A DNA stretch of 64,000 nucleotides from positions 1 to 64,000 of the forward strand of contig WGLV01000035.1 in assembly GCA_016125385.1 (NCBI GenBank). Direction: 5' to 3'. The notes beneath the pieces were generated by a model. The model was not told where the DNA came from. It did not search any database and saw only the letters and a list, made by a program, of their open reading frames with translations. The position numbers and the translations under genes are program-made. Shown piece by piece: positions 1 through 64,000 of this stretch; positions within the stretch are counted from its first letter, which is position 1, and every line of letters starts with the position of its first letter. Origin of the DNA: a bacterium. Lineage in GTDB: Bacteria > Hinthialibacterota > Hinthialibacteria > Hinthialibacterales > Hinthialibacteraceae.

Positions 1-2
1 CG

Positions 3-3000
3 GCCGGAGCGAATCGGTTCCGTATTGAAACGGCGAAACCCTCGATCGATAACGTCAATCTTTCCGCTAAGGCTGACTTCGATAGAACCGGCGCCGGTGG
101 TACGGAAGGTTCGTATTACCTCGTTCGTCAGACGTTGTTTAACGGAACAACGAACGCTCTGACCACCTTGAAACCGAATGCGGTGGTTGGTTCCGGCGAT
201 ATCGTGCGGGTGACGGCTGAAATTCAGCCCAATGACCCGGTTTTCACCACGTCCGACAAATTTACCTACACGGGCGACTTCAGTCAGATTGGCTTCTCAA
301 AAACACAGGCGGCTTCCAGCAGCAGCCAGTTGCTTGGCCGTATCTATGCCACGTGGGAACTTACGGTTCCTGCGACGGTCGCCAGTGTGACTGATGCATC
401 GTTCCCGATCTCGGTTCAGGATGCGGCGAGCACTGCCGCGGGCGGCGTGACTTTGGCTCCCACGATCGGTGTGGATACCGAAGTTATTCCTTCCGGCAAC
501 TTCATCGTGAAGGTTGAGCAGTACACCGAAAGCAACAATGACAAAACCGCTAACGCGAAATCGACCGGTTTGAAAACCGCCGGCGGTATCGCGAAGGCGA
601 CTGTGGTCATTGAAGCTCGCTTCCCTGACCCATCCTTGTCATCTACGCTTTTCCCGCGTGATACGGTTGGTCGCCTGCTTGAAGAAGCTACGGAGTCCGC
701 CAATACGGAAATCGTAAGCTTCTTCGGTATCGATGGCCGTTCGATGCGTGAAAATGGCGCCAATGTGACTGGCGTAACGACTCAGACCGATCCTCCGATC
801 GTGGCTGGTGGACTTAATGGTTCGTTTACTGTCAGCCGAAGCGATGGTACCACGGGTACGTTCGCTCAAATCAACAATGGCAATGCCACCAACGGCAGCA
901 TCGCCGATTCAACCGCTTACATCATCCAGGCGACGTATGTTGACTTCCCGATCGACAAGATTTCTTCCGCGGCTTCCAAATTCGTTGTGAAGATCACGGA
1001 TACGATCGGTAACGTCTTCAGTCAGGATCTGTCTACTGTCATTCTTGATGGTACGGCTCCTCAGATCGCCATGACCGACTTGGACGTCTTGTCTGGTTCG
1101 TCTCTGGCCGCTGTGAAGGATGCGAGTGGTAACATCGTTGTTCCGACTCGTGTGAAGGGTGGCGCTCAGATGCAGGTCAAGTTCAACGTGTTCGATAACC
1201 CGTTGAACACCAATACCACTGCGTTGAACACTTCTCTGAATATCAGTGATTTCGGGCCAGCCGCGCTTCTGATTGGCAACATCACGGCCAATACTCAGAA
1301 TGCCACGGCTTCCTTCCCGGTTCTTGCGACTCTCTCCACCTTTGGTCCTACGTCGGGCGACGCAAGTGCCATTTACAACAAGTCGAAGGCGTTTAATGAC
1401 CCATCCTTCTACACCGTCAGTTCAGGCAAGGTCGCTCATGCTACCTTGACAGTGACTGACCTGGCCGGAAATGCCGGTTCCGCTGGATCCACTCAGTTGG
1501 TTGAAGTGGATAACCAGGGACCCGTCATTGTCGACTCCAAGGTGTTCATGTTGAACACGTTGGCTGAAGTTAACGCGTTGACCCCCGATTCGAGCTCGAT
1601 CAAAGAAACCGGAACCTTCGTGGATCTGGATCGCAGCGCTTACCTGGTCTTCGCCGGTACGGTTGTTGTGGATGGTTCTTCCTCCATTCACTTCCAGCCG
1701 ATCGTGACCGATGTCAAATCGAAACTTGAGATCGATAACGTCACTCGTTTCGATACCAGCTATCAGGGCTCAATCCTGATCGGCGGCGCTGATTCCGCGA
1801 CTCGCTCGCTGCGGTTTGCCACCTTCGCGATCCAGGTCGATCCGAATGCGCCTCCCGCCGCTCCTGACACGGCGACGTTCACGCTGAAGGATTACTTCGG
1901 TAACTCCTCCACGAAGACTCGCAAGGTCGCGATCGATGCGATCGGTCCTCGTGCGTCTGACATCGCCTTGAAGGTGAACGGCGTGTTGGAAACCGGTTCC
2001 AATGTTGGTACCTTGGGAATCGGCAACACCGGTCCTGATCTCGGCACGGGCGCTCTGTTTGAATTGGCTCCTGGCGACTCCATTGTGCTGCTCGCTACGG
2101 TCTCTACGTCAAACGGCGCAATCCCGTCCGATATCTATGCCGACTTCAGTTCGCTGTATCCTGGTGAACTGGCCAACACGATGAAACAGATTCTGCCGAC
2201 CAAGACGGCGATTGATGATGCGAATGACTTGGTTGTTGCGGAATGGGATTACATCGCGTTCGACACCACCAACCTTTATTCCGGTGCGCCGGGTAAAGTC
2301 TTCGCGAACAAAACCTTGATCACGAATTCCGCGAACCAGGTCGTTTCTGGTGCGACTCCGACGTCAACGTTGAACAACAACAACACAGCCTTCGTGGGCG
2401 CCGACTTTGCGGCTCCGTCTTCGGTGGCTGAAGCGACCAATGTCTTCAACAACTTGAAGGGTCTGCCTGGAATTACTGTTCAGTCTGATCCGAAGATCGC
2501 CAGTAATGTTGCTTCCTTGACGGTCACTGTTGACGTCAGTGGCGATGATTTTGGCGCGACCTTGACGCCTTCCTCGCTGTTCTCGGTCGACTCCAAGCGT
2601 CCGGTTCAGGTTGTTGATCTGCCGACGTCCTTGATCCAGCGTGCGTTGCCTGCGGCTGAAAAGAATACCACAGGTGATCGCGCCGGATTCCCGACCACTC
2701 CGTACCTGTCCACGTATCAGGGCGGTAAATCAGTGAATGATGTTCCCAACCGTCTGCGTGGCGGCGATACCGCTTCGTTCGTCTTCAGCGTGACTAACAT
2801 CACGATTGATGGAACGAAGAATGACCGCTTCCGCGTATTGCCGGGTACTGATAAGTCGAATCTGTTCAGTCTCGATACGCTGGCTGCTGATTCAAGTGTG
2901 GTCTTGGTGACTGCGAATCTCAGCGAGTTTGTGACCGGCGAAACCAGCTTGCAGTCGGGTCTGGCTTCCAGCTTCACTCACAAAGCCAGCTTGGTTCCGT

Positions 3001-6000
3001 CTGGCAGCGCCCATGTGATCTCCAGCACGTATACTGTCAAGATTTCTGACAGTTCAACCGGCTTGGGTACCACGGGTACTGGCTCACGTCGTATCCGCTT
3101 CGCTACCGCCATGGCGGTGGACGATTCCGGCAACATGCCGCTAGATGATTACTGGAGTGGATGGACCTACACCAAGCGTCCTGGCAACTCGTTGACGAAT
3201 CAGGTTCAGCGCGTTAACCACAAGCCGCTTGGCGTTGATAACCGTCCTCCCACGGTTCTCGGTGACCTGACCGTTCGTTTGAACTCGGGTTCCGCGATTA
3301 AACCGAATAACGATGCGGTTCAGATCGGTGAGCAGGTTCCCAACAATTCCAAGATCGCTCCGGGCGCCGTCCTCGGCATCTCCGCGACGATCACGGATAC
3401 GGTGGATAACCCGCTTGACATCCTGAATAACAACAACTATGGCAACCCGGCTCTGAAAGGTACCAACTTGGCCGATGCCACCATCGCTCTGACGACCAAT
3501 GGTGTTGGTCTTGTGGGTACTGACCAGATCGACGTTCCGTTCACGGTGACGATGCCTCCGGTTGGCGGCGGTATCAGCTCCAAGAACTTCAGCTTCTCGG
3601 TCTCGGCTACCGATACAGTTGGTAACTCGCAGACTGTTCCGACCTCCAACCAGTTCCAGTATGACGGTGATCCTGATCTGAAACTGCTGCAGGTTGTGAA
3701 CGGCGTCGAAACCACGGTGGGCGCTTCCACCATCGCCAACGCGAGCGCGACGACGGTTGTCTCCGCCAGCGCGTTTGACGTGGGTGGTGTTTCGCAGGTT
3801 GCGTGGGCTTGGGACGTGATTCCTGGCGTCACCGTGACCACCAACCCGGCTGGCGGTTCTGTCGCCTTCGCGACCACGGAATACGGTGGAGTTGACTTGC
3901 TGGTGATGCCTGAAGTCAACGCCAGCGCCGTTGGTTCGTTCAACGCCACGGCCACTGTCACTGACATTGGTGGTAACGCTAAATCGTTGGCGGTTACGAT
4001 TAACCTCAATCAGCCCGCCTTGCTGGCTGATGACTTCGCCGCTGCTCTGACTTCCTCGCTGCCGGAATCCCTGCCAGGCGCTACGATTACCGCCTCGGTT
4101 ACGGGTTACACTCCGAATGTGGGTGAAGACACGAGAAGCATCACCATCGTTGAAGGTCAGAAACTGGTTGTCACGGTTCCTGCCAGCGACGCGAATGGTG
4201 AAATCCCCGTCGTTACTGCTGGTGGTTCCGCAATGACCAGTACTTCCGTGAAGAGCCCGTCGTTCGTTGACAATGGCAATGGAACGGGAACCTTCACCTT
4301 CGAACCTGGTTACAAAGCGGTTGCCAGTGGTTCAACTTCAGCGGATTACGTCTTGGATCTGACCGCTTCAGATTCCAAGATTCCGGCCGACTTGGCGAAA
4401 CTGAACATCACCGTGACTCCTCAGTCCGCCACGCCGACCTTGGTTGTACAATCTGTTAAGGTTACGGATACGAACAACAATACCCGTACCGTTTCCAATC
4501 AGCAGGTTGATATGTATGAAGAAGAAACGGTTCAGATCGTTCTGAAGGCTGAAGATGAAGGTCTTGAAGCGTTGAGCTTCATTCTCAACACGCAGCCTTC
4601 AACGGCTCTGCCGGCTGGTTCAGTTGTTACCACCGGTACCAGCCCGCTGTATGCGACGATCACCTACACCCCGACCCTGCAGGATTCTGGAGTCGTCACC
4701 CTCGTCATGAGCGCGACGAACAGCAGCATCTCCACCAACCTGCAGATCCTGCTGCTCAACATCATCAACGTCAGCCAGGCGCCTGTGATTACCGCCATGG
4801 CGAGCGTCAATGGTGGTGCGGCTGCGGCGGTTGTGAGTGGTGGTACCGTCAATGCTCCTGCGGGTGCTTCCGTTAACTGGACCTTCGATGTGAACGATCC
4901 GGATAACGATCCGATCCGTATCCCGACGGCGGCTGTGAGTGGCTCGGCGGTTAAATCGTCGAACGCTCCTGGCGTTCCGTCACCGATTGATGATCATCAT
5001 TACTCCTTGGCTCTGACCGTTTCGGCCACTGATACGCCTTCGGTTGGCGCGGTGATTTCGGTTGTCGTTACCGCGACGGATACCTCTTCACCGACCAACA
5101 AGGTTCGCTCGGCTAAGTTCTACATCCAGATGCCCACCAGTGGATCGGATATCCCGGTTGCGGCTCCGTATGATGAACTGGTTCACGCTCAGGGTTACGG
5201 CGGACAGACCAACCTCGTCTATCGCAACATGGACCCGGCAGTGGATGCAAACGGCGATACCCTGTTGAATGACTTCGATAAGACGGCGATCATCCGCTCA
5301 TTTGACGCGATGAACACCGACTTCGAAGTGAATGTTGGCGGTGGTAAGAACCGTGCGGTTCACCTGTCATCTGGTGATGTCAACAACGATGGTATTGATG
5401 ACCTCATCACGACGTTTGGACCGGTTGTTTCGGCTCCGACGCCTGATGCAGCCAACATGTTCCTGGTTTACTCGTCAGCCAACTCAGTACCGAACGTTCC
5501 TGTTCCTCCGTTCGGCGGCGTGTTCCTGACAAGCCAGCCCGGTTCGATTGTGAACTACACCACTGGCGAAATGTTCTCGGCTGTTGGTAACTTCATTGGC
5601 AGCCCGACCAAACAGATCGCCTTCGTGCAAGGCTCTGGTGGTAACGGCGTCCTCCGCGTCCTGCAGTGGAATGGCAGCATGGACTTCAATAACGGTGGAA
5701 CCGCGTGGGATATCGTGGCTCAGCTCGGCAAACAGACCGACATCGATCCGGATAGCGATTTGGCTCTCAGCGGCGACGCTTGGACTCAGAACGCCAATGG
5801 TGCCGTTTCGATCGCCGCTGGCGATCTGGACGGTGACGGAATCGATGAACTGGTTGTTGGCCAGTCCCGCAGCCAGACGTCTCGCGGTACCTTCCAGGTG
5901 CTTAAACTTGGCAAGCCGAACGCCAGTGTTGCTAACGTGATTGTTGACGCCAGCTACACCACATACAACTTCTTCGATGCCTTCGGCCTCGATGCGTTGC

Positions 6001-6530
6001 GTGCGGAAGGCGGTATCAACATTGCGGTTGCTGACTTCAGTGGCGATGGCAAGGCCGAAGTTGTGATCAGCAGCCAGGGTAGTGGTACCGGCTCGACTGA
6101 CAACAGCTGGCTTGCCGTTCTTCAGCCTGTCATTACGAATGGTCAGATCACTGGCTTCACCGCCATTTCTGGAGCGATCTTCAACGCCTTCTCGCAGCCG
6201 TCCGGAGCGAATCCGAGTGGCGCGTTGCAGGTTGGCGCTGGTGAGTTCTCTGGCTTCTCAAGTGACGGCGCTGAACTGGCCATTGGTACGGGTGCGGTCG
6301 TCGATTATCAGGGCATGACCGGAACCGTGAAGAACAAAGCTCCTAAGTCGTTGTATACGGCCCTCAAGCTGAATTACACCGATAAGACAGGTGCTTCCGG
6401 TTCGATCTCGGTTTCCAACTTGGTTATCAATGACTACGCTGAAGGCTTCTCGGCCTTCCAGGGCGCCTTCGAACCGGCCAGCAGTAATGTTGCTGTCGTT
6501 GGCTTCAATGGCGTTGGTGCTCAAAACTAA
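3..6530 (+). CDS. Giant secreted Ig-like/FG-GAP repeat protein, 5' end missing
   Basis: The reading frame is open to the window edge (codons from position 3), so the first in-frame start-like codon, TTG at 135, is not a credible start and the true N-terminus lies upstream. At least 2175 residues are present. Most of the protein is Thr/Ser/Val/Asn-rich beta-sandwich sequence carrying repeated phrases of the type D-x-x-G-N followed by V-D-x-x-x-P (around nt 1040, 1460, 1900, 3120, 3620 and 3970), as in bacterial Ig-like adhesin modules. The last 400 residues hold FG-GAP/VCBS-type calcium loops of the form D-x-N/D-x-D-G-x-D (near nt 5375, 5825 and 6035), suggesting a C-terminal beta-propeller. 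It is probably a cell-surface or secreted adhesin. No anchor is visible at the C-terminus. A strong terminator follows. The substrate or partner is unknown. Confidence 0.85.
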   Translation, partial: AGANRFRIETAKPSIDNVNLSAKADFDRTGAGGTEGSYYLVRQTLFNGTTNALTTLKPNAVVGSGDIVRVTAEIQPNDPVFTTSDKFTYTGDFSQIGFSKTQAASSSSQLLGRIYATWELTVPATVASVTDASFPISVQDAASTAAGGVTLAPTIGVDTEVIPSGNFIVKVEQYTESNNDKTANAKSTGLKTAGGIAKATVVIEARFPDPSLSSTLFPRDTVGRLLEEATESANTEIVSFFGIDGRSMRENGANVTGVTTQTDPPIVAGGLNGSFTVSRSDGTTGTFAQINNGNATNGSIADSTAYIIQATYVDFPIDKISSAASKFVVKITDTIGNVFSQDLSTVILDGTAPQIAMTDLDVLSGSSLAAVKDASGNIVVPTRVKGGAQMQVKFNVFDNPLNTNTTALNTSLNISDFGPAALLIGNITANTQNATASFPVLATLSTFGPTSGDASAIYNKSKAFNDPSFYTVSSGKVAHATLTVTDLAGNAGSAGSTQLVEVDNQGPVIVDSKVFMLNTLAEVNALTPDSSSIKETGTFVDLDRSAYLVFAGTVVVDGSSSIHFQPIVTDVKSKLEIDNVTRFDTSYQGSILIGGADSATRSLRFATFAIQVDPNAPPAAPDTATFTLKDYFGNSSTKTRKVAIDAIGPRASDIALKVNGVLETGSNVGTLGIGNTGPDLGTGALFELAPGDSIVLLATVSTSNGAIPSDIYADFSSLYPGELANTMKQILPTKTAIDDANDLVVAEWDYIAFDTTNLYSGAPGKVFANKTLITNSANQVVSGATPTSTLNNNNTAFVGADFAAPSSVAEATNVFNNLKGLPGITVQSDPKIASNVASLTVTVDVSGDDFGATLTPSSLFSVDSKRPVQVVDLPTSLIQRALPAAEKNTTGDRAGFPTTPYLSTYQGGKSVNDVPNRLRGGDTASFVFSVTNITIDGTKNDRFRVLPGTDKSNLFSLDTLAADSSVVLVTANLSEFVTGETSLQSGLASSFTHKASLVPSGSAHVISSTYTVKISDSSTGLGTTGTGSRRIRFATAMAVDDSGNMPLDDYWSGWTYTKRPGNSLTNQVQRVNHKPLGVDNRPPTVLGDLTVRLNSGSAIKPNNDAVQIGEQVPNNSKIAPGAVLGISATITDTVDNPLDILNNNNYGNPALKGTNLADATIALTTNGVGLVGTDQIDVPFTVTMPPVGGGISSKNFSFSVSATDTVGNSQTVPTSNQFQYDGDPDLKLLQVVNGVETTVGASTIANASATTVVSASAFDVGGVSQVAWAWDVIPGVTVTTNPAGGSVAFATTEYGGVDLLVMPEVNASAVGSFNATATVTDIGGNAKSLAVTINLNQPALLADDFAAALTSSLPESLPGATITASVTGYTPNVGEDTRSITIVEGQKLVVTVPASDANGEIPVVTAGGSAMTSTSVKSPSFVDNGNGTGTFTFEPGYKAVASGSTSADYVLDLTASDSKIPADLAKLNITVTPQSATPTLVVQSVKVTDTNNNTRTVSNQQVDMYEEETVQIVLKAEDEGLEALSFILNTQPSTALPAGSVVTTGTSPLYATITYTPTLQDSGVVTLVMSATNSSISTNLQILLLNIINVSQAPVITAMASVNGGAAAAVVSGGTVNAPAGASVNWTFDVNDPDNDPIRIPTAAVSGSAVKSSNAPGVPSPIDDHHYSLALTVSATDTPSVGAVISVVVTATDTSSPTNKVRSAKFYIQMPTSGSDIPVAAPYDELVHAQGYGGQTNLVYRNMDPAVDANGDTLLNDFDKTAIIRSFDAMNTDFEVNVGGGKNRAVHLSSGDVNNDGIDDLITTFGPVVSAPTPDAANMFLVYSSANSVPNVPVPPFGGVFLTSQPGSIVNYTTGEMFSAVGNFIGSPTKQIAFVQGSGGNGVLRVLQWNGSMDFNNGGTAWDIVAQLGKQTDIDPDSDLALSGDAWTQNANGAVSIAAGDLDGDGIDELVVGQSRSQTSRGTFQVLKLGKPNASVANVIVDASYTTYNFFDAFGLDALRAEGGINIAVADFSGDGKAEVVISSQGSGTGSTDNSWLAVLQPVITNGQITGFTAISGAIFNAFSQPSGANPSGALQVGAGEFSGFSSDGAELAIGTGAVVDYQGMTGTVKNKAPKSLYTALKLNYTDKTGASGSISVSNLVINDYAEGFSAFQGAFEPASSNVAVVGFNGVGAQN

Positions 6531-6556
6531 GACAGCAGTCATTAAGTAAGAATGAA

Positions 6557-6592
6557 GGCGGGAAGACAATGTCTTCCCGCCTTTTTCTTTTT
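6557..6592 (+). terminator. Rho-independent terminator after the giant surface protein
   Basis: A perfect 11-bp stem (GGCGGGAAGAC paired with GTCTTCCCGCC) with a 3-nt loop is followed by TTTTTCTTTTT. It sits 26 nt after the stop codon of the preceding gene. Confidence 0.93.
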
Positions 6593-6603
6593 GTAGAAAT
6601 CAT

Positions 6604-6632
6604 TTGAAATCGATTGTGATATACTTTCATCA
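6604..6632 (+). promoter_or_regulatory. Possible promoter giving a nearly leaderless transcript
   Basis: A TATACT box at 6620-6625 ends only 7 nt before the ATG at 6633, and no Shine-Dalgarno sequence lies in between. The only TTGAAA nearby (6604-6609) is 10 bp upstream, which is too close for a standard -35. The -10 is therefore suggestive only. If it is real, the transcript begins at or very near the start codon. Confidence 0.3.
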
Positions 6633-9600
6633 ATGTCGTACAAACCGAGAAAATTTGTGTCGATTTTCAGATCAATAATCCCTTTCCTGACCATCATCTG
6701 TTTCGTTACCGTTGCGTTTGCCAAAGACCAGATTCCATTAAGCATCACTTTCAGTGGCGCTGGTGAAAGAATTGCGCCAGTAGGAATTGCAAAAGAGTTT
6801 GTTTTTTCGATCCCACAGAATTATGCCGGGGTCGTAAAGCGCATTGCCGTTGATGTGGATATCAGCCATCCCAATCCAGATGACTTGGAAATCGTTCTTA
6901 AGCCGCCTCAGTCGTTTTCAATTGTTCTTTTCGCGAAGGGGTATGCGCTAAAACCAGGGGCGGGGAGGGTTACGTATGACTCTTCAGTTTCTAATCGTCT
7001 TGAAAATGAATTATCGACTCTAACGGGGCGTGAGACGCTGGGTGACTGGAAGGTATTAATCAAGGATGGTGTGGAAGCAAATGAGGGGGCTTTACACTAC
7101 CTGCGTCTGTTGATTGATTATGTACCTGAAAAATCCATAGCCGGATTTAATTTGAATAATTCGGTACAGAGTTTGTCTCTTGGCGCGGATGGGTATGGTG
7201 CATTTGGCAATTTAAGCGTTCGGAACAAATATAACCTGGGTGGAATTCAACAGGTTAATGGAATCGGCTTACAGCAAGATAGCACGATCTACCAATCTTC
7301 GTTAATTGTGGATGGGATCGCGGCGTCGGCGCTGAGTTTGTTCAAGAATAATTCGCAAGATGTTTCTCCGCTGGTTCAAAAGGTCAGTAATAATAAATAC
7401 ACCAGCCAATTCTCGTTGCGCGATGTACAAGCTGATCTCATACAGGAACTGCTTCCCGAGAATGATGAATTCGTTTTCCGTCAGCAATATCATTTTTATG
7501 GATCGGGAATCGGCGCGAGCAGCTTGTTCTTTCATCGGCTGATTAACGCAAAAATGAGTTTTCCGGTCATAGACGAAACGGGAATCTATAATTACGTTTT
7601 GTCGCCTGAGTCGACTAAACAACAGGCCCCGCCGATTTATATTCTGAATCAGGTCGATTCCTACGATGCAAATACGAATTATGTAAGCGTCGATTTCATC
7701 TCAAAAACGTCTTCGCTGGGTTATGCAGTGGGTGAATGGTTTTCATTCGTTCCCGCGTTTTTTCAATTAGGGCCTGAAATCTATAAACCTTCTAAATGGA
7801 TACCCGATTGGAACGATAGTGATGGTGACGGTTTGACGGATCTGAACGCTCCGGGAGATTTCGCCATTTGCCAGGGGAGAGCGACTTTTATTTCCTCGAG
7901 CCAGCCTCTGAACATTAACTTTACCATCGAAACTCGCTGGGGCGTCGCTTCGGTTAACCAGATCAGAAGCCGCTATCAGGATCTCCCCACGCCTACGGTT
8001 ACACCACCGCCCTCCGCTCCATTTGTGGTTAAACCATTGCCTGACATTCGGTTGATTCAGGGTGAAAACGCCCAGTCAATCTTCAATCTGGATGATTATT
8101 TCGATGACCTCGATACGCCTCGAAATAATCTGCAATACTGGGTTGAATCAACTCAGAATCTTCCATTTGCGATCGATGAAAATCTTGTTGTTTCATGTGA
8201 TCTGACTGGTGATTCACCGCCACGTGAATTCGGCGATTCCGGTAAGGCGACGTTCTGGGTTACCGATGGCGTAAACAGCGTCTCGTCCAGCGTCGCGATT
8301 AAAATTTCATCGGTGCGTTTTCAGGCCATGTATGCGGGGCCGCCCGTCGGGTGGTCGCCCTCTGATAGCCAATATCAAGCCCCCATTTCTCTCAAGGCTC
8401 GTTTGAAGAATGATCCAATTCAGATGGAGAAAAACTGGTTCTGGTCGCCGTTTTCAGATTTGACGTCGATTCAGTCAACCGTTCAACCTGACAGTACAAT
8501 ACTCCTTCGCGGAATGCCGCCAGCTGGAATCCGAAAGTTGTCTTACATAGTTAAGGTCGATCACCAGGTTGAAATCCCGACGCCCACCGGCGTCCCGGCT
8601 TCGACGTCAACGCCGCTGCCATCCAGTACCCCATCGCCTCGGCCGGCGGCGACGCCAACATCGTCACCATCTCCAACCTTCACGCCAACGCGAACTCCAA
8701 CGGCTACGGCAACTCGCATCCCGACTCCCACGTATACACAGGCGCCGGCGCCCACGCGAACGCCGCTTCCAACGGTTACGCCGTCGCCCATCAACACGCT
8801 GACTCCCACTCCGCCTCGTCAGACGCCCACTCCGGCGCCAACCCCGACGATTCATGTACCTTGTACGGACCAGTTCGCGGTCCAGGTCGGCGCGCCAATA
8901 TCGGTTGATGCAGGCCCGGTATCGATCGATCCGGTTCAAATCGATGGATCGCTTGCATTGCTGGTTGGAAATTATCTGGATGGTTCAACTTCAGTCTACA
9001 GGGTAACGCAATCCGCTTTGGAGCCGATTACAACCATCGCGGGCCAGTTTGGTCTTCGTGAATCGATCGGTGCTGACGTAAATGGAGATGGACGGGTAGA
9101 CGTGATCTCGCTGAATACGGAACTTCAGACGCTGTCGGTCTCAACGGGTGGGGATTCTTTGTTTAATTCACCCGTTTCGATTTCGCTTGCTGATTACGCA
9201 TTGCCGCTTGAAAACAGCGTCTCAATTGAATCCAACATCCAGGCGTTAAGCCGTGCCGACCTCGACGGCGATGGATCGGATGAAATCATCCTCCGAATCG
9301 CGGACGGAATTCTCATTTATCGCTGGAATGGAACCACGCTTGAAACAATTCAACAGGTCCAGATCGAAGGCGAAACTCACGTCATGAGCGTCGCAGATTT
9401 CGACGGAGATGGCGATGTTGATATCGCGATCGGCGTCCGAAATCATCAAGGCGATGAATCGCTTCGCATCATGAAAAACGATGCGGGAACTTTCATGCAA
9501 TCCGTAGTCCTGCCTTTGGATGTCCGAATCAAGGGCGATTCCGCCCGCCAGATACTGATTCAGGATTGGACGAACGACGGCTTGCCCGATATCAGCGTGC

Positions 9601-9983
9601 TGACCTTCAGCGACGCGTTACAAATATTCAAAAACCGGGGATCGCTGCAATTCGAGCCGCTTGCCGCGCCGGCGCCGTTCCCGCCCGGAGTGGTCGAGTC
9701 GGTCGCCGTGTCTGACTTCAACAAAGATGGTATGCTTGATATCGCCGCGCTTCATCAGGGTCAACAGGGGTTGAGCCTGTTCCTGGCTTGCGGCGAAGGG
9801 ATGACGTTTAACGGGCTGAAAGAGATTCGGCTTTCTTCATCGGCCCCGGCGCTTGAATCGTTTATGCTCCGCGCGGTCGATCTCGATAGCGATGGCGATC
9901 TCGATCTGGTCGCGGCGCGCAGCCTTCTCGATCAACTGATCGTTATCCGCAATCTGGCTGAATCTCCGGGGACGAAACCATGA
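6633..9983 (+). CDS. Secreted P-domain / FG-GAP repeat protein
   Basis: This 1116-residue protein has a clear signal peptide (basic start, hydrophobic core, cleavage after the AFA near residue 30). Residues about 33-170 resemble the proprotein-convertase P domain (P/Homo B), with the typical 'ISHPNPDDLEIVLKPP' segment and a 'LGDWKVLIKDG' strand. A middle beta-rich region includes a cadherin/Ig-like stretch near nt 8040-8300. A Pro/Thr-rich linker of about 90 residues (nt 8575-8850) follows. The C-terminal third carries at least five FG-GAP/VCBS calcium loops (DVNGDGRVD, DLDGDGSDE, DFDGDGDVD, DFNKDGMLD, DLDSDGDLD). P domains usually accompany proteases, but no protease domain is visible. It is probably a secreted binding or adhesion protein. 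It overlaps the next gene by 4 nt, so the two are likely co-expressed. Confidence 0.85.
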   Translation: MSYKPRKFVSIFRSIIPFLTIICFVTVAFAKDQIPLSITFSGAGERIAPVGIAKEFVFSIPQNYAGVVKRIAVDVDISHPNPDDLEIVLKPPQSFSIVLFAKGYALKPGAGRVTYDSSVSNRLENELSTLTGRETLGDWKVLIKDGVEANEGALHYLRLLIDYVPEKSIAGFNLNNSVQSLSLGADGYGAFGNLSVRNKYNLGGIQQVNGIGLQQDSTIYQSSLIVDGIAASALSLFKNNSQDVSPLVQKVSNNKYTSQFSLRDVQADLIQELLPENDEFVFRQQYHFYGSGIGASSLFFHRLINAKMSFPVIDETGIYNYVLSPESTKQQAPPIYILNQVDSYDANTNYVSVDFISKTSSLGYAVGEWFSFVPAFFQLGPEIYKPSKWIPDWNDSDGDGLTDLNAPGDFAICQGRATFISSSQPLNINFTIETRWGVASVNQIRSRYQDLPTPTVTPPPSAPFVVKPLPDIRLIQGENAQSIFNLDDYFDDLDTPRNNLQYWVESTQNLPFAIDENLVVSCDLTGDSPPREFGDSGKATFWVTDGVNSVSSSVAIKISSVRFQAMYAGPPVGWSPSDSQYQAPISLKARLKNDPIQMEKNWFWSPFSDLTSIQSTVQPDSTILLRGMPPAGIRKLSYIVKVDHQVEIPTPTGVPASTSTPLPSSTPSPRPAATPTSSPSPTFTPTRTPTATATRIPTPTYTQAPAPTRTPLPTVTPSPINTLTPTPPRQTPTPAPTPTIHVPCTDQFAVQVGAPISVDAGPVSIDPVQIDGSLALLVGNYLDGSTSVYRVTQSALEPITTIAGQFGLRESIGADVNGDGRVDVISLNTELQTLSVSTGGDSLFNSPVSISLADYALPLENSVSIESNIQALSRADLDGDGSDEIILRIADGILIYRWNGTTLETIQQVQIEGETHVMSVADFDGDGDVDIAIGVRNHQGDESLRIMKNDAGTFMQSVVLPLDVRIKGDSARQILIQDWTNDGLPDISVLTFSDALQIFKNRGSLQFEPLAAPAPFPPGVVESVAVSDFNKDGMLDIAALHQGQQGLSLFLACGEGMTFNGLKEIRLSSSAPALESFMLRAVDLDSDGDLDLVAARSLLDQLIVIRNLAESPGTKP

Positions 9984-11173
9984 CCGGTCTCATGCTGAAA
10001 CCGTGGCGGTGCTGGGGGTGGGCGCTGGCGTTAACGATGGCGTTGACGGTTCCCGCGTGGAGCCAGACGTTGGAGCCGAGTGACGATTTCGACGTGATTG
10101 CCGTGCCCATTGGCCCCAGCCTGAGCCCGCAAAACGCCGATTTTGGCGCGCCTGTTTCATCCATGTTCGATCTGGGTTTTACGCCGCAGGCCGTGCCTAA
10201 AGCCACCGGTGGAACCTATCCCTGGCCTTCATCCGACCGGATTCAAGTCAGTCAGAATCGGATACAAATCGAGCTCCGCCCCGGTGAAGCGGTGCGCTTT
10301 AACTCCCAACCGGTCGTTACCTCCGCGACGTCGGTCTATTTCACCTCATTCCTGACAGTCGAACATCAAAAGCCATCCCAAGCGGCCATCGCCCTGTGGG
10401 ATCTCTCCACCGATGCGCAGCTGCTGGGCGTTTCGCTCACCATGCCGGGCGATCTGACGCTCAATCAGCGCCGTGAATTCGCCTATGAATATCAACCCAA
10501 AGATGGGCCGCTCCAGCTGCTGTTACAGTTCCTTGGCCCCGATCCGCTCACGGTGGATCAATCGACGATCATCACGCTGGAGCGCATCCGCCTCATTCCC
10601 GGATACCGCTCGCTCGATTTCGTCCTGGGGGCGGGGGCGGTGACGCCTGTCGAAAGGTTTTCGCCGTTTCCTGAAACCTATACCGAAGATCGATCGATCA
10701 CCACAGTGGGTGGGTATATCGCCGCTGTGACGAAAGAAACCCGCCAGCCTCGAACCTATGAAGCGTCCCAATGCCTTCAACTGGCCGCCAAAACCGATGA
10801 TGACATCATCAGGATGAATGCGCCCCTGACGATTCGCCCCATTACTCCGGGGACATTGCGGATACCCGGCGTATTGACCGCTCAGATGTACATGAAACGG
10901 CGATCGGGAGAGAAGGGAATCGTCTCCATCGCTTTGGGGAGCGTAATAACAGGCAGCCTTGGCGTCTATGAGATTCCAGCCGGTATGATCCCCACGGATC
11001 GCTGGATGCGGTTTGAGTGCCCCATTCAATACAATCACGACATACTCCAGGCCCCGTTTCTCTTCCTCCAGTTGCGTGGAGGCGCGGCCCAGATTCTGAT
11101 TGACGACCTCTCGTTACAGACCAACCACGACCCCGTTTATCTCTGGGACGCCTCGCTGGTCACTTCACGTTGA
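9980..11173 (+). CDS. Secreted protein with two beta-sandwich domains, function unknown
   Basis: The start overlaps the stop of the preceding FG-GAP gene (ATGA), indicating translational coupling. A signal peptide is predicted with cleavage after AWS near residue 29. The 397-residue protein appears to contain two copies of one all-beta domain, about residues 90-210 and 275-397. The first opens with a phrase of the form I-x-L-R-P-G-E-A-V-x-F. The second ends with I-D-D-L-S-L before an aspartate-rich tail. The same pattern (V-G-P-G-E-V-M-T-F and Y-I-D-N-L-W-V) recurs at the C-termini of the two WD40 proteins at 52.8-56.3 kb, so this looks like a lineage-specific secreted domain, perhaps carbohydrate-binding-like. 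No enzymatic motif was recognised. Confidence 0.75.
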   Translation: MTGLMLKPWRCWGWALALTMALTVPAWSQTLEPSDDFDVIAVPIGPSLSPQNADFGAPVSSMFDLGFTPQAVPKATGGTYPWPSSDRIQVSQNRIQIELRPGEAVRFNSQPVVTSATSVYFTSFLTVEHQKPSQAAIALWDLSTDAQLLGVSLTMPGDLTLNQRREFAYEYQPKDGPLQLLLQFLGPDPLTVDQSTIITLERIRLIPGYRSLDFVLGAGAVTPVERFSPFPETYTEDRSITTVGGYIAAVTKETRQPRTYEASQCLQLAAKTDDDIIRMNAPLTIRPITPGTLRIPGVLTAQMYMKRRSGEKGIVSIALGSVITGSLGVYEIPAGMIPTDRWMRFECPIQYNHDILQAPFLFLQLRGGAAQILIDDLSLQTNHDPVYLWDASLVTSR

Positions 11174-11464
11174 AAAAAAGTGGTTTTTTTCTAGCTGGCG
11201 CGCAAAGAGTTACGATACTACCCCTGCCTGCGTTATCTGGATTGCGATGTCTTTTTTTCTAATCAATTGGTCTTATATAAGACATGGTTCAAAAATGAAA
11301 CGCATGAGTTTGCACTGCCGGTAAGAGAGGTTAAAATGCTGAATGTAGGTTACGCCACGGCGGAACAATCGTTAAATAGCTGACGACGAAATTAAGAGAT
11401 GGTTTCCCACCATCCACACACATACCACACATTCCCAACTGCTGCGGTTCCTCCCGAACCGTTT

Positions 11465-11500
11465 CCCCTCTGGTCTACCCTCCGCCAGGGGGCTTTTTTT
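11465..11500 (+). terminator. Probable rho-independent terminator
   Basis: CCCC-t-CTGG (11465-11473) pairs with CCAGGGG (11485-11491) with one bulged base, followed by GC and seven T residues. It lies about 290 nt after the 9980-11173 gene and probably isolates the next gene from read-through. Confidence 0.65.
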
Positions 11501-11508
11501 GCTATAAT
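11500..11508 (+). promoter_or_regulatory. Extended -10 promoter upstream of the nucleosidase-like gene
   Basis: TGCTATAAT is a perfect extended -10 element directly after the terminator T-run. No convincing -35 is present, which is normal for extended -10 promoters. The start codon of the next gene is about 148 nt downstream, giving a long leader. Confidence 0.45.
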
Positions 11509-11655
11509 TCGTGCGTTTCAATCAACAGAACAGCGTGACGTAAATCCAGTTAACTGGATGCGTTATTTTTACATCATTTTTATGGTTTATACAAGCGTTT
11601 TTTAATTTTTTTTACTCATGTAATACAATGTTGCTCCGAACTGGAAACGATTCGC

Positions 11656-12375
11656 ATGGGTAAACGTCCAATCGAACGGATCGTCATCGCGGCCGCTCTG
11701 CCCTTTGAAGCCGATGCGCTCTGTAAATCATTGGGTGTAAAGACTCCGTCTTCATCAAGCCCTTTCACTTCGATCCCGGCGGTTGGTTCCCGGTGCGCTT
11801 TGGCGATTCTCGCATCCGGCGTTGGATGCGGCCGGATGCGTTCCGTCCTGAGCCGTCTTCCTGAACAACCGTCGCTATGGGTGTCGATCGGCGTCGCGGG
11901 CGGTCTGTCGGCCAATGCGCAAGCTGGGGTTTGCCTGACGGGGCGTGAAGTCGTCCTGCCTGATGGCGATCGGTTGCCGGGGGCGGGTGAGCCGCCATCT
12001 TGCGTTGAAAACTCCCTGTTGCTCTGTACTGATGCTCCCCTGCTCACGCCCGAAGCCAAGCAACAGGCGCATCATGATTCGGGTGCGGACGCGGTTGACA
12101 TGGAATCAGCCGCCGTGGCGCGCTGGGCGAGTGAGCGGGGCGAAGCCTTCGGCTGGATTAAAGCGATTTCCGACGGTCCCGATGAGCCGCTGCCCGCCGA
12201 GTTATTTGACTGCGTCGCGCCGAACGGCTTTCCCTCCATTGGCCGCGCATTACGCCTGCTGATGCGTAAACCGGCTCTGACGCCGGGCCTGATGCGCATG
12301 GGGGTGCGCAATCCCCGGCTCAGTCAGGCGATCGCGCGGCGGGTCCTCGAAATCATCGATCGGGTGCGTGATTAA
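11656..12375 (+). CDS. Nucleoside phosphorylase/hydrolase family protein (PNP_UDP_1-like)
   Basis: The 239-residue soluble protein matches the nucleosidase/phosphorylase fold used by MTA/SAH nucleosidase, futalosine hydrolase and the hopanoid-associated phosphorylase HpnG. Visible hallmarks are the N-terminal 'IAAALPFEADAL' strand, a glycine-rich 'GVAGGLS' turn, the ribose-binding 'DMESAAVA' motif around residue 150, and 'ISDGPDEPLP', which carries the catalytic-position Asp. These enzymes cleave a base from a nucleoside; which one cannot be told here. No hopanoid or menaquinone genes are adjacent. The gene stands alone and converges with the ABC permease 24 bp away. Confidence 0.78.
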   Translation: MGKRPIERIVIAAALPFEADALCKSLGVKTPSSSSPFTSIPAVGSRCALAILASGVGCGRMRSVLSRLPEQPSLWVSIGVAGGLSANAQAGVCLTGREVVLPDGDRLPGAGEPPSCVENSLLLCTDAPLLTPEAKQQAHHDSGADAVDMESAAVARWASERGEAFGWIKAISDGPDEPLPAELFDCVAPNGFPSIGRALRLLMRKPALTPGLMRMGVRNPRLSQAIARRVLEIIDRVRD

Positions 12376-12399
12376 ACGGAATCGAGTGAACTTCGCTGG

Positions 12400-13221
12400 T
12401 TAGAGAAGATCCGCGAAGTCAGCGTGGTTGCGGGTGAAGGCGGCGTAACCAATCGCCAATGACGCCAGCGCGATTCCAATAAAGGCCAGCCAGAGCCCCA
12501 GCCCCGGCCATTCTCCAAACAACATCAGGTCGTGATGGATCAGAATCATGCAGGTTGCCGGGTTTGCGTATACCAGCGGACGCAAGGCTTCGGGAATCAT
12601 GTTGATCGTGTACAGCATGGGCGTTCCCCACATTATGACCATCAGCGCGACGCTGACCATCGGCCCCACGTCGCGGAAATAGGTATGCATGGTCGAAAAC
12701 AACAATCCCAACCCGAAAAAGAAAACGCCTTCGATCGCCATCGCGAGCGGAAGCGCCAGCCAGGTCCAGTGAGCCTGACATTGCGCGGCGCCCAGTGTGG
12801 AAACAATCAGCACGGCGGCGAAAAAAATCGCCGAACCGATCGCCTGATTGACCAGGCTTGAGAGCGTCAGATAAGCGGGCAGCGTCTTGGCGGGAAAACG
12901 AACCTGTTTGATGAGATGAGAGTTATCGACGATGCAGGTGGTCATTCGCATCAGCGATTCCTGAAACGCGAACCATGGCAGCAACCCGCTGAAGATATAG
13001 AAGGCGAAATCGATCCCGCCGCCGGCGATTCCACGGTGCTCGTAGCGCGCTTTCAGAATCCAGCCGAACACCGTCGCGTAAACCACCAGCATGATCAGTG
13101 GATTCACCACCGACCAGAACAGGCCGATCGCCGTGCCCAGGTAACGCGATTGCAGATCGCGTTTAAGAAATTCCCAGAGCAGGTGGCGTTGAAACAGGAT
13201 ATGCCGGATGCGTTGTTTCAT
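12400..13221 (-). CDS. ABC-2 type polysaccharide export permease (Wzm/KpsM-like)
   Basis: The 273-residue protein has six hydrophobic spans and the typical N-terminus of O-antigen/capsule exporters: an amphipathic stretch ending in 'RDLQSRYLGTAIGLFWSVVNP', then 'GLLPWFAFQESL' and a late 'WGTPMLYTINMIPEALRPLVYANP' segment. Family members form a channel with an ATPase (Wzt/KpsT) to move lipid-linked glycans across the inner membrane. No ATPase gene lies next to it, which is unusual because permease and ATPase are normally adjacent. Upstream on the same strand is about 140 bp of non-coding DNA. Confidence 0.88.
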   Translation of the reverse strand: MKQRIRHILFQRHLLWEFLKRDLQSRYLGTAIGLFWSVVNPLIMLVVYATVFGWILKARYEHRGIAGGGIDFAFYIFSGLLPWFAFQESLMRMTTCIVDNSHLIKQVRFPAKTLPAYLTLSSLVNQAIGSAIFFAAVLIVSTLGAAQCQAHWTWLALPLAMAIEGVFFFGLGLLFSTMHTYFRDVGPMVSVALMVIMWGTPMLYTINMIPEALRPLVYANPATCMILIHHDLMLFGEWPGLGLWLAFIGIALASLAIGYAAFTRNHADFADLL

Positions 13222-13362
13222 GTTCGGGTTCGGCGAAATCCGCCTGAACCATTATTGTGGTTGAATGGATTTTTTGTGAGGTGCGCGGGATGAAATTATC
13301 CCGCAGGGAGGGGTATTTTCATGACAATCCCTCATGCGGGCGCTGGTGGACGCCTTTATCAA

Positions 13363-13689
13363 TTATGCTTCTTTTATTGGTTTGAATGTTAATGTATAGC
13401 CGAACGCCTGCAAAATCCGTCTCAGGTTTTTCAGACGTGGATTCCCTTCCTGTGACAGAGTTTTATACAAACGCTCACGCGAAAGCTCGGTTTTCCTGGC
13501 AAGTTCCGTCATGCCGCCCTGGGCTTTGGCTACTTGTCGTAATGCTGAAAGCAACGCGCCTTCGTCCGGGTCTTTTTCATACTCTTCAAACACGGTTTCC
13601 AGAAAACCAGCCACATCTTCCGGGTGTTCTCGAAAGCGTTCTTCAGCCACATCGGCGAATGTCCTGTATTTAGTGATCTTTTTGTTCAT
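13363..13689 (-). CDS. higA: HigA-type antitoxin with HTH (addiction module antidote)
   Basis: The 108-residue protein shows a C-terminal helix-turn-helix of the antidote family (residues about 50-100: 'GGMTELARKTELSRERLYKTLS', then 'NPRLKNLRRILQAFGYTL'). The ATG at 13689 is chosen over one 11 codons upstream because an AAGG sequence sits at the right distance and the preceding toxin frame ends 10 nt before it. In intact systems this protein binds and silences the RelE/HigB-like toxin encoded just upstream and represses the operon. Here the upstream toxin gene is broken (13700-14082), so the antitoxin may be a survivor without a partner. Confidence 0.82.
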   Translation of the reverse strand: MNKKITKYRTFADVAEERFREHPEDVAGFLETVFEEYEKDPDEGALLSALRQVAKAQGGMTELARKTELSRERLYKTLSQEGNPRLKNLRRILQAFGYTLTFKPIKEA

Positions 13690-13699
13690 GGTATCGCCT

Positions 13700-14082
13700 T
13701 CAATACTCCATGGCTTTTTCAATATCCCGGTTCTGGCTGCTCTTATCGCCTCCGCACAATAACAGGATGATTTCGTTTCCGTCTCTGCCGAAATAGATTC
13801 GTAATCCTAAAACGCCCGCCTAAATGTACTTATGACGGTTGTCATAAATACCTTCGTATTGACCCTTGGTACAATCCGCGAAAATCACAAGGAAAACGTG
13901 ATTTTCGCTTCGGTCAATTCGAACGAAACTATGGCAACAAAAATGTGATCGCCGAAATTGCCTTGCCCAACCCGAAAAATCCGGTCGAAGATCCGGTCTT
14001 TTATTTTGGAAGGAAAGTGTTCAAGCCAGTTCGTGAACGGTTCTTTCCCGCGATCATCCTGATAAACGCGAACGGTGAACAT
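13700..14082 (-). pseudogene. HigB-like (phage Gp49-type) toxin, disrupted
   Basis: The N-terminal half reads as a normal HigB-like mRNA interferase from ATG 14082 ('MFTVRVYQDDRGKEPFTNWL' up to 'GQGNFGDH'), then runs into foreign sequence and stops at 13885. The C-terminal part reappears in another frame at about 13816-13700 ('[16 protein letters not shown]', then '[18 protein letters not shown]') and ends 10 nt before higA. About 130 bp of repeat DNA separates the parts and replaces the roughly 15 residues expected between them. The toxin cannot be made intact, while both flanks remain well conserved, so the disruption is probably recent. Confidence 0.82.
13830..13944. repeat. Structured insertion element, copy A (inside the higB relic)
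   Basis: Three inverted repeats follow one another. They are TTATGAC-GGTT-GTCATAA at 13830-13847, a perfect 11-bp GCGAAAATCAC / GTGATTTTCGC hairpin at 13878-13908, and TTCGGTC-AATTC-GAACGAA at about 13909-13927 (six of seven pairs). The segment 13858-13944 aligns by eye with 48312-48398, including both right-hand hairpins; 41806-41855 is a more diverged copy. No coding potential is seen. It behaves like a small non-autonomous mobile or structured intergenic element. Confidence 0.7.
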
Positions 14083-14208
14083 TATTGAGTGTAACCTATA
14101 GGTCACGACTGGTCAATCGTTATGTTTTGGATTTTTCAGTGTCCTTTCCCGCCGTATACAAAGAAAAATGATCTGAAAAAGCAAATAGAAATTTGAATAA
14201 AAAATCGC

Positions 14209-14237
14209 TTGACGGTGAACATTTGAGTATATATAAT
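14209..14237 (+). promoter_or_regulatory. lexA promoter (sigma70-type)
   Basis: TTGACG at 14209-14214 and a perfect TATAAT at 14232-14237 are separated by exactly 17 bp. Transcription would begin about 24 nt before the lexA ATG. Repeated GAAC words (14217 and 14241) lie around the core, but no classical E. coli- or Bacillus-type LexA box could be recognised. Confidence 0.8.
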
Positions 14238-14267
14238 ATTGAACAAAATATCAGCGGGAGGCGCGCC

Positions 14268-14918
14268 ATGCCCGAACTGTCCAAACGGCAGCGAGAAATT
14301 CTCGACTTTATTCAGGAAAACCAGCAGCGTAGCGGATATCCGCCTACCCTGCGTGAAATCTGCAAGCGCTTCGCCATCGCCTCCACCAACGGCGCTCGCT
14401 ATCACCTCCATCGCCTGCAGAAGATGGGGTATCTCGAGGTCGCGCCCAACACCTCCCGCGGCATGCGGCTGGTGGGTTCCAGGCCGCCGGCGAAAGCCAC
14501 GCGCAGTTTCCAGCTGCCGATACTGGGGCGAGTTCCCGCCGGGCCGTTCAATCTGGCTTCGCCCGATCTGCGCGAAGACGAGCTGACCGTCGATCCTGAA
14601 TACTTCGGCGCGCGCGGCGCCGAGCCCGATCTGTTCGGTTTGCGCGTAAACGGCGACAGTATGGTCGAAGCGGGCATTCACGACGGCGACATCGTGGTCG
14701 TGCGGCCGCAGGAAGACGCGCACAATGGCGACATTGTGGTGGCGCGTCTTGAAGAGGAGGCCACCGTCAAACGCTTTCGCCGGGGGTTGAACGAGATCGT
14801 GCTTGAGCCCGCCAACCGCGCGTACAAACCGATCCATATCGGCGACGAAGGCGGGTTGGATTACGGTCAGAATTTCGCCCTGCTGGGCGTGGTGGTTGGC
14901 TTGATCCGCTCGATGTGA
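14268..14918 (+). CDS. lexA: LexA repressor, SOS regulator
   Basis: LexA represses DNA-damage genes and cleaves itself when RecA filaments form. The 216-residue protein has the winged-helix DNA-binding domain at the N-terminus ('LSKRQREILDFI', then 'GYPPTLREICKRF' and 'HLHRLQKMGYL'), the Ala91-Gly92 cleavage site in 'GRVPAG', the nucleophile Ser131 in 'GDSM' and the general-base Lys168 in 'ATVKRF'. The ATG at 14268 is chosen because it follows GGGAGG by 6 nt and begins the conserved domain; a frame extension upstream would run through the promoter. It is transcribed alone, with a strong terminator downstream. Confidence 0.96.
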   Translation: MPELSKRQREILDFIQENQQRSGYPPTLREICKRFAIASTNGARYHLHRLQKMGYLEVAPNTSRGMRLVGSRPPAKATRSFQLPILGRVPAGPFNLASPDLREDELTVDPEYFGARGAEPDLFGLRVNGDSMVEAGIHDGDIVVVRPQEDAHNGDIVVARLEEEATVKRFRRGLNEIVLEPANRAYKPIHIGDEGGLDYGQNFALLGVVVGLIRSM

Positions 14919-14976
14919 TCTTTCACGTCAACGCGGTTACTCGACCCGCAAAATACGCGAACCTTCAAAAAGAAAA

Positions 14977-15006
14977 CGCCTTTCCCGATTGGGGAAGGCG
15001 TTTTTG
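14977..15006. terminator. Bidirectional terminator between lexA and the NSS small subunit gene
   Basis: CGCCTTTCCC and GGGGAAGGCG form a 10-bp stem with one G-T pair and a GATT loop, flanked by AAAA on the left and TTTTTT on the right. It can therefore end transcription of both lexA (plus) and the converging minus-strand transporter operon. Confidence 0.88.
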
Positions 15007-15029
15007 ATCGATCCGGTTTTGATAGAACG

Positions 15030-15197
15030 TCAGTTCGTATCGCTCTCGTCGTCGTCCTGCAGGTCGTGCGTGTCGATGTCGAGCGGCGCGTGCATGTGTT
15101 CCTGTTCGATGCTGAAGACTCGATACAGGCAGAACGCGATCAGTGAAATCACCGCCGTATTGGCGATGATGAAGATGATCCAGCCTTGTGTGTTCAT
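15030..15197 (-). CDS. Small single-span membrane protein, probable NSS transporter small subunit
   Basis: A 55-residue reading frame with ATG at 15197 and an AAGGA ribosome-binding site 7 nt upstream. It has one hydrophobic span (residues about 6-25, 'WIIFIIANTAVISLIAFCLY') and a strongly acidic tail ending DDDESDTN. It lies 131 nt downstream of, and on the same strand as, the sodium-dependent transporter gene and just before a terminator. MetS-type small subunits of similar size and topology accompany bacterial NSS transporters (MetP/MetS), so this is probably the accessory subunit. Sequence identity with MetS is not claimed. Confidence 0.72.
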   Translation of the reverse strand: MNTQGWIIFIIANTAVISLIAFCLYRVFSIEQEHMHAPLDIDTHDLQDDDESDTN

Positions 15198-15328
15198 CGG
15201 TTGATCCTTTCATCCTGACGCCGCCGGGCCGCGGCCGCGCCGTGATAGGGCGATTCAGAGGTCCGTACCTGTTTTGCGGATCGCATGAGATCGATTTTTT
15301 TTATCGGGCTCGAAATGGCGAAAAATCC

Positions 15329-16954
15329 TCAATCCTCATCGAATGCTTCCGAACCCATCGCCTTGGCGTAGGCGCGATAGCGGCGGTTCATGCGCGGCCA
15401 GGCCAGTTTCTGCAAGACCACCAGAAACGCCAGCGTGACCACCATCGCGATGATCGCCACGATCTGCGTCGCGTCCAGTTCCGCCGCCGTGCCGGTACGG
15501 TACATATCCACCTGTTCATACACCCACCATCCAAGAATGGTGAACAGAAACAGCGGTGAAATATAAACTACATAACCGAAAATCTTCGGCATCGCCATGT
15601 CGGCGCCGTGTGCGGCTTCCTTGATTCCGTTCGACACTTTCAAGACGAAAATGAAGATAAAGACTTCAAACAGCGCCAGCAGCGGAATGCACAGGCTGTT
15701 CGAATACTTGTCGACGGTATCCATGGCGGTCAGGCCCGGAGACCAGATGATCGCGCTCGCGCCCAGAAACGTGATCAGCCCGAGAATCGCCACCGACGCC
15801 CGCCGGTTCAGACCAAAGCCCTCTTCCAGAAAGGCGATGACCGGTTGCAGCATCGACAGCGATGAAGTAACGCCCGCCAGAAACAGCAGAAAGAAAAACA
15901 TCGTGCCGAATACCTGCCCCATCGGCATCAGGTCGAAGATATGCGGCATGACAATGAACCCGATGCTGAAGGTGCCCGAGTTGGCCACTGATTCCATCTG
16001 CGAGACGCCCAGAAAAATCAGCGCGCTGGGGATGACCATCAACCCGCCCAGGCAGACCTCGCAAAACTCGTTCATCGAGCTCGCCGTCAGGCCGGAGAGC
16101 ACCACGTCGTCTTTTTTCGACAGATAACTCGAATAGGTGATGATGATGCCGAAGCCCACCGAGAGAGAAAAGAAAATCTGACCGCAGGCCTGCACCCAGA
16201 CTTCCGGATCCTTTAACTGCTCCCAGTGGGGGTTCCACATGTATCCCAGCCCGTTGATGACATTCTGTTCGGGCGCTTCGGGAAAGGGTGAGCCTAATGT
16301 TAAGACGCGCACCGCGATGATAATCGCCATCACCACCAGCGCGGGCATGGCGATTCGGCAGAACCATTCGATGCCTTTGCTCAGCCCGCGGTAAATCAGA
16401 TAAAAATTGAGAAAAAACGTGATCAGAAAAAAAGTGTAAGCGGGTAAGAGGCTCGAAAAAAATCGGGAGTTATACCCGGTTTCCTGAAGGGTGACGCCGA
16501 CGAATTCATTGAAAAAAGTCGAATACGCGTCGCCGCCCGCCTCGCCCAGCCTCAATTGCCCGTTAAGCATGTACCACGTGTACGCCAGACACCACGACTC
16601 GATATAGACGTAGTACATATAAATGACGAACGGGATGAACAGCCCCAGCGCGCCCATGTAGCGCAACGAGCCCCCGTTGGTCAAAACGCCGAATAGCCCC
16701 GGCGACGATGAAAGGCCCGATAACCGGCCCGCCCGGCGGCCCATGATCCACTCGATCCAGCAGATAGGGATTCCCAGCAGCAGAAACGAAATGAAATACG
16801 GAATCATGAACGCCCCGCCGCCGTTCTGAACGGCGATGCCGGGAAAACGTAAAAAATTGCCCAGACCCACCGCGCTGCCGGCGACGGCCAGAATCACGCC
16901 GATTTTCGTCCCCCAATGCTCGCGGGGCGGGTCATTTACTTGAGAAGCCGCCAT
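15329..16954 (-). CDS. Sodium-dependent transporter, NSS/SNF family
   Basis: A polytopic protein of 541 residues with about 12 membrane spans. The N-terminus carries the family signature: 'GVILAVAGSAVGLGNFLRFP' forms the Na+/substrate site of TM1, followed by 'NGGGAFMIPYF' in TM2. It probably imports an amino acid with sodium ions across the inner membrane; the substrate cannot be inferred. The ATG at 16954 is chosen over the GTG two codons upstream because it is spaced 7 nt from AGGAGG. A small membrane protein gene follows on the same strand. Confidence 0.93.
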   Translation of the reverse strand: MAASQVNDPPREHWGTKIGVILAVAGSAVGLGNFLRFPGIAVQNGGGAFMIPYFISFLLLGIPICWIEWIMGRRAGRLSGLSSSPGLFGVLTNGGSLRYMGALGLFIPFVIYMYYVYIESWCLAYTWYMLNGQLRLGEAGGDAYSTFFNEFVGVTLQETGYNSRFFSSLLPAYTFFLITFFLNFYLIYRGLSKGIEWFCRIAMPALVVMAIIIAVRVLTLGSPFPEAPEQNVINGLGYMWNPHWEQLKDPEVWVQACGQIFFSLSVGFGIIITYSSYLSKKDDVVLSGLTASSMNEFCEVCLGGLMVIPSALIFLGVSQMESVANSGTFSIGFIVMPHIFDLMPMGQVFGTMFFFLLFLAGVTSSLSMLQPVIAFLEEGFGLNRRASVAILGLITFLGASAIIWSPGLTAMDTVDKYSNSLCIPLLALFEVFIFIFVLKVSNGIKEAAHGADMAMPKIFGYVVYISPLFLFTILGWWVYEQVDMYRTGTAAELDATQIVAIIAMVVTLAFLVVLQKLAWPRMNRRYRAYAKAMGSEAFDED

Positions 16955-17182
16955 AAACACCCTCCTGTGGCTTTTCTGAGATTTACATTAGATTGCGTCA
17001 TATCGCCGGTTGGATTCACCAGTCTACCGTAATATCGCCCGGCGTGGCAAGCGTCCGCGCCTTGATGCGATGACTCAAAATTTTTATTGTTACGGTGAAC
17101 GTCCGCTTCCGGCTCCGTTCACCATCGCCTCAAAAACGATCGTTCGACGATGCAACCACCCCGAATAAAAGGACGGCGCGTT

Positions 17183-18940
17183 ATGTTTCAGTTTTCTTTC
17201 CGAACCGCTCTTGCCTGGCTGGGCGCGGCGGCGGTATTTCTTTCCGCCGCCTCATTCGCCGCGGACTCGCCTTTTCAGACGAATTCAGCGCTGACCCGGC
17301 GGCTCAAGGCGATAGAACAGGCTCACCCCCGCCAGGCCCGGCTGACCTCGCTCGCCAGAAGCAGCGAAGGCCGCGATGTCTGGCTGCTTGAACTGGGCGA
17401 AGGACCCGATGACGAACGCGCCCTGCGGCCCGCCATGCTGGTCGCGGCCGGCGTCGAGGGCGACCGCCTGATCGGAACGGAATACGCGCTCGCCTTCGCT
17501 GAAGCCATGCTCGGCAGCGCCACCGGCGCCGAACGCCTCAAAGACTCCGTCGTCTATATCGTTCCGCGTCTCAATCCCGACGCAGCCGAGCGGTATTTCC
17601 AGTCGCCTCTGCGTGAAACCCCGGCCAATCCGGCGCCGTATGACGACGACCGCGACGGCTTTACCGATGAAGACCCCGCCGATGATCTCAACGGCGACGG
17701 CTTGATCACCATGATGCGCGTCGAAGACCCCAGGGGCGGCCTGATCGCTCATCCTGACGACGATCGCGTCATGATCGAAGCCGACCCGGCTAAACACGAG
17801 TCCGCGCGCTGGACGCTGTACCCCGAGGGACGCGATGACGACGCCGACAAGCAATATAACGAAGACGGCGTTGGCGGAGTGAATTTTAACAATCAGTTCC
17901 CGTTTAACTATCCCTGGTTTGACGCTCAGGCCGGGCTGTACCCTCTCCATGAAAACGAGCCTCACGCGCTGGCCGATTTTATTCTCAACCATCCCAACAT
18001 CGCGCTTGTATTCACCTTCGGAAAAAACGATACCGTTCTTCACGCGCCGCCGTCCGGCGATCCGAGCGGACGCCGTGAACCGCAGGAAAAAGTCCGTAAC
18101 GACGATGTGAAATACTTCGATCGGCTCGGCGAACTTTACCGCGAAACGCTGGGCGCCAACGAGGCCGACTCGGCGGGAACCGTAGCCGGTTCGCTGGCTG
18201 ACTGGGTTTACTTTCATCGCGGCCGTCTCGCTCTCTGCGCGGCGGGGTGGAGCCCTGAACTGGCGCTCGCCATGAAACCGGAAGAAGACGAGCCGGCGAA
18301 AAAAGAAGAGCAGGATAAAAGCGAGTCCAGCGGCGAGTCGAAAGAAGAGAAAAAAGCCGATTCCGCCAAAGAAAAAAAATCCGATGAAAAACGCGGCGCC
18401 ACGGAAGTGAAATACCTGAAGTGGCTCAATGAACACGGCGTCGATGCGTTCACCGCCTGGACGCGAGTCGATGACCCCGACTTCCCCGGCAAGACCGTCG
18501 AGGTCGGCGGTTGGAAGCCATACGCAAACGTGACCCCGCCCGCCGATATGCTTGAATCGCTCAAACAACGCCACGCTGATTACCTGCTTGATCTCGCGGG
18601 CGACCTGCCGCGTGTTGAAATCTTCAGCGCCGAGGCTGAGCCGCTGGGCGCTGGCGTCTTCAACCTCATCGTCCGTGTTCGTAACACGGGTTATCTGCCC
18701 ACCGTTCTTCATCATGGCGAGCGAACCGATGAGATCGTCCCCACTCGCGTCGAGGTCGATCTCCCCGGCGACGCCTTCCTCGCGGGGCAAAAGGTGACCC
18801 GCCTCGGCCCCATCGACGGCGGCGAAGTGGTTGAAGCCCGCATGGTGGTGAAGGCCCGGACGGGCGCTTCAACCGGAATCCGCGTCATTTCCGCCATGGG
18901 CGGCGCCGTCGAGACCACGGTGACCTGGAAGGGAGAGTAA
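17183..18940 (+). CDS. M14 carboxypeptidase-like protein, predicted inactive
   Basis: A secreted protein of 585 residues; the signal peptide ends near 'SFAADS', which with GGACGG upstream supports ATG 17183 over one 11 codons earlier. It follows the next gene's M14 protein throughout, including the Asp-rich calcium-like insert ('DDDRDGFTDEDPADDLNGDG'). The zinc ligands are lost: the HGNE position reads E92-G-D-R95, and the third-ligand 'SYHNFG' reads 'TFGKND'. The substrate-binding Asn-Arg reads Asn-Asn, and the catalytic Glu region reads 'LALCAAGW'. A Lys/Glu-rich, probably disordered insert lies near nt 18280-18400. It looks like a pseudo-peptidase, perhaps a partner, substrate-binding or inhibitory protein for the active paralog 5 bp downstream. 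Confidence 0.85.
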   Translation: MFQFSFRTALAWLGAAAVFLSAASFAADSPFQTNSALTRRLKAIEQAHPRQARLTSLARSSEGRDVWLLELGEGPDDERALRPAMLVAAGVEGDRLIGTEYALAFAEAMLGSATGAERLKDSVVYIVPRLNPDAAERYFQSPLRETPANPAPYDDDRDGFTDEDPADDLNGDGLITMMRVEDPRGGLIAHPDDDRVMIEADPAKHESARWTLYPEGRDDDADKQYNEDGVGGVNFNNQFPFNYPWFDAQAGLYPLHENEPHALADFILNHPNIALVFTFGKNDTVLHAPPSGDPSGRREPQEKVRNDDVKYFDRLGELYRETLGANEADSAGTVAGSLADWVYFHRGRLALCAAGWSPELALAMKPEEDEPAKKEEQDKSESSGESKEEKKADSAKEKKSDEKRGATEVKYLKWLNEHGVDAFTAWTRVDDPDFPGKTVEVGGWKPYANVTPPADMLESLKQRHADYLLDLAGDLPRVEIFSAEAEPLGAGVFNLIVRVRNTGYLPTVLHHGERTDEIVPTRVEVDLPGDAFLAGQKVTRLGPIDGGEVVEARMVVKARTGASTGIRVISAMGGAVETTVTWKGE

Positions 18941-18945
18941 GACTG

Positions 18946-20697
18946 ATGAACTTCACTCGTATCCACTCGCTCCTGCTGGCGCTTTCGTTCATTCTGTTCG
19001 CCGTTTCCTCCGGATTCACGCGGGAGGAGACCGACGGGCTGTATCCCGCCCTGGGCGCGCCCGCCGAGCGCAAGGTCGATATCGCGTGGAACCGTTACCA
19101 TGACACCGAAGGCCTTGAGTCGATTCTGCGCAGCCTGCACGACGCGTTCCCCACGCTGACGCGCATCTACTCCATCGGTAAGTCGTATGAAGGCCGCGAT
19201 CTCTGGTGTCTTGAAGTCACCAATCATTCCAAAGGCGACGCGGACCGCAAACCCGCGATGTATATCGATGGCAACATCCACGGCAACGAAGTCCAGGCGG
19301 GTGAAGTGGTCGCGTATACGGCGTGGTATCTGTGTGAAAATTACGGCCGCGTCGATCAGATCACCGATCTGCTCGATAAGCGCGTCTTTTACCTGATTCC
19401 GACCATCAATCCAGATGGCCGCGACTACTGGTTTCACGCGCCCAACACCATGCACTCGTCGCGCACCGGTCATAAGCCGATCGACGAAGACCGCGACGGC
19501 CTGACTGATGAAGACCCGTTCGACGATCTCGACGGCGACGGTTCCATCACCATGATGCGCCGCCGCGACCCCAATGGCCGCTGGAAGGCCGATCCGGATT
19601 ATCCCGATTACTTCATGGATCGCGTCGACTCGGACGAACGCGGAGAGTATGAGTTGCTGGGGCCCGAGGGCATCGATAACGACGGCGACGGCCGCGTCAA
19701 TGAAGATCCGCCCGGAGGGTATGATCCCAACCGCAACTGGGCGTGGGACTGGCAGCCCGGCTACGTTCAGTACTGGTCGCGCGATTATCCCTTTTCGTTG
19801 CCTTCGATCCGCGCGGTGGCTGATTTCGTTATCGGCCATCCCAACATCGGCGCCGCTCAGTCGTATCACAACTTCGGCGGATACATCCTGCGCGGACCCA
19901 ACCGCGAGGGCGGCGAAATTCAGCCCGGCGACGAGCGCGTCATGGCCGCCATCGGCGAACGCGGCGAACGCATGTTGCCCTTTTACCGTTCGGTGGTGAG
20001 CTGGTCGGGGCTGTACCCGGTATGGGGCGGCGAAACCGACTGGTTCTATTGCGGCCGGGGAATCACCGCCTTCACCAACGAACTCTGGACATTGCGCAAC
20101 ATGTTCCGCAACGATGAAGAAAGCGAAAAAGCGCAAGGCGACTTCCTCAAATACCTGCTGCAGGAGCAGGGCCTGACCAAGTGGAAGGAATACGACCATC
20201 CCCAGTATGGAAAAATCGAAATCGGTGGAATGCGCCAGCAGTTTTACCGCACGCCTCCGTCCTTCATGCTGGAGGAGGAATGCCATCGGAATATGGCGTT
20301 CACGCTTTATCACGCCAGCCAGACGCCTCTGATCGAGTTCGGCGACGTGACGGTGGAACGCATCGGCGACAACCTGCACAAGGTCTGGGTCGAGATTCGC
20401 AACGACGGCATGATTCCCACCCGGCTCGATCAGGACGTCCGTCACCAGATCACCCGCGCCGATGAAGCGACGCTGTCCGGCGTTGGGCTTACCGTACTCA
20501 GTTCCGGCGTGGTGACCGATCCCGACTTCAAGCGCGTAACGCCGGTCGAAGCGCGGCCCGAACGCGTGTTGATCGATTCCATCGAGGGGCTGGGCGCCGC
20601 GCGGGTTCAGTTCATTGTGTCTGGTCATGGCAAGGCGCGTCTTGTGGTCGATTCCATCAAAGGCGGACGCATCGAGCGCGACGTGAATCTTCCCTGA
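18946..20697 (+). CDS. Secreted zinc carboxypeptidase, M14 family (active-type)
   Basis: A 583-residue exported metallopeptidase. A signal peptide occupies residues 1-25. Catalytic residues are complete: zinc ligands His112 and Glu115 in 'NIHGNEVQAGE', His308 in 'QSYHNFGG', substrate Arg263 in 'PNRNW', and general base Glu379 in 'FTNELW'. Between them lie two Asp-rich loops (about residues 180-200 and 243-254) that may bind calcium. A beta-rich C-terminal domain follows from about residue 470. It probably trims C-terminal residues from peptides outside the inner membrane. The start lies 5 nt after the stop of the inactive paralog, with GGGAGAG as ribosome-binding site, so the two are co-translated. 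Confidence 0.93.
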   Translation: MNFTRIHSLLLALSFILFAVSSGFTREETDGLYPALGAPAERKVDIAWNRYHDTEGLESILRSLHDAFPTLTRIYSIGKSYEGRDLWCLEVTNHSKGDADRKPAMYIDGNIHGNEVQAGEVVAYTAWYLCENYGRVDQITDLLDKRVFYLIPTINPDGRDYWFHAPNTMHSSRTGHKPIDEDRDGLTDEDPFDDLDGDGSITMMRRRDPNGRWKADPDYPDYFMDRVDSDERGEYELLGPEGIDNDGDGRVNEDPPGGYDPNRNWAWDWQPGYVQYWSRDYPFSLPSIRAVADFVIGHPNIGAAQSYHNFGGYILRGPNREGGEIQPGDERVMAAIGERGERMLPFYRSVVSWSGLYPVWGGETDWFYCGRGITAFTNELWTLRNMFRNDEESEKAQGDFLKYLLQEQGLTKWKEYDHPQYGKIEIGGMRQQFYRTPPSFMLEEECHRNMAFTLYHASQTPLIEFGDVTVERIGDNLHKVWVEIRNDGMIPTRLDQDVRHQITRADEATLSGVGLTVLSSGVVTDPDFKRVTPVEARPERVLIDSIEGLGAARVQFIVSGHGKARLVVDSIKGGRIERDVNLP

Positions 20698-20793
20698 GGG
20701 CCGCCGGCGAATTCGATTTACAATACGGGCGTCTCAAATAGACGAGATGGTTGATCACTCCAACGGCGTGAAAATTTCGCGGGAGAGCCGGGT

Positions 20794-21873
20794 ATGAACG
20801 CGCGTGCTTTATTCATGGTTTTCGCATGTTGTGCGATGGTGTTGTTAACCGCCGGGCGCGGCGCTCGCGCCCAGTCGAGCGATGATTATATTCGCGGTTA
20901 CGTGAACGCGCTGCTGTCCGCCGTTTATCACACGTCCGAGGCGTCGGTTCAGGTGTCGGATGGAAACGTGATCGTCTTCGGCATGCCCGGCGGAGACATC
21001 GGCCGTGAAGACCTGCGCCGCGCCGTATCGGGAATTGAAGGCGTAAAATCGATCGGCTTCCATGACGCCCGCTCCACGGATGAGACGGGCTGGCGCCGCG
21101 AGATCGACGAATCCACTGAAGGCCTGTTCCCCAAGGGAGACCTGTTCGAGCCGTTCATCGCCGACCCGTATCAGTCTCAGTTCGGGCTGGGCTACCGTCT
21201 GCAGGAACATTTTGACGCCACCGGCGTGGCTGAGTTCGGCGAGGTGCTGCCGGTATACCGCTGGACCGATCTGTTCGGCCCCGGCCACACGCTCCAGATG
21301 AATCTGGAGGGCGCGGTATGGGGCTATTTCAATATGGAAGACGGCGGCCATCTCGATAACGCCGACTTTCAGGTGGGGATCCCCTTTGTATATCGTTTTG
21401 ACGATTTCGCTCTGCGCGTCCGCTATATGCACCGCAGCGGTCATCTGGGCGATGACTACATCGCCGACAACAACCTGACGGGCGCCTCGGCCGTCAATCG
21501 CCAGCTCGATCAGAACTCCCTCGACCTCGTCGCGTCCTATGGCCCCGGCTGGTGGCGTGTTTATGGCGGCGGAGCGTATTATTTCGACGATCTGAACGAT
21601 CGCGCGCCGCTTGAACTGATCCTCGGCGGCGAATACCGCCCCTGGGCCGATCTCTCCATCCACCCCGTCTTCGCCGTCCATCTGACCTCGGCCGAAGAAA
21701 CCGAATGGACCGTCGCCCAGCGCTATATGGCGGGCGTCGAGTTCACCGACTATCCGTTCCGCCGCACCACCCTGCGCCTGATGCTGGAGTATTACACCGG
21801 CCCGCGCCTCTCCTTCCCCGTCTATCATGAGGACGGCGACTACTTCGGCCTCGGCCTCTATCTCGACCTGTGA
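20794..21873 (+). CDS. Outer-membrane protein, BON-like N-terminus plus DUF1207-like barrel
   Basis: The 359-residue precursor has a signal peptide (cleavage after ARA near residue 26). Residues about 30-90 look like a small BON-type alpha/beta domain ('SVQVSDGNVIVFGMPGG', then 'EDLRRAVSGIEGVKSIGF'). The rest opens with 'LFPKGDLFEPFIADPYQSQF', characteristic of DUF1207, and continues as alternating aromatic beta strands ending in 'YFGLGLYLDL', typical of an outer-membrane barrel with a hydrophobic terminus. Function is unknown. It follows the M14 pair by 96 bp on the same strand and may be part of that transcript. Confidence 0.75.
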   Translation: MNARALFMVFACCAMVLLTAGRGARAQSSDDYIRGYVNALLSAVYHTSEASVQVSDGNVIVFGMPGGDIGREDLRRAVSGIEGVKSIGFHDARSTDETGWRREIDESTEGLFPKGDLFEPFIADPYQSQFGLGYRLQEHFDATGVAEFGEVLPVYRWTDLFGPGHTLQMNLEGAVWGYFNMEDGGHLDNADFQVGIPFVYRFDDFALRVRYMHRSGHLGDDYIADNNLTGASAVNRQLDQNSLDLVASYGPGWWRVYGGGAYYFDDLNDRAPLELILGGEYRPWADLSIHPVFAVHLTSAEETEWTVAQRYMAGVEFTDYPFRRTTLRLMLEYYTGPRLSFPVYHEDGDYFGLGLYLDL

Positions 21874-21899
21874 CGCCGCGGTGGTGATAAAAAATCTAC

Positions 21900-21927
21900 T
21901 TGTTGTGTGTACAATTGTGCATATAAT
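21900..21927 (+). promoter_or_regulatory. brnTA promoter with embedded operator-like palindrome
   Basis: TTGTTG at 21900-21905 and TATAAT at 21922-21927 have a 16-bp spacer. Within the spacer, 21908-21921 reads TGTACAATTGTGCA, a 14-bp palindrome with one mismatched pair and the perfect core ACAATTGT. BrnA antitoxins repress their own promoter, so this is a natural operator candidate. The start codon is only 11 nt after the -10, leaving almost no leader. Confidence 0.65.
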
Positions 21928-21938
21928 AGAGACAGGCC

Positions 21939-22205
21939 ATGTTTGAATGGGATCGTGCGAAGGCTGAGATAAACCAACTGAAACATGGGATCTCTTTCGC
22001 CGATGTGTTCGCGGTCTTCGATGATCCACACGCCGTCACCGTTGAAGATTTCCAGCGGGATGAACAACGGTACATCACGGTCGGTATGGATGCTTTTGGC
22101 CGTGTGCTTGTGGTGGTCTATGCGTGGCGCGGCGAAAATATCAGGATCATTTCCGCTCGAAAGGCGGTCAATGTTGAGGTCGAGCAATATGAAAGAGAAA
22201 TATGA
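21939..22205 (+). CDS. brnT: BrnT family ribonuclease toxin
   Basis: At 88 residues it has the usual BrnT length and pattern: start 'FEWDRAKAEINQLKHGISF', middle 'AVFDDPHAV', then 'GRVLVVVYAWRGENIRIISARKA'. BrnT toxins are RelE-fold ribonucleases that cut RNA and arrest growth unless bound by BrnA. The gene overlaps the brnA start by 17 nt, the standard arrangement. No frameshift or missing core residue is apparent, so the module looks functional. Confidence 0.92.
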   Translation: MFEWDRAKAEINQLKHGISFADVFAVFDDPHAVTVEDFQRDEQRYITVGMDAFGRVLVVVYAWRGENIRIISARKAVNVEVEQYEREI

Positions 22206-22446
22206 TTTCAGCAAAGGCAGGCGAGGTCCGGTGCTTCCTCCTTCGGGAAATAAAGTGAGGATCACCATCCGTCTGGACCGGGATATCGTCGAATGGTTCC
22301 GCTCAAAAGTTGAGGAACAGGGCGGCGGCAATTATCAGACGATGCTCAACGAGGCTCTTCGAAATTATATGCAGCGTGAAGACCAGCCGATTGAAGAAAT
22401 TCTCCGCCGCGTCGTTCGCGAAGAATTACACGCCGCTCAATCGTAA
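22189..22446 (+). CDS. brnA: BrnA family antitoxin (ribbon-helix-helix)
   Basis: An 85-residue protein beginning inside brnT at ATG 22189. After a basic N-terminus it shows a ribbon-helix-helix fold: beta strand '[16 protein letters not shown]' and helix '[16 protein letters not shown]'. BrnA binds BrnT and represses the operon through the palindrome upstream. A longer in-frame extension exists upstream but would overlap nearly all of brnT and is rejected. Confidence 0.92.
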
Positions 22447-22616
22447 GACAAATCTCTCTCCACGCCTCCGCCTGATTCAAGTACGGCGATGGATTCCAAA
22501 AGTCTGCGCGCGTTTCTGGGGTTTCTCAGCAGATAGGCGGTTTCTTCAGACGCCTGTTCGGCCACAGCTTTTTTATTTTGTGATTGGCCAGCGTTTTCCG
22601 CTTTATGTTCTTCCAT
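22437..22616 (-). pseudogene. YefM/Phd-type antitoxin remnant
   Basis: The last 35 residues ('[20 protein letters not shown]' and '[10 protein letters not shown]') closely match the C-terminal helices of YefM/Phd antitoxins, which wrap the partner toxin. The N-terminal DNA-binding half is missing; only a 'QNKKAV' fragment remains and the segment normally reading S-L-E-D-Y is deleted. No YoeB/Txe toxin follows: brnA occupies that position, tail to tail, overlapping by about 10 nt. It is probably a decayed module, although a 59-residue protein could still be made from ATG 22616. Confidence 0.65.
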
Positions 22617-22695
22617 AGTTCTGCTTCCTGACATTTTTTTAGCCCGCTTGGCGGGATGTAAGGTGAGGGAAGCGTGACGCCCCGCTTTGCCTCGT

Positions 22696-24372
22696 CTACC
22701 GCTGCTCCTCCAGCCGCCGCAGCGCCCCGCGCCACAACAGCGCCGCCAGCGCTCCGGCGAAAATCAGGTGATACAACAAAACCGAAAACGCCTGCGTCAT
22801 CGCGGCGGCCCCGTCCGGCGAGTTCCACGCCGGAGAGAAGGCGAATTCATAAAACACGCCGATGGGCGTCAGCGACGACAGCATCGGATGCCACACGCTG
22901 CCGAAAAACATCAACACCAGCGGCGCGAGCAGGTAAATCAGCGTCCAGCTCATCGTCCAGCTGAACGCCTGGTTTACGCGTGGTTTGACGATCGAAAAAT
23001 ACACCCCCATCAGATGAATCAGACACAGCTCGCATGACAGCGCCACGGAGTACACAATCAGGTTGACCGGAGACGGCGACAGGTGAAACCGCTGTGAGAA
23101 CAGCGAGAATACCGCGCCGAATGAGTCGATCGCCAGAAAAAAGCCCACCGGCGTTAAAAACATCACCGCCCCTCGCTCCCAACACATCCTCAGCGATCCC
23201 CACACCTTGCCCCATAACAGCGTTCGCGTGCTTGACGACGTGGTCAGTAACAGGTCGAGCGTGCCGCTTTCCCGTTCTCCGGCGAAGGCGCGCGACGCGT
23301 AGGCGTTTGACATCTGGGTGGTGAGAATCAACACCGCCGAGGCCAGCCAGAACCCCTGGTGAAGCGGCGTTAATAAAAACAGGTGATAGGTTATGATGGC
23401 GATGACGTACCAGGAGGGCAGCGCGATAAACGGCGAGCGGGAGAGGTTCGTCAACAGTTCCCTGATATAGAAGGGGTTCGCGTTATCCGGCGCGTCCCAT
23501 TGGAACCGCTTGCCGTTGGGCTCCGCCGCCGGGGCCTGGTTGAACTGAAAGGCCAGTTCGTCCTCAATCTGATCGTCCGGCGCCTGAAACAATTCGATCT
23601 CGCGCAGCTTCTGAACGCCCATCCGCATCATCACGTAGGGAACCAGCAGCATGAACGGAGCGGACGCGAATAAAACTACGGCGCCCCCCACCATGGCCAG
23701 CGAGTTGGGCGGCAACCGTAGCGCCATCGCCGCGATCGACAGAATCGACAGGGCGCCGCCGAAAAAAAACAGGCACAAAAACGCCCCGCCCACGTACACC
23801 GTGAACAGGCTGAACTGCGTCAGCACGATACAGCGCAACAGCGTGCGCGCGTTGATTGAAAAATACAGCGCGAACGCCGCCACGATCAGCGCCGACCACA
23901 ACACCGCCAGCGAACCCAACACCGCCTCCCACGGCGCAACCCCGCCTCGCGCCAGACATACGCCGATCAGCGGATACGTCGACGTCAGCGTCAACATCAT
24001 GACGCCCAGTACAGAGACCAATTTGCCGGTAAAAATGCGCCCCTCGCCCAGCGGCGTGTTGAGAAGCATCGGCAGGGTGTCGCTTTCACGCTCCGAGATG
24101 AAACTCTGCGCCGCGTAACCGGGCAACAACAGCAACAGCGAAATGAATTCTCCCGTCAGCGTCAGATAAAACAGTTTCCGTCCCACCGGTTGCATCCCCG
24201 TCGCCTGGGTGGGCCACGCCCAGACCAGCAGCGCGCTCCCTCCAATCAGAATCGACGCCAGCAGGGTGAACGAACGCCGATCGCGCAGAAAGCGGATCAG
24301 TTCGCGCCCCAGAATCGGGTTATCGAACAGATTCTGATAGAGGTTGAGGGCCTGTTTTCGAATCGAGCGCAT
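22696..24372 (-). CDS. Double-length ABC-2 type transporter permease
   Basis: The 558-residue membrane protein appears to be a tandem fusion of two ABC-2 permease halves. Each half carries the same cytoplasmic loop motif, '[16 protein letters not shown]' in the first (residues about 92-107) and '[16 protein letters not shown]' in the second (about 366-381), followed by '[11 protein letters not shown]' and '[10 protein letters not shown]'. About 12 spans are visible. Such permeases pair with an ATPase of the GldA/NatA class, but none is encoded nearby. The exported substrate is unknown. No strong ribosome-binding site precedes the ATG. Confidence 0.85.
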
Positions 24373-24502
24373 GGCGGTTCCGTTTGAGATTTGCGCGGGC
24401 GAAGACTGGAAATTTACGGTATGCTACCGGATTTCAATACGGGCTGGAATGGCTGAGATAGAGATTCATCGGCGGAGTTTCGACTGCGGAGCCGGTTAAA
24501 TG

Positions 24503-24530
24503 AAAACCGCCGGGCGAGCGCCCGGCGGTT
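24503..24530 (-). terminator. Terminator after trxA
   Basis: A perfect 11-bp stem (AACCGCCGGGC with GCCCGGCGGTT) and 4-nt loop, followed on the minus strand by TTTTCATTT. It lies 25 nt past the trxA stop. Confidence 0.8.
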
Positions 24531-24554
24531 CGAGGGGTTTGCGTTTTGGGTTGA

Positions 24555-24881
24555 TTACCCGATCGCGCCGTCGATGGCGTCGGCGAGCGTCTGTTTGGGC
24601 GTGAAACCGATCCATTTATTCACGATTTCACCGCTCTTCAACAGGACGATGGTCGGTACGCTCATCACGCCGAACTTGGTGGCCAGTTCCTGACTGTTGT
24701 CGACGTCGACTTTCACGACTTTGGCGCGGCCTTGATAATCCGCCGCCAGTTCGTCGATCAGCGGAGCCAGCTTCTGGCACGGACCGCACCAGGTCGCGCT
24801 GAAATCGACCAATACCGGAACGTCTGAGCCGACGACTTCCGTTTCAAAATTTCCGCCTGTGATTTCCAGGGCGTTTGACAT
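24555..24881 (-). CDS. trxA: Thioredoxin
   Basis: A cytoplasmic disulfide reductase of 108 residues. It shows the redox motif WCGPC (Cys32 and Cys35), the preceding 'VLVDFSATWC', the cis-proline loop 'SVPT' (Pro76) and the typical end 'IGFTPKQTLADAIDGAI'. The ATG at 24881 is chosen over a GTG three codons upstream because it lies 8 nt after GAGG. The gene is monocistronic with its own terminator and diverges from the 25.2-29.6 kb envelope cluster. Confidence 0.96.
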   Translation of the reverse strand: MSNALEITGGNFETEVVGSDVPVLVDFSATWCGPCQKLAPLIDELAADYQGRAKVVKVDVDNSQELATKFGVMSVPTIVLLKSGEIVNKWIGFTPKQTLADAIDGAIG

Positions 24882-25012
24882 ATGCGTCACCTCATTCTGT
24901 TAATGTTGGAGTTTTCAGTATACCGGTTGCTTTCAAAAGCGGCAAGTCAACAGGGCGAAAACCCGCTTGCCCGCGTCAGTGGGCGGTTGGTATATTCTCA
25001 ATATGAATCCAA

Positions 25013-25109
25013 CTCCTGTAAAATATGCGGTTGTTTCCATAAATCGTGATATATTTACAGGAGATGCCCTGTCATGGACGCCGTTTTTATCACAACCGGC
25101 TCTCCTGTA
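25013..25109. promoter_or_regulatory. Inverted repeat plus a third half-site upstream of a secreted-protein gene
   Basis: CTCCTGTAAA (25013-25022) and TTTACAGGAG (25054-25063) form a perfect 10-bp inverted repeat 31 nt apart, and CTCCTGTA recurs at 25102-25109. The arrangement, about 70-165 nt before the next start codon, could be operator sites for a dimeric regulator or a structured leader. A 24-codon frame (25074-25148) lies between, but support for translation is weak. Confidence 0.45.
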
Positions 25110-25176
25110 TTGAGATACGCGTTATTGAACCTTTTTCTTTCACAATGATCCATTAAAGATCGATGGGAGGAGGACC

Positions 25177-26133
25177 ATGCGCCGAACGCCATCCGTCCGT
25201 CTGTCACTGCTCATCGCCTGCCTGTTCATGGCGGGTTCCGCTTTTGGACAATGCGTCGAATTGCGCCACCAGTTCACGCCCGGTTCCGCCGCCCGCGCCA
25301 TGACCACCGTCACCATGAACGGCGACTCGATCCTCACTGGCGAAACCGTCAAAACCAACATGGATATCCGCATGTTGCGCGGTCTTGAGACCGCCTCGGT
25401 CGATTCGTTGGGCGCGGCCGACCTCACCGTGCGCATGCTGCGCATGACGGTGAAGGGCGCCATGGGAGACGCCAAGTTCAACGAAGACCTCAAAGACGAC
25501 AAACTCAAACAAACCATGTTCAATCAATCCGAGATGAAAATGCGCGTCACCCCCCAGGGCGAGGTTCAGGGCTCCGATACAATGGGCCTTGAAAAAGCCG
25601 GAATCCCTCTGCCCGCCGCGATGGGAGAGGCCAGCGGGGGCGGTTTTGAGTTCCCCACCTTCCCCATGGAGGCGGTTAAAGCGGGCGACTCATGGAACGA
25701 ATCGGGCCATCTGCTGACCCGGGAAGAACTGACGGCTTCGCCTGATCAGCGCGTCTATCGTCTGGAGCGTCTTTATAAGTCCGCCGGGGGCGTCCATGCC
25801 GTGATTCGCTATCGTAAAACCACGGAATTCAAGGGCCTCGAACTGGGCGGCGCCGGGCTGGGAGCGGGCGCCGGAGCCGGTCTGGGAACGGGCGCCGGCG
25901 TGGGAACGCCAACCACTCAACTGAAAGGCCTGACCATTCAACTCGAAGGTCTGATCGAGTTTGACGTCACGCATGGTAAAGTGATCAAGAGCGACCAGCA
26001 GGGGCTCTGGAAGCTCGATATGACCAGCCCGGTCGAGGGCCGAAAGCCGGTTTCATCCCAGCACGGGATGAAAATCCGCATACAAACCCAGTTCGATTGG
26101 AACCAGACGCCTCAGTCCGCGCTCAATCCATAA
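25177..26133 (+). CDS. Secreted protein of unknown function with Gly/Ala-rich loop
   Basis: The 318-residue precursor has a signal peptide ending near 'SAFG' and is preceded by a very strong ribosome-binding site (GGGAGGAGG). The mature part is mainly beta structure with 'MEAVKAGDSWNESG' in the middle, a phrase common in exported DUF6263-like proteins, though I do not claim membership. A low-complexity 'GAGLGAGAGAGLGTGAGVG' loop lies near residues 226-244. No catalytic motif is seen. It stands 225 bp before the DUF1573 gene. Confidence 0.7.
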   Translation: MRRTPSVRLSLLIACLFMAGSAFGQCVELRHQFTPGSAARAMTTVTMNGDSILTGETVKTNMDIRMLRGLETASVDSLGAADLTVRMLRMTVKGAMGDAKFNEDLKDDKLKQTMFNQSEMKMRVTPQGEVQGSDTMGLEKAGIPLPAAMGEASGGGFEFPTFPMEAVKAGDSWNESGHLLTREELTASPDQRVYRLERLYKSAGGVHAVIRYRKTTEFKGLELGGAGLGAGAGAGLGTGAGVGTPTTQLKGLTIQLEGLIEFDVTHGKVIKSDQQGLWKLDMTSPVEGRKPVSSQHGMKIRIQTQFDWNQTPQSALNP

Positions 26134-26222
26134 GCGTATTCTTCTTTGCTCGATTACGGGATCATGTTACGATTTATAAAGCATCCCGTTAGTTAGCGGG
26201 GCGGTCTCGCGCCGGCCTCGCG

Positions 26223-26239
26223 TCGTTGTGTAACAACGA
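26223..26239. promoter_or_regulatory. Perfect 7-bp inverted repeat upstream of the DUF1573 operon
   Basis: TCGTTGT-GTA-ACAACGA is a compact perfect palindrome of the size bound by dimeric repressors, about 120 nt before the DUF1573 start. A second GC-rich hairpin (CGGCGGCGC / GCGCCGCCG) lies at 26289-26316. Function is inferred only. Confidence 0.35.
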
Positions 26240-26358
26240 TTCCCTGGCCGGTTTAATGAGTCTGAATCGGTCTGATTCAAAGGTCTTGCGGCGGCGCTGA
26301 ACGCGATGCGCCGCCGGTTGATATCGGGATGAAAAACGTCGTGAAGGAGAGGTCTCTT

Positions 26359-27354
26359 ATGGTTCGTACCCTGACCGGGCTTTTGACGGTATTGATGATT
26401 GGCGCGCTGTCGTTAACCGCCGCCGCCCAGCCGCACATCGAGGTAAGCACCGATGCGCACAACTTCGGCCGGTCCGCGCCGGGCGTGAAGTTGTATCATC
26501 AGGTGGTCGTTTCAAACACCGGCGACCAGCCGCTGATATTGAACAGCGTTGAAACCACCTGCGGCTGCACCGCCGCTATCGCTTCCGCCACCACCATCGC
26601 GGCGGGGGCCACCGGCGCGGTCGACGTCACCATGACCGCCTCCAGCCATACCACCCGCATGCAGAAACAGGTGCGCATCACCAGCAACGACCCCACCAAG
26701 CCAGAGTTGTTAATTACGCTGTTCGCCGACGTGCGTGATGGCTGGGAGCTGTCGCCCCAGGTCAACTTCCGCTTTTCTGAAACGCCCTTTGATGGCGAAG
26801 ACTCAATGACCCTGTTTATGAAAAATGAAGACGGCGCGCCGTTTAAAGTGCTTGAAACCCGGGTCGACGACTCTCATTTCACTGTGGAGGCGGGCGAATC
26901 TTCCGCGAGCGGAGTCCCGATCACCGTCCACTTCAAGGCGGGTAAGGAAGCGGGCGCCATTACCGCCAATATCGAGATCATCACCGATTACAGCGTTCAG
27001 CCAACCAAAAACGTCAGCGCCTACGCCACCGTGGTCGGCCCCATCGTTTTAAAACCCGCCACCCTGTTTTTCGGCCGTCAAAAGGGCGGACAGGTGATCG
27101 ATCGTGAACTGCGTCTCGCCTTGCGCAATCAGGAAGATTTCGGCTCGTTTACAGTATCCGGCGTCGATGCCCCTGACGGCGGCGTCTCCGTCGAACAACT
27201 CGGCGACAATGGACGAGGCGAGTACCGGCTGAAGATTTCGTATACCATCCCCGAAGAGCCGGGCTATCATCGCGGCAAGCTGATTATCCACACCAGCCTG
27301 AAGTCTCAGCCTGAAGTCGAGGTGAATTATTCCGTTCTGGTTCCCAAATCGTAA
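26359..27354 (+). CDS. Exported DUF1573 family protein
   Basis: After a signal peptide (cleavage after AAA-Q near residue 25) comes a DUF1573 Ig-like domain: 'HNFGRSAPGVKLYHQVVVSN' then 'LILNSVETTCGCTAA', with the conserved Cys-Gly-Cys, and 'ITSNDPTKPELLITL'. Two further beta-sandwich repeats follow to residue 331. ATG 26359 is preferred over one 10 codons upstream because GGAGAGG precedes it. The function of DUF1573 proteins is not established; they are exported and often encoded with envelope redox proteins. The next two genes encode a rhodanese and a MauE-like protein, suggesting a shared envelope thiol or sulfur role. Confidence 0.88.
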   Translation: MVRTLTGLLTVLMIGALSLTAAAQPHIEVSTDAHNFGRSAPGVKLYHQVVVSNTGDQPLILNSVETTCGCTAAIASATTIAAGATGAVDVTMTASSHTTRMQKQVRITSNDPTKPELLITLFADVRDGWELSPQVNFRFSETPFDGEDSMTLFMKNEDGAPFKVLETRVDDSHFTVEAGESSASGVPITVHFKAGKEAGAITANIEIITDYSVQPTKNVSAYATVVGPIVLKPATLFFGRQKGGQVIDRELRLALRNQEDFGSFTVSGVDAPDGGVSVEQLGDNGRGEYRLKISYTIPEEPGYHRGKLIIHTSLKSQPEVEVNYSVLVPKS

Positions 27355-27381
27355 GCGGCATCCTGAATCGGCGAGTTGAAA

Positions 27382-27846
27382 ATGAAGGTATTATCAGGAA
27401 CGTTTTCTCAGGCGGCGGCGATTCTCGCCGCCGCCCTGTTATTGGGGCTCGCGGTCAATCAGGCCTCCGACGCGCCGTTACCGTTGATCCGACAGCCCGC
27501 CCTGGCTGAAGACCTCCCCTGGCCGGTCGTCACCGGAGCCGAAGTGCTTGAATTCGTCAATCAGGGCGCGGCCATTATCATCGACGCGCGCCCCGCTGAA
27601 GATTACGCCCTCGGTCATATCCCGGGCGCGATCAATCTTCCCTTCAATGAGTTCGACGCCTATTTCGAAGAGCTCGGTCCCTCGTTGCCCAAAGATTTCC
27701 CCATCGTGGTCTATTGCGGCGGGGGAAACTGCGACGACTCTCACGAAGTGCTCTATCAGCTTCAGGCGCGTAATTTTCAGGACCTTTCGATTTATACGGA
27801 AGGCTGGCGCGAGTGGAGCCAGGGCGATTTCCCCACGGAGAAATGA
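27382..27846 (+). CDS. Membrane-anchored or exported rhodanese domain protein
   Basis: A 154-residue protein with an N-terminal hydrophobic segment (residues about 10-27) and one rhodanese domain: 'AAIIIDARPAEDYALGHIPG', 'AINLPF' and the active loop 'YCGGGNCDDSHEVLY'. The first Cys is in the sulfur-carrying position. The signal or anchor places it outside the cytoplasmic membrane. The start is ATG 27382; the codon two earlier (TTG) is less likely. Its stop overlaps the next gene's ATG, so it is translationally coupled to the MauE-like protein. Confidence 0.9.
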   Translation: MKVLSGTFSQAAAILAAALLLGLAVNQASDAPLPLIRQPALAEDLPWPVVTGAEVLEFVNQGAAIIIDARPAEDYALGHIPGAINLPFNEFDAYFEELGPSLPKDFPIVVYCGGGNCDDSHEVLYQLQARNFQDLSIYTEGWREWSQGDFPTEK

Positions 27847-28322
27847 TGAACGAGACCCCTTCGACTTCCCCGGGCCTGCTCGATCGTCCCTGGCTGGAGT
27901 GGATCTCCCGCCTGCTGCTGGGCGGCGTGTTGCTCACCGCCGGATCGCTGAAGGCGTTCGACATGCCCGCCATGGCCGATTCGCTGATGAACTACGATCT
28001 CTTCCCGCTTGCGGTGGTGAACCTGATCGCGATCGTTCTGCCATTGCTTGAAATCCTGCTGGGGGTGGGGCTGATCGCGGGCCTGTTTTACCGGGGATCG
28101 AGGCTGCTGGCTTCGGTCGTGTTCGCGATGTTTCTGTTCTCGATCGCCTACGCGGTGGCGCGGGGGCTCGATATCGACTGTGGATGTTTCGGAACCGCCA
28201 AAGCCATGCATGTCGGCGCGCTGGCGATTCTGCGCAATACGTTCTTCCTCGTCTGCCTGCTGCCGCTCTGGTTCAATCGCCGCCCCGCCTGGCGGCTCGA
28301 TCGCCTGCTGTTCAAAGCGTGA
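27843..28322 (+). CDS. MauE/DoxX-like four-helix membrane protein
   Basis: A polytopic protein of 159 residues with four hydrophobic helices and the family motif 'DIDCGCFG', a Cys-x-Cys pair near the membrane surface, plus the early 'RLLLGGVLLTAGSLKAFD'. MauE in methylamine-utilisation clusters is thought to help form disulfides in the small subunit; related DoxX/MauE proteins occur with thiol-redox and sulfur genes. Its overlap with the rhodanese gene and proximity to DUF1573 support a role in envelope thiol chemistry rather than methylamine use. No other mau gene is present. Confidence 0.82.
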   Translation: MMNETPSTSPGLLDRPWLEWISRLLLGGVLLTAGSLKAFDMPAMADSLMNYDLFPLAVVNLIAIVLPLLEILLGVGLIAGLFYRGSRLLASVVFAMFLFSIAYAVARGLDIDCGCFGTAKAMHVGALAILRNTFFLVCLLPLWFNRRPAWRLDRLLFKA

Positions 28323-28423
28323 TTTTTTTGAGATGATTCACATCACGCGGCATGACGGAGCGCAACGCCGCCTCATCGAAACTCCGTCGCGCCGATTATG
28401 GGATAACCCGGGGAGGTGGTGGA

Positions 28424-29572
28424 ATGAACTCGATCAAGACTCTCGTCCTGACGCTCGTCTGTTGCGCGGTTTTGATTCCAGACGCGCCGGGGCGGGATGC
28501 GCCTTCACCGATCGATCTCTCCCCGTTTCGCGATGGAATCCACCACTGGCGCATGAAATACGGCCGCGACCGCAACGACGCTCTCTATGATGAAGGCGAC
28601 GTGATCTCGATCGCGAACAACATGCTTCGCTTTCAATGCGCCGACGGCGGCTGGCCGAAAAACATCGACTGGCTGGTTGACCTGGCGCCGGACGAAGTTC
28701 GGCGTATCACCGGTTCATCCCTCTCCAGCACCTTTGATAACCGCAATACCTATTCCCAGATCGAATACCTGTCGAAAGCGTACGCCGAAACGGGAGATGA
28801 ACGGTATCGCGACTCGGCGGAAAGCGGGCTTGAGTACATTCTGCGCGAACAGCGCGACAGCGGAGGATGGCGCGGCAGCGACGTCGACGCGATTACCTTC
28901 AACGACGACGTGATGGCGGGAATCATGAACCTGCTGCTCGATATCCGTCAGGGCGCGGAATTCTATGACTGGGTAAACGATGAGTTGAGATCGAAACTGG
29001 ATGACGCCTTGAACCGCGCGATCGATGCGACGCTTCGCTGTCAGATCGTATCCGGCGGCGTCAAAACCGCCTGGTGTCAGCAACATGACCATGCGTCGTA
29101 TCAACCGGTGAAGGCGCGCACGTTTGAGCTTGCCGCGATCACCGCGGGAGAAAGCGTGGGGGTTGCCCGGTTTCTGATGCGGTTGAAGAATCCTTCGCCG
29201 GAGGTCATTGAGGCGGTTGAATGCGCGGCGGCGTGGTTTGAACGGTCAAAGATCGAAGGCGTCCGCGTTAAAGACGTCCCCATTGATCCAGTCCGTTTCG
29301 AACATCACACCGCCACGTTCAACCGGGTTGTTGTTGATGACCCATCCGCGCCGCCGGTCTGGGCGCGGTATTACGAGATCGAAACCAACCGCCCGTTTTT
29401 CTGTAATCGCGACGGGATCAAAGTGTATCGCCTGGCTGACGTCGATCTGGAACGGCGCACCGGGTACGCGTGGTATGGAACCTGGCCCGCCGCCTTGCTC
29501 AAACGCGACTTCCCTAAATGGAAACAGGCCATCCAGCGTTCGCGGGACGGCCTGTCGAATGAGTCGGGTTGA
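28424..29572 (+). CDS. Pectate lyase, polysaccharide lyase family 10
   Basis: The 382-residue protein follows PL10 motifs: 'GGWPKNIDW', 'STFDNRNTYSQIEYLSKAY', 'TAWCQQHD', 'WARYYEIETNRPFFCNRDG' and 'RRTGYAWYGTWP'. These enzymes cut polygalacturonate by beta-elimination with calcium. A hydrophobic N-terminus (residues 4-18, including Cys-Cys) suggests export. The start is set at ATG 28424, preceded by GGGAGGTGG, not at the upstream ATG 28352. No other pectin-utilisation gene is in the window. It ends 6 bp from the converging flagellar operon. Confidence 0.9.
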   Translation: MNSIKTLVLTLVCCAVLIPDAPGRDAPSPIDLSPFRDGIHHWRMKYGRDRNDALYDEGDVISIANNMLRFQCADGGWPKNIDWLVDLAPDEVRRITGSSLSSTFDNRNTYSQIEYLSKAYAETGDERYRDSAESGLEYILREQRDSGGWRGSDVDAITFNDDVMAGIMNLLLDIRQGAEFYDWVNDELRSKLDDALNRAIDATLRCQIVSGGVKTAWCQQHDHASYQPVKARTFELAAITAGESVGVARFLMRLKNPSPEVIEAVECAAAWFERSKIEGVRVKDVPIDPVRFEHHTATFNRVVVDDPSAPPVWARYYEIETNRPFFCNRDGIKVYRLADVDLERRTGYAWYGTWPAALLKRDFPKWKQAIQRSRDGLSNESG

Positions 29573-29578
29573 TCGGCT

Positions 29579-30067
29579 TCACGCTCTGACGTTTAATCCC
29601 GCGCGCGCCGCGCCCAGCCTGACCTTGCTGCCGTTGCGTGAATACGTTTCCTGGTTTTTGACTCGCGCGAACTGGTTGACCTGCGCGTTAAGCGTCTCAA
29701 TGGCGCGTTGCAGCATCACCCGGTTCGACTGGTTGATGTTCTGAACCCGCGTCGCCATCTCTTTCAATGCGTTGCCCGCCGTTTCCAGCTCGCCGCGTTC
29801 TTCCGGCGCCATCGCCGCGAGAATCTCGTTCAGCTTCGCGCCGCCGTTCAACCCCAGCGATTCGGCCAGTTCGCGGCTGCGTTCGGCGCGCTCGTCTTCC
29901 AGCATGGCGGCGTCTTCGGCCAGCGCGTCGAGGCGTTCGGCGCTTTCCAGCAGCGCGCCCGCTTCGCCAAAGGCGAGCCAGCGTTGTTCTTCACGCTTTT
30001 CGAGCAGAATCTTCTCCTGAATCTTCAACTCTTCATGAAGAACCCGAACCAGCGGTTTTGCGTTCAT
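29579..30067 (-). CDS. flgN: FlgN-like flagellar export chaperone
   Basis: A 162-residue, nearly all-helical protein with Glu/Leu/Ala heptads and the FlgN-type ending 'QNINQSNRVMLQRAIETLNA'. FlgN holds the hook-junction proteins FlgK and FlgL until export. It is the last gene of the minus-strand flagellar cluster, directly after flgJ, a common position. FlgK and FlgL themselves are not in the window. The assignment rests on context plus weak family resemblance. Confidence 0.72.
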   Translation of the reverse strand: MNAKPLVRVLHEELKIQEKILLEKREEQRWLAFGEAGALLESAERLDALAEDAAMLEDERAERSRELAESLGLNGGAKLNEILAAMAPEERGELETAGNALKEMATRVQNINQSNRVMLQRAIETLNAQVNQFARVKNQETYSRNGSKVRLGAARAGLNVRA

Positions 30068-30099
30068 GTCCGTACCTCTCGCGCTGATTTCTTCGGCCG

Positions 30100-30654
30100 T
30101 TACCGGTTTTCGATCTGGTCCGTCGAAATCGGTGTCGCCTTGCTCAACGATTTAAAATCGCCGCCCTTGCGTTTCAGGTCGAACATCTTCGGCTCGTCGT
30201 GCAGGGGCATAAAATCTTCCGTCTTGGCTTCCAGGTTCATAAACCCGTATTTGCCATTCAGCGATTTGAAATCCGAATGGTCTTCCTTGCTGACGTCCTT
30301 CGGGTCGGCCAGCGTATCGTTTTTGCGTTTCAGTTCTTCGTAGATCGTCTGATCGAGCCCCAGGCTGCTGTTGGTCGCGATGTTTTCAGCCAGCGCGTCG
30401 TCGCTCATGTCGGTGTACATTTCCATGGCGTGCGAGTCCTCGCCGAACAGGCCGTCTTCTTTCGGAACCGTCTTGCGCATTTCTTTCAGCAACTGCCGCA
30501 CGATCATCTGTTCGAACTGGTCGGCGGTCTCGCGCATCTTTTTTTCAGACATCTTGCCCTTGGAGCCGAGCGCCATCATGCGCAGCTTTTCGGTCTGGGC
30601 GTCGTACTGACCGCCGGCGACCGCATCCGCGCTGGAAGGTAACGTGAGGTCCAT
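30100..30654 (-). CDS. flgJ: Rod-binding protein FlgJ (N-terminal domain type)
   Basis: At 184 residues it has the rod-capping half only: 'MRETADQFEQMIVRQLLKEM', then 'KTVPKEDGLFGEDSHAMEMY' and 'DDALAENIA', matching the FlgJ rod-binding domain. No peptidoglycan hydrolase domain is attached, as in many bacteria outside the Enterobacteria. A polar C-terminal tail of about 70 residues is unlike known partners. ATG 30654 follows GGAG by 6 nt and lies 11 nt after the flgI stop. Confidence 0.88.
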   Translation of the reverse strand: MDLTLPSSADAVAGGQYDAQTEKLRMMALGSKGKMSEKKMRETADQFEQMIVRQLLKEMRKTVPKEDGLFGEDSHAMEMYTDMSDDALAENIATNSSLGLDQTIYEELKRKNDTLADPKDVSKEDHSDFKSLNGKYGFMNLEAKTEDFMPLHDEPKMFDLKRKGGDFKSLSKATPISTDQIENR

Positions 30655-30665
30655 TTTCGGCTCCT

Positions 30666-31862
30666 TTATCGTATGACGATGTCGGCTTTGATGGCGCCCA
30701 TCGCCGCCATGTTCTGAAGAATCGCGATCAGGTCGCGCGGAGTATAGCCCAGCGCGTTCAGGTTGTTGACCACTTCGCCGATGGTGGCGCCCTTGATGGT
30801 CGCGATTTTTTCGCCGGTCTGCTGCGCCTGAACGGTCGTCTGATTGGTCTGGATCGGCGCGCCGCCCGGTCCCAGCCCGGCGGGCGTGACCTCGGGCGTA
30901 TTCTGAATCGAGATGCGCAACGCACCGTGCGCGATCACGCAATCCTGCACGCGGATGTCGAGGCCCGCCACCACCGTGCCGGTCCGCTCGTTGATGACGA
31001 TGCGCGCCGGCTGGTCGGTTTCGACCTGCGCTTCTTCCACATAGGCGATCACGTCGGCCAGCGATTGAAACGATCTCTTGCCGAGGGTGATTTCGTTTTT
31101 GTCGTTCAGCCCGACCAGAACCCTGATCGCGCCCGCGTCTTCGGCCATCGCCACCGGCGCGCCGGCGATCGAGTTGATTTTCGACTGGATGTTCGAGGCC
31201 GTCTTCCAGTCCGGTTCGTTGATCAGCCAGCGCAACACGTTGCCCGGCTGAAGCACGTTATGAAATACGGTTTCGCCCTCGACGATCGCGCCGTTAGGAA
31301 TCATCCCCACCACGGTGTGGTTCTGCTGAACCACCGCGCCGCCCGCCGCGCCCGCGCCGCCACCGCCCGAAACGACGAAGCCGCCGATCGAGACCGGGCC
31401 CTGCGCCAGCGCGTGAAAGTCGCCGTCGCCGCCTTTCAATGGAGTCGAGATCAGGTAGCCGCCCTGCAGGCTCTGCGCCCGTCCGATGCTGATCACGGTT
31501 ACGTCGATGCGTTGCCCGGGGCGTGAGAAGGGCGGCAGGCTGGTCATCACCATCACCGCCGCCACGTTATCGGGAACCACCTCGGTCGAGATCACGTCGG
31601 GGTCGAGCACGTTGATTCCCATGCCCGCCACCATGTTGTTCAGCGATTGCGCGGTAAAACCGCGGCGGCCGTCGCCGGTGCCGTTCAGCCCCGCCACCAG
31701 GCCATAGCCGATCAGCGGGTTGTCCTGAACGCCTTCCAGCACCGCGATGTCTTTGATCCGTGAAATCACCGGTTGCGCCGAAGCGTCGAATGATGACGCG
31801 ATCAGCGCCGCCGCCAGCGCGGCGAACAATCCGATGAAACGCGGTTGAATTCGAATGAACAT
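30666..31862 (-). CDS. flgI: Flagellar P-ring protein FlgI
   Basis: Forms the ring around the flagellar rod in the peptidoglycan layer. The 398-residue precursor has a signal peptide ending 'SFDASA', then the invariant 'RIKDIAVLEGVQDNPLIGYG' and 'LVAGLNGTGDG', and ends 'NNLNALGYTPRDLIAILQNM' followed by 'AMGAIKADIVIR', as family members do. ATG 31862 is used because GGGAGACGG precedes it. Its presence implies a diderm envelope. Confidence 0.96.
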   Translation of the reverse strand: MFIRIQPRFIGLFAALAAALIASSFDASAQPVISRIKDIAVLEGVQDNPLIGYGLVAGLNGTGDGRRGFTAQSLNNMVAGMGINVLDPDVISTEVVPDNVAAVMVMTSLPPFSRPGQRIDVTVISIGRAQSLQGGYLISTPLKGGDGDFHALAQGPVSIGGFVVSGGGGAGAAGGAVVQQNHTVVGMIPNGAIVEGETVFHNVLQPGNVLRWLINEPDWKTASNIQSKINSIAGAPVAMAEDAGAIRVLVGLNDKNEITLGKRSFQSLADVIAYVEEAQVETDQPARIVINERTGTVVAGLDIRVQDCVIAHGALRISIQNTPEVTPAGLGPGGAPIQTNQTTVQAQQTGEKIATIKGATIGEVVNNLNALGYTPRDLIAILQNMAAMGAIKADIVIR

Positions 31863-31886
31863 GACGCCGTCTCCCATGGATTCGGG

Positions 31887-32501
31887 TTAGAACAGAAAAT
31901 TGAACAGCCGCGAGATGATGGCCGGCTTGTTGTAATCGGTCATGGTTCCATCGCCGATGTAACTGATTTCGGCGTCGGCCACCTGCCACGAAAAGACGGT
32001 GTTATTGATGATGTCGCGCGGCCTGACCTTGCCCGACAGCACGATGGTTTTGTATTCCTCGCCGATGCGGATGGTCTTGCGCGCCTCAATCAGGTAGTTG
32101 CCCACCGGATCGATCTTGACCACGGTGGCCGAAATGCGTGAATTGAAACGGCTTGAGCGGTCGACCGCCGTCTCGCCCTGAAACTGGTTGGATGAGTCGT
32201 ATTTGAAGCCGGGCGCGTTGGCCGCTCCGTTGAACAGCTTGTCCATCAGGGGGTTGTTCCACAACAGGCTGAGCAGGCCGTCCATGTTATGCTTGCGGTT
32301 GCCCTGCGAGTCGGCGGTGTCGTTGGCGCTGTGATCTTCTTCGATCAGAATGGTGAGAATGTCGCCCACTCGCGATGCGTTGGCGTCGGTCACCAGGTAA
32401 TTCATCTTTGAATCGGGCGTCCATAGCGAACGCGCCCGCGTCGCGGGCGAAAGCGCCGTCAGGGCGCCGAGTATCGCGATTAGAATCAGGCTGCGCTTCA
32501 T
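31887..32501 (-). CDS. flgH: Flagellar L-ring protein FlgH
   Basis: Builds the outer-membrane bushing of the flagellum. The 204-residue precursor contains the family core 'VGDILTILIEEDHSAND', 'ARKTIRIGEEYKTIVLSGKV', then 'RPRDIINNTVFSWQVADAEI' and the ending 'RLFNFLF'. FlgH is usually a lipoprotein, but no lipobox cysteine is present here: the signal peptide runs into 'LSPATRARSLW' with no Cys. The second of two adjacent ATGs (32501) is better spaced from AGGAG. Confidence 0.94.
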   Translation of the reverse strand: MKRSLILIAILGALTALSPATRARSLWTPDSKMNYLVTDANASRVGDILTILIEEDHSANDTADSQGNRKHNMDGLLSLLWNNPLMDKLFNGAANAPGFKYDSSNQFQGETAVDRSSRFNSRISATVVKIDPVGNYLIEARKTIRIGEEYKTIVLSGKVRPRDIINNTVFSWQVADAEISYIGDGTMTDYNKPAIISRLFNFLF

Positions 32502-32519
32502 CATCTCTCTCCTGTGCCG

Positions 32520-33518
32520 TTACCGCACAAACTCAACCAGGTCGCTGGCGAGCACCTTGGCGAACACGATCTGCTTGGTGTCTTCGGTCTTCACGGGAAT
32601 CACGTCGCCCAGCGCGGCGCGTTTTTCCGCCTTGACGGAGGTGTGCATGGTCAGTCCGCCGGTGCGGACCACCATCGTCGCCTTGTTGCCGCGTTGCAGG
32701 ACGAAATTGGTCTCGATCTCAAACCAGCGGATCGGCTCGTTTTTATGCAGGGGCGTTTTGACGCGTGAACCAACCAGCGCTTCCGGGTCGTCGGCCAGTT
32801 GCTGGTCGATCTGCTGGTTGTCGACGTAGATCACCCGCTGGCCCAGATCGCCGGCGCTGATCACGTCGCCCCGGTTCAGGTTGCCGGTCGGGACGTACAC
32901 CGTGCGCTTGTGCTCGGTCGCCACGATGAACGGCGCTTTGCCGACCTGGATCTGGTTGATATAAAACTCCACGTCATAGCGCGCCGTGCCCTGGTACTGA
33001 TCGGTCAGCCGGTTGACGTACATTCCCACCTCGCCGGTCGGCAGCCAGACGGTTTCCGCCGGGCTGCTTAAAACGCGCATCGAGACCTCGTCTTCGGTCC
33101 AGCCCGATTCGCGCAGGATGTGTTTCTTCAGCTCTTCAACCATGGTAGCCGGCGCGATGGTCTGTCCGTCGCCGAATACCTCGATCAGGCGCGCGCCCTG
33201 CAGGTCGACGCTCAGATAATCGAGCCCGGCGGCGCGGATGTCGCGTAACACCTTGATGGGAGACAGCCGGCCTTTTTCGCCCGATTCGGGAACCTCGGCC
33301 ACCGGCAGCTTTCTGAGCGCTTCACACAACGCCGGGTCGCCGCCTTCAATCTTCTCCGCCAGTTCTCCCAGCAGAATCTGGGGGCTGTGCTCTCCATCCA
33401 CGATGAACCGTTCCGGCAGCCGCACGATGGTTTTCTCGCGTAATTCGGCCTGAGCGGCCGGCGCGAGCGTCAGCGCGGCGGCGAGCGTGAGAAGGGCGGC
33501 GCGGAACGTGATGTTCAT
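32520..33518 (-). CDS. flgA: Flagellar basal-body P-ring formation protein FlgA
   Basis: A periplasmic chaperone for P-ring assembly. The 332-residue precursor has a signal peptide ending 'PAAQA'. The C-terminal 150 residues carry the SAF-like FlgA domain ('VPTGNLNRGDVISAGDLGQR', then 'PLHKNEPIRWFEIE' and 'GNKATMVVRTGGLTMHTSVK'), ending 'VKTEDTKQIVFAKVLASDLV'. The N-terminal 130 residues are longer than in short FlgA proteins. GGAG lies 8 nt upstream of the ATG. It sits between flgG and flgH. Confidence 0.92.
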   Translation of the reverse strand: MNITFRAALLTLAAALTLAPAAQAELREKTIVRLPERFIVDGEHSPQILLGELAEKIEGGDPALCEALRKLPVAEVPESGEKGRLSPIKVLRDIRAAGLDYLSVDLQGARLIEVFGDGQTIAPATMVEELKKHILRESGWTEDEVSMRVLSSPAETVWLPTGEVGMYVNRLTDQYQGTARYDVEFYINQIQVGKAPFIVATEHKRTVYVPTGNLNRGDVISAGDLGQRVIYVDNQQIDQQLADDPEALVGSRVKTPLHKNEPIRWFEIETNFVLQRGNKATMVVRTGGLTMHTSVKAEKRAALGDVIPVKTEDTKQIVFAKVLASDLVEFVR

Positions 33519-33539
33519 GATCGGCTCCTGATTACCGGG

Positions 33540-34331
33540 TTATTGTTTCAGCTGCAGCGCGGTCTGAATCATCTGGTCGCCGGTCCGCACCGCGCGTGAG
33601 TTGACTTCGTAGGCGCGTTGAGCGGTGATCATATTGACCAGTTCTTCCGCCACGCTGACGTTCGAGTTTTCGAGAAAGCCCTGCGCCAGTATGCCGACGC
33701 CGTTCTGACCGGGGTTGCCGGGCGTGGGCGGGCCTGACGATTCCGTTTCCTGAAACAGGTTCTTGCCGGTGGCCGAGAGGCCCGCCGGGTTGACGAAAGT
33801 CGCCAGCTGAATCTGGCCCAGCTGCTGAATCTGGTTGCCGGGCTGAGTCACGACCGAAACGATGCCTTCTTCACTGATGTTGATCGCGGTGGCTTCGTTG
33901 GGGATGGTAATGGCCGGTTCGAGCGGAAAGCCGTCCGAGGTTACGATCTGGCCGGTTTCGTCGAGGTTGAAGGCGCCGTCGCGGGTATAGCCGATGGTGC
34001 CGTCGGGCAGCGTGATCTGAAAGAAGCCCTTCTGGCCGGCGATCGCGACGTCGAGCGGGTTCTCGGTGACGCGCATCGAACCTTCGGTGAAGATGCGCCG
34101 CGTACCCGCCACGCGGACGCCGTGACCGATCTGGATGCCGGTCGGAAGCCGTGAGGTGGCGTAGGCCGAAGTACCCGCCGGTTTGATCGTCTGATACAGA
34201 AGATCCTGAAAGTCGACCATGGTTTTCTTGTAGCCAAAGGTGTTGGCGTTCGCCAGGTTGTTGGCGATGTTGTCCACCATGAAGGACATGCCGTGCATTC
34301 CAGCGGCGGCGGTGAAGAGTCCTCGTATCAT
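33540..34331 (-). CDS. flgG: Flagellar distal rod protein FlgG
   Basis: The 263-residue protein has the rod/hook N-terminus 'GLFTAAAGM', 'MVDNIANNLANANTFGYKK', and the heptad C-terminus 'NVSVAEELVNMITAQRAYEV', then 'NSRAVRTGDQMIQTALQLKQ'. Length and the central 'GYTRDGAFNLDETGQIVTSD' loop fit FlgG. GGAG precedes the ATG. It follows flgF after a gap of about 100 bp and is separated from flgA by 21 bp. Confidence 0.96.
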   Translation of the reverse strand: MIRGLFTAAAGMHGMSFMVDNIANNLANANTFGYKKTMVDFQDLLYQTIKPAGTSAYATSRLPTGIQIGHGVRVAGTRRIFTEGSMRVTENPLDVAIAGQKGFFQITLPDGTIGYTRDGAFNLDETGQIVTSDGFPLEPAITIPNEATAINISEEGIVSVVTQPGNQIQQLGQIQLATFVNPAGLSATGKNLFQETESSGPPTPGNPGQNGVGILAQGFLENSNVSVAEELVNMITAQRAYEVNSRAVRTGDQMIQTALQLKQ

Positions 34332-34432
34332 AGTCGTGATCTCCTTGAATCAGGCAATCAAATCCATTTGATTGAAGCGCGAACGCTTGTCATGCGATTG
34401 TTTACTGTCTGAATGGCGCTCAGACGATTACA

Positions 34433-35260
34433 TTACCCCGGGCGGCCCACTTCGTTGACCGCGCGGCCTACTGACTGATCGATCGCCTTCAACACCCTTG
34501 AACTCGCCTCAAAAGTGCGGAACGAGTCGATCATCTTCACCATTTCCGTGGTGGGGTCGGTGTTCGATTCTTCAATATACCCCTGCGCGACCTGGTACTT
34601 GTCGGGGATGGTGAAATTATTGGTGTCGCCGTCTTCAACCCGGTAGAGGTTGCCCGGTTCACGGAACAGTTTGTTTTTATCGGCGAAATCGACCACCACC
34701 ACCTGATCCATCAGCGTATTGCGCATCACGCCGTTCTGATCGGGCTGTTGGGTGAATACTTCGCCGTAGTAGTTGATGTAAAAATCTTTATTACCCACGT
34801 AAATCGGCGACTGTTCGTTATTGTTGTTCGCGCCCTGTCCCATGACGTAATGGCCCTGGGTGGTGGTCAGATAGCCTTCGTCGTTGACGACGAAATTGCC
34901 CGAGCGGGTAAAGCGCATCCCGTCCGGCGTCTTCACCGCGAAAAAGCCGTCGCCAAAGATGCTGACGTCGGTTTTGCTGCCGGTATAACGCATCTGGCCG
35001 CCCGTATAATCGACGTAAACCCAGTCGACTCCGGCGCCGGTTCCGACGCGGCCGATGGCGTGGTTGTAGCGGGGTTTATCAGTGGAGGGAGACAACCCGC
35101 GGTAGGTTTCAGACAGCATCACGTCGGGAAACGAGCGGATCACGGTCTCTTCGCGCTTGAAACCCGGCATCATCGAACCGGCCATATTTTGCGCCAGTAC
35201 GTCCTGCACGCGTTCCTGAATGATCATGCCGCTCGCGGCGGAATACAAACCGGTGATCAT
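34433..35260 (-). CDS. flgF: Flagellar proximal rod protein FlgF
   Basis: A FlgF/FlgG-family rod protein of 275 residues: N-terminal 'MITGLYSAASGMIIQERVQD', 'VLAQNMAGSMMPGFKREE', central 'FTRSGNFVVNDEGYLTTTQG', C-terminal 'EESNTDPTTEMVKMIDSFRT' and 'FEASSRVLKAIDQSVGRAVN'. FlgF is preferred over FlgG because the true FlgG lies immediately downstream. ATG 35260 is chosen (GAGGG upstream, start of the conserved helix) over one 11 codons upstream. It is the first gene of the flagellar operon. Confidence 0.9.
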   Translation of the reverse strand: MITGLYSAASGMIIQERVQDVLAQNMAGSMMPGFKREETVIRSFPDVMLSETYRGLSPSTDKPRYNHAIGRVGTGAGVDWVYVDYTGGQMRYTGSKTDVSIFGDGFFAVKTPDGMRFTRSGNFVVNDEGYLTTTQGHYVMGQGANNNNEQSPIYVGNKDFYINYYGEVFTQQPDQNGVMRNTLMDQVVVVDFADKNKLFREPGNLYRVEDGDTNNFTIPDKYQVAQGYIEESNTDPTTEMVKMIDSFRTFEASSRVLKAIDQSVGRAVNEVGRPG

Positions 35261-35452
35261 GTCGCCCTCGTGAATTCGATAGTGATCCGCCAATCAAGGG
35301 AGCAAGGGGCGTACCATCGGGAGCCGGGTGAAATTCCCCCCTGCATAAATGGATGATTTCGCGTAAGATACACAAAAATTCGTGAAAGATCGCTCAAGTC
35401 GCGCCGCGCCGCGCCGATAAGGATTTCTTTCCGGGGGGAAATTTTTTCCACT

Positions 35453-35875
35453 ATGCCCGCGTCCCGCCTCATCCTGATGGGGAAAAACGACCAGTCTTAC
35501 CTTGGCGAGGGCTGGTACGGCGTCGAGCGCTCGCCCGAGGGCATCCTCTTCCGCGCCACCGCGCGCCGGGCGGTGTTGCGCCTGCCGTACCCCGGTCAGC
35601 GCATCGAACTGGGCGTCTATGTCTCCGCCCGCCCGCTCCACGCCGGCGAACCGCTGCGCTTCACGGTGAATTGCGGCGAGACCGCGGCGCATACCTGGGA
35701 ACTCACCACCAACGGCTGGACGGTGCGCAAGGGTATCGTCGAAGTCCCTGAATCGGGAGAAGTGGCGCTGGAGGCGCTCAATCCCTGGTCGCCCGACGCG
35801 CTATACCACAACGGCGACGCCCGCCTCCTCGGTCTCTTGCTTGCGAGTTTGCAATTTTTACAAAAAAATAAATAA
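35453..35875 (+). CDS. Hypothetical beta-rich protein
   Basis: A 140-residue protein without signal peptide or membrane span. It begins with a 'GWYGVERSPEGILFRATARR' stretch and continues with alternating beta strands ('GVYVSARPLHAGEPLRFTVN', 'HTWELTTNGWTVRKGIVEVP') before a C-terminal 'NGDARLLGLLLASLQFL' helix. The GWY-x-x-E opening resembles small beta-sandwich modules sometimes attached to glycan-modifying enzymes; this is a loose impression. It diverges from the flagellar operon. Confidence 0.6.
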   Translation: MPASRLILMGKNDQSYLGEGWYGVERSPEGILFRATARRAVLRLPYPGQRIELGVYVSARPLHAGEPLRFTVNCGETAAHTWELTTNGWTVRKGIVEVPESGEVALEALNPWSPDALYHNGDARLLGLLLASLQFLQKNK

Positions 35876-35881
35876 AATCTA

Positions 35882-35909
35882 TTGACATCCCCCCACCCCG
35901 TGATAATGT
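35882..35909 (+). promoter_or_regulatory. Promoter of the AT-rich unknown operon
   Basis: A consensus TTGACA (35882-35887) and TAATGT (35904-35909) are separated by 16 bp. It points toward the short peptide at 35956 and the three unknown genes that follow. Confidence 0.6.
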
Positions 35910-35955
35910 AGATATCGAGAAGTGGTATCGTTCATTTGATTAAGAAGGGAGTAGA

Positions 35956-36012
35956 ATGATGAAACATGTTCAAGTCGTTATTCTTCTATTGACTGTTTTA
36001 TCTGTTTTTTAA
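35956..36012 (+). CDS. 18-residue hydrophobic peptide, possible leader or truncated signal peptide
   Basis: ATG 35956 is preceded by AGAAGGGAG at good spacing and directly downstream of a promoter. It encodes Met-Met-Lys-His and a hydrophobic core, then TAA. It looks like the first half of a signal peptide cut short by a stop, followed by about 100 nt before the next gene. It could be a regulatory leader peptide or the remnant of a lost secreted gene. Confidence 0.4.
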   Translation: MMKHVQVVILLLTVLSVF

Positions 36013-36117
36013 GTCAAGATGGGTTTTGCAAGAAGGTAAAAGCATATGTTTCCAAGCGCCGTACGAAAAGCGCGGACGATCTACCGGATGCGATGGGAAT
36101 GAATGGAGAGCAGGGTG

Positions 36118-37524
36118 ATGTATAAAAAAACTTTGACGTGGAAAAGGATGCTTTCACACTCTTTTCTATTAACAATTGTCTGTTTGCTTTTGGGATCGGC
36201 ATGGGGGCAATCAAGTGGCTTAAATACTGCTTCACTGGATCGAGCGTCCATAACAGAAGAGAAGGCTGAAATTCTCCGAAGCAGATATTTCCAGTCTCGT
36301 AAAGATCATCATCTGAAGGATTATATCGACAGTCTTTCCCCCATCCTTTCAAAAAAGATACCTGCTTCCGAATCAGTATTGGCGCTTGCACGATTTTACA
36401 CAGCGGAAGCCAAACGATACATGTTCGATTTCGATGGAGTGGAAGAACTCTACTCGAGCGCGTTGCCTTATATCGAGGATGCCAGCCTGTCCTGTAAGGC
36501 GGCCTATCAGTTGGCTGAGGAAGCGTGGTTTAAAGGGCGGTACAAGGATGCGTTGAAGCAATACGTGCGTTTCGTCTTTACCTATCCCGACACGAAACGG
36601 CGAATCTTGATGGAATTAGCCTGTATCGAAGCGATCCCAACCATTTTCGATGAACTTTTGAAGGAAGAGAGCGCGGAAGCGGTCGGCTTGTTTTTGAGTG
36701 AAATCATTCAAGGAGAATCCACGCAATCGAAAGAATCGGATGAGATTGTCGTCTACCTTCTCGCGGAACTGGGCTATTTAACGAAAAATCCCGATTACAT
36801 GCTGTTTGCCCCGAATGAAGAACAACTCAAGGCGATGTCTCCAGAATGGCGAATGCGCTTTGAGATGCAGCGATTGTATCATGTATACGCTTCTCAGAAT
36901 GGCGATTTCCCATCTTTTTTGGATGTTTTTTTTGCTACGTATTCGGATGACATCTACTTTGCGAGCCGCAATCTCCACATCGTGGCTCTTCGATTGTACT
37001 CAAACGGCGCTCCCAAATTGGGGTATGCGCTGTTGGATGGAATCGTTCAATCGCCCGCCTATTTCAGCGCTGTGAAAGCGGGAACTATTCCAGACCAAAT
37101 CTCCACTCAGATTCAGTTTAATCACGCCATTCTATCCACCTATGTTACGGGGTATGAACGCGCCATTCCGATGCTGGAAGATTTAGTGGAATACGGCATC
37201 CAGCAACAAGGGAGCATTCTCAATGCGCCGGTAGGGTCCCAAAACGCCTACACCCATTTGTTAATGACGGGAGCCATGAAAGGCACGAATGAAGATATTG
37301 CGAATTTGGAGGCATTAGCCTCTTCCAGCGATGCTGCGGTTCGTGGCAAGGCGCTTATCGCGTTTGAAGCCATCCGTCGCCGTCAGAGGATTCAAAGCGA
37401 CTCGCTTCGATCTAAGGTCGAGGCGTTTGCCGAATTAAAGAACCTGCGTAAGGGCGATCATGATTGCAGTGTATTTGGCGAGCGGTTGTCCGACATTCTC
37501 AAATACCCGGACACGACCTTTTAG
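36118..37524 (+). CDS. Secreted helical-repeat (TPR-like) protein, unknown function
   Basis: A 468-residue precursor with signal peptide (hydrophobic core 'FLLTIVCLLLGSAWG'). The mature part is almost entirely amphipathic helices in pairs, such as 'ALARFYTAEAKRYMFDFDGV' and 'AAYQLAEEAWFKGRYKDALK', as in tetratricopeptide or Sel1-like repeats, suggesting a periplasmic scaffold. ATG 36103, five codons earlier, is an alternative start. The region is AT-richer than its neighbours, with different codon choice, which may indicate transfer. It is the first full gene of a three-gene operon. Confidence 0.7.
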   Translation: MYKKTLTWKRMLSHSFLLTIVCLLLGSAWGQSSGLNTASLDRASITEEKAEILRSRYFQSRKDHHLKDYIDSLSPILSKKIPASESVLALARFYTAEAKRYMFDFDGVEELYSSALPYIEDASLSCKAAYQLAEEAWFKGRYKDALKQYVRFVFTYPDTKRRILMELACIEAIPTIFDELLKEESAEAVGLFLSEIIQGESTQSKESDEIVVYLLAELGYLTKNPDYMLFAPNEEQLKAMSPEWRMRFEMQRLYHVYASQNGDFPSFLDVFFATYSDDIYFASRNLHIVALRLYSNGAPKLGYALLDGIVQSPAYFSAVKAGTIPDQISTQIQFNHAILSTYVTGYERAIPMLEDLVEYGIQQQGSILNAPVGSQNAYTHLLMTGAMKGTNEDIANLEALASSSDAAVRGKALIAFEAIRRRQRIQSDSLRSKVEAFAELKNLRKGDHDCSVFGERLSDILKYPDTTF

Positions 37525-37572
37525 GCGTGATTCGAGAAACACTTGGCAGCGCTACTCTTAGGAGAGAGAAGG

Positions 37573-38424
37573 ATGAATCGCAGAATCATCAAACGGCGTG
37601 ATGCGTTAGGAATTATCGCTGGAGGGGCGTTAGCTGTTCCCAAGTGGGTTTTGGGTAATAATGGCGCTACCATTACAATTATTGTCAGAAGTGGGGGAGA
37701 ATTCTCCGCCGATAATCCTATGGCATTTCCGCCTCCAGAGCACGAGCTAAATACCTATTGCTACACGAATACGGGGAACAGCGTATTTCACGAGCAAGTT
37801 AATGGTGACTATAATGGCATCCCCCCTCATTTAGGGAGGAGCATAAAAGGATACAGGGAGACGGTCAATGGGGCTACTACGTATTCTTACTACAATTTTG
37901 GTTATCAGGTGGAGTTTAAAGCTTCTTTCCCTGCCAATGATCAAGGTCAATATAAAATCTCTCAAGAAAAGAGAAATACCGTAAAATACTATGATAACCT
38001 TAACAATTTAAAGACCATCGATCAGACTCCTGCGAATTACACGGATCTTAACGCTTGGGATGACGATTCAACGCGTGATGGGAAAAATAATTTCAGGAGA
38101 GTGGGGAATAATACGATATATGTTGCTGATGCGCCTGGGCTGTTATCCCGATATTGGGATGTTCCGGGTTATTTCCAATTGCCGAATCAGCCGAATTGGA
38201 ATCCTGCACAAGCATATCAAGTGTTTAAAATGGAAAAGGAAACGGTACTTAGGACATATGTAACACCTATTGGCGTAAACGATCATGCTCAACGTGCGAG
38301 TTCAAATTTTATTCAAACAATATTGAAGATGACTTTAGAATTGGATGAAAATGGATGGTCTAAAGCTACCTACACACAAACATCGACGGAAAGCAAAACC
38401 GTCTGGGACGCCGCTCCATTTTAA
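37573..38424 (+). CDS. Probable Tat-exported protein, unknown function
   Basis: ATG 37573 is preceded by GGAGAGAGAAGG. The N-terminus 'MNRRIIKRRDALGIIAGGAL' has a twin-arginine followed by a hydrophobic core and 'AVPKWVLG', fitting a Tat signal; this implies export of a folded or cofactor-bound protein. The mature 250 residues are rich in Asn, Tyr, Thr and Asp, with many short beta strands and no recognised motif. It lies 48 nt after the helical-repeat gene and 24 nt before the next, so one transcript is likely. Confidence 0.68.
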   Translation: MNRRIIKRRDALGIIAGGALAVPKWVLGNNGATITIIVRSGGEFSADNPMAFPPPEHELNTYCYTNTGNSVFHEQVNGDYNGIPPHLGRSIKGYRETVNGATTYSYYNFGYQVEFKASFPANDQGQYKISQEKRNTVKYYDNLNNLKTIDQTPANYTDLNAWDDDSTRDGKNNFRRVGNNTIYVADAPGLLSRYWDVPGYFQLPNQPNWNPAQAYQVFKMEKETVLRTYVTPIGVNDHAQRASSNFIQTILKMTLELDENGWSKATYTQTSTESKTVWDAAPF

Positions 38425-38448
38425 TGGAAGTGGAAGGGAGAGGGACAA

Positions 38449-39306
38449 ATGGCAGGTCAACTCGATTCTCAGGAAAAACCAACCGTGCAGGAAACTTTAG
38501 GTCAGATGAACGATCAATGGGGTTCGGTCTCCACCACAGAAGTCAGCTCAGCGACGCTTCAGGAATTTAACGATTATGCAACCCAATTACTGGAACAATA
38601 TGCACCGAAAATGCACTATCCTGAGTTATCCGTTTCAATGAGGGCGGACGATCCGCCAACTATTGCAATGAACCGAATTGCAGTGGATGTTTCGGCGCTC
38701 GCGTATTTTATGGTGGATAAGAAAATATGGCTTCCTCAAAGCAGGAAATTCCTGCCTTTTCTCGGTGTGACGGTGGAAAATGAATTTCGAAATGAGTTCG
38801 ACAACACTCTGAGTAGTGATGCCCGAAGTGACGATGAGCCAGAGGGACATCTTTCTCTTAATTACGATAAAATCTTGAAAGATTTCCCCGTGATTTTTTA
38901 TTTCTCAGAAAGTGGTGCGAAGAGTATTCCCATATTGCTGGATGAGTTTGAACGAAAAGACCGCTTCCACATTTCGACTGATTATGGAGAATGGTCCAAT
39001 AATGAACGCCGATTGCGGTGCGCCGCGCTGATCGCGAACATCCTCATGAAAGAATCCGGCTATCAGCCTGAAGACATTACACCCGAGATGTGGCGTCAAA
39101 TCGCAGGCGAAACGTGGCGAGATTTGTCTCAGCGCATGAAAAGTGATGACAAAAGATTTCAAGAAGCAGCGACACTCGCTTTTAATGGCCGCATGCCGTT
39201 CTACTTGGCGGCATGGGCGTATCCGCCGGATCCGGTGCGATATCCCAAAGCAAAACGTGACGAGAAAGAGTATGAAAGAATCATGAAATACGTTCCTGGC
39301 TCGTAA
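38449..39306 (+). CDS. Soluble protein of unknown function, third gene of the AT-rich operon
   Basis: A 285-residue protein without signal peptide, preceded by GGAAGGGAGAGGG. It is mixed alpha/beta and acidic in the first half; the second half is helical ('NERRLRCAALIANILMKESG', 'MWRQIAGETWRDLSQRMKSD'). No family was recognised. The mismatch in location (a cytoplasmic-looking product behind two exported ones) suggests a maturation or regulatory role for the exported pair. Confidence 0.65.
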   Translation: MAGQLDSQEKPTVQETLGQMNDQWGSVSTTEVSSATLQEFNDYATQLLEQYAPKMHYPELSVSMRADDPPTIAMNRIAVDVSALAYFMVDKKIWLPQSRKFLPFLGVTVENEFRNEFDNTLSSDARSDDEPEGHLSLNYDKILKDFPVIFYFSESGAKSIPILLDEFERKDRFHISTDYGEWSNNERRLRCAALIANILMKESGYQPEDITPEMWRQIAGETWRDLSQRMKSDDKRFQEAATLAFNGRMPFYLAAWAYPPDPVRYPKAKRDEKEYERIMKYVPGS

Positions 39307-39330
39307 TCGCGTCGCATACGGGGGTGGTTT

Positions 39331-39480
39331 CTACACCTTCACATAGAAGAACACGAACGCGTAAAACAGCACGCACGCGATGGCGGCGTAGAGCAACGGC
39401 TTCTTCTGAAACTCCCACCCGTAGGCTTCGTACTGGTTTTCTTCCTGTTCTTCCATCGGCTGCCTGGTTTCGTCGTTCAT
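39331..39480 (-). CDS. 49-residue single-span membrane protein
   Basis: ATG 39480 with a GAG-containing ribosome-binding region, ending at TAG 39331. The N-terminus is acidic and Gln/Glu-rich ('MNDETRQPMEEQEENQYEAY'), followed by 'GWEFQKKP' and one hydrophobic span of about 18 residues. Charge distribution suggests an N-in orientation. The composition is clearly protein-like and unlike the surrounding repeat DNA. No family is recognised; it stands alone, 25 bp from the converging unknown operon. Confidence 0.6.
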   Translation of the reverse strand: MNDETRQPMEEQEENQYEAYGWEFQKKPLLYAAIACVLFYAFVFFYVKV

Positions 39481-39561
39481 GATCTCATCTCGCTTCATAA
39501 AGATGGTTAATTGTAATTCAAAATAAGACGATCGAAATCCCTGCTTAATCCCGGAAGCGGA

Positions 39562-39731
39562 GCGGCCAGCGGGAGCGCTGAATCGATAGGGCTAGCAAAA
39601 ACCGTCTCGGGCCGCTGGCCGCCTCCCCCAAAGTTTGGGGGAGGTTAGGGAGGGGGTTGACCGAAAAATCACAATGGTTGCGTTAAGCGTTCAACCCCCC
39701 TCTTGACTCCCCCCGAACCTCGGGGGGAGAA
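39562..39731. repeat. Composite palindromic intergenic repeat
   Basis: Contains GCGGCCAGC (39562-39570) inverted to GCTGGCCGC (39614-39622), then a perfect 23-bp palindrome with arms CCTCCCCCAAA and TTTGGGGGAGG (39622-39644), then about 76 bp (39656-39731) that recurs at 51237-51312 with many substitutions. The word CAGCGGGAGCGCT at about 39568 recurs near 63469. The remaining bases up to 39800 hold no gene. Confidence 0.8.
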
Positions 39732-39800
39732 ACGCGACGTGAATCGCGCGCGTCCGCCTCGCGTACTCTGGCGAAGGAGGGTGTTCGAGTCAAGCGCCGG

Positions 39801-41087
39801 CTACTTGCGCAGGTAGTCCTGCTTGGAGCCTTTCGCTTCCATCGCCTCGGCGATGCGGCCCAGGCTGAGGATGTACGCCGCCGTGCGGAACGAGACCTGC
39901 TTGTCATGCGCGATGCGCAGCACGTTTTCGGTTTCTTCCACCATCCGTCCGCGCAGTTTATCCTTCACCTCGTCCGCGCTCCAGTACATACCTATACGAT
40001 TCTGCACCCATTCATAGTAACTCACCGTGACGCCGCCCGCGTTCAACAAAATGTCGGGAAACACCTTCACGCCGTTCGTTTTCAGAATCTCGTCCGCCTC
40101 GGGGCTGACCGGCCCGTTGGCCAGTTCGAAGATGTACTTCGCTTTAACCGCTCCGGCGTTCTCTTTCACGATCTGGTTTTCCAGCGCGGCGGGGATGAGC
40201 ACGTCCACCCCCAGTTCGAGCAGCTGCTCGTTGGTGATGTCTTCATGTTCGCCGATGTCGCAGACGCTGCCGTCGCAGTAAATCGCCTCCAGCTTGCGCG
40301 TCGATTCCTTGTGGCGCTTTACGCTGGGGATGTCGAGCCCCTTGGGGTTGTAGATGCCGCCCTTCGAGTCGCTGACCGCCACGACGGTATAGCCTGCGTT
40401 ATGCAACAGTTCCGCCGCCACCGATCCGGCGTTGCCGAAGCCCTGCACCGCGACGGTCGCGCCGTTCGCCGCCAGCCCGTCTTTTTCCAGCACCGTCTGG
40501 ATGCAGTAGAACCCGCCCAGTGCGGTGGCCACGTCTCGGCCCTGGCTTCCGCCCAGCGGGATGGGCTTGCCGGTGATGACGGCGGGCGTGTGTTTGCGTT
40601 TGATCAGGCTGTATTCGTCCATCATCCAGCCCATGATGAGCGGATTGGTGTAAACGTCCGGCGCGGGTACGTCGACGTCGGGGCCGATAAAATCGGCGAT
40701 GGCCGCGATGTACCCCCGGCTGAGCCGCTCCAGCTCGAACATTGACAGCTCTTTCGGGTTCACGCACACGCCGCCCTTGCCGCCGCCGTAGGGCAGCCCC
40801 ATCACCGCGCACTTGAACGTCATCCAGAACGAGAGCGAGGTCACCTCATCCAGCGTGACGTTGGGGTGAAAGCGGATGCCGCCCTTGGTGGGGCCGCGCG
40901 AATCGTCGTAACGCACGCGGTAGCCGGTGAACGTCTTCAGCGAGCCGTTGTCCATCCGCACCGGGATCGAAACCTGAATAATGCTTTTCGGGCTTCGCAG
41001 CCGTTCGATCGAGTCTTCGCTGATCTTGGTGTGTTTCAGCGCCTTGGCTAGCTGTTGCTTCGCGCCGTCGAACAGAGAACCCGCCAT
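39801..41087 (-). CDS. gdhA: Glutamate dehydrogenase (Glu/Leu/Phe/Val family)
   Basis: Interconverts glutamate with 2-oxoglutarate and ammonia using NAD(P). The 428-residue protein has substrate lysines K68, K92 and K104 ('[11 protein letters not shown]', '[19 protein letters not shown]'), catalytic Asp144 in 'VPAPDVYTN', and the nucleotide loop '[12 protein letters not shown]'. Length fits the hexameric class of about 420 residues. GGGAGG precedes the ATG, which overlaps the lemA stop by one base, so it is translationally coupled to lemA, an uncommon pairing. Related leucine dehydrogenases are shorter, and glutamate specificity is inferred. Confidence 0.92.
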
Positions 41088-41716
41088 CAGTTGGCGCCTC
41101 CCGTGGCCGGCTCCGGAGCCGCCGCGCCCGATGCGCCGCCGAAGTCGACCTTCGGCGCGTTCTCCGTGCCTGCGTCGGCTTCAAAGTATTCGCGCGCCTC
41201 AAAGCCCAGAAAGCCCGCCATCAGGTTGCCGGGAAAGCGCTTGACCATCAGGTTATATTTTTGTACTTCTTCGTTGTATTTCATGCGTTCGACCGTAATG
41301 CGGTTCTCCGTGCCTTCCAGTTGAACCATCAGGTTGGTGAAATTTTCGTTCGATTTCAGCTGCGGATAATTCTCTGAAATCATCAGCAGGCGCGACAGAA
41401 AACCCGACATCTCGCTTTCCGCTTCCATACGCTGGCCGCGCGTCTGCGCCGATCCGATCCGCGCCCGCGCGTTGGCGATATTGGTGAAGATCTCGTTTTC
41501 CTGCTTGGCGTATCCCTTCACCGTCTCGACCAGATTGGGGATCAGGTCCGCGCGGCGCTGATACTGGTTTTCAACCTGTTTCCATTGCGCGTCCACCTGC
41601 TCGTTCTGTGAGACCAGGGTGTTATAGGTCGAAATCATCGGCATCGCGACCAGCAACACCGCCAGCAACATAAAAATTCCAAGCCCCAGTAAAACAAAAA
41701 GAATCGTCCGATTCAT
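41087..41716 (-). CDS. lemA: LemA family membrane protein
   Basis: A 209-residue protein with one N-terminal membrane span and a helical-bundle domain carrying family motifs '[20 protein letters not shown]' and '[20 protein letters not shown]', and the terminal '[20 protein letters not shown]'. The last 30 residues are Gly/Ala-rich. LemA function is not settled; it is often found with TPM-domain proteins, which are absent here. It is the first gene of a two-gene unit with gdhA; GAGG precedes the ATG. Confidence 0.93.
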
Positions 41717-41763
41717 CGTCGCCTCGTTTTTCAGTGGTTTGTGAGCGTCATGAGTCGCGCTCC

Positions 41764-41791
41764 ATTATAGCCTTTGTCTTTCCGATGTCAG
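41764..41791 (-). promoter_or_regulatory. lemA-gdhA promoter
   Basis: Read on the minus strand, CTGACA (41791-41786) and TATAAT (41769-41764) are separated by 16 bp. The predicted leader is about 40 nt. A copy of the structured repeat lies immediately upstream. Confidence 0.75.
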
Positions 41792-41805
41792 AATTTCCCT
41801 TTGAT

Positions 41806-41898
41806 GCAACCGCCAAAAATTACAGAAAAAACGTGTTTTTCGCCGCGTTCACCCCCGTCGTTTTCCGGCGGTCAGCAGCCTGAATCCGCCGGTAAAAC
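41806..41898. repeat. Structured insertion element, diverged copy C, plus hairpin
   Basis: 41806-41855 aligns by eye with the core of the elements at 13.9 and 48.3 kb (shared words such as ACGTGTTTTTCGCC and CGTTCA). It is followed by an inverted repeat, GTTTTCCGGCGG (41860-41871) with CCGCCGGTAAAAC (41886-41898), with one bulged base and a 14-nt loop. Confidence 0.55.
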
Positions 41899-42449
41899 CC
41901 ATCCCGCTCATGAGTTACTAGTACGATGGATGTTAAAGAGTGTTTCAGAAAAAAGTGTAATTCAGGCGATCCTCGCCGAAAAAGTGGCATGATTCATACA
42001 AAAGTGTGGTCTTTATGATCCACATTTGTGCGAAATCTTCCATTTATTTCTTAACCATTGAGAAAATATATGGTTAAATAAGTCGTTTCACTGTGGCTGC
42101 TTCGTTACGGTCTACGGAGTGGAAAAAATCTTCCGAGTTTAAATTTAGCCTTTCTTGTTAATTGCGTACTGCTGCGCGAAAGAGTCCAAATCGGATGGCC
42201 GATTTGTTCCACTTGAGAGGTTTTAATTTCGTTTTGATGGAAAAGACGTCTTAAATTGTTGATGAACAACGTGTTGATGATTTGGCGGAATTGCGATAGC
42301 GTTTTAGTCCTGCTGTAAAATCAGATTTTTCCTGGTCATCGGCACTGTATTGTTTTGGTGAACCGATTGACTTTTTTTTACAGGACGCCGAAAGCCCCTG
42401 CCGCCCATTTTTCAAGAGGCCCAACGGCGCGGGATGACTTGAGGCGGCG
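41899..42449. other. AT-rich intergenic region before the histidine kinase gene
   Basis: About 550 bp without a supported gene, lying between the divergent lemA and kinase transcripts. A 30-codon frame at 41926 has no credible ribosome-binding site. I looked for a sigma54 (-24/-12) promoter because an NtrC-like gene follows, and found no GG-N10-GC match in a good context. T-rich tracts occur near 42370. Confidence 0.4.
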
Positions 42450-43280
42450 ATGAAATCCGATGCGGTGATGGCGATGCAAACTGAACATGAAACCCTGCGT
42501 ACCACGGCGATGAACGCCTCCGCCCCGGGTGGAGAGATCACCCCCCAGGCGCTCGCCCACATGGAAAAACTGGCCGCCATCGGTCAGCTGACCTCCAGCG
42601 TGGCTCATGAAATGCGCAATCTGCTCGGCGTAATCCGCAACGCCGCGTATAACATCGACCGCTCATTGCCTTCTGAAGACGGCCCGCTGAAAAGCAACGT
42701 CGAACTGATCAACCGCAGCGTGAGCCGCGCCCGCCAGTTTATCGAAAACCTGCTCAATCTTTCCCGGCCCGCCATCTCGCAGGAAGAAGCCACCGACGTC
42801 CGCGGGCTGATTGACGAGCTGCTGGCGCTGTTTTCCAAAGAAATGGAATGGCGGCGCGTCGAACTGGCTCGCGAGTATCAGCCGCTGGGGCTGGTGCGTC
42901 TCGATCGCCACCGCCTGCAGGAATGTCTGCTCAACCTCATTATCAACGCCATCCAGAGTATGGAAAACGGCGGCGTACTGACCGTGCGCGTCTCGCCGTG
43001 GCTGAACGGCGCCCGCATCGAAATCGAAGACACCGGCTGCGGCGTCGCGCCGGAGGACCTGACCCGCATCTTCGAACGCTTTTACACCACCAAGGCCAAC
43101 GGGCAGGGAACCGGCCTCGGACTGACCATTTCGCGCAGCCTGGCGCGGGAGCTGGGAGGCGAGATCGAGGTCGACAGCACGCTGGGGCGGGGAAGCGTCT
43201 TCACCCTGATGCTGCCCCGGTTGACCGCCGCCGGTTCATTACCGGCCCCGCCGAGAGAGGTTATGCGTACTCATGATTGA
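42450..43280 (+). CDS. Soluble NtrB-type sensor histidine kinase
   Basis: The 276-residue protein has no membrane span. The dimerisation helix carries the phospho-acceptor His53 in 'SSVAHEMRNLLGVIRNAAYN', followed by the ATP-binding boxes: N box 'LLNLIINAIQSM', G1 'EDTGCGV', F 'FERFYTTK' and G2 'GQGTGLGL'. Only about 40 residues precede the His box, with no PAS or GAF input domain, so the stimulus is unknown. It overlaps the downstream response regulator by 8 nt; the two surely form a phosphorelay pair. Confidence 0.93.
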   Translation: MKSDAVMAMQTEHETLRTTAMNASAPGGEITPQALAHMEKLAAIGQLTSSVAHEMRNLLGVIRNAAYNIDRSLPSEDGPLKSNVELINRSVSRARQFIENLLNLSRPAISQEEATDVRGLIDELLALFSKEMEWRRVELAREYQPLGLVRLDRHRLQECLLNLIINAIQSMENGGVLTVRVSPWLNGARIEIEDTGCGVAPEDLTRIFERFYTTKANGQGTGLGLTISRSLARELGGEIEVDSTLGRGSVFTLMLPRLTAAGSLPAPPREVMRTHD

Positions 43281-44658
43281 AGCCGCTTCTTCTCACGCGC
43301 CCGTCCGCGTTCTGATCGTCGATGACGAGCCCGATATGGTTTCGACCCTGGCTCAACTGGTCGGCGGCGAAGGCGGCGAGGTCGAGCCCGCCTTCAGCGC
43401 CCATGAGGCGCTGGCCGCCTGCGAGCGCGACGAGTTCGACGTCATCCTCAGCGATCTCTCCATGCCCGGCATGAGCGGCGTCGACCTGCTGCGCGAGATC
43501 AAGGCGCGCACCCCCGCCACGGAAGTCATCATCATCACCGGATATGGAACCATCGACGGCGCCGTCGAAGCCATGCGGCTGGGCGCGTTTAACTATCTCA
43601 TCAAACCGGTCGAGCCCGACGAACTGCTCGATAACCTCAGCCGCATCCGCCGCCGTCTGGCGCTGACCGGCGGCGACCCCCGCGCCAGTGGATATCAGGG
43701 AATGATCGGCCGCTCGGCCAAAATGCGCAAAATCTTTTCGCTGATTCCCCGCGTGGCGCGCATGCGCGGGTCGGTGTTGATTCAGGGCGAGAGCGGCGTC
43801 GGGAAGGAACTCGTCGCCAGGGCGATTCACGACTGCGGCGATCGCCGCGGCCGCCCCTTCGTGCCCATCGACTGCGGCGCCATGACCGAAACCCTGCTCG
43901 AAAGCGAACTCTTCGGCCACAAACAGGGCGCGTTCACCGGCTCGATCACCGATCGCGCCGGCCTGATCGAATCGGCGAATGGGGGAACCCTGCTGCTCGA
44001 TGAAATCGGCAACAGCTCGCTCGCCATGCAGTCGCGCCTCTTGCGCGTGATTGAAGAAAAAAAGGTCCGCCGGCTCGGGGCCAACAACTTTCTGCCGGTC
44101 GACGTGCGCTTTCTGGCGGCGGCCAACGTCGACGTCGCCGAACAGGTCAATCAGGGGCGTTTTCGTGAAGACCTCTACTATCGCCTGTGTGGATTCGTGA
44201 TCCAGGTGCCGCCGTTGCGCGAGCGCCGCGATGACATCCCGCTGCTGGTCAAGCATTTTCTCGATCAGGTGGGTGAGTATCTCGCCGGCGCGCCCGCGTT
44301 CGTCAGCCCCGAGGCGATGGAGACGCTGATGAAATACGCCTGGCCGGGCAACGTGCGCGAACTGCGTATCGTGGTCGAGCGCGCCGCCGCGCTGGCCGAA
44401 GGCCCCTGCATCGAAAAGCGCGACCTCGTCTTCCGTCCGCTCAATGGAACCGGTTCTCCATCCCCGGCGCAGCCTGTGGGCGAACCGTCTTCCCTGATCG
44501 ACATACCGTTTTATGAAGCGGTGGAGGAATACGAGCGCAAATACCTATCCGAGCTGCTCGAACGCGCGGGCGGCAACATCTCCCACGCCTCTCACCTCTC
44601 CGGCGCCAGCCGAAAAACCATCCGCGACAAAGGCCGCAAATACGGCCTGCTCGATTGA
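43273..44658 (+). CDS. NtrC-family response regulator, AAA+ domain with altered GAFTGA loop
   Basis: A 461-residue regulator in three parts: receiver with phospho-acceptor Asp61 ('VILSDLSMPGMSG'), AAA+ ATPase with Walker A 'GESGVGKE' and Walker B 'GGTLLLDEIG', and a Fis-type HTH at the end ('GNISHASHLSGASRKTIRDK'). Such proteins melt sigma54 promoters by ATP hydrolysis. The sigma54-contact loop reads GAFTGS (43927-43944) instead of GAFTGA, so activity on sigma54 should not be assumed. It is encoded with its cognate kinase and followed after 4 nt by a HigA-like gene. Confidence 0.92.
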   Translation: MIEAASSHAPVRVLIVDDEPDMVSTLAQLVGGEGGEVEPAFSAHEALAACERDEFDVILSDLSMPGMSGVDLLREIKARTPATEVIIITGYGTIDGAVEAMRLGAFNYLIKPVEPDELLDNLSRIRRRLALTGGDPRASGYQGMIGRSAKMRKIFSLIPRVARMRGSVLIQGESGVGKELVARAIHDCGDRRGRPFVPIDCGAMTETLLESELFGHKQGAFTGSITDRAGLIESANGGTLLLDEIGNSSLAMQSRLLRVIEEKKVRRLGANNFLPVDVRFLAAANVDVAEQVNQGRFREDLYYRLCGFVIQVPPLRERRDDIPLLVKHFLDQVGEYLAGAPAFVSPEAMETLMKYAWPGNVRELRIVVERAAALAEGPCIEKRDLVFRPLNGTGSPSPAQPVGEPSSLIDIPFYEAVEEYERKYLSELLERAGGNISHASHLSGASRKTIRDKGRKYGLLD

Positions 44659-44662
44659 GATC

Positions 44663-44914
44663 ATGCCGATGAAAAACCCGCCGCATCCCGGCCGCGTGGT
44701 TCGTGATGATATCATCGAAGCGCTTGAACTCGACGTGACTCGCGCCGCGTTGCTGCTCGGCGTGGCGCGCTCAACCTTGTCCAAATTGCTTAACCAGAGA
44801 GCGAGTCTTTCGCCGGAAATGGCTTTGCGCATTGAAAAGGCTTTTGGCCCCAACGCCGATCATCTCATGCGGATGCAGTTAAGTTTCGATATGGCTCGGG
44901 CGCGCAGCCGCTGA
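44663..44914 (+). CDS. HigA-like HTH protein without a toxin partner
   Basis: An 83-residue protein of the HigA antitoxin class: 'NPPHPGRVVRDDIIEALELD', then HTH 'AALLLGVARSTLSKLLNQRA', 'SLSPEMALRIEKAFG' and 'ADHLMRMQLSFDMA'. HigA normally follows a HigB toxin; here the upstream gene is the NtrC-like regulator, 4 nt away, and no toxin is seen on either side. It may have been recruited as a small regulator in the two-component operon. A frame extension upstream into the NtrC-like gene is rejected. Confidence 0.85.
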   Translation: MPMKNPPHPGRVVRDDIIEALELDVTRAALLLGVARSTLSKLLNQRASLSPEMALRIEKAFGPNADHLMRMQLSFDMARARSR

Positions 44915-44921
44915 GCATTGC

Positions 44922-45782
44922 TTATTTTATGCGCCTGATCGACGCCAGCTGGTCGGCCAGCAGGCCGAAGAAGAAGATCACCGCGCCGCCCGCCAGCGCC
45001 AGCACCGCGCCGTCGGGAATATTGAACTCGCGCGTCAGGTTCCAGCCGATGTACCCGAACCCCGCCGCGAACATCAGCGCGCTGATCGGCAGAAACACCT
45101 TCAGCGGGTTAAACAACACCGAGATGCGCAAAATCAAAAGCAGCGTGCGCAGCCCGTCGGCCAGCGTCACCGTGCTGCGCCGCCCCTCGCGTGGATGCGC
45201 CTGAATGGGCAGCCAGCCCACGCGGTAGGCGTCTTTGATCATCGCCAGCGTCAGCGTGGTGGTGAATGAAAACGCGTTGGGCAGAATGGGGAAATACGGC
45301 TCGGCCACGCTCTTGCGGAACACGCGCAGCCCCGAGTTGACGTCTTCGGGCCGCTCGCCCACCAGAAACGCCGCCATCCACTGCAACAGACGCTTGCCCG
45401 GCATGCGCGCCGCGTATTGAAACGACTTCGCGTCGCGCGCGCCCACCACCATGTCGTACCCCTCTTCCATTTTGGCGAGCAGGCGGGGCGCGTCGGCGGG
45501 GTCGTGTTGGCCGTCGGCGTCCATGATGACGATCACGTCGTGTTTGGCGTGGCGCAGGCCCGTCTTGAGCGCGGCGCCGTAGCCTTTCCGCTTCCAGTGG
45601 CGAATTACGTGAATGCGCGCCTGCTCGGCGGCCTCGGCGGTGGCGTCGTCCGAGCCGTCGTCGACCACGATGATCTCGTGCTTGACGTCGCGCAGCGCCT
45701 CGCGCGCTCCACAGGCCGTCCGCGCCACGCTCGCCTCTTCGTTATAGGCTGGAATAATAATCGAAACCGGTTCACCGTTCAT
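44922..45782 (-). CDS. Family 2 glycosyltransferase with C-terminal membrane helices (DPM1/GtrB-like)
   Basis: The 286-residue protein begins with the GT-A fold motifs 'VSIIIPAYNEE', 'IIVVDDGSDDAT', 'KRKGYGAALKTGL' and the metal-binding 'IMDADGQHDP', then 'VGARD' and two hydrophobic spans at the end. Relatives transfer a sugar from a nucleotide donor to a lipid carrier such as undecaprenyl phosphate. The start ATG 45782 overlaps the stop of the restriction-endonuclease-like gene (ATGA), tying it unexpectedly to the restriction-modification cassette. Confidence 0.9.
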   Translation of the reverse strand: MNGEPVSIIIPAYNEEASVARTACGAREALRDVKHEIIVVDDGSDDATAEAAEQARIHVIRHWKRKGYGAALKTGLRHAKHDVIVIMDADGQHDPADAPRLLAKMEEGYDMVVGARDAKSFQYAARMPGKRLLQWMAAFLVGERPEDVNSGLRVFRKSVAEPYFPILPNAFSFTTTLTLAMIKDAYRVGWLPIQAHPREGRRSTVTLADGLRTLLLILRISVLFNPLKVFLPISALMFAAGFGYIGWNLTREFNIPDGAVLALAGGAVIFFFGLLADQLASIRRIK

Positions 45783-46663
45783 CGCCGCGCTCGTTTCAGG
45801 GTCGTCCATTCCGAGACGAAAAATTCATGATCTTCACGGACCAGCCGCGTTCGCCGCTGGGTCTCCGCCGACATCATACGCGCTTCGATGTGGACGTCGA
45901 CCACGTCGTTCGCGCCGCAGCCGAACACCGCCGCCATCGCGTTCATCAGCCGCACCTCCTCCAGCCGCCAGCAGGGCGGCGCTGGATTGTTGCGCGCGTC
46001 GGGAATATTGCGTGGAAACAGGTACAGACAGGGCGGCGGCGCCTGAAAGCGGTCGCTCAGTTTCACCAGCCGGTCCGGATCGGCCAGCGTCTTGGGGCAG
46101 GGCCGCCCCGCCGTCGCGCACACCATATCCCAGATAATCAGCCCGTCGACGCGCTGGCCCCGGTGAATCACCTCGGCGCCCAGCCGCGTACAGATGCCCG
46201 ACCGCGCGTTTTTTCGCGGGTCCGACCCCCGGTTCTGACAGAGTGACCAGATGATGAATTCATCCGCGTGCGGAGGCCGTTCGAAGATGTTGGTGTTATT
46301 GCCGTCGAGACATCCCTTGGTTTCGATGATGCTGCGCCAGCCGCCCGGCATGATGACCTCATAATCGTGGCGTTCGCCTGAGCCGGTGAAGGTCCATTGC
46401 TCAATGGCGCGGGCGAGTTGAAGCCGGTTGAGCGCGCTTTCGATGAAGGCGCGTTTTTCTTTCATCGACGCCGCGTTCGAGCCGCGCAGCCGCTCCACCG
46501 CGCTGTAAAACAGGCCCGACTCCCAGAACTCATCCGCGCTCATGCCATGATCGCCGATGCCGGGCGCGGCTTCTTTCAGCGCCTTGATATACTCCGTCAC
46601 CTGCCGGTCATACCCATCCCGCTTCTGGCAGAGAACGAACGGCGTGTCGCCTGGCCGCGCCAT
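45779..46663 (-). CDS. Probable type II restriction endonuclease
   Basis: A 294-residue protein with no membrane spans, encoded directly after a C5-cytosine methyltransferase (start and stop overlap by one base) and downstream of vsr, the typical place for the restriction enzyme. Asp100 followed by Glu114-Thr-Lys116 in 'HDYEVIMPGGWRSIIETKGC' resembles the PD-(D/E)XK nuclease core. No close family is recognised and the recognition sequence cannot be deduced. ATG 46663 is preferred over one 18 codons upstream that would sit inside the methyltransferase. Confidence 0.7.
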   Translation of the reverse strand: MARPGDTPFVLCQKRDGYDRQVTEYIKALKEAAPGIGDHGMSADEFWESGLFYSAVERLRGSNAASMKEKRAFIESALNRLQLARAIEQWTFTGSGERHDYEVIMPGGWRSIIETKGCLDGNNTNIFERPPHADEFIIWSLCQNRGSDPRKNARSGICTRLGAEVIHRGQRVDGLIIWDMVCATAGRPCPKTLADPDRLVKLSDRFQAPPPCLYLFPRNIPDARNNPAPPCWRLEEVRLMNAMAAVFGCGANDVVDVHIEARMMSAETQRRTRLVREDHEFFVSEWTTLKRARR

Positions 46664-47838
46664 CAGAGGGCCTCCCCGCGTTTCCGCGCCTCGCGCGCCA
46701 GCGGCCGCAGGATGCACTTCTCCAGCCAGGCCACCACCGGCACGGCGAGACCGTCGCCCATCAGGTGGTAGGCTTCGTTATAGCCCTCGGGCAGCCGGTA
46801 GCGCTCCGGCGCGCCCATCAGCCTCGCCGCTTCTCTCGCCGACAGCAGCCGCGAGCGCACCGCCCCGTCTTCAATGATCAGAAGCGTCTGGCGGCTCGAA
46901 CCGCCCGCCGGCGTGCGCAGACACCCGCTCACACCGTCGAAGCGAACCTCGGCGCGCTGCACGTTTTCGCCGTTTTCGCCCCGCCGCGTGCGTTTATACA
47001 CCGCGCCGATGACGCAACCGCCGCGCCGCCGGGCTTCATCCAGCTTGGCGCGATTGATCTCGCTCATCTTGGCCAGCAGCGCGCGCGTTTCGGCTTCGTC
47101 GTTCCATAAATAGGCGGGTGGATCGTCTTCAATGCAGTCGCTCAGCGTTTTTGTGCGCGCGGGCGGCGTGGGCGTCTTCCACCATACCCAGACCTGTTTC
47201 AGTTCATCGGGCGCGGTTTCATACGCTCGCTGGATCGGCGAGGGGTGCCAGATTCCGCCCGGGCCGTCCTCCGTGATTTTCCGGGGAATCTCGAGAGTCT
47301 CTTTCACCGCGACGATGAACAGCCGGGGGCGCGATTGCGGGACGAAATGCACCGCGTCCATCACCATCGGTCCCGCGCGGTAGCCCGATTCGGCGAGTAC
47401 GGCCAATAGCGCCTGAAAATCCTGCCCGCCTTTCGAGGTGATCGCTCCGGTGACGTTTTCCAGAACCACGATCGGCGCCGGGCGGCCTTCGGCGTCGAGC
47501 GATTTCATCAGCTCCCAGAAAGGCCAGAAGGTCCCGCTGCGCCGCGCGCGCAGCCCGCCGCGTACTCCCGCCAGCGACAGGTCCTGACAGGGAAACGATC
47601 CCCACGACAACGCCGCGCCCTCCGGCAGGTCGGCGGTGGTCAGGCCGGCCACGTCGCCGCATACGAAATGAGGATGCGCGTCGCCATTGCGCCGCCGTAA
47701 AAAATTCTCCGCGTACGCGCGCGCCTTTTTGGGGCTGTTGTCGTTGGCGAACAGGCATCGCCATCGCTTCCCCAGCCCCAGGCGCGCCATGCCGCCGCCC
47801 GCGAAAAACTCATAAAAACCGAAAGGTGCGTCCGCCAT
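46663..47838 (-). CDS. DNA cytosine-C5 methyltransferase
   Basis: Methylates cytosine in a specific DNA site to protect it from the partner nuclease. The 391-residue enzyme has motif I 'EFFAGGGMARLGL', motif IV with catalytic Cys84 ('GSFPCQDLS'), motif VI 'VVLENVTG' (Glu127), motif VIII 'QSRPRLFIVAV' and the late motifs IX-X ('LSAREAARLMGAPERY', 'YHLMGDGLAVPVVAW'). The target-recognition region lies between about residues 185 and 320. It sits between vsr and the endonuclease candidate. Confidence 0.95.
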   Translation of the reverse strand: MADAPFGFYEFFAGGGMARLGLGKRWRCLFANDNSPKKARAYAENFLRRRNGDAHPHFVCGDVAGLTTADLPEGAALSWGSFPCQDLSLAGVRGGLRARRSGTFWPFWELMKSLDAEGRPAPIVVLENVTGAITSKGGQDFQALLAVLAESGYRAGPMVMDAVHFVPQSRPRLFIVAVKETLEIPRKITEDGPGGIWHPSPIQRAYETAPDELKQVWVWWKTPTPPARTKTLSDCIEDDPPAYLWNDEAETRALLAKMSEINRAKLDEARRRGGCVIGAVYKRTRRGENGENVQRAEVRFDGVSGCLRTPAGGSSRQTLLIIEDGAVRSRLLSAREAARLMGAPERYRLPEGYNEAYHLMGDGLAVPVVAWLEKCILRPLAREARKRGEAL

Positions 47839-47866
47839 GAATCAGTTTGTGTGTTCGATGATTGAT

Positions 47867-48274
47867 TTATCGCCGCAAAAACGCCGCAAGCCGCGCCCGC
47901 AGGCGTTCTTCATTCTTGAGTTGACATTCCCAGATGACCAGCACGTCCCAGCCCTGCTTCTTCAGCGCGCGCCGGTTGCGGCGGTCGCGGGCCATGTTGC
48001 GGTCCAGCTTGGCCGTCCAGTACTCCGTGCGGCTGCTCGGACGGTTTCGCCCCGCCTTGCAGGAGTGCCCATGCCAGAAACAGCCGTGTACGAAGATGAC
48101 CTTGCGCCGCGAGACGAAAACCAGGTCGGGCTTGCCCGGCAGACCGGCGTGATGCAGCCGGTAACGAAAGCCCATGCCGTGCGCCGTCCGCCGTACGATC
48201 CATTCCGGCTTGGTGTCCTTGCCGCGTACTCGCGACATGGTACGGCGCCGCTGTTCGGGAGTCAGGTTATCCAT
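47867..48274 (-). CDS. vsr: Very short patch repair endonuclease
   Basis: Nicks T:G mismatches that arise when 5-methylcytosine deaminates, and so accompanies C5 methyltransferases. The 135-residue protein shows the family start 'DNLTPEQRRRTMSRVRGKDT', catalytic Asp50 ('GKPDLVF'), Phe61 and Trp67-His68 ('FVHGCFWHGHSC'), matching E. coli Vsr residues Asp51, Phe62, Trp68 and His69. The start codon is 7 nt from a perfect TATAAT, implying a leaderless message. First gene of the vsr-methyltransferase-nuclease-glycosyltransferase run. Confidence 0.96.
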   Translation of the reverse strand: MDNLTPEQRRRTMSRVRGKDTKPEWIVRRTAHGMGFRYRLHHAGLPGKPDLVFVSRRKVIFVHGCFWHGHSCKAGRNRPSSRTEYWTAKLDRNMARDRRNRRALKKQGWDVLVIWECQLKNEERLRARLAAFLRR

Positions 48275-48281
48275 CGCACTG

Positions 48282-48287
48282 ATTATA
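48282..48287 (-). promoter_or_regulatory. -10 box of the vsr operon
   Basis: TATAAT on the minus strand, with only 7 nt between it and the vsr ATG. A weak -35 (CTGAAT) lies 17 bp upstream. Transcription should start at or within a base or two of the start codon. A copy of the structured repeat begins about 25 bp upstream. Confidence 0.6.
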
Positions 48288-48311
48288 GCGTTTATAAGAA
48301 TAATATTCAGA

Positions 48312-48398
48312 ATGGACCTTGGCGCAATCGGCGAAAATCACACGGAATACGTGTTTTTCGCCACGTTCAATCCGAACGTGGCTTTGACGATAAAAATA
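48312..48398. repeat. Structured insertion element, copy B (upstream of vsr)
   Basis: Two adjacent hairpins: GCGAAAATCAC (48331-48341) with GTGTTTTTCGC (48351-48361, one mismatch), and a perfect CCACGTTC-AATCC-GAACGTGG (48361-48381). Both align with hairpins in the element inside the higB relic at 13.9 kb. In the second hairpin the stem bases differ between copies but mostly still pair, pointing to conserved structure. The remaining bases to 48588 hold no gene. Confidence 0.7.
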
Positions 48399-48588
48399 TA
48401 CCCGATGAGATCCCCTTGAGGATACCTGTTTATCATCGACGCCTCTGGCGAAAACTATCAGCCGTCCGTCTTTTGCATTGCACGTTCTTATCGCGCCCGG
48501 TCATTCAAGGGGGGGATGGTCATTAAACAAACGCCCGATCCACCGGGCGGTGAATCGGGCGCGTGGTCGCTCGAAGGGTGGAGCGGGG

Positions 48589-49038
48589 TTATCCAAGCAG
48601 AAACGACATCTGGTCGCGGGCTTCTTTAAGGCGCTTGCCCACCGCGCGGGAGATAAACTCGAATACTTCTGCTTTGACGCCGACGTCCTGCTTGAACAGC
48701 TCGATCATCTTCTCCCGTGGCAGCGCCAGGGCGACGGTGTCTTCTTCACAGTGCGACGACGCTGTAACCACATGCGGCGGAACCAGCGCCGACCAGCCGA
48801 ACAGATCGCCGGGGTGAACGGTGTAAATTGAAATGGTGTGGTTGCCCGGCAGGGTCATCTCGATCGTCACGCGGCCCTGCTTGACCACGTACAGCGCGTC
48901 CGCTTCTCCTTTTTCGCGCTGGATGAACTCGCCTTTGGGATAGTTTTTTTCTTCAGCGATGGCGCAGAGTTTTTCCAGTTGCGTATCGCTGAGGCCGGGA
49001 AAACATTGAATTTCCTGAATCGTATTGGTCGCCAGCAT
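48589..49038 (-). CDS. Stand-alone cyclic-nucleotide-binding domain protein
   Basis: A 149-residue protein formed of one CAP_ED domain: 'IQCFPGLSDTQLEKLCAIAE', 'YPKGEFIQREKGEADALYVV', 'GRVTIEM', 'HPGDLFGWSALVPP', then a C-terminal helix. Unlike CRP/FNR regulators it lacks a DNA-binding HTH and ends at 'ARDQMSFLLG'. The ligand-contact Arg of the phosphate-binding cassette is not clearly present ('GWSALV'), so cAMP binding is uncertain. It may act by protein contact. ATG 49038 follows GGGGAAAG. Confidence 0.85.
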   Translation of the reverse strand: MLATNTIQEIQCFPGLSDTQLEKLCAIAEEKNYPKGEFIQREKGEADALYVVKQGRVTIEMTLPGNHTISIYTVHPGDLFGWSALVPPHVVTASSHCEEDTVALALPREKMIELFKQDVGVKAEVFEFISRAVGKRLKEARDQMSFLLG

Positions 49039-49422
49039 GATCTTTCCCCTTTCACAATCCATGAATCGCTCTAGCCAGGTTTCACCGCGACGCTCCCCAG
49101 AACCACCGGATCAGGGCGGCTATTTTCATCGCGGTATGAACGAAAATGTATCATGAAGATACGTAAAAACAACAAGTATTTTTTTAACTAAGTAGTGTAT
49201 AGTCAGTATTTTAACTTGATGTTGGCGATAAAAACATCTTACCCGATGCGGCGGCGAATCATCCCATTACGCCATATGTTCGTATGAAAATATTCCGGTT
49301 TTCCGGTGTACTTTCGTTTAAAATCCGCCGTTCGCCTCGACAGGCGCGTACTGACCGAACCGTACTGCTTGTATCGGCGCTGTGAGTTTTTTATGATGAA
49401 CCCGCCGAAAGGAAAACGCGCG
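49039..49422. other. Intergenic region between divergent genes, no gene seen
   Basis: AT-rich from 49145 to 49235, with possible -10-like boxes (TATAGT near 49198) but no convincing promoter pair. The dprA frame is open back to 49306, but the sequence there lacks protein-family similarity. Confidence 0.35.
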
Positions 49423-50790
49423 ATGACGAAACTGGATCGGGACAAGTTATATCCATGGTTGGCGATTTTACGCGCCAGGTTTATGGGCAGCGCTCGAGCC
49501 ATGGTTCTGGCCGAACGCTTCGGCTCGATCGAAAACGCGCTCAAGGCGTCCGTCGACGCCATCGCCGCTGTTCCCCGCTTCAATGAAGAAATGGCCCGTT
49601 CGGTAAAAGAAGCGGCGGCGGGAAAGTTCGACGATGAGATCGAGAAAGACCTGCGCTGGTGTGAAAAAAACGGCGTACAGATCTGGTTGCACACCGATGA
49701 AAAATTCCCCCGGACGCTGCGCCAGGTTCCCGCGCCGCCCGCGCTGTTGTACCTGAAGGGCGACGTGCTGCCCACCGATGCGCTGTCGCTCGCCATCGTG
49801 GGCACGCGCAACGCCTCCGACGCGGGCAAGCGCCTCGCCAACCGCATCGCGTATCAGTTGGCCGAGGCCGGCCTCACCATCATCAGCGGGCTGGCCTGGG
49901 GCGTCGACGCTTCAGCCCACAAGGGCGCGCTCAAGTATAAAACCGGCCGTACACTGGCGGTGCTCGGCAACGGCCTCAAGTTTGTTTATCCTCGTGAACA
50001 CGAATCGTTGTATGAACAGGTCGAGCGGCGCGGCGCGCTCATCACCGAGTTGTTTCACGACGTCGCCCCTGACAAGCGCAACTTTCCCCCGCGCAACCGT
50101 ATCATCAGCGGCCTCTCGCTGGGCGTGCTGGTGGTTGAAGCGCCCGAGCGCAGCGGCGCCCTCATCACCGCCGACTACGCGCTCGAACAGGGCCGCGAGG
50201 TCTTCGCCCTGCCCGGCGCCGCCGAGTCGCTCAAGGCGCGTGGAAACAACAACCTGATCGCCGATAGCGCCGCCCGGCTGGTGACTTCCGCCGACGACAT
50301 CCTGCGCGAGCTCGAAGACCGCATCGCCTATACCGTCCATGAGATCAAGGGCGAAATCGCCAGCCTGCCCAAAGCGACGCCGCCCGCCGCCATCGAAATT
50401 CTGCGCGACGGCCCGCCCCGTCTGCCTGACGCGCCGCTGAATCCCTACGCCGCGCCTTCACCCCCGCCTGAGTCTTCATCGCCTGAGCCGGCGCCGTCCG
50501 TCAAACGTGAATCGGCTCCCAAAGCCTCCTCCGCTCCGGCTGATTCCCAAACCGAGTCCGTGGTGCATCTCGACGAAACGCCCGCGCCTGCGCACCCCTT
50601 ACCTCCGCTGTCGGACGACGAAGCCGCCATTCTCGAACGCCTCAACGACGACCCCGTTCACATCGACGTCATCAGCCGCGCCATCGAGTGGCCCATCGCG
50701 CGCGCGTCGTCCGCGCTGGGGCTGTTGGAACTGAAAGGCCTGATCGCCCGCGAGGCGGGGATGCGCTTTCGCCGTATCGATCGCGACTGA
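49423..50790 (+). CDS. dprA: DNA processing protein DprA (Smf)
   Basis: Loads RecA onto single-stranded DNA taken up during transformation. The 455-residue protein has an N-terminal helical domain, the Rossmann-like core with 'SLAIVGTRNASDAGKRLANR', 'SGLAWGVDASAHKGAL', 'VLGNGLKFVYPREHE', 'FPPRNRIISGLS' and 'GREVFALPGAA', a Pro/Ser/Ala-rich linker (about residues 335-400), and a C-terminal winged-helix (DML1-like) domain. ATG 49423 (AAAGGA upstream) is preferred; ATG 49393 is an alternative. Confidence 0.94.
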   Translation: MTKLDRDKLYPWLAILRARFMGSARAMVLAERFGSIENALKASVDAIAAVPRFNEEMARSVKEAAAGKFDDEIEKDLRWCEKNGVQIWLHTDEKFPRTLRQVPAPPALLYLKGDVLPTDALSLAIVGTRNASDAGKRLANRIAYQLAEAGLTIISGLAWGVDASAHKGALKYKTGRTLAVLGNGLKFVYPREHESLYEQVERRGALITELFHDVAPDKRNFPPRNRIISGLSLGVLVVEAPERSGALITADYALEQGREVFALPGAAESLKARGNNNLIADSAARLVTSADDILRELEDRIAYTVHEIKGEIASLPKATPPAAIEILRDGPPRLPDAPLNPYAAPSPPPESSSPEPAPSVKRESAPKASSAPADSQTESVVHLDETPAPAHPLPPLSDDEAAILERLNDDPVHIDVISRAIEWPIARASSALGLLELKGLIAREAGMRFRRIDRD

Positions 50791-50949
50791 TCGGAGGGTT
50801 TCCGCCACTCGGGCGGTGCGTATTAATCTCTCTTGTTGATCGCTTTTGAATCACAAGCGCTTGCATAGGCGTGAATTTCACAAATATCGGCCTTTTTTCG
50901 TGTTATTCCTTTACTTTCGTGTTTTCGTGATTCAATAACGCATAAAGAA

Positions 50950-51013
50950 TCCCGCTGGTCGCTGAGATGAGCGGGATCAAGTAGCGTTTTCCTCCCCCAA
51001 AGTTTGGGGGAGG
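50950..51013 (+). repeat. 64-bp intergenic repeat ending in a 23-bp palindrome, copy 1
   Basis: Begins TCCCGCTGGTCGCTGAGATG and ends with the palindrome CCTCCCCCAAA / TTTGGGGGAGG (50991-51013). The same 64 bp recur at 51323-51386 with about four changes; the palindrome is identical to the one at 39622. A second palindrome, GCTGACAGTGTCGGC (51013-51027), resembles those at 63.45 and 63.5 kb. Confidence 0.85.
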
Positions 51014-51168
51014 CTGACAGTGTCGGCGGCCTGGTTTTTGGGCTGTGCGCGTTTAGCGCTCCGGTTAGTCGATGATGTGATCTGATAGAAAGACGGTTTC
51101 GGAATTTTGATTTATCAGAAACGCTGGAAACACATTATCGATAGATCAATCAGAATCGGCCGGTTGTA

Positions 51169-51191
51169 GGGGCGGGTTTTAAACCCGCCCC
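51169..51191. repeat. GGGGCGGGTTT / AAACCCGCCCC palindrome
   Basis: A perfect 11-bp inverted repeat around a single T. Palindromes of this exact type (GTAGGGGCGGGTTT...) are common dispersed intergenic repeats in many bacterial genomes. Confidence 0.8.
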
Positions 51192-51236
51192 TGTGGTGCG
51201 ATCAGTCCATCTTGCACCCGGTCATTCAAGGAGAGG

Positions 51237-51312
51237 GGGTTGGCTGAAAAATCGCGATGGCCGCGCAAGGCGCTCAACCCCCCTCTAACTCCCCCCGATC
51301 TTCGGTGAGAGA
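51237..51312. repeat. G/C-run repeat related to 39656-39731
   Basis: Shares words such as GAAAAATC, CTCAACCCCCCTCT and ACTCCCCCCGA in the same order and spacing as the 39.7 kb copy. No coding potential. Confidence 0.7.
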
Positions 51313-51322
51313 ACCATAGCCC

Positions 51323-51386
51323 TCCCGCTGGTCGCTGAGATGAGCGGGATCGAGTAGCGTTTTCCTCCCCCAAAATATGGGGGAGG
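51323..51386 (+). repeat. 64-bp intergenic repeat, copy 2
   Basis: Direct repeat of 50950-51013 at a distance of 373 bp. The palindrome centre is changed to CAAAATATGG. With its neighbours it fills the 732-bp gap between dprA and tgt, where no gene is visible. Confidence 0.85.
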
Positions 51387-51522
51387 CGCAGGAGGGGGTT
51401 GTCAAACCGCGCCTGTTGGCCGCTGAGGCGAGCCAAATGAATGCTCTTGGGCTTGGTCTTGAAACACGCTGATTTTACAGCGAAGCGTTCTATAGAATTC
51501 AACTGTAACACTGGTAAAAATC

Positions 51523-52638
51523 ATGCCGTCTTCCTGTCTTCAATTTGAAATCTTCCATCAATCCGGCCGCGCCCGCGTGGGCCGCGTAACCACGCCCCAC
51601 GGCGCGTTTGACACCCCCGCCTTCATGCCGGTCGGCACCAACGCCACCGTCAAGGCGATGACGCCTGAAGAGGTCGCCGAAACCGGCTCGCGGATTCTGC
51701 TCTGCAACGCCTACCATCTTTTCATGCGGCCCGGTCAGGACCTCGTCGCCCGTATGGGCGGCCTGCATGAATTCATGAACTGGCGGCGTCCCATCCTCAC
51801 CGACAGCGGCGGCTTTCAGGTCTACAGCCTCGCCCCGCTGCGCAAGATCGATGAAGACGGCGTGACCTTTCGCTCTCACATCGACGGCGGCGAGTATCGC
51901 TTTACCCCCGAAAGCGTGATGAAGCTGGAAAACGATCTCGGCGCCGACATCATCATGTGTTTTGATGAATGCACGCCCTACCCGGTGACGCGTGAATACG
52001 CCGAGCGTTCGGTTCAGATCACTTCCGGCTGGGCGCGGCGTTGCGTGGCGGCCCACGCGCGCGAAGATCAGGCCCTGTTCGGCATCGTGCAGGGCGGCGT
52101 GTTTCCCGATCTGCGCGAGCGCAGCGCCCTCGACCTGATCCCGCTCGATTTCCCCGGGTACGCCATCGGCGGCCTGATGATCGGTGAAGACAAAGACCTC
52201 ACCTGGCGCATGGTCGATTCGTTGTCCGGTCTGCTCCCGCGTGAAAAGCCGCGCTACCTGATGGGCGTCGGAACCCCCGAAGATTTTCTCGACGCCGTCG
52301 CGCGCGGGGTCGATATGTTCGATTGCGTCATCCCGACCCGCATGGCGCGCACCAGCCACCTGCTCACCTGGGGCGGGCGCCTGACCCTCAAACAGGCGCA
52401 ATACCGCGACGATGAGCGCCCCGTCGACGAAAACTGCCCGTGCTATTGTTGCCGCCACTACAGCCGCGCCTATCTGCGCCATCTCTTTCAGGCGGGCGAG
52501 ATTCTCGCCTCCCGTCTCGCCAGTCAGCACAACATCACCTTCTATCAGCAGTTCATGGGCCGCTGCCGCGAAGAAATCCGCCAGGGAACCTTCGATGCTT
52601 TCCATCGGCAATGGTTCGCCGATCACCCCAGGCCCTGA
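51523..52638 (+). CDS. tgt: tRNA-guanine transglycosylase
   Basis: Exchanges guanine-34 of Asp, Asn, His and Tyr tRNAs for the queuosine precursor. The 371-residue enzyme has catalytic Asp94 in 'TDSGGFQVYSL', nucleophile Asp267 in 'MFDCVIPTRMAR', 'GGLMIGE' for base recognition, and the zinc site Cys305, Cys307, Cys310 and His336. Spacing of the zinc ligands matches the Zymomonas enzyme. No Shine-Dalgarno sequence precedes the ATG. Queuosine biosynthesis genes are not nearby. Confidence 0.96.
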   Translation: MPSSCLQFEIFHQSGRARVGRVTTPHGAFDTPAFMPVGTNATVKAMTPEEVAETGSRILLCNAYHLFMRPGQDLVARMGGLHEFMNWRRPILTDSGGFQVYSLAPLRKIDEDGVTFRSHIDGGEYRFTPESVMKLENDLGADIIMCFDECTPYPVTREYAERSVQITSGWARRCVAAHAREDQALFGIVQGGVFPDLRERSALDLIPLDFPGYAIGGLMIGEDKDLTWRMVDSLSGLLPREKPRYLMGVGTPEDFLDAVARGVDMFDCVIPTRMARTSHLLTWGGRLTLKQAQYRDDERPVDENCPCYCCRHYSRAYLRHLFQAGEILASRLASQHNITFYQQFMGRCREEIRQGTFDAFHRQWFADHPRP

Positions 52639-52800
52639 TCGGCCGCCTGTTTTGGTTTCATCGCAAGCGGCGGCCCCATTCAGGATGAAATCGCTCCGCG
52701 ACTGAAATAAAACTCCAAAAAAAAACACCGGACAAAATATTTATCCCACGATAGATTAACAGAGCAATCAATCACTTCCATAATGGGGGGAACCATCAGA

Positions 52801-54468
52801 ATGGCTACGCGCCGTGGTTTTGCATTGCGCCGACTCATTGTTGCAACCTTTGCTCTCACCCTCGCCTCTCTCGCCGCCTCCGCTGTCGAACCGGTTACGT
52901 TGGCTGATTTTCCAACCTACGTCCGGTCGTGCGTTTTCTCGCCGGATGGTGAAAAGGTGATCGCGAGTGATGACGCTGGGCTGATTCAAATTTGGGACTG
53001 GCGATCTGAAACGCTCATCCACCAATTTAAATCCAATGTGGCCGGTAACGATCTTAATTATCCTGGTTTTGCATATGGCGCCACTTTCACGCCCAATGGA
53101 GCCGAGATCGCATTTGTTTCACCAACAGCCGCTGTACCGCCATCGACTCATACTGGAAACGCGGTGCAATTCTGGGATGCGAATACTTATCAGTTCCTTC
53201 GCGAATTTGAACTGGGTTTTTTGAACACCAAAAAATTGAATTTTTCGCCGGACAGTACAAAACTGGTGACGGAAGGGGAAGTGGACGCGGGGGTCTATGA
53301 TGTTCAGACAGGAACCCAGCTGAGCCGCTTGCAAACTTCAGATCAATCGGATGTTATCTTTGCGCGCTATTCTCCTTCTGGAGACGTGATTGTGACGGGG
53401 CAACATACCAGTATTTTTGTTTGGGATGCAAACACGTATCAACTGATTACTGAACTTCAGGAGCAGCGTGGAGATATTGATGACGCGGTTTTTTCCCCTT
53501 CCGGTGATCGATTGTATACGCTTGGGTATGATGGAATTATCGAATGGGATATGAAATCGTATTCCCGTCTGAAATTTTATCCGCTTGGCAACTCTGGCGG
53601 CGTGAATTTATTTCTGGACTCCAGGGGAAACCGGATTTGTGTATTTAAATACATAGGGGTGTTTCAATGGATTGAGCTGTCTACAGGAGAAATGGTTTTA
53701 TATGAACATGATCCCATTCAGTGCGGCCAGAGGGCGTGGGCCGAACAAATCGTTGACATCCATCCAGACGGCGAGCATATTGTGACCGGCAGCGAGGACG
53801 GCCTTTTGCGGATTTGGGACTTCCGTGCGGGGCAACTGCCGCCAAATACTCCCTCCCAGACGGTCGATTTGATCGATTACAACACGTTCAGCGGCGAGGA
53901 TGCCGCATCGAATGGCGTCGTGTTGTTCCCCGGCGGGTTCAGTGGATTCCCCTCGGGTACGATCGCCTTCGGTGAAATCGATCGGCCACTGCCCAAACGC
54001 CAGCCGCCCGCCCCCAGCGACGGACGCGGCGTGAAGATCACCGTCGGCCCCGGCGAGGTGATGACCTTCGTCGACCGCCCCTTCACCGCGAACTCTCAAA
54101 CCAGCGTCAGTTGCTTCGTCAAAGTCGGCCAGACTCCGTCGCAGGAAAAAGACCTCTCCATCTCCATCGGTGTGATTCCCGATGACGGTTCGAACAAACT
54201 GTCGATCGCGACCTATTCAGAACTTGCCTCCTACTTTACCGATTACCGGCTGATTACCTCCATCTGCGCGATGAATAAGGGCGTCTTCCGCCCGGTGGTG
54301 CAGGTTGCGAACGGTTCATCCAGCGAGACCCATACGGTGTATATCGATAACCTGTGGGTGCATGCCCTGCCCACCAACAGCCCGGTATTTCGCTTCTCAT
54401 TCGAGCAGACCAACTCGTTGCTCTCTCGCCGCTACCCCGACGATCCCTTCGCGATTCCAGCCGAATAA
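52801..54468 (+). CDS. Secreted WD40-repeat protein with C-terminal beta domain, paralog 1
   Basis: A 555-residue precursor with a signal peptide ending near 'ASLAASA'. About seven WD40-like blades follow ('VRSCVFSPDGEKVIASDDAG', 'LIQIWDW', later 'GEHIVTGSEDGLLRIWDF'), forming a beta-propeller to about residue 350. The last 190 residues are a separate all-beta domain beginning 'GVVLFPGGFSGFPSGTIAFG' and containing 'VGPGEVMTF' and 'YIDNLWVHALP'. It is a tandem duplicate of the next gene, including the terminator. Probably an exported protein-binding scaffold. ATG 52783, six codons earlier, is an alternative start. Confidence 0.82.
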   Translation: MATRRGFALRRLIVATFALTLASLAASAVEPVTLADFPTYVRSCVFSPDGEKVIASDDAGLIQIWDWRSETLIHQFKSNVAGNDLNYPGFAYGATFTPNGAEIAFVSPTAAVPPSTHTGNAVQFWDANTYQFLREFELGFLNTKKLNFSPDSTKLVTEGEVDAGVYDVQTGTQLSRLQTSDQSDVIFARYSPSGDVIVTGQHTSIFVWDANTYQLITELQEQRGDIDDAVFSPSGDRLYTLGYDGIIEWDMKSYSRLKFYPLGNSGGVNLFLDSRGNRICVFKYIGVFQWIELSTGEMVLYEHDPIQCGQRAWAEQIVDIHPDGEHIVTGSEDGLLRIWDFRAGQLPPNTPSQTVDLIDYNTFSGEDAASNGVVLFPGGFSGFPSGTIAFGEIDRPLPKRQPPAPSDGRGVKITVGPGEVMTFVDRPFTANSQTSVSCFVKVGQTPSQEKDLSISIGVIPDDGSNKLSIATYSELASYFTDYRLITSICAMNKGVFRPVVQVANGSSSETHTVYIDNLWVHALPTNSPVFRFSFEQTNSLLSRRYPDDPFAIPAE

Positions 54469-54501
54469 CCTTCGCGAAACAGGTTCAAAGCGTCACCACC
54501 C

Positions 54502-54530
54502 GGCCGGGAGCGCTCCTCCCGGCCTTTTTT
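54502..54530 (+). terminator. Terminator after WD40 paralog 1
   Basis: GGCCGGGAG pairs with CTCCCGGCC (9 bp, 5-nt loop), followed by six T residues. About 50 bp around it are nearly identical to the terminator at 56303, including the downstream ACAGGCACGGGCGGA. Confidence 0.92.
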
Positions 54531-54656
54531 GTTTACAGGCACGGGCGGAGCCAGAGTCAGAAATGACAAAATTTTACAAGTTTCCAGAGTCAAATACGGT
54601 CAGGCATGATATGGTATAAAAAGTCTGAAGTCTCGGATTCAAAAGGGGGAATCGGG

Positions 54657-56294
54657 ATGAAGATAACTGGATTATTTCAACGATTGAACCGCTTGTTGAT
54701 CGGGTCGAGTATTTTATCGTGCTGTATTCTCCTGTCTTATGCGGAAAATCCGCTGACCCTTGGCGAGTTTTCCGCCCAGGTGAACGCCTGTTCGTTTTCG
54801 CCGGATGGAACCAGAGTAATCGCCGCCTCCGAAAACGGCGAGGTCAAAATCTGGGATTGGGCTTCGAAAACGCTGCGGAACCAGTTCACTCCCGAAGATG
54901 GCGCAAGCGTCATCAGCGCTTCTTATTCGCCCGATGGCTCTGAAATGATGACGGTGGTTACCATCCCGGGCATCTATGCTCCTGAGGCTCTGTTCTGGGA
55001 TGCCTCTTCGCTTTCGCTGCTTCGCAGCTTTCCTCTTGCCTCCGCCATTGCCTCTTACTCGCCGGATGGGTCAAAAATCCTGTCGAATGGCGATCAGGGC
55101 CTCGTGATCCACGACGCGCAAACCGGGGGCCATCTTGCCCGGTTAACGCCTCCCGAGCAACCGTATGTGAATTTCGCCACATATTCGCCGGACGGGGAAA
55201 CGATCGCTTTACAGGCCAGAACCGGTATATCGCTGTGGGATGCGGAAACCCATACGCTACGCGCCGTCTTGCAGGGCCATCGCGATCCAGTGGCCGATCT
55301 GGCTTTCTCGCGATCGGGAGACCGGTTGTTTTCGCTCGATTCACGAGGCGTCATCATTTCGTGGAACGCCGTGACGGGTGCCCGTTTGTTGAATTTTCCC
55401 TCCCCGGTCCAATTGGCTCGTCGGCTGTTTTCGAATCCCGAGTCTGAAATTCTGTATGTGCTTAATGCCAACGGAGAAGTCGCGTCCTATGACGCCGTGA
55501 CGGGAGAGCGCCGAAGCGGTTACATGGGCATTATCGATGGGCGGCCGTTCGATCAATCATACGCTGACATTCGGTTCGCGGGGCTTCATCCAACTCAACC
55601 GTTGATAGCGGCGGGAGACGCCGATGGAGGCGTACGGATTATCGACGTCAGCCAGCAAAACGATAAATCTGCCCTGATATACAATCAGGCCACGGAGCTG
55701 ATTGAAAGTAATGAGTTCAACGCCGGTGACGTCGAGTCGAACGGTCTGGTTCTCTATCCCGGCGGTTTCAGCGGAAAGCCTTCTGGGTCGATTGAATTTG
55801 GAGAGATTCCTCTGGCGAAACCCAAGCGTCAGCCGCCCGCGCCCAGCGATGGAAGCGGCGTCAAAATCACCGTCGGTCCCGGGCAGGTGATGACATTCCT
55901 CGCCAGCCCGTATGAGGCGCTCTCTCAAACCAGCGTAAGTTGTTTCGTCAAAGTCGAAGGCGGCCCTCCGGCGTCCAAAGATCTGGCGATTTCAATCGGA
56001 GTGGTACCGGATGGCTCTTCTGAAGACCTCTCTTTGACTACCTATTCCAAAACAAATGCTTATTTCTCCGACTACCGGTTGATTACGTCAATTTGCCCCT
56101 TTCCGCTGGGGATGTTCAGGCCGTTGATTCAAGCCGCCAACAACTCGGCGGCGGGTACGTACACGGTCTACATTGATAACTTGTGGGTTCATGAACTACC
56201 CAATAACAATCAGACCTTCCGCTTTGTATTCGAACAGTCAAACCGCTTGCTGCAAAGGCAATATCATGACGATCCGATCCCATCGGCGCAGTGA
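54657..56294 (+). CDS. Secreted WD40-repeat protein with C-terminal beta domain, paralog 2
   Basis: A 545-residue precursor with the same architecture as the preceding gene: signal peptide ending 'LLSYA', about seven WD40 blades ('VNACSFSPDGTRVIAASENG', 'EVKIWDW'), then the shared C-terminal beta domain ('VLYPGGFSGKPSGSIEFGEI', 'VGPGQVMTF', 'YIDNLWVHELP'). The C-terminal domains are much more alike than the propellers. ATG 54657 is used because of the GGGGGAATCGGG leader and the signal peptide; the frame is open further upstream. It has its own terminator, so each copy is an independent unit. Confidence 0.82.
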   Translation: MKITGLFQRLNRLLIGSSILSCCILLSYAENPLTLGEFSAQVNACSFSPDGTRVIAASENGEVKIWDWASKTLRNQFTPEDGASVISASYSPDGSEMMTVVTIPGIYAPEALFWDASSLSLLRSFPLASAIASYSPDGSKILSNGDQGLVIHDAQTGGHLARLTPPEQPYVNFATYSPDGETIALQARTGISLWDAETHTLRAVLQGHRDPVADLAFSRSGDRLFSLDSRGVIISWNAVTGARLLNFPSPVQLARRLFSNPESEILYVLNANGEVASYDAVTGERRSGYMGIIDGRPFDQSYADIRFAGLHPTQPLIAAGDADGGVRIIDVSQQNDKSALIYNQATELIESNEFNAGDVESNGLVLYPGGFSGKPSGSIEFGEIPLAKPKRQPPAPSDGSGVKITVGPGQVMTFLASPYEALSQTSVSCFVKVEGGPPASKDLAISIGVVPDGSSEDLSLTTYSKTNAYFSDYRLITSICPFPLGMFRPLIQAANNSAAGTYTVYIDNLWVHELPNNNQTFRFVFEQSNRLLQRQYHDDPIPSAQ

Positions 56295-56302
56295 ATCCAC
56301 CC

Positions 56303-56331
56303 GGCCGGGAGCATTCCTCCCGGCCTTTTTT
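56303..56331 (+). terminator. Terminator after WD40 paralog 2
   Basis: GGCCGGGAG pairs with CTCCCGGCC, followed by six T residues; duplicated from, or ancestral to, the terminator at 54502. Confidence 0.92.
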
Positions 56332-56414
56332 GTATACAGGCACGGGCGGATACGCAAGGAAACTGGCAAAACGAAACAGTGAATTGATAAAATCGAAAAA
56401 TGCGGAGAGAAGAA

Positions 56415-56504
56415 CGGAGGGGGAGGGATTCGAACCCTCGAAACCCTTTTGGGGTTTACACGATTTCCAGTCGTGCTCCTTCGGCCAGACTCGGACACCC
56501 CTCC
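56415..56504 (-). tRNA. tRNA-Ser (anticodon GGA)
   Basis: A 90-nt class II tRNA. The acceptor stem is GGAGGGG / CCCCTCC, the anticodon loop centres on GGA (reads UCC), a long variable arm built on AAACCC/GGGTTT follows, and the T arm is GAGGG-TTCGAAT-CCCTC. Discriminator G lies at 56415. CCA is not encoded. Confidence 0.95.
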
Positions 56505-56738
56505 CGATATTGGGCCGAATTGAACAAGTAGGCATTGTAGCGGCTCGCCCCCGCCAAGGCAATGCGCGCCGCCCGCTTCACGGCTCGAAAATACCTCCCG
56601 GTGATATCGAACGCGGAGTCGGCGGCAAATCTTTTTCTGCTGGACTAAACCACCCCCCGCGTATTACCGTCTTTTAGGGGTGAATGCGTTGACGTTGCCG
56701 AAAACCGGTATTTCCAACCTGGGGAAGGAGCGGGAGAG

Positions 56739-57332
56739 ATGGAGAGCGATTTCGAACTGATCCGGGGCGTCCGTCAGCGCGATCCCGGTGCGTTCGAGAT
56801 TTTCGTCCGGCGTTATCAGCATCGCATCTATTTCACCGCATTGCGCATGCTGGGCGACCGCGACGAAGCGCTCGACGCCGCGCAGGAGGTCTTCCTCAAG
56901 CTGTGGCGTTTCGCCCCCCGGCTGCGGCCCGACGTCCATCTCGAACGCTGGGCGTATCGGGTGGCGGTCAACGCCTGTATCGATCGCCTGCGCAGTCTGC
57001 GCCGGGTCGATACCGTCAACGATTCCGATAACCTGATCCTGCTCAGCCGGGTCGATAAGGGTTCTACCCCGGCTGAACACGCCCAACAAGCCGAAGAACT
57101 CAACGAGTTAAAGCGCGCGATGAACGATCTGACCGAAAAACAGCGCGCGGTGTTCGTCTTGCGCCACTTTCAGAATCTCAAACTGCAGGAGATCGCCGAA
57201 GTGATGAGCATGCCGCTGGGCACGGTCAAAGCCACCCTTCACCAGACGCTGAACAAACTGCGCGTGCTGCTGGAGGGAACCGTCATCCAGAACGATTCGC
57301 TGCGCCAGGCCGGCCCGGCGGGAGAGAGGTGA
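56739..57332 (+). CDS. ECF-type RNA polymerase sigma factor
   Basis: A 197-residue sigma70-family factor with regions 2 and 4 only. Region 2 reads 'ALRMLGDRDEALDAAQEVFL' then 'KLWRFAP'; region 4 reads 'LTEKQRAVFVLRHFQNLKLQ', 'EIAEVMSMPLGTVKATLHQT'. A strong AAGGAG precedes the ATG. It overlaps or abuts the anti-sigma gene and heads a run of pilin-type genes, making these its likely regulon. It resembles the RpoE group broadly, but the target promoter is not known. Confidence 0.94.
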   Translation: MESDFELIRGVRQRDPGAFEIFVRRYQHRIYFTALRMLGDRDEALDAAQEVFLKLWRFAPRLRPDVHLERWAYRVAVNACIDRLRSLRRVDTVNDSDNLILLSRVDKGSTPAEHAQQAEELNELKRAMNDLTEKQRAVFVLRHFQNLKLQEIAEVMSMPLGTVKATLHQTLNKLRVLLEGTVIQNDSLRQAGPAGER

Positions 57333-57337
57333 GTGCG

Positions 57338-57847
57338 ATGAAATTCACGTGTGATGAAATTCAATCCCGCTGGCCCGAGTACGTGTACCGCGAACTCACT
57401 GAACACGAACAGGCCGAGTTCGTCCGCCATCTCGAGCGCTGCCCCGCCTGCCGCGCCGAAGAAGCGAAATGGCGCGGCCTGCTCGCCCGGTTTGACGGCC
57501 TCGCCGCCGCCGATGACAGCGCCGAAGCCCCCGCCGAACTGGTGTTTCGCGTCAAGCGCCAGATTCGCCTGTATGAAGACTGGACGCGCCAGAACTGGGC
57601 CGCGATCCGCAACTGGGCGGCCAGCGTGGCCGCCTCGTGCCTGATCGTCTTCTTCGCCGCCTGGGCGCTGGTCGACCGGCTTCAACCCCTGGCGGGGCGC
57701 GCTCTGCCCGGCGCCGCGCATGAATCGCCTCTCTATCGTGGAATCTACCCGGGCGGCGTTATGCCCGGTGGAGTGTTAAGCCTCGACGCCGCGCCCCGCG
57801 CCGGCGACCGCTCGATCGGCTCGGCGACGGCCCGGCCTTCGTCCTGA
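57338..57847 (+). CDS. Zinc-binding anti-sigma factor with one membrane span
   Basis: The 169-residue protein opens with a ZAS-type domain: His31, Cys35 and Cys38 in 'HLERCPACRAEE'. One transmembrane segment ('ASVAASCLIVFFAAWALV', about residues 92-109) follows, then a short extracytoplasmic tail rich in Gly, Pro and Ala. Such proteins hold the neighbouring ECF sigma factor until a signal releases it. ATG 57338 lies 8 nt after GAGAGG; a GTG at 57329 overlapping the sigma stop is the alternative. Confidence 0.88.
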   Translation: MKFTCDEIQSRWPEYVYRELTEHEQAEFVRHLERCPACRAEEAKWRGLLARFDGLAAADDSAEAPAELVFRVKRQIRLYEDWTRQNWAAIRNWAASVAASCLIVFFAAWALVDRLQPLAGRALPGAAHESPLYRGIYPGGVMPGGVLSLDAAPRAGDRSIGSATARPSS

Positions 57848-57918
57848 CCGGCTGACGTGTTCTGAAATCGTACGTATCCACTAATCGTTTGTGAGAGAAA
57901 ATGGAAAGGAAAGGGACC

Positions 57919-58482
57919 ATGAAGCACAAAGTGCGCAATCGTGGATTTACGCTCATAGAATTAATGACCGTCATGGTGATCATCAGCCTGCTGGCCTCGA
58001 TCGCCGTGCCCAACTTTCTCAACGCGACGCTCCGCGCCCGCACGGCCCGCGCCATCTGCGATCAGGAACTGGTGATGTGGGCGCTGGAGACCTATCGTCT
58101 CGACGCCGAGGCCTACCCCGTCAACCGGGTGGCGGGGCGGTTTTCGCCTCCCGACCTGACGCCGCTGACCATCCCCATCCCGTACATGATGGCGTTGCCC
58201 CCCGACGCCTACATCGCGCCGTACAAACTGACCGAAAAAAAGATCAAAGAAGAACGCTCCGGCTACATCGGCTACACCTACGTCAACTTTCTTCAGCAGT
58301 ACAACGGCGAACGGCTCCCGCTTTCCCGCTTCGGCGGCAACGGAACCGCCAACTACGCCGTCATCAGCGTGGGGCCGCTGGTGGTTGAAGACGTCAGCTT
58401 CGATGAGGCGAGCGGCTTCACCAGCTACAACCCCTCGAACGGAGTCGTGTCGTACGGAAACATCGTGACCTTTGGTCCATAA
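57919..58482 (+). CDS. Type II secretion/type IV pilin-like major subunit (GspG-like)
   Basis: A 187-residue prepilin with a short basic leader, cleavage after Gly9, then Phe10-Thr-Leu-Ile-Glu14 and a 20-residue hydrophobic helix ('LMTVMVIISLLASIAVPNFL'). The mature domain includes 'DQELVMWALETYRLDAEAYP', a pattern shared with GspG and related pseudopilins. The prepilin peptidase is not in the window. GGAAAGGGACC precedes the ATG. First structural gene after the sigma/anti-sigma pair. Confidence 0.9.
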   Translation: MKHKVRNRGFTLIELMTVMVIISLLASIAVPNFLNATLRARTARAICDQELVMWALETYRLDAEAYPVNRVAGRFSPPDLTPLTIPIPYMMALPPDAYIAPYKLTEKKIKEERSGYIGYTYVNFLQQYNGERLPLSRFGGNGTANYAVISVGPLVVEDVSFDEASGFTSYNPSNGVVSYGNIVTFGP

Positions 58483-58495
58483 GGAGGCGATCGTC

Positions 58496-59560
58496 ATGGC
58501 CGCATTGAAATGGGACAACCTGCTGTTATTCGTCGAACAACTCGCCGCCGCGGCGAAACTCAACCTGCCGCTCGACAAGGCGATCGAAACCTTGAGTCAC
58601 GACGCGGGCGACGACGCCTGGCGCGGCGCGCAGAAAAACGTCGCCGAACTGGTGCGGTTGGGTTCGCCGCTGTCTGAAGCGATGGGCAATTACCCCGGCT
58701 ACTTTCCAACTCCGCTGCGCCGCATGGTTCGCGTCGCCGAAGAGGGCCAGGCCATGCCGCTCATGCTCGACAAGGCCAGCCGCTATCTCCAGTTCGCCGG
58801 CGAAATCAAAAACCGCCTGCAGAAGTGCATGATCTACCCGCTCATCATCTGGCTGATTCTGATGATCGACATGGGCGTGCTGATCTTTATCGTCGGCCCG
58901 AAGTACATGGATATCTATGACGGGCTTGATATGACGCCTCCTCCCCTCACCACCGGGCTGGTTCAGTACGGCCCGATGGTGGTGGTGTTTCTGATCGGCC
59001 TGGCGTTTTACCTGGCGTGGCTGGCGGTGGGCTTTCTCGGCGGGCTGGCTGAAAACCGAACCGGTCTCAACCGCTGGGCCGAGCGCGTCATGATCTACCT
59101 GCCCTTCTTCGGCGCCATCCAGCGCCACGCCAAAGCCGCCGAGGTGTGCGAGATTCTCTCGGCGCTTTCGGCGGGAGGCCGTTCCGCCCGCGAGGCGGTC
59201 ACGCTGGCCAAACAGGCGGTCGAAAGCCCCGTGCTTGAACAGGCGTTCGACGAGGTCGACGCCGCTCTGCTCTCTGGCGATGATTTCCAGCCGAAATCCG
59301 GCGAGACGCTGGTGCCGCGCGCCACCCTCTGGATGCTCTCCGAAACCGGCGCCGGCGAAGGCCTCTCCGAGACGCTCGACCGGCTGGCGCGTCATCACCA
59401 CCGCCAGATGGATCTCATGGCCAACCTGGCGCGCGAGACGCTTGAGCCCCTGTTGCTCATGCTGGTGGCGGTGATGGTGGCGTTTACCCTGCTGGCGTTT
59501 TACACGCCTATCATCAGCAACTTCCTGCCGCTGTTCTCGGTCACTCAGATCATCCGATGA
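58496..59560 (+). CDS. GspF/PilC-family inner-membrane platform protein
   Basis: A 354-residue protein with two T2SSF domains (about residues 8-125 and 210-340) and three to four membrane spans. Motifs include 'LPLDKAIETLS', 'RRMVRVAEEGQAMPLMLDKA' and, in the second half, 'SETGAGEGLSETLDRLARHH'. It anchors the pilus or pseudopilus assembly ATPase in the inner membrane. ATG 58496 follows a consensus AAGGAGG. The partner ATPase (GspE/PilB) is not encoded in the window. Confidence 0.92.
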   Translation: MAALKWDNLLLFVEQLAAAAKLNLPLDKAIETLSHDAGDDAWRGAQKNVAELVRLGSPLSEAMGNYPGYFPTPLRRMVRVAEEGQAMPLMLDKASRYLQFAGEIKNRLQKCMIYPLIIWLILMIDMGVLIFIVGPKYMDIYDGLDMTPPPLTTGLVQYGPMVVVFLIGLAFYLAWLAVGFLGGLAENRTGLNRWAERVMIYLPFFGAIQRHAKAAEVCEILSALSAGGRSAREAVTLAKQAVESPVLEQAFDEVDAALLSGDDFQPKSGETLVPRATLWMLSETGAGEGLSETLDRLARHHHRQMDLMANLARETLEPLLLMLVAVMVAFTLLAFYTPIISNFLPLFSVTQIIR

Positions 59561-59597
59561 ATGGGGCCTCCAGCAGGATGAAAATGGAGCAGGCGTG

Positions 59598-60653
59598 ATG
59601 AATACAAACAGAAAACCATGGATCAAATTCAGGCCTCAGGGCTGGGATGAATGGCTGCCGTCGCTCTGGCGCATGACGTTCGGGTTGTGGTTCGGCTGGG
59701 TCATGGTGGTGGTGCTCTACGTTCTATTCACCATGTATACCGAGCATAACCGCGTTCCAACCATCAGCCCCTGGGTCTGGCTCAGCGTGAATATTTTCTG
59801 CCTGGTCGCGGTGTACCTGCTGATCAGCGTTGTTTTTAACGAAAACTGGAAGAACGCCCTGGTTACGCTGGCGCTGTTTTCCACTGTGGTGTTGGGCGCG
59901 GCGCTGAACGTGGCGGCCAAGCCGGAGGCGTGTCTGCTGGCGGCGATCATCTTTGTGGCGACGGTCGTGATTGTAGTGACGCTGAACAAACTGCCCGAAT
60001 TCGCCGCCATCGCGTTCTGCATTGTGCTGTTCGTCAGCATTGTTCATAACATATTCCGCATGAACAGCCAATATAGTTTTCTTTCGATGTATGGCATGAG
60101 ACGCGAAACGACCTTAATGCAGGGCATGATCGAATTCGTATTTAATCCGTTTTTCATGATGTTTCTGTTCATCCTCACCGTCGCATGCGGATATTTCCCG
60201 CGCTATGTGAACTGGCGGCGCATGCTGCTCCCCAATTGGAACGTCGTCATCAAAAAACACGCCGGTGGAAAACAGGGCGGCTTTACCCTGATCGAGCTGC
60301 TCATCTGCATCGCCATTCTGGGGATCATCTTCGGTCAGTCCGCCACCATCGTGACCACCACCATCGCGGCGCAGCGTGAGTCGGTCATGCGCGGGCGAAT
60401 CCATTCCGCGCTCGATTCCGAGATGACCGCGCTGATGGCGAAGCCGCCCGCGCTGGCGGCGGGCGTACAGCAACCGTTGCCTATCCCTCTCGATGAGTTC
60501 GGCCTGACTCGATCCAGCGAAGGCTGGTGCGTCGCCGAAGCGTCTGACCAGGAGGGCCTTGCGCGCCTCGAAGTTCACCTGCGATATCAAAGCGACGCGG
60601 GCGAAAAGCAGTATCGCCTGATCGCCCTGCGCCGCGTGGAGGCGAAGCCATGA
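59598..60653 (+). CDS. Six-span membrane domain fused to a prepilin-like domain
   Basis: A single frame of 351 residues with an unusual order. Residues 28-200 contain six hydrophobic spans with no recognised family. After a short basic stretch, Gly228-Phe229-Thr-Leu-Ile-Glu-Leu starts a textbook prepilin cleavage motif and helix, followed by a pseudopilin-like globular domain to the end. If cleaved after Gly228, prepilin peptidase would free the pilin from a polytopic anchor. Alternatively Met209 (ATG 60222) could start a normal prepilin with a 20-residue leader, but no good ribosome-binding site precedes it. It overlaps the next gene by 4 nt. Confidence 0.8.
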   Translation: MNTNRKPWIKFRPQGWDEWLPSLWRMTFGLWFGWVMVVVLYVLFTMYTEHNRVPTISPWVWLSVNIFCLVAVYLLISVVFNENWKNALVTLALFSTVVLGAALNVAAKPEACLLAAIIFVATVVIVVTLNKLPEFAAIAFCIVLFVSIVHNIFRMNSQYSFLSMYGMRRETTLMQGMIEFVFNPFFMMFLFILTVACGYFPRYVNWRRMLLPNWNVVIKKHAGGKQGGFTLIELLICIAILGIIFGQSATIVTTTIAAQRESVMRGRIHSALDSEMTALMAKPPALAAGVQQPLPIPLDEFGLTRSSEGWCVAEASDQEGLARLEVHLRYQSDAGEKQYRLIALRRVEAKP

Positions 60654-61138
60654 AACCCTCGTTACGTGCATTCACCCTGATTGAACTGGCCATCGTGCTG
60701 TCCATCCTGATCGTGATGAGCGGCTCTGTATCTCGCCTGTTCATCGAAATGGAAAAAGTCAATCGTCTGGCCCGCGCCAATCTCAACAACGCCCAGCGCG
60801 CTGAAATCGCGCTCGAACACATCCGCGCGGACGCGCGCGGCGCGGTTTCGGTTTCGTCGTCCGCTGGCGTGATCCACATGGAGGCGCGGGACGAGTCGTT
60901 GAAACCCGTCACGATTGAATACGCCGTCGAAGGCGGCGAACTGCTGCGAAAAACCACTCGTCCGGATGACCGAGAACAAATCGAGAAAATCGCCGCGATG
61001 AACGGCGCGCTGCTCATCGCCAGCGCTGAGAACGGCTTGTTGAAGCTCGAATGGGTTCAACCCGGCCGCATGGAACCGGGGCGGCGGCGCGGCGCCCGGC
61101 TGGTGGTGTATCTCGACCCCGGGGAGGTGAAACCATGA
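60650..61138 (+). CDS. Pseudopilin-like minor subunit (GspJ-like)
   Basis: A 162-residue protein with leader 'MKPSLRA' and the prepilin motif Phe8-Thr-Leu-Ile-Glu12, followed by a hydrophobic helix. The residue before the cleavage site is Ala rather than Gly, which is tolerated in some pseudopilins. The mature domain ('EIALEHIRADARGAVSVSSS') resembles the J-type subunit in general layout. It overlaps the previous gene and is overlapped by the next (both ATGA), indicating tight coupling. Confidence 0.8.
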   Translation: MKPSLRAFTLIELAIVLSILIVMSGSVSRLFIEMEKVNRLARANLNNAQRAEIALEHIRADARGAVSVSSSAGVIHMEARDESLKPVTIEYAVEGGELLRKTTRPDDREQIEKIAAMNGALLIASAENGLLKLEWVQPGRMEPGRRRGARLVVYLDPGEVKP

Positions 61139-61650
61139 AGGCGGCGATGCGTAACCGGGCGTTCACGATTCTGCCCACCATTCTGTTGCTGATCTCGGTG
61201 TTCGCGATTGCGCACGCGGGCCTGTCGCTTCGTCTTCGCCAGAGCGACGGCTCCGCCTCTCGCGCGCTGATCGTCAGTCAGGCCCACTGGTTGGCGAGTT
61301 CGGCGGTGGAAGAGACGCTGGCGGCGATCGTGCGCGGTGGAAGGATGGACGCTTCAGATGAACGAGTGAAGACGTTAACGCTCGCGCCCGTGTATCTCGG
61401 CGCGGATCCGTTGACGTCATCGGAAGAAGATCGCGATACCCGCCCGCTTCAGGCGCGAAGCGAAGCGCGGGTTTCCGATGCGCTTCAACTGGCGCGTGAG
61501 AGCTTCCCCGATCGAAGGATTGAACGGGCGGTCATGATTGAAGCGAGCGCGAGCGTGTCATGGCGCGGCGAAACGATTATGCGCAAGGCCGCGCGTCTGG
61601 CTTGGCGGGGCGAGGATGGAACGTGGCGGGAAACGCCCGTCGCCGAGTAA
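61135..61650 (+). CDS. Pseudopilin-like tip subunit (GspK-like)
   Basis: A 171-residue protein whose N-terminus has a basic leader, Ala9-Phe10 cleavage site and a hydrophobic helix, but no Glu at position +5 (Pro is there instead), as is typical of GspK/PilX-type tip proteins. 'SRALIVSQAHWLASSAVEET' matches the start of such domains. It is shorter than classical GspK (about 320 residues). Last gene of the pilus-type operon. Confidence 0.72.
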   Translation: MKAAMRNRAFTILPTILLLISVFAIAHAGLSLRLRQSDGSASRALIVSQAHWLASSAVEETLAAIVRGGRMDASDERVKTLTLAPVYLGADPLTSSEEDRDTRPLQARSEARVSDALQLARESFPDRRIERAVMIEASASVSWRGETIMRKAARLAWRGEDGTWRETPVAE

Positions 61651-61693
61651 ACACGCGGGAGACGTTGAACGTTCTCATTGAATGATTGATGGA

Positions 61694-63172
61694 TTATCCG
61701 TGCTCGGCTTCCGCGGCGTGGGGCATGGCGATCCGCGCCGCGTTGGGGTGAAGTATCACGTCGGCCAGCCGCTGGGCGATGGCCGCGTGACCTTTCGCGT
61801 TGGGCAGAGCGTCCGGCCCGGGAATCAACAGCTCCTCAAACGGCCGTTCGCCGTAGATATGAAGCAGCGAACGCCATTCCACGGCGGGCGCCCATGCCGC
61901 CGGTTCGGCCCGGTAAAAAAAAGCCTGGTTTCTTGCCGTGTTCAAAAAGCCGCTTTCATCCGCCGCCCATTGTCCCTCCGCTGCGTTGGGCGTGAAGGCG
62001 TAATCGAGCGGCCGGTCGAATCGGCTCTCGATGGTGTAGGTCCAGACCTGATCCCGGGAACGCTCATCGCCGTGCGAGCCGTCGTCGTACATCCTGACTT
62101 TGTTGGGAACGCCGTCGCCCAGTTCGGGCGCGTCGCCAACGATGGAAAAACCGCCCGCCGCGTCGTGTTCGTTCGCGTACAGGCGAAACGTCAGTTTTGA
62201 ACGCGTCCCATTGACGATGCGCTCGACCAGCGCGGGTTTCAGGCCCATTCGAATCGCTTTTTCACGCTCGTCTCGCCCGCCCAGGTTATCGAACAGGTCG
62301 CGCAGATCCACCAGCGGAACTTTCTCCGCCGCCGCCAGCTCCTTCAGCGGCGCCAGCGAGCGCCGGTTCAACAGGTTGAGATGGGCGAGAATGGTCTTTC
62401 CTCCGCGTCCCGTCTGGTGATCGATGATGAGCTTGAGGTTTTCTTTCAGCTCCGCCGGCGAGACGCGTGGTTTCCATTCGTTCGCTTCGGCGCGGTGTTT
62501 CAGTTCGTTCAACAGAACGTCGCGCGCTTTCACGCGTGAACGCTCCAGCCAGAACCGGCCCGCCGCGCTGTATCGATCCAGCACGCCCCACACGCCGCCC
62601 AGATCGTCGTAAGCGCCGGTTCGCTGATTCAGGTCGTGCCATTCAGCGTCCGACAGGCGGGCGTCAAACGAGTCGTACAGGCCGTAGGTTAGAATGAGGA
62701 TGTCGGGATTAAAGTTGTGTACCAGCTGAGAATATTGAGTCAGCCCCTGGTGCGATGAAAACATCGGAGCGCCAAAGTTAAGCACTTCATACTTTTCGCT
62801 CAACACGCCGAGCAGCGTCTGGAGTTGCGACGGAAACGCCTGTTCGGCCGGTACGCCCCAGCCGAACGCCGCCGAGCCGCCCATCACCGCGATGCGCGTG
62901 ACGCCCTCCGCCTTGTTGAGCGAAACAGGGCCGTTGCGCATGCCGAAGCCGTTGGTTTTGACGTGAAACGTGAACACGCCGGTTCCCGCCGGCGGGTCGT
63001 ATTCGGCGTTGGCTTTCAGCCGGGCGTATTGGCGTGGAGCCATCAGGTCGGCGGTTTCATCCCACACCGGCGACTGCAACACCACCGGATCGGAAAACCA
63101 GACAAACCGCAACGTGACGTCGGAAAGTATAAAAATCGCGGCCAGCACGGCCAGCAGGCTTGATTTTTTCAT
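61694..63172 (-). CDS. SGNH/GDSL-type hydrolase with an inserted beta domain
   Basis: A 492-residue protein with a signal peptide or anchor ('SLLAVLAAIFILSDVTLRF'). Catalytic blocks are present: Ser in 'IAVMGGSAAFGWGV', Asn/Gly region in 'DILILTYGLYDSFD', and the terminal Asp and His of 'PDALPNAKGHAAIA'. Between the third and last blocks lies a module of about 90 residues ('SKLTFRLYANEHDAAGGFSI', 'KVRMYDDGSHGDE', 'DQVWTYTIES') that looks like an inserted E-set/CBM-type beta-sandwich. Likely an exported esterase or acetyltransferase-type enzyme acting on glycans; the substrate is unknown. ATG 63172 is chosen for the signal peptide. Confidence 0.8.
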   Translation of the reverse strand: MKKSSLLAVLAAIFILSDVTLRFVWFSDPVVLQSPVWDETADLMAPRQYARLKANAEYDPPAGTGVFTFHVKTNGFGMRNGPVSLNKAEGVTRIAVMGGSAAFGWGVPAEQAFPSQLQTLLGVLSEKYEVLNFGAPMFSSHQGLTQYSQLVHNFNPDILILTYGLYDSFDARLSDAEWHDLNQRTGAYDDLGGVWGVLDRYSAAGRFWLERSRVKARDVLLNELKHRAEANEWKPRVSPAELKENLKLIIDHQTGRGGKTILAHLNLLNRRSLAPLKELAAAEKVPLVDLRDLFDNLGGRDEREKAIRMGLKPALVERIVNGTRSKLTFRLYANEHDAAGGFSIVGDAPELGDGVPNKVRMYDDGSHGDERSRDQVWTYTIESRFDRPLDYAFTPNAAEGQWAADESGFLNTARNQAFFYRAEPAAWAPAVEWRSLLHIYGERPFEELLIPGPDALPNAKGHAAIAQRLADVILHPNAARIAMPHAAEAEHG

Positions 63173-63440
63173 GGAAAACTCACCGTCAACCCGATCGAAA
63201 CGGATACCCGTTTCATATGAAATCAGAATCAATCATCAAAAAGAATCGGAATAGTATAGCGTTGATTTTTACGAATTTCAGCGGGAGTCGATTCCGGGGG
63301 ATCGAACCACGAAGCCACGAAAAAATAGAATGTCATGGAGCGTTCTGTCGCCATAGCGTTTCATATCCACCAAAATTCTGTAAACCGTTCTTTTTTTGAT
63401 GCCATCAGCGACCAACGGAAGCGCTGGAGATGCACAATCC

Positions 63441-63524
63441 AAAGACGGGCAGCCGACACTGTCGGCCCAGCGGGAGCGCTAAGGACGTTCAACCCCAAAG
63501 ACTGGGCAGCCGACACTGTCGGCC
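63441..63524 (+). repeat. Direct repeat of a palindrome-bearing unit
   Basis: AAAGACGGGCAGCCGACACT... at 63441-63467 is repeated at 63497-63524 with one inserted base. Each copy contains the palindrome GCCGACA-C-TGTCGGC. Between them is CAGCGGGAGCGCT, shared with 39568. The rest of 63173-63653 holds no gene. Confidence 0.8.
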
Positions 63525-63553
63525 TTGGAAAATTGGGGGATTGATACCATAAT
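63525..63553 (+). promoter_or_regulatory. Possible rplI promoter
   Basis: TTGGAA (63525-63530) and CATAAT (63548-63553) with a 17-bp spacer, about 95 nt before the rplI start. Both boxes are imperfect. Confidence 0.4.
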
Positions 63554-63653
63554 ACTCTCTTGCCTGTCGATTCAGGGACAACCGCGGACGCGATGGAACC
63601 CGTTTGAGCTGCTCCAGCGCGCCCGCTTTATTATCGTTAGAGAGGCCGAAACA

Positions 63654-64000
63654 ATGGAAGTCATTCTCGCTGAAACCATTGCCAATCTGGGCGACGAAGG
63701 CGAAGTCGTCAAAGTCAAAGGCGGCTACGCCCGCAACTACCTGATCCCGCAGGGATTGGCTTATACGGTGTCCAGCGCCAACGCGTCGGATATCGCTCAT
63801 AAGAAAAAGATGCTTCAAGACAAGCGCAAGCGCCTCCTCAAAACCGAGAAGGACCTCGCCGATCGCCTGCACGAGACCGTGGTCAAGATTCACGTCAAAG
63901 CCGGTGAAGAAGACCGCCTCTTCGGCAGCGTCACGTCGAAAGACATCGCCGCGTCGCTGAGCGAAAAAGGTCTCGACATCGATCGCCGCAAGATCCAGCT
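63654..64000 (+). CDS. rplI: Ribosomal protein bL9, 3' end beyond the window
   Basis: The first 115 residues of ribosomal protein L9: 'MEVILAETIANLGDEGEVVK', then 'GGYARNYLIPQGLAY', the long connecting helix rich in Lys, and 'GEEDRLFGSVTSKDIA' of the C-terminal domain. It binds 23S rRNA and helps maintain reading frame. GAGAGG precedes the ATG. The usual rpsF-ssb-rpsR genes are not upstream, so it is separated from its common operon. Confidence 0.97.
   Translation, partial: MEVILAETIANLGDEGEVVKVKGGYARNYLIPQGLAYTVSSANASDIAHKKKMLQDKRKRLLKTEKDLADRLHETVVKIHVKAGEEDRLFGSVTSKDIAASLSEKGLDIDRRKIQ

Follow-up and report, generated by a model that had tools for sequence, protein, structure and literature searches.

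A tandem of an intact M14 carboxypeptidase gene and a catalytically dead paralogue gene, conserved in several bacterial phyla

In the M16B family of metallopeptidases, neighbouring bacterial genes encode an active and an inactive member, as in SPH2681/SPH2682 and TTHA1264/TTHA1265, and the two products form heterodimers (PMC12731061). The M16B tandems and the alpha and beta subunits of the mitochondrial processing peptidase each combine a zinc-active protein with a dead paralogue of the same family, the M16B genes lying in tandem (PMC12731061, PMC11266112), and the pair described here has the same composition. However, the M16B proteins are endopeptidases with the M16 fold and their heterodimer is shown by experiment, whereas the present pair belongs to M14 and its heterodimer is a prediction. 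Peptidase_M14 is its sole Pfam match, and the comparison with M16 is one of analogy.

Within M14, carboxypeptidase D resembles the pair in that its domain III, itself dead, is situated beside active M14 domains (PMC11266112). However, carboxypeptidase D is one eukaryotic polypeptide without Asp-rich or charged inserts, whereas the pair consists of separate bacterial genes. AEBP1, CPXM1, CPXM2 and yeast Ecm14, like the dead protein of the pair, belong to M14, are secreted and have lost residues of the active site (PMC11266112, PMC7706225). Unlike that protein, all four are eukaryotic, each retains several zinc or clamp residues, and none has a co-encoded active sibling. Carboxypeptidase T and the D/N/M group possess the same zinc and catalytic residues as the active protein and also give the dead protein its best fold matches; we know of no separately encoded dead partner and no such Asp-rich inserts in any of them. 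The M14 pseudoenzymes described in the accessible open-access literature are eukaryotic, and the available part of a review of metallopeptidase pseudoenzymes names no bacterial one, a silence that is not proof. The active/dead tandem is known in M16; as separate bacterial M14 genes, it appears new.

The gene pair and its surroundings

The window, that is, the whole stretch of 64,000 nucleotides analysed, contains two M14 genes on the same strand, separated by 5 bp between the stop codon of the dead gene and the start codon of the active gene, and their coordinates agree with the two adjacent M14 reading frames of the preliminary description.

17150, + strand: alternative in-frame ATG of the dead gene
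17183..18940, + strand: dead M14 paralogue, 585 aa, by Pfam match and alignment, with a signal-peptide-like N-terminus read by eye
18930..18937, + strand: AGGGAGAG, likely ribosome-binding site of the active gene, judged from the sequence, within the 3' end of the dead gene
18946..20697, + strand: intact M14 zinc carboxypeptidase, 583 aa, by Pfam and PDB matches, with a signal-peptide-like N-terminus read by eye

Peptidase_M14 is matched by both proteins (4.1e-21 for the dead, 6.8e-44 for the active), which share 28% identity across 534 columns, and a whole-genome search found no further M14 matches in the host beyond the pair. The active protein has PDB carboxypeptidase matches down to 4.7e-19, and its best matches of solved structure, carboxypeptidases D and T, carry identical zinc and catalytic residues. 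The N-termini suggest that both proteins are exported. The position of AGGGAGAG is a good one for the ribosome-binding site of the active gene, and the translation of the two genes is probably coupled. A promoter and terminator scan gave no signal exceeding that of shuffled sequences.

Directly downstream of the pair lies a gene for a DUF1207 protein (20794-21873, 1.2e-38), a homologue of which is also located downstream in genome G003. Elsewhere in the window, two adjacent WD40-repeat proteins of about 560 residues (52783-54468 and 54606-56294) constitute another tandem pair of paralogues, and two large FG-GAP-repeat proteins (135-6530 and 6633-9983) occur, of which the one at 6633-9983 also contains a proprotein convertase P-domain. 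A pectic acid lyase (Pec_lyase, 5.4e-83) at 28352-29572 suggests plant-polymer degradation by the uncultured host lineage.

Active sites and fold of the two proteins

The residues at the active-site positions of the two proteins, placed by alignment, are the following.

17456..17467, + strand: zinc motif H-G-N-E degenerated to E92-G-D-R95, dead protein
17888..17893, + strand: Asn236-Asn237 at the Asn144-Arg145 clamp, Asn retained and Arg gone, dead protein
18020..18022, + strand: Gly280 at the position of the third zinc-ligand His, dead protein
18242..18244, + strand: Ala354 at the position of the catalytic Glu, dead protein
19279..19290, + strand: zinc motif His112-G-N-Glu115, active protein
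19729..19734, + strand: Asn262-Arg263, C-terminus clamp (Asn144-Arg145 equivalents), active protein
19867..19869, + strand: His308, third zinc ligand, active protein
20014..20016, + strand: Tyr357, likely Tyr248 equivalent, active protein; Tyr in 89 active rows, lost in dead rows
20080..20082, + strand: Glu379, catalytic Glu (Glu270 equivalent), active protein

The equivalents of His69, Glu72, His196 and Glu270 are all present in the second protein as His112, Glu115, His308 and Glu379, so that by residue pattern it is an intact carboxypeptidase, for which catalysis is predicted. These residues and Arg263 had already been assigned to it; the alignment agrees and adds Asn262 and Tyr357, which we take, from its alignment to the CPA motif, to be the Tyr248 equivalent. 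In the first protein, the same four sites are occupied by Glu92, Arg95, Gly280 and Ala354, so that this protein has lost both zinc His residues, the Glu of the zinc site and that of catalysis, and also its counterparts of Arg145 and Tyr248. The earlier claim that its residues are replaced at every aligned position therefore has one exception: the Asn144 equivalent is retained as Asn236, whereas the claim stands at the zinc-ligand, catalytic Glu and Arg positions.

The dead protein contains three inserts.

17642..17701, + strand: first Asp-rich insert, residues 154-173, of calcium-binding type by sequence, common to the active protein
17825..17866, + strand: second Asp-rich insert, residues 215-228, by alignment
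18266..18391, + strand: charged, probably disordered insert, by alignment; pLDDT below 50 there

Modelled with AlphaFold2 (pLDDT 76, pTM 0.80), the dead protein has carboxypeptidases D, N, T and A as its PDB fold matches, the best being 3mn8 (E 5.7e-13), which indicates that the M14 fold is retained, as had been proposed; the model of the active protein, with a pLDDT of 55, is too poor to use. Two Asp-rich inserts are common to both proteins, also as described before, and they may bind calcium; the columns of the first insert are conserved to at least 80% in either set. The charged insert follows directly after the former catalytic strand and is common to the dead clade, with a median length of 60 residues versus 7 in the active proteins, and the low model confidence points to probable disorder. 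With M14 homology, an M14 fold and lost catalytic residues, the first protein is an M14 pseudopeptidase.

The pattern of lost residues extends to the relatives, as counted over 100 rows of dead and 101 of active proteins. All 101 active rows have the His and Glu of the zinc motif, and each active row that covers the other two sites has the catalytic Glu and the third zinc His. Each dead row retains at most one of the four key residues (0/100 have more). The first zinc His is replaced by Glu or Asp in 90/100 dead proteins, indicating that the pocket has been remodelled rather than randomly lost; the zinc-Glu position is His or Asp in 69/100; the third His position is Gly in 70/100 and Gly, Ser, Cys or Ala in 95/100; and position 311 carries a new Asp in 84/100, versus Gly in the active set. 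With the same pattern in 100 dead homologues of several phyla, chance loss of the residues is ruled out. The clamp is more variable, the Arg145 equivalent being kept in 61 and lost in 39 of the 100 dead proteins and the Asn kept in 67/100, and within the own family of the window's dead protein the Arg145-equivalent position varies as N/K/A/R/N, with Asn in the window protein itself. The Tyr248 equivalent is lost across the dead clade. No alternative zinc site is evident among the 100 dead rows, where no other set of ligands is conserved throughout, and the possibility that the dead protein carries its zinc ligands at other places is rejected, with Gly, Ser, Cys or Ala filling the third-ligand site in 95/100.

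Position 205 (numbering of the window's active protein) keeps its Arg in 97/100 dead proteins but is Trp in 39/101 active ones, the reverse of what is expected of a dead copy; the active proteins with Trp205 are those of most Phycisphaerae (e.g. L071, L086 and L105).

Conservation of the pair and the proposed role of the dead protein

The dead clade occurs in Planctomycetota, in Verrucomicrobia, in MAGs labelled Omnitrophota/Sumerlaeota and in one further phylum, and when bacterial and archaeal genomes were scanned with the dead family, its homologues in MAGs labelled Planctomycetota, Verrucomicrobia, Omnitrophota and Sumerlaeota were 35-51% identical and mostly full length. Both proteins are found in 5 of 14 genomes of the host's own phylum, with none carrying just one, and both genes are present in 21/21 genomes reached by the dead-family scan. 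Among 298 Phycisphaerae genomes, evenly drawn from this planctomycete class, 51 encode both proteins, the other 247 neither and none a single one (Fisher p ~1e-58, calculated over species that are not independent). Of the 34 matching genomes in the further phylum, 30 contain both, two the dead protein alone, one the main active protein alone and one a lone divergent active relative; the three MAGs with a single gene (two dead, one active) are incomplete assemblies. Lone, divergent active relatives also occur in three Verrucomicrobia genomes, so that the active fold can exist without the partner outside the paired clade. The paired genes are mostly single copies. Scans of viral contigs revealed no viral carriers.

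The arrangement of the genes is equally conserved. The active gene comes next in nearly all loci of the dead-family scan with enough downstream contig, the exception being G006, and in Phycisphaerae the genes are adjacent, dead gene first, in 50/51 genomes, the exception being G281; in both exceptions the two genes are unlinked. Across 83 same-strand pairs of the main type, with start codons picked by a simple rule, at most 63 bp separate the genes in 78, and a 4-bp stop/start overlap exists in 36. In three further pairs, 2.1-3.8 kb lie between the dead and the active gene; these gaps (L132 3134-5370, L133 4240-7987 and L134 3479-5612) all belong to one phylum. No fused dead-active gene was present among the fetched loci. 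Thus, the order, the tight spacing and the near one-to-one co-occurrence show the pairing to be conserved among relatives, together with the lost residues in the dead homologues of several phyla, which is what the preliminary description had asked of an alignment of homologous pairs. As in M16B, an active and a dead paralogue are encoded next to each other and conserved as a pair.

In the first tree (69 dead, 68 active and 7 outgroup rows), the dead proteins form one group and the active proteins another, and in a careful tree the main dead clade has a support of 100/99. Four genomes carry a second, divergent pair type, again with one intact and one dead member, in which the active-like gene comes first where both genes share a contig, the reverse of the main order. 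Its loci are L131, L139 and L143, each on one contig, and L137 and L138 of G675 on separate contigs. The dead member of this type branches separately, but a tree that unites all dead proteins in one clade is not rejected (p-AU 0.42). One or two inactivations are possible for the dead proteins on these sequences, and the second pair type may be an independent origin of the active/dead pairing.

The dead gene is under purifying selection. Its dN/dS is ~0.10-0.37 in close relatives and that of the active gene is mostly lower, values that are rough because the open frames take in some upstream sequence. A decaying duplicate without function, suggested by the faster evolution of the dead protein (49-54% versus 63-68% identity within the family of the window pair), is scarcely credible and is rejected on intact frames in ~100 homologues, dN/dS well below 1, conserved replacements and the spread over several phyla, against the earlier caution that relatives might hold only a decaying copy. 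The long retention of the dead gene beside its active sibling in ~100 distantly related genomes suggests a lasting job, likeliest as the partner of the enzyme.

We hold with moderate confidence that the pair constitutes a secreted system of an active M14 zinc carboxypeptidase and a dedicated dead paralogue serving as its non-catalytic subunit. The tight pairing, the mostly single copies, the probable translational coupling and the fold kept without catalysis point to such a dedicated partner, and a heteromeric complex is the best inference. The dead protein, encoded first and probably coupled in translation to the active protein, would fold as an M14 domain and bind the active subunit, which it may stabilise, or it may shape which peptide ends enter the active site. 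The released amino acids would perhaps be imported by a sodium-coupled symporter encoded next door.

15329..16960, - strand: sodium:neurotransmitter symporter (SNF) family gene, divergently transcribed, Pfam SNF 3.1e-56

Three relatives have an SNF homologue in the vicinity of the pair or of the active gene. In two planctomycetes (L055 9132-10505 and L056 13439-14890), the pair is directly followed by a gene for a sodium:dicarboxylate symporter (SDF), of another transporter family than the window's SNF. Sodium-coupled symporters beside the pair in several genomes loosely fit peptide scavenging. Of this system, the physical complex, the export, the substrate and the uptake role are inferred. 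Operon neighbours need not bind each other, which counts against reading the pair as a complex, as do the unlinked genes of G006 and G281, the three wide gaps, the MAGs with a single gene, the lone active relatives and the lack of a fused gene. The mirror-tree correlation (r = 0.89, 66 pairs) is expected from shared inheritance alone and provides no evidence of interaction. A bolder form of the proposal is tentative, with the balance tilted against it: an undescribed, widespread two-subunit carboxypeptidase that is an obligate M14 heteromer, in which the zinc pocket of the pseudo-subunit has been rebuilt as a conserved non-zinc site and the pairing has maybe arisen twice.

Alternatively, the dead domain may bind peptide or protein C-termini independently, for capture, surface retention or signalling, with no stable complex. 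The clamp Asn and Arg are kept in many dead proteins, the motifs lining the cleft still rank with the most conserved positions, and carboxypeptidase D has in its domain III a dead domain that binds other proteins (PMC11266112). However, the Arg is missing from the window protein and from more than a third of its homologues (39/100), and the Tyr248 equivalent is gone from the clade, which also weakens substrate capture by the old C-terminus clamp as a form of the capturing subunit suggested at first. Furthermore, the near-perfect one-to-one pairing exceeds the needs of a loose functional link, and we regard independent binding as unlikely.

A trans-acting chaperone or inhibitor, which helps the active enzyme to fold or to be exported, or keeps it inactive, in replacement of an A/B-type propeptide, would agree with the dead gene being translated first and coupled, and with the short stretch between the signal peptide and the M14 domain of the active protein, where no obvious propeptide domain exists. 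Many A/B-type carboxypeptidases have a propeptide, but the D/E/N type manage without one; the dead protein has no resemblance to known inhibitors, and neither a whole M14 fold nor a C-terminal domain is required of an inhibitor. Such a role is decidedly unlikely.

A new catalytic or metal-dependent activity in the rebuilt pocket is improbable: the replacements at the two zinc-motif positions, Asp311 and Arg205 are conserved, but no new ligand set is common to the clade, and the window protein has Arg at the zinc-Glu position and Gly at that of the third ligand.

Routine annotation would call the pair two ordinary carboxypeptidases; the reading favoured here, a non-catalytic subunit beside its enzyme, marks a two-gene secreted module. 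If true, the pair would be a bacterial counterpart of the M14 pseudoenzymes in which the dead partner is its own gene beside the active sibling, in several phyla, and it would offer ~100 natural pairs for testing the control of a live peptidase domain by a dead one.
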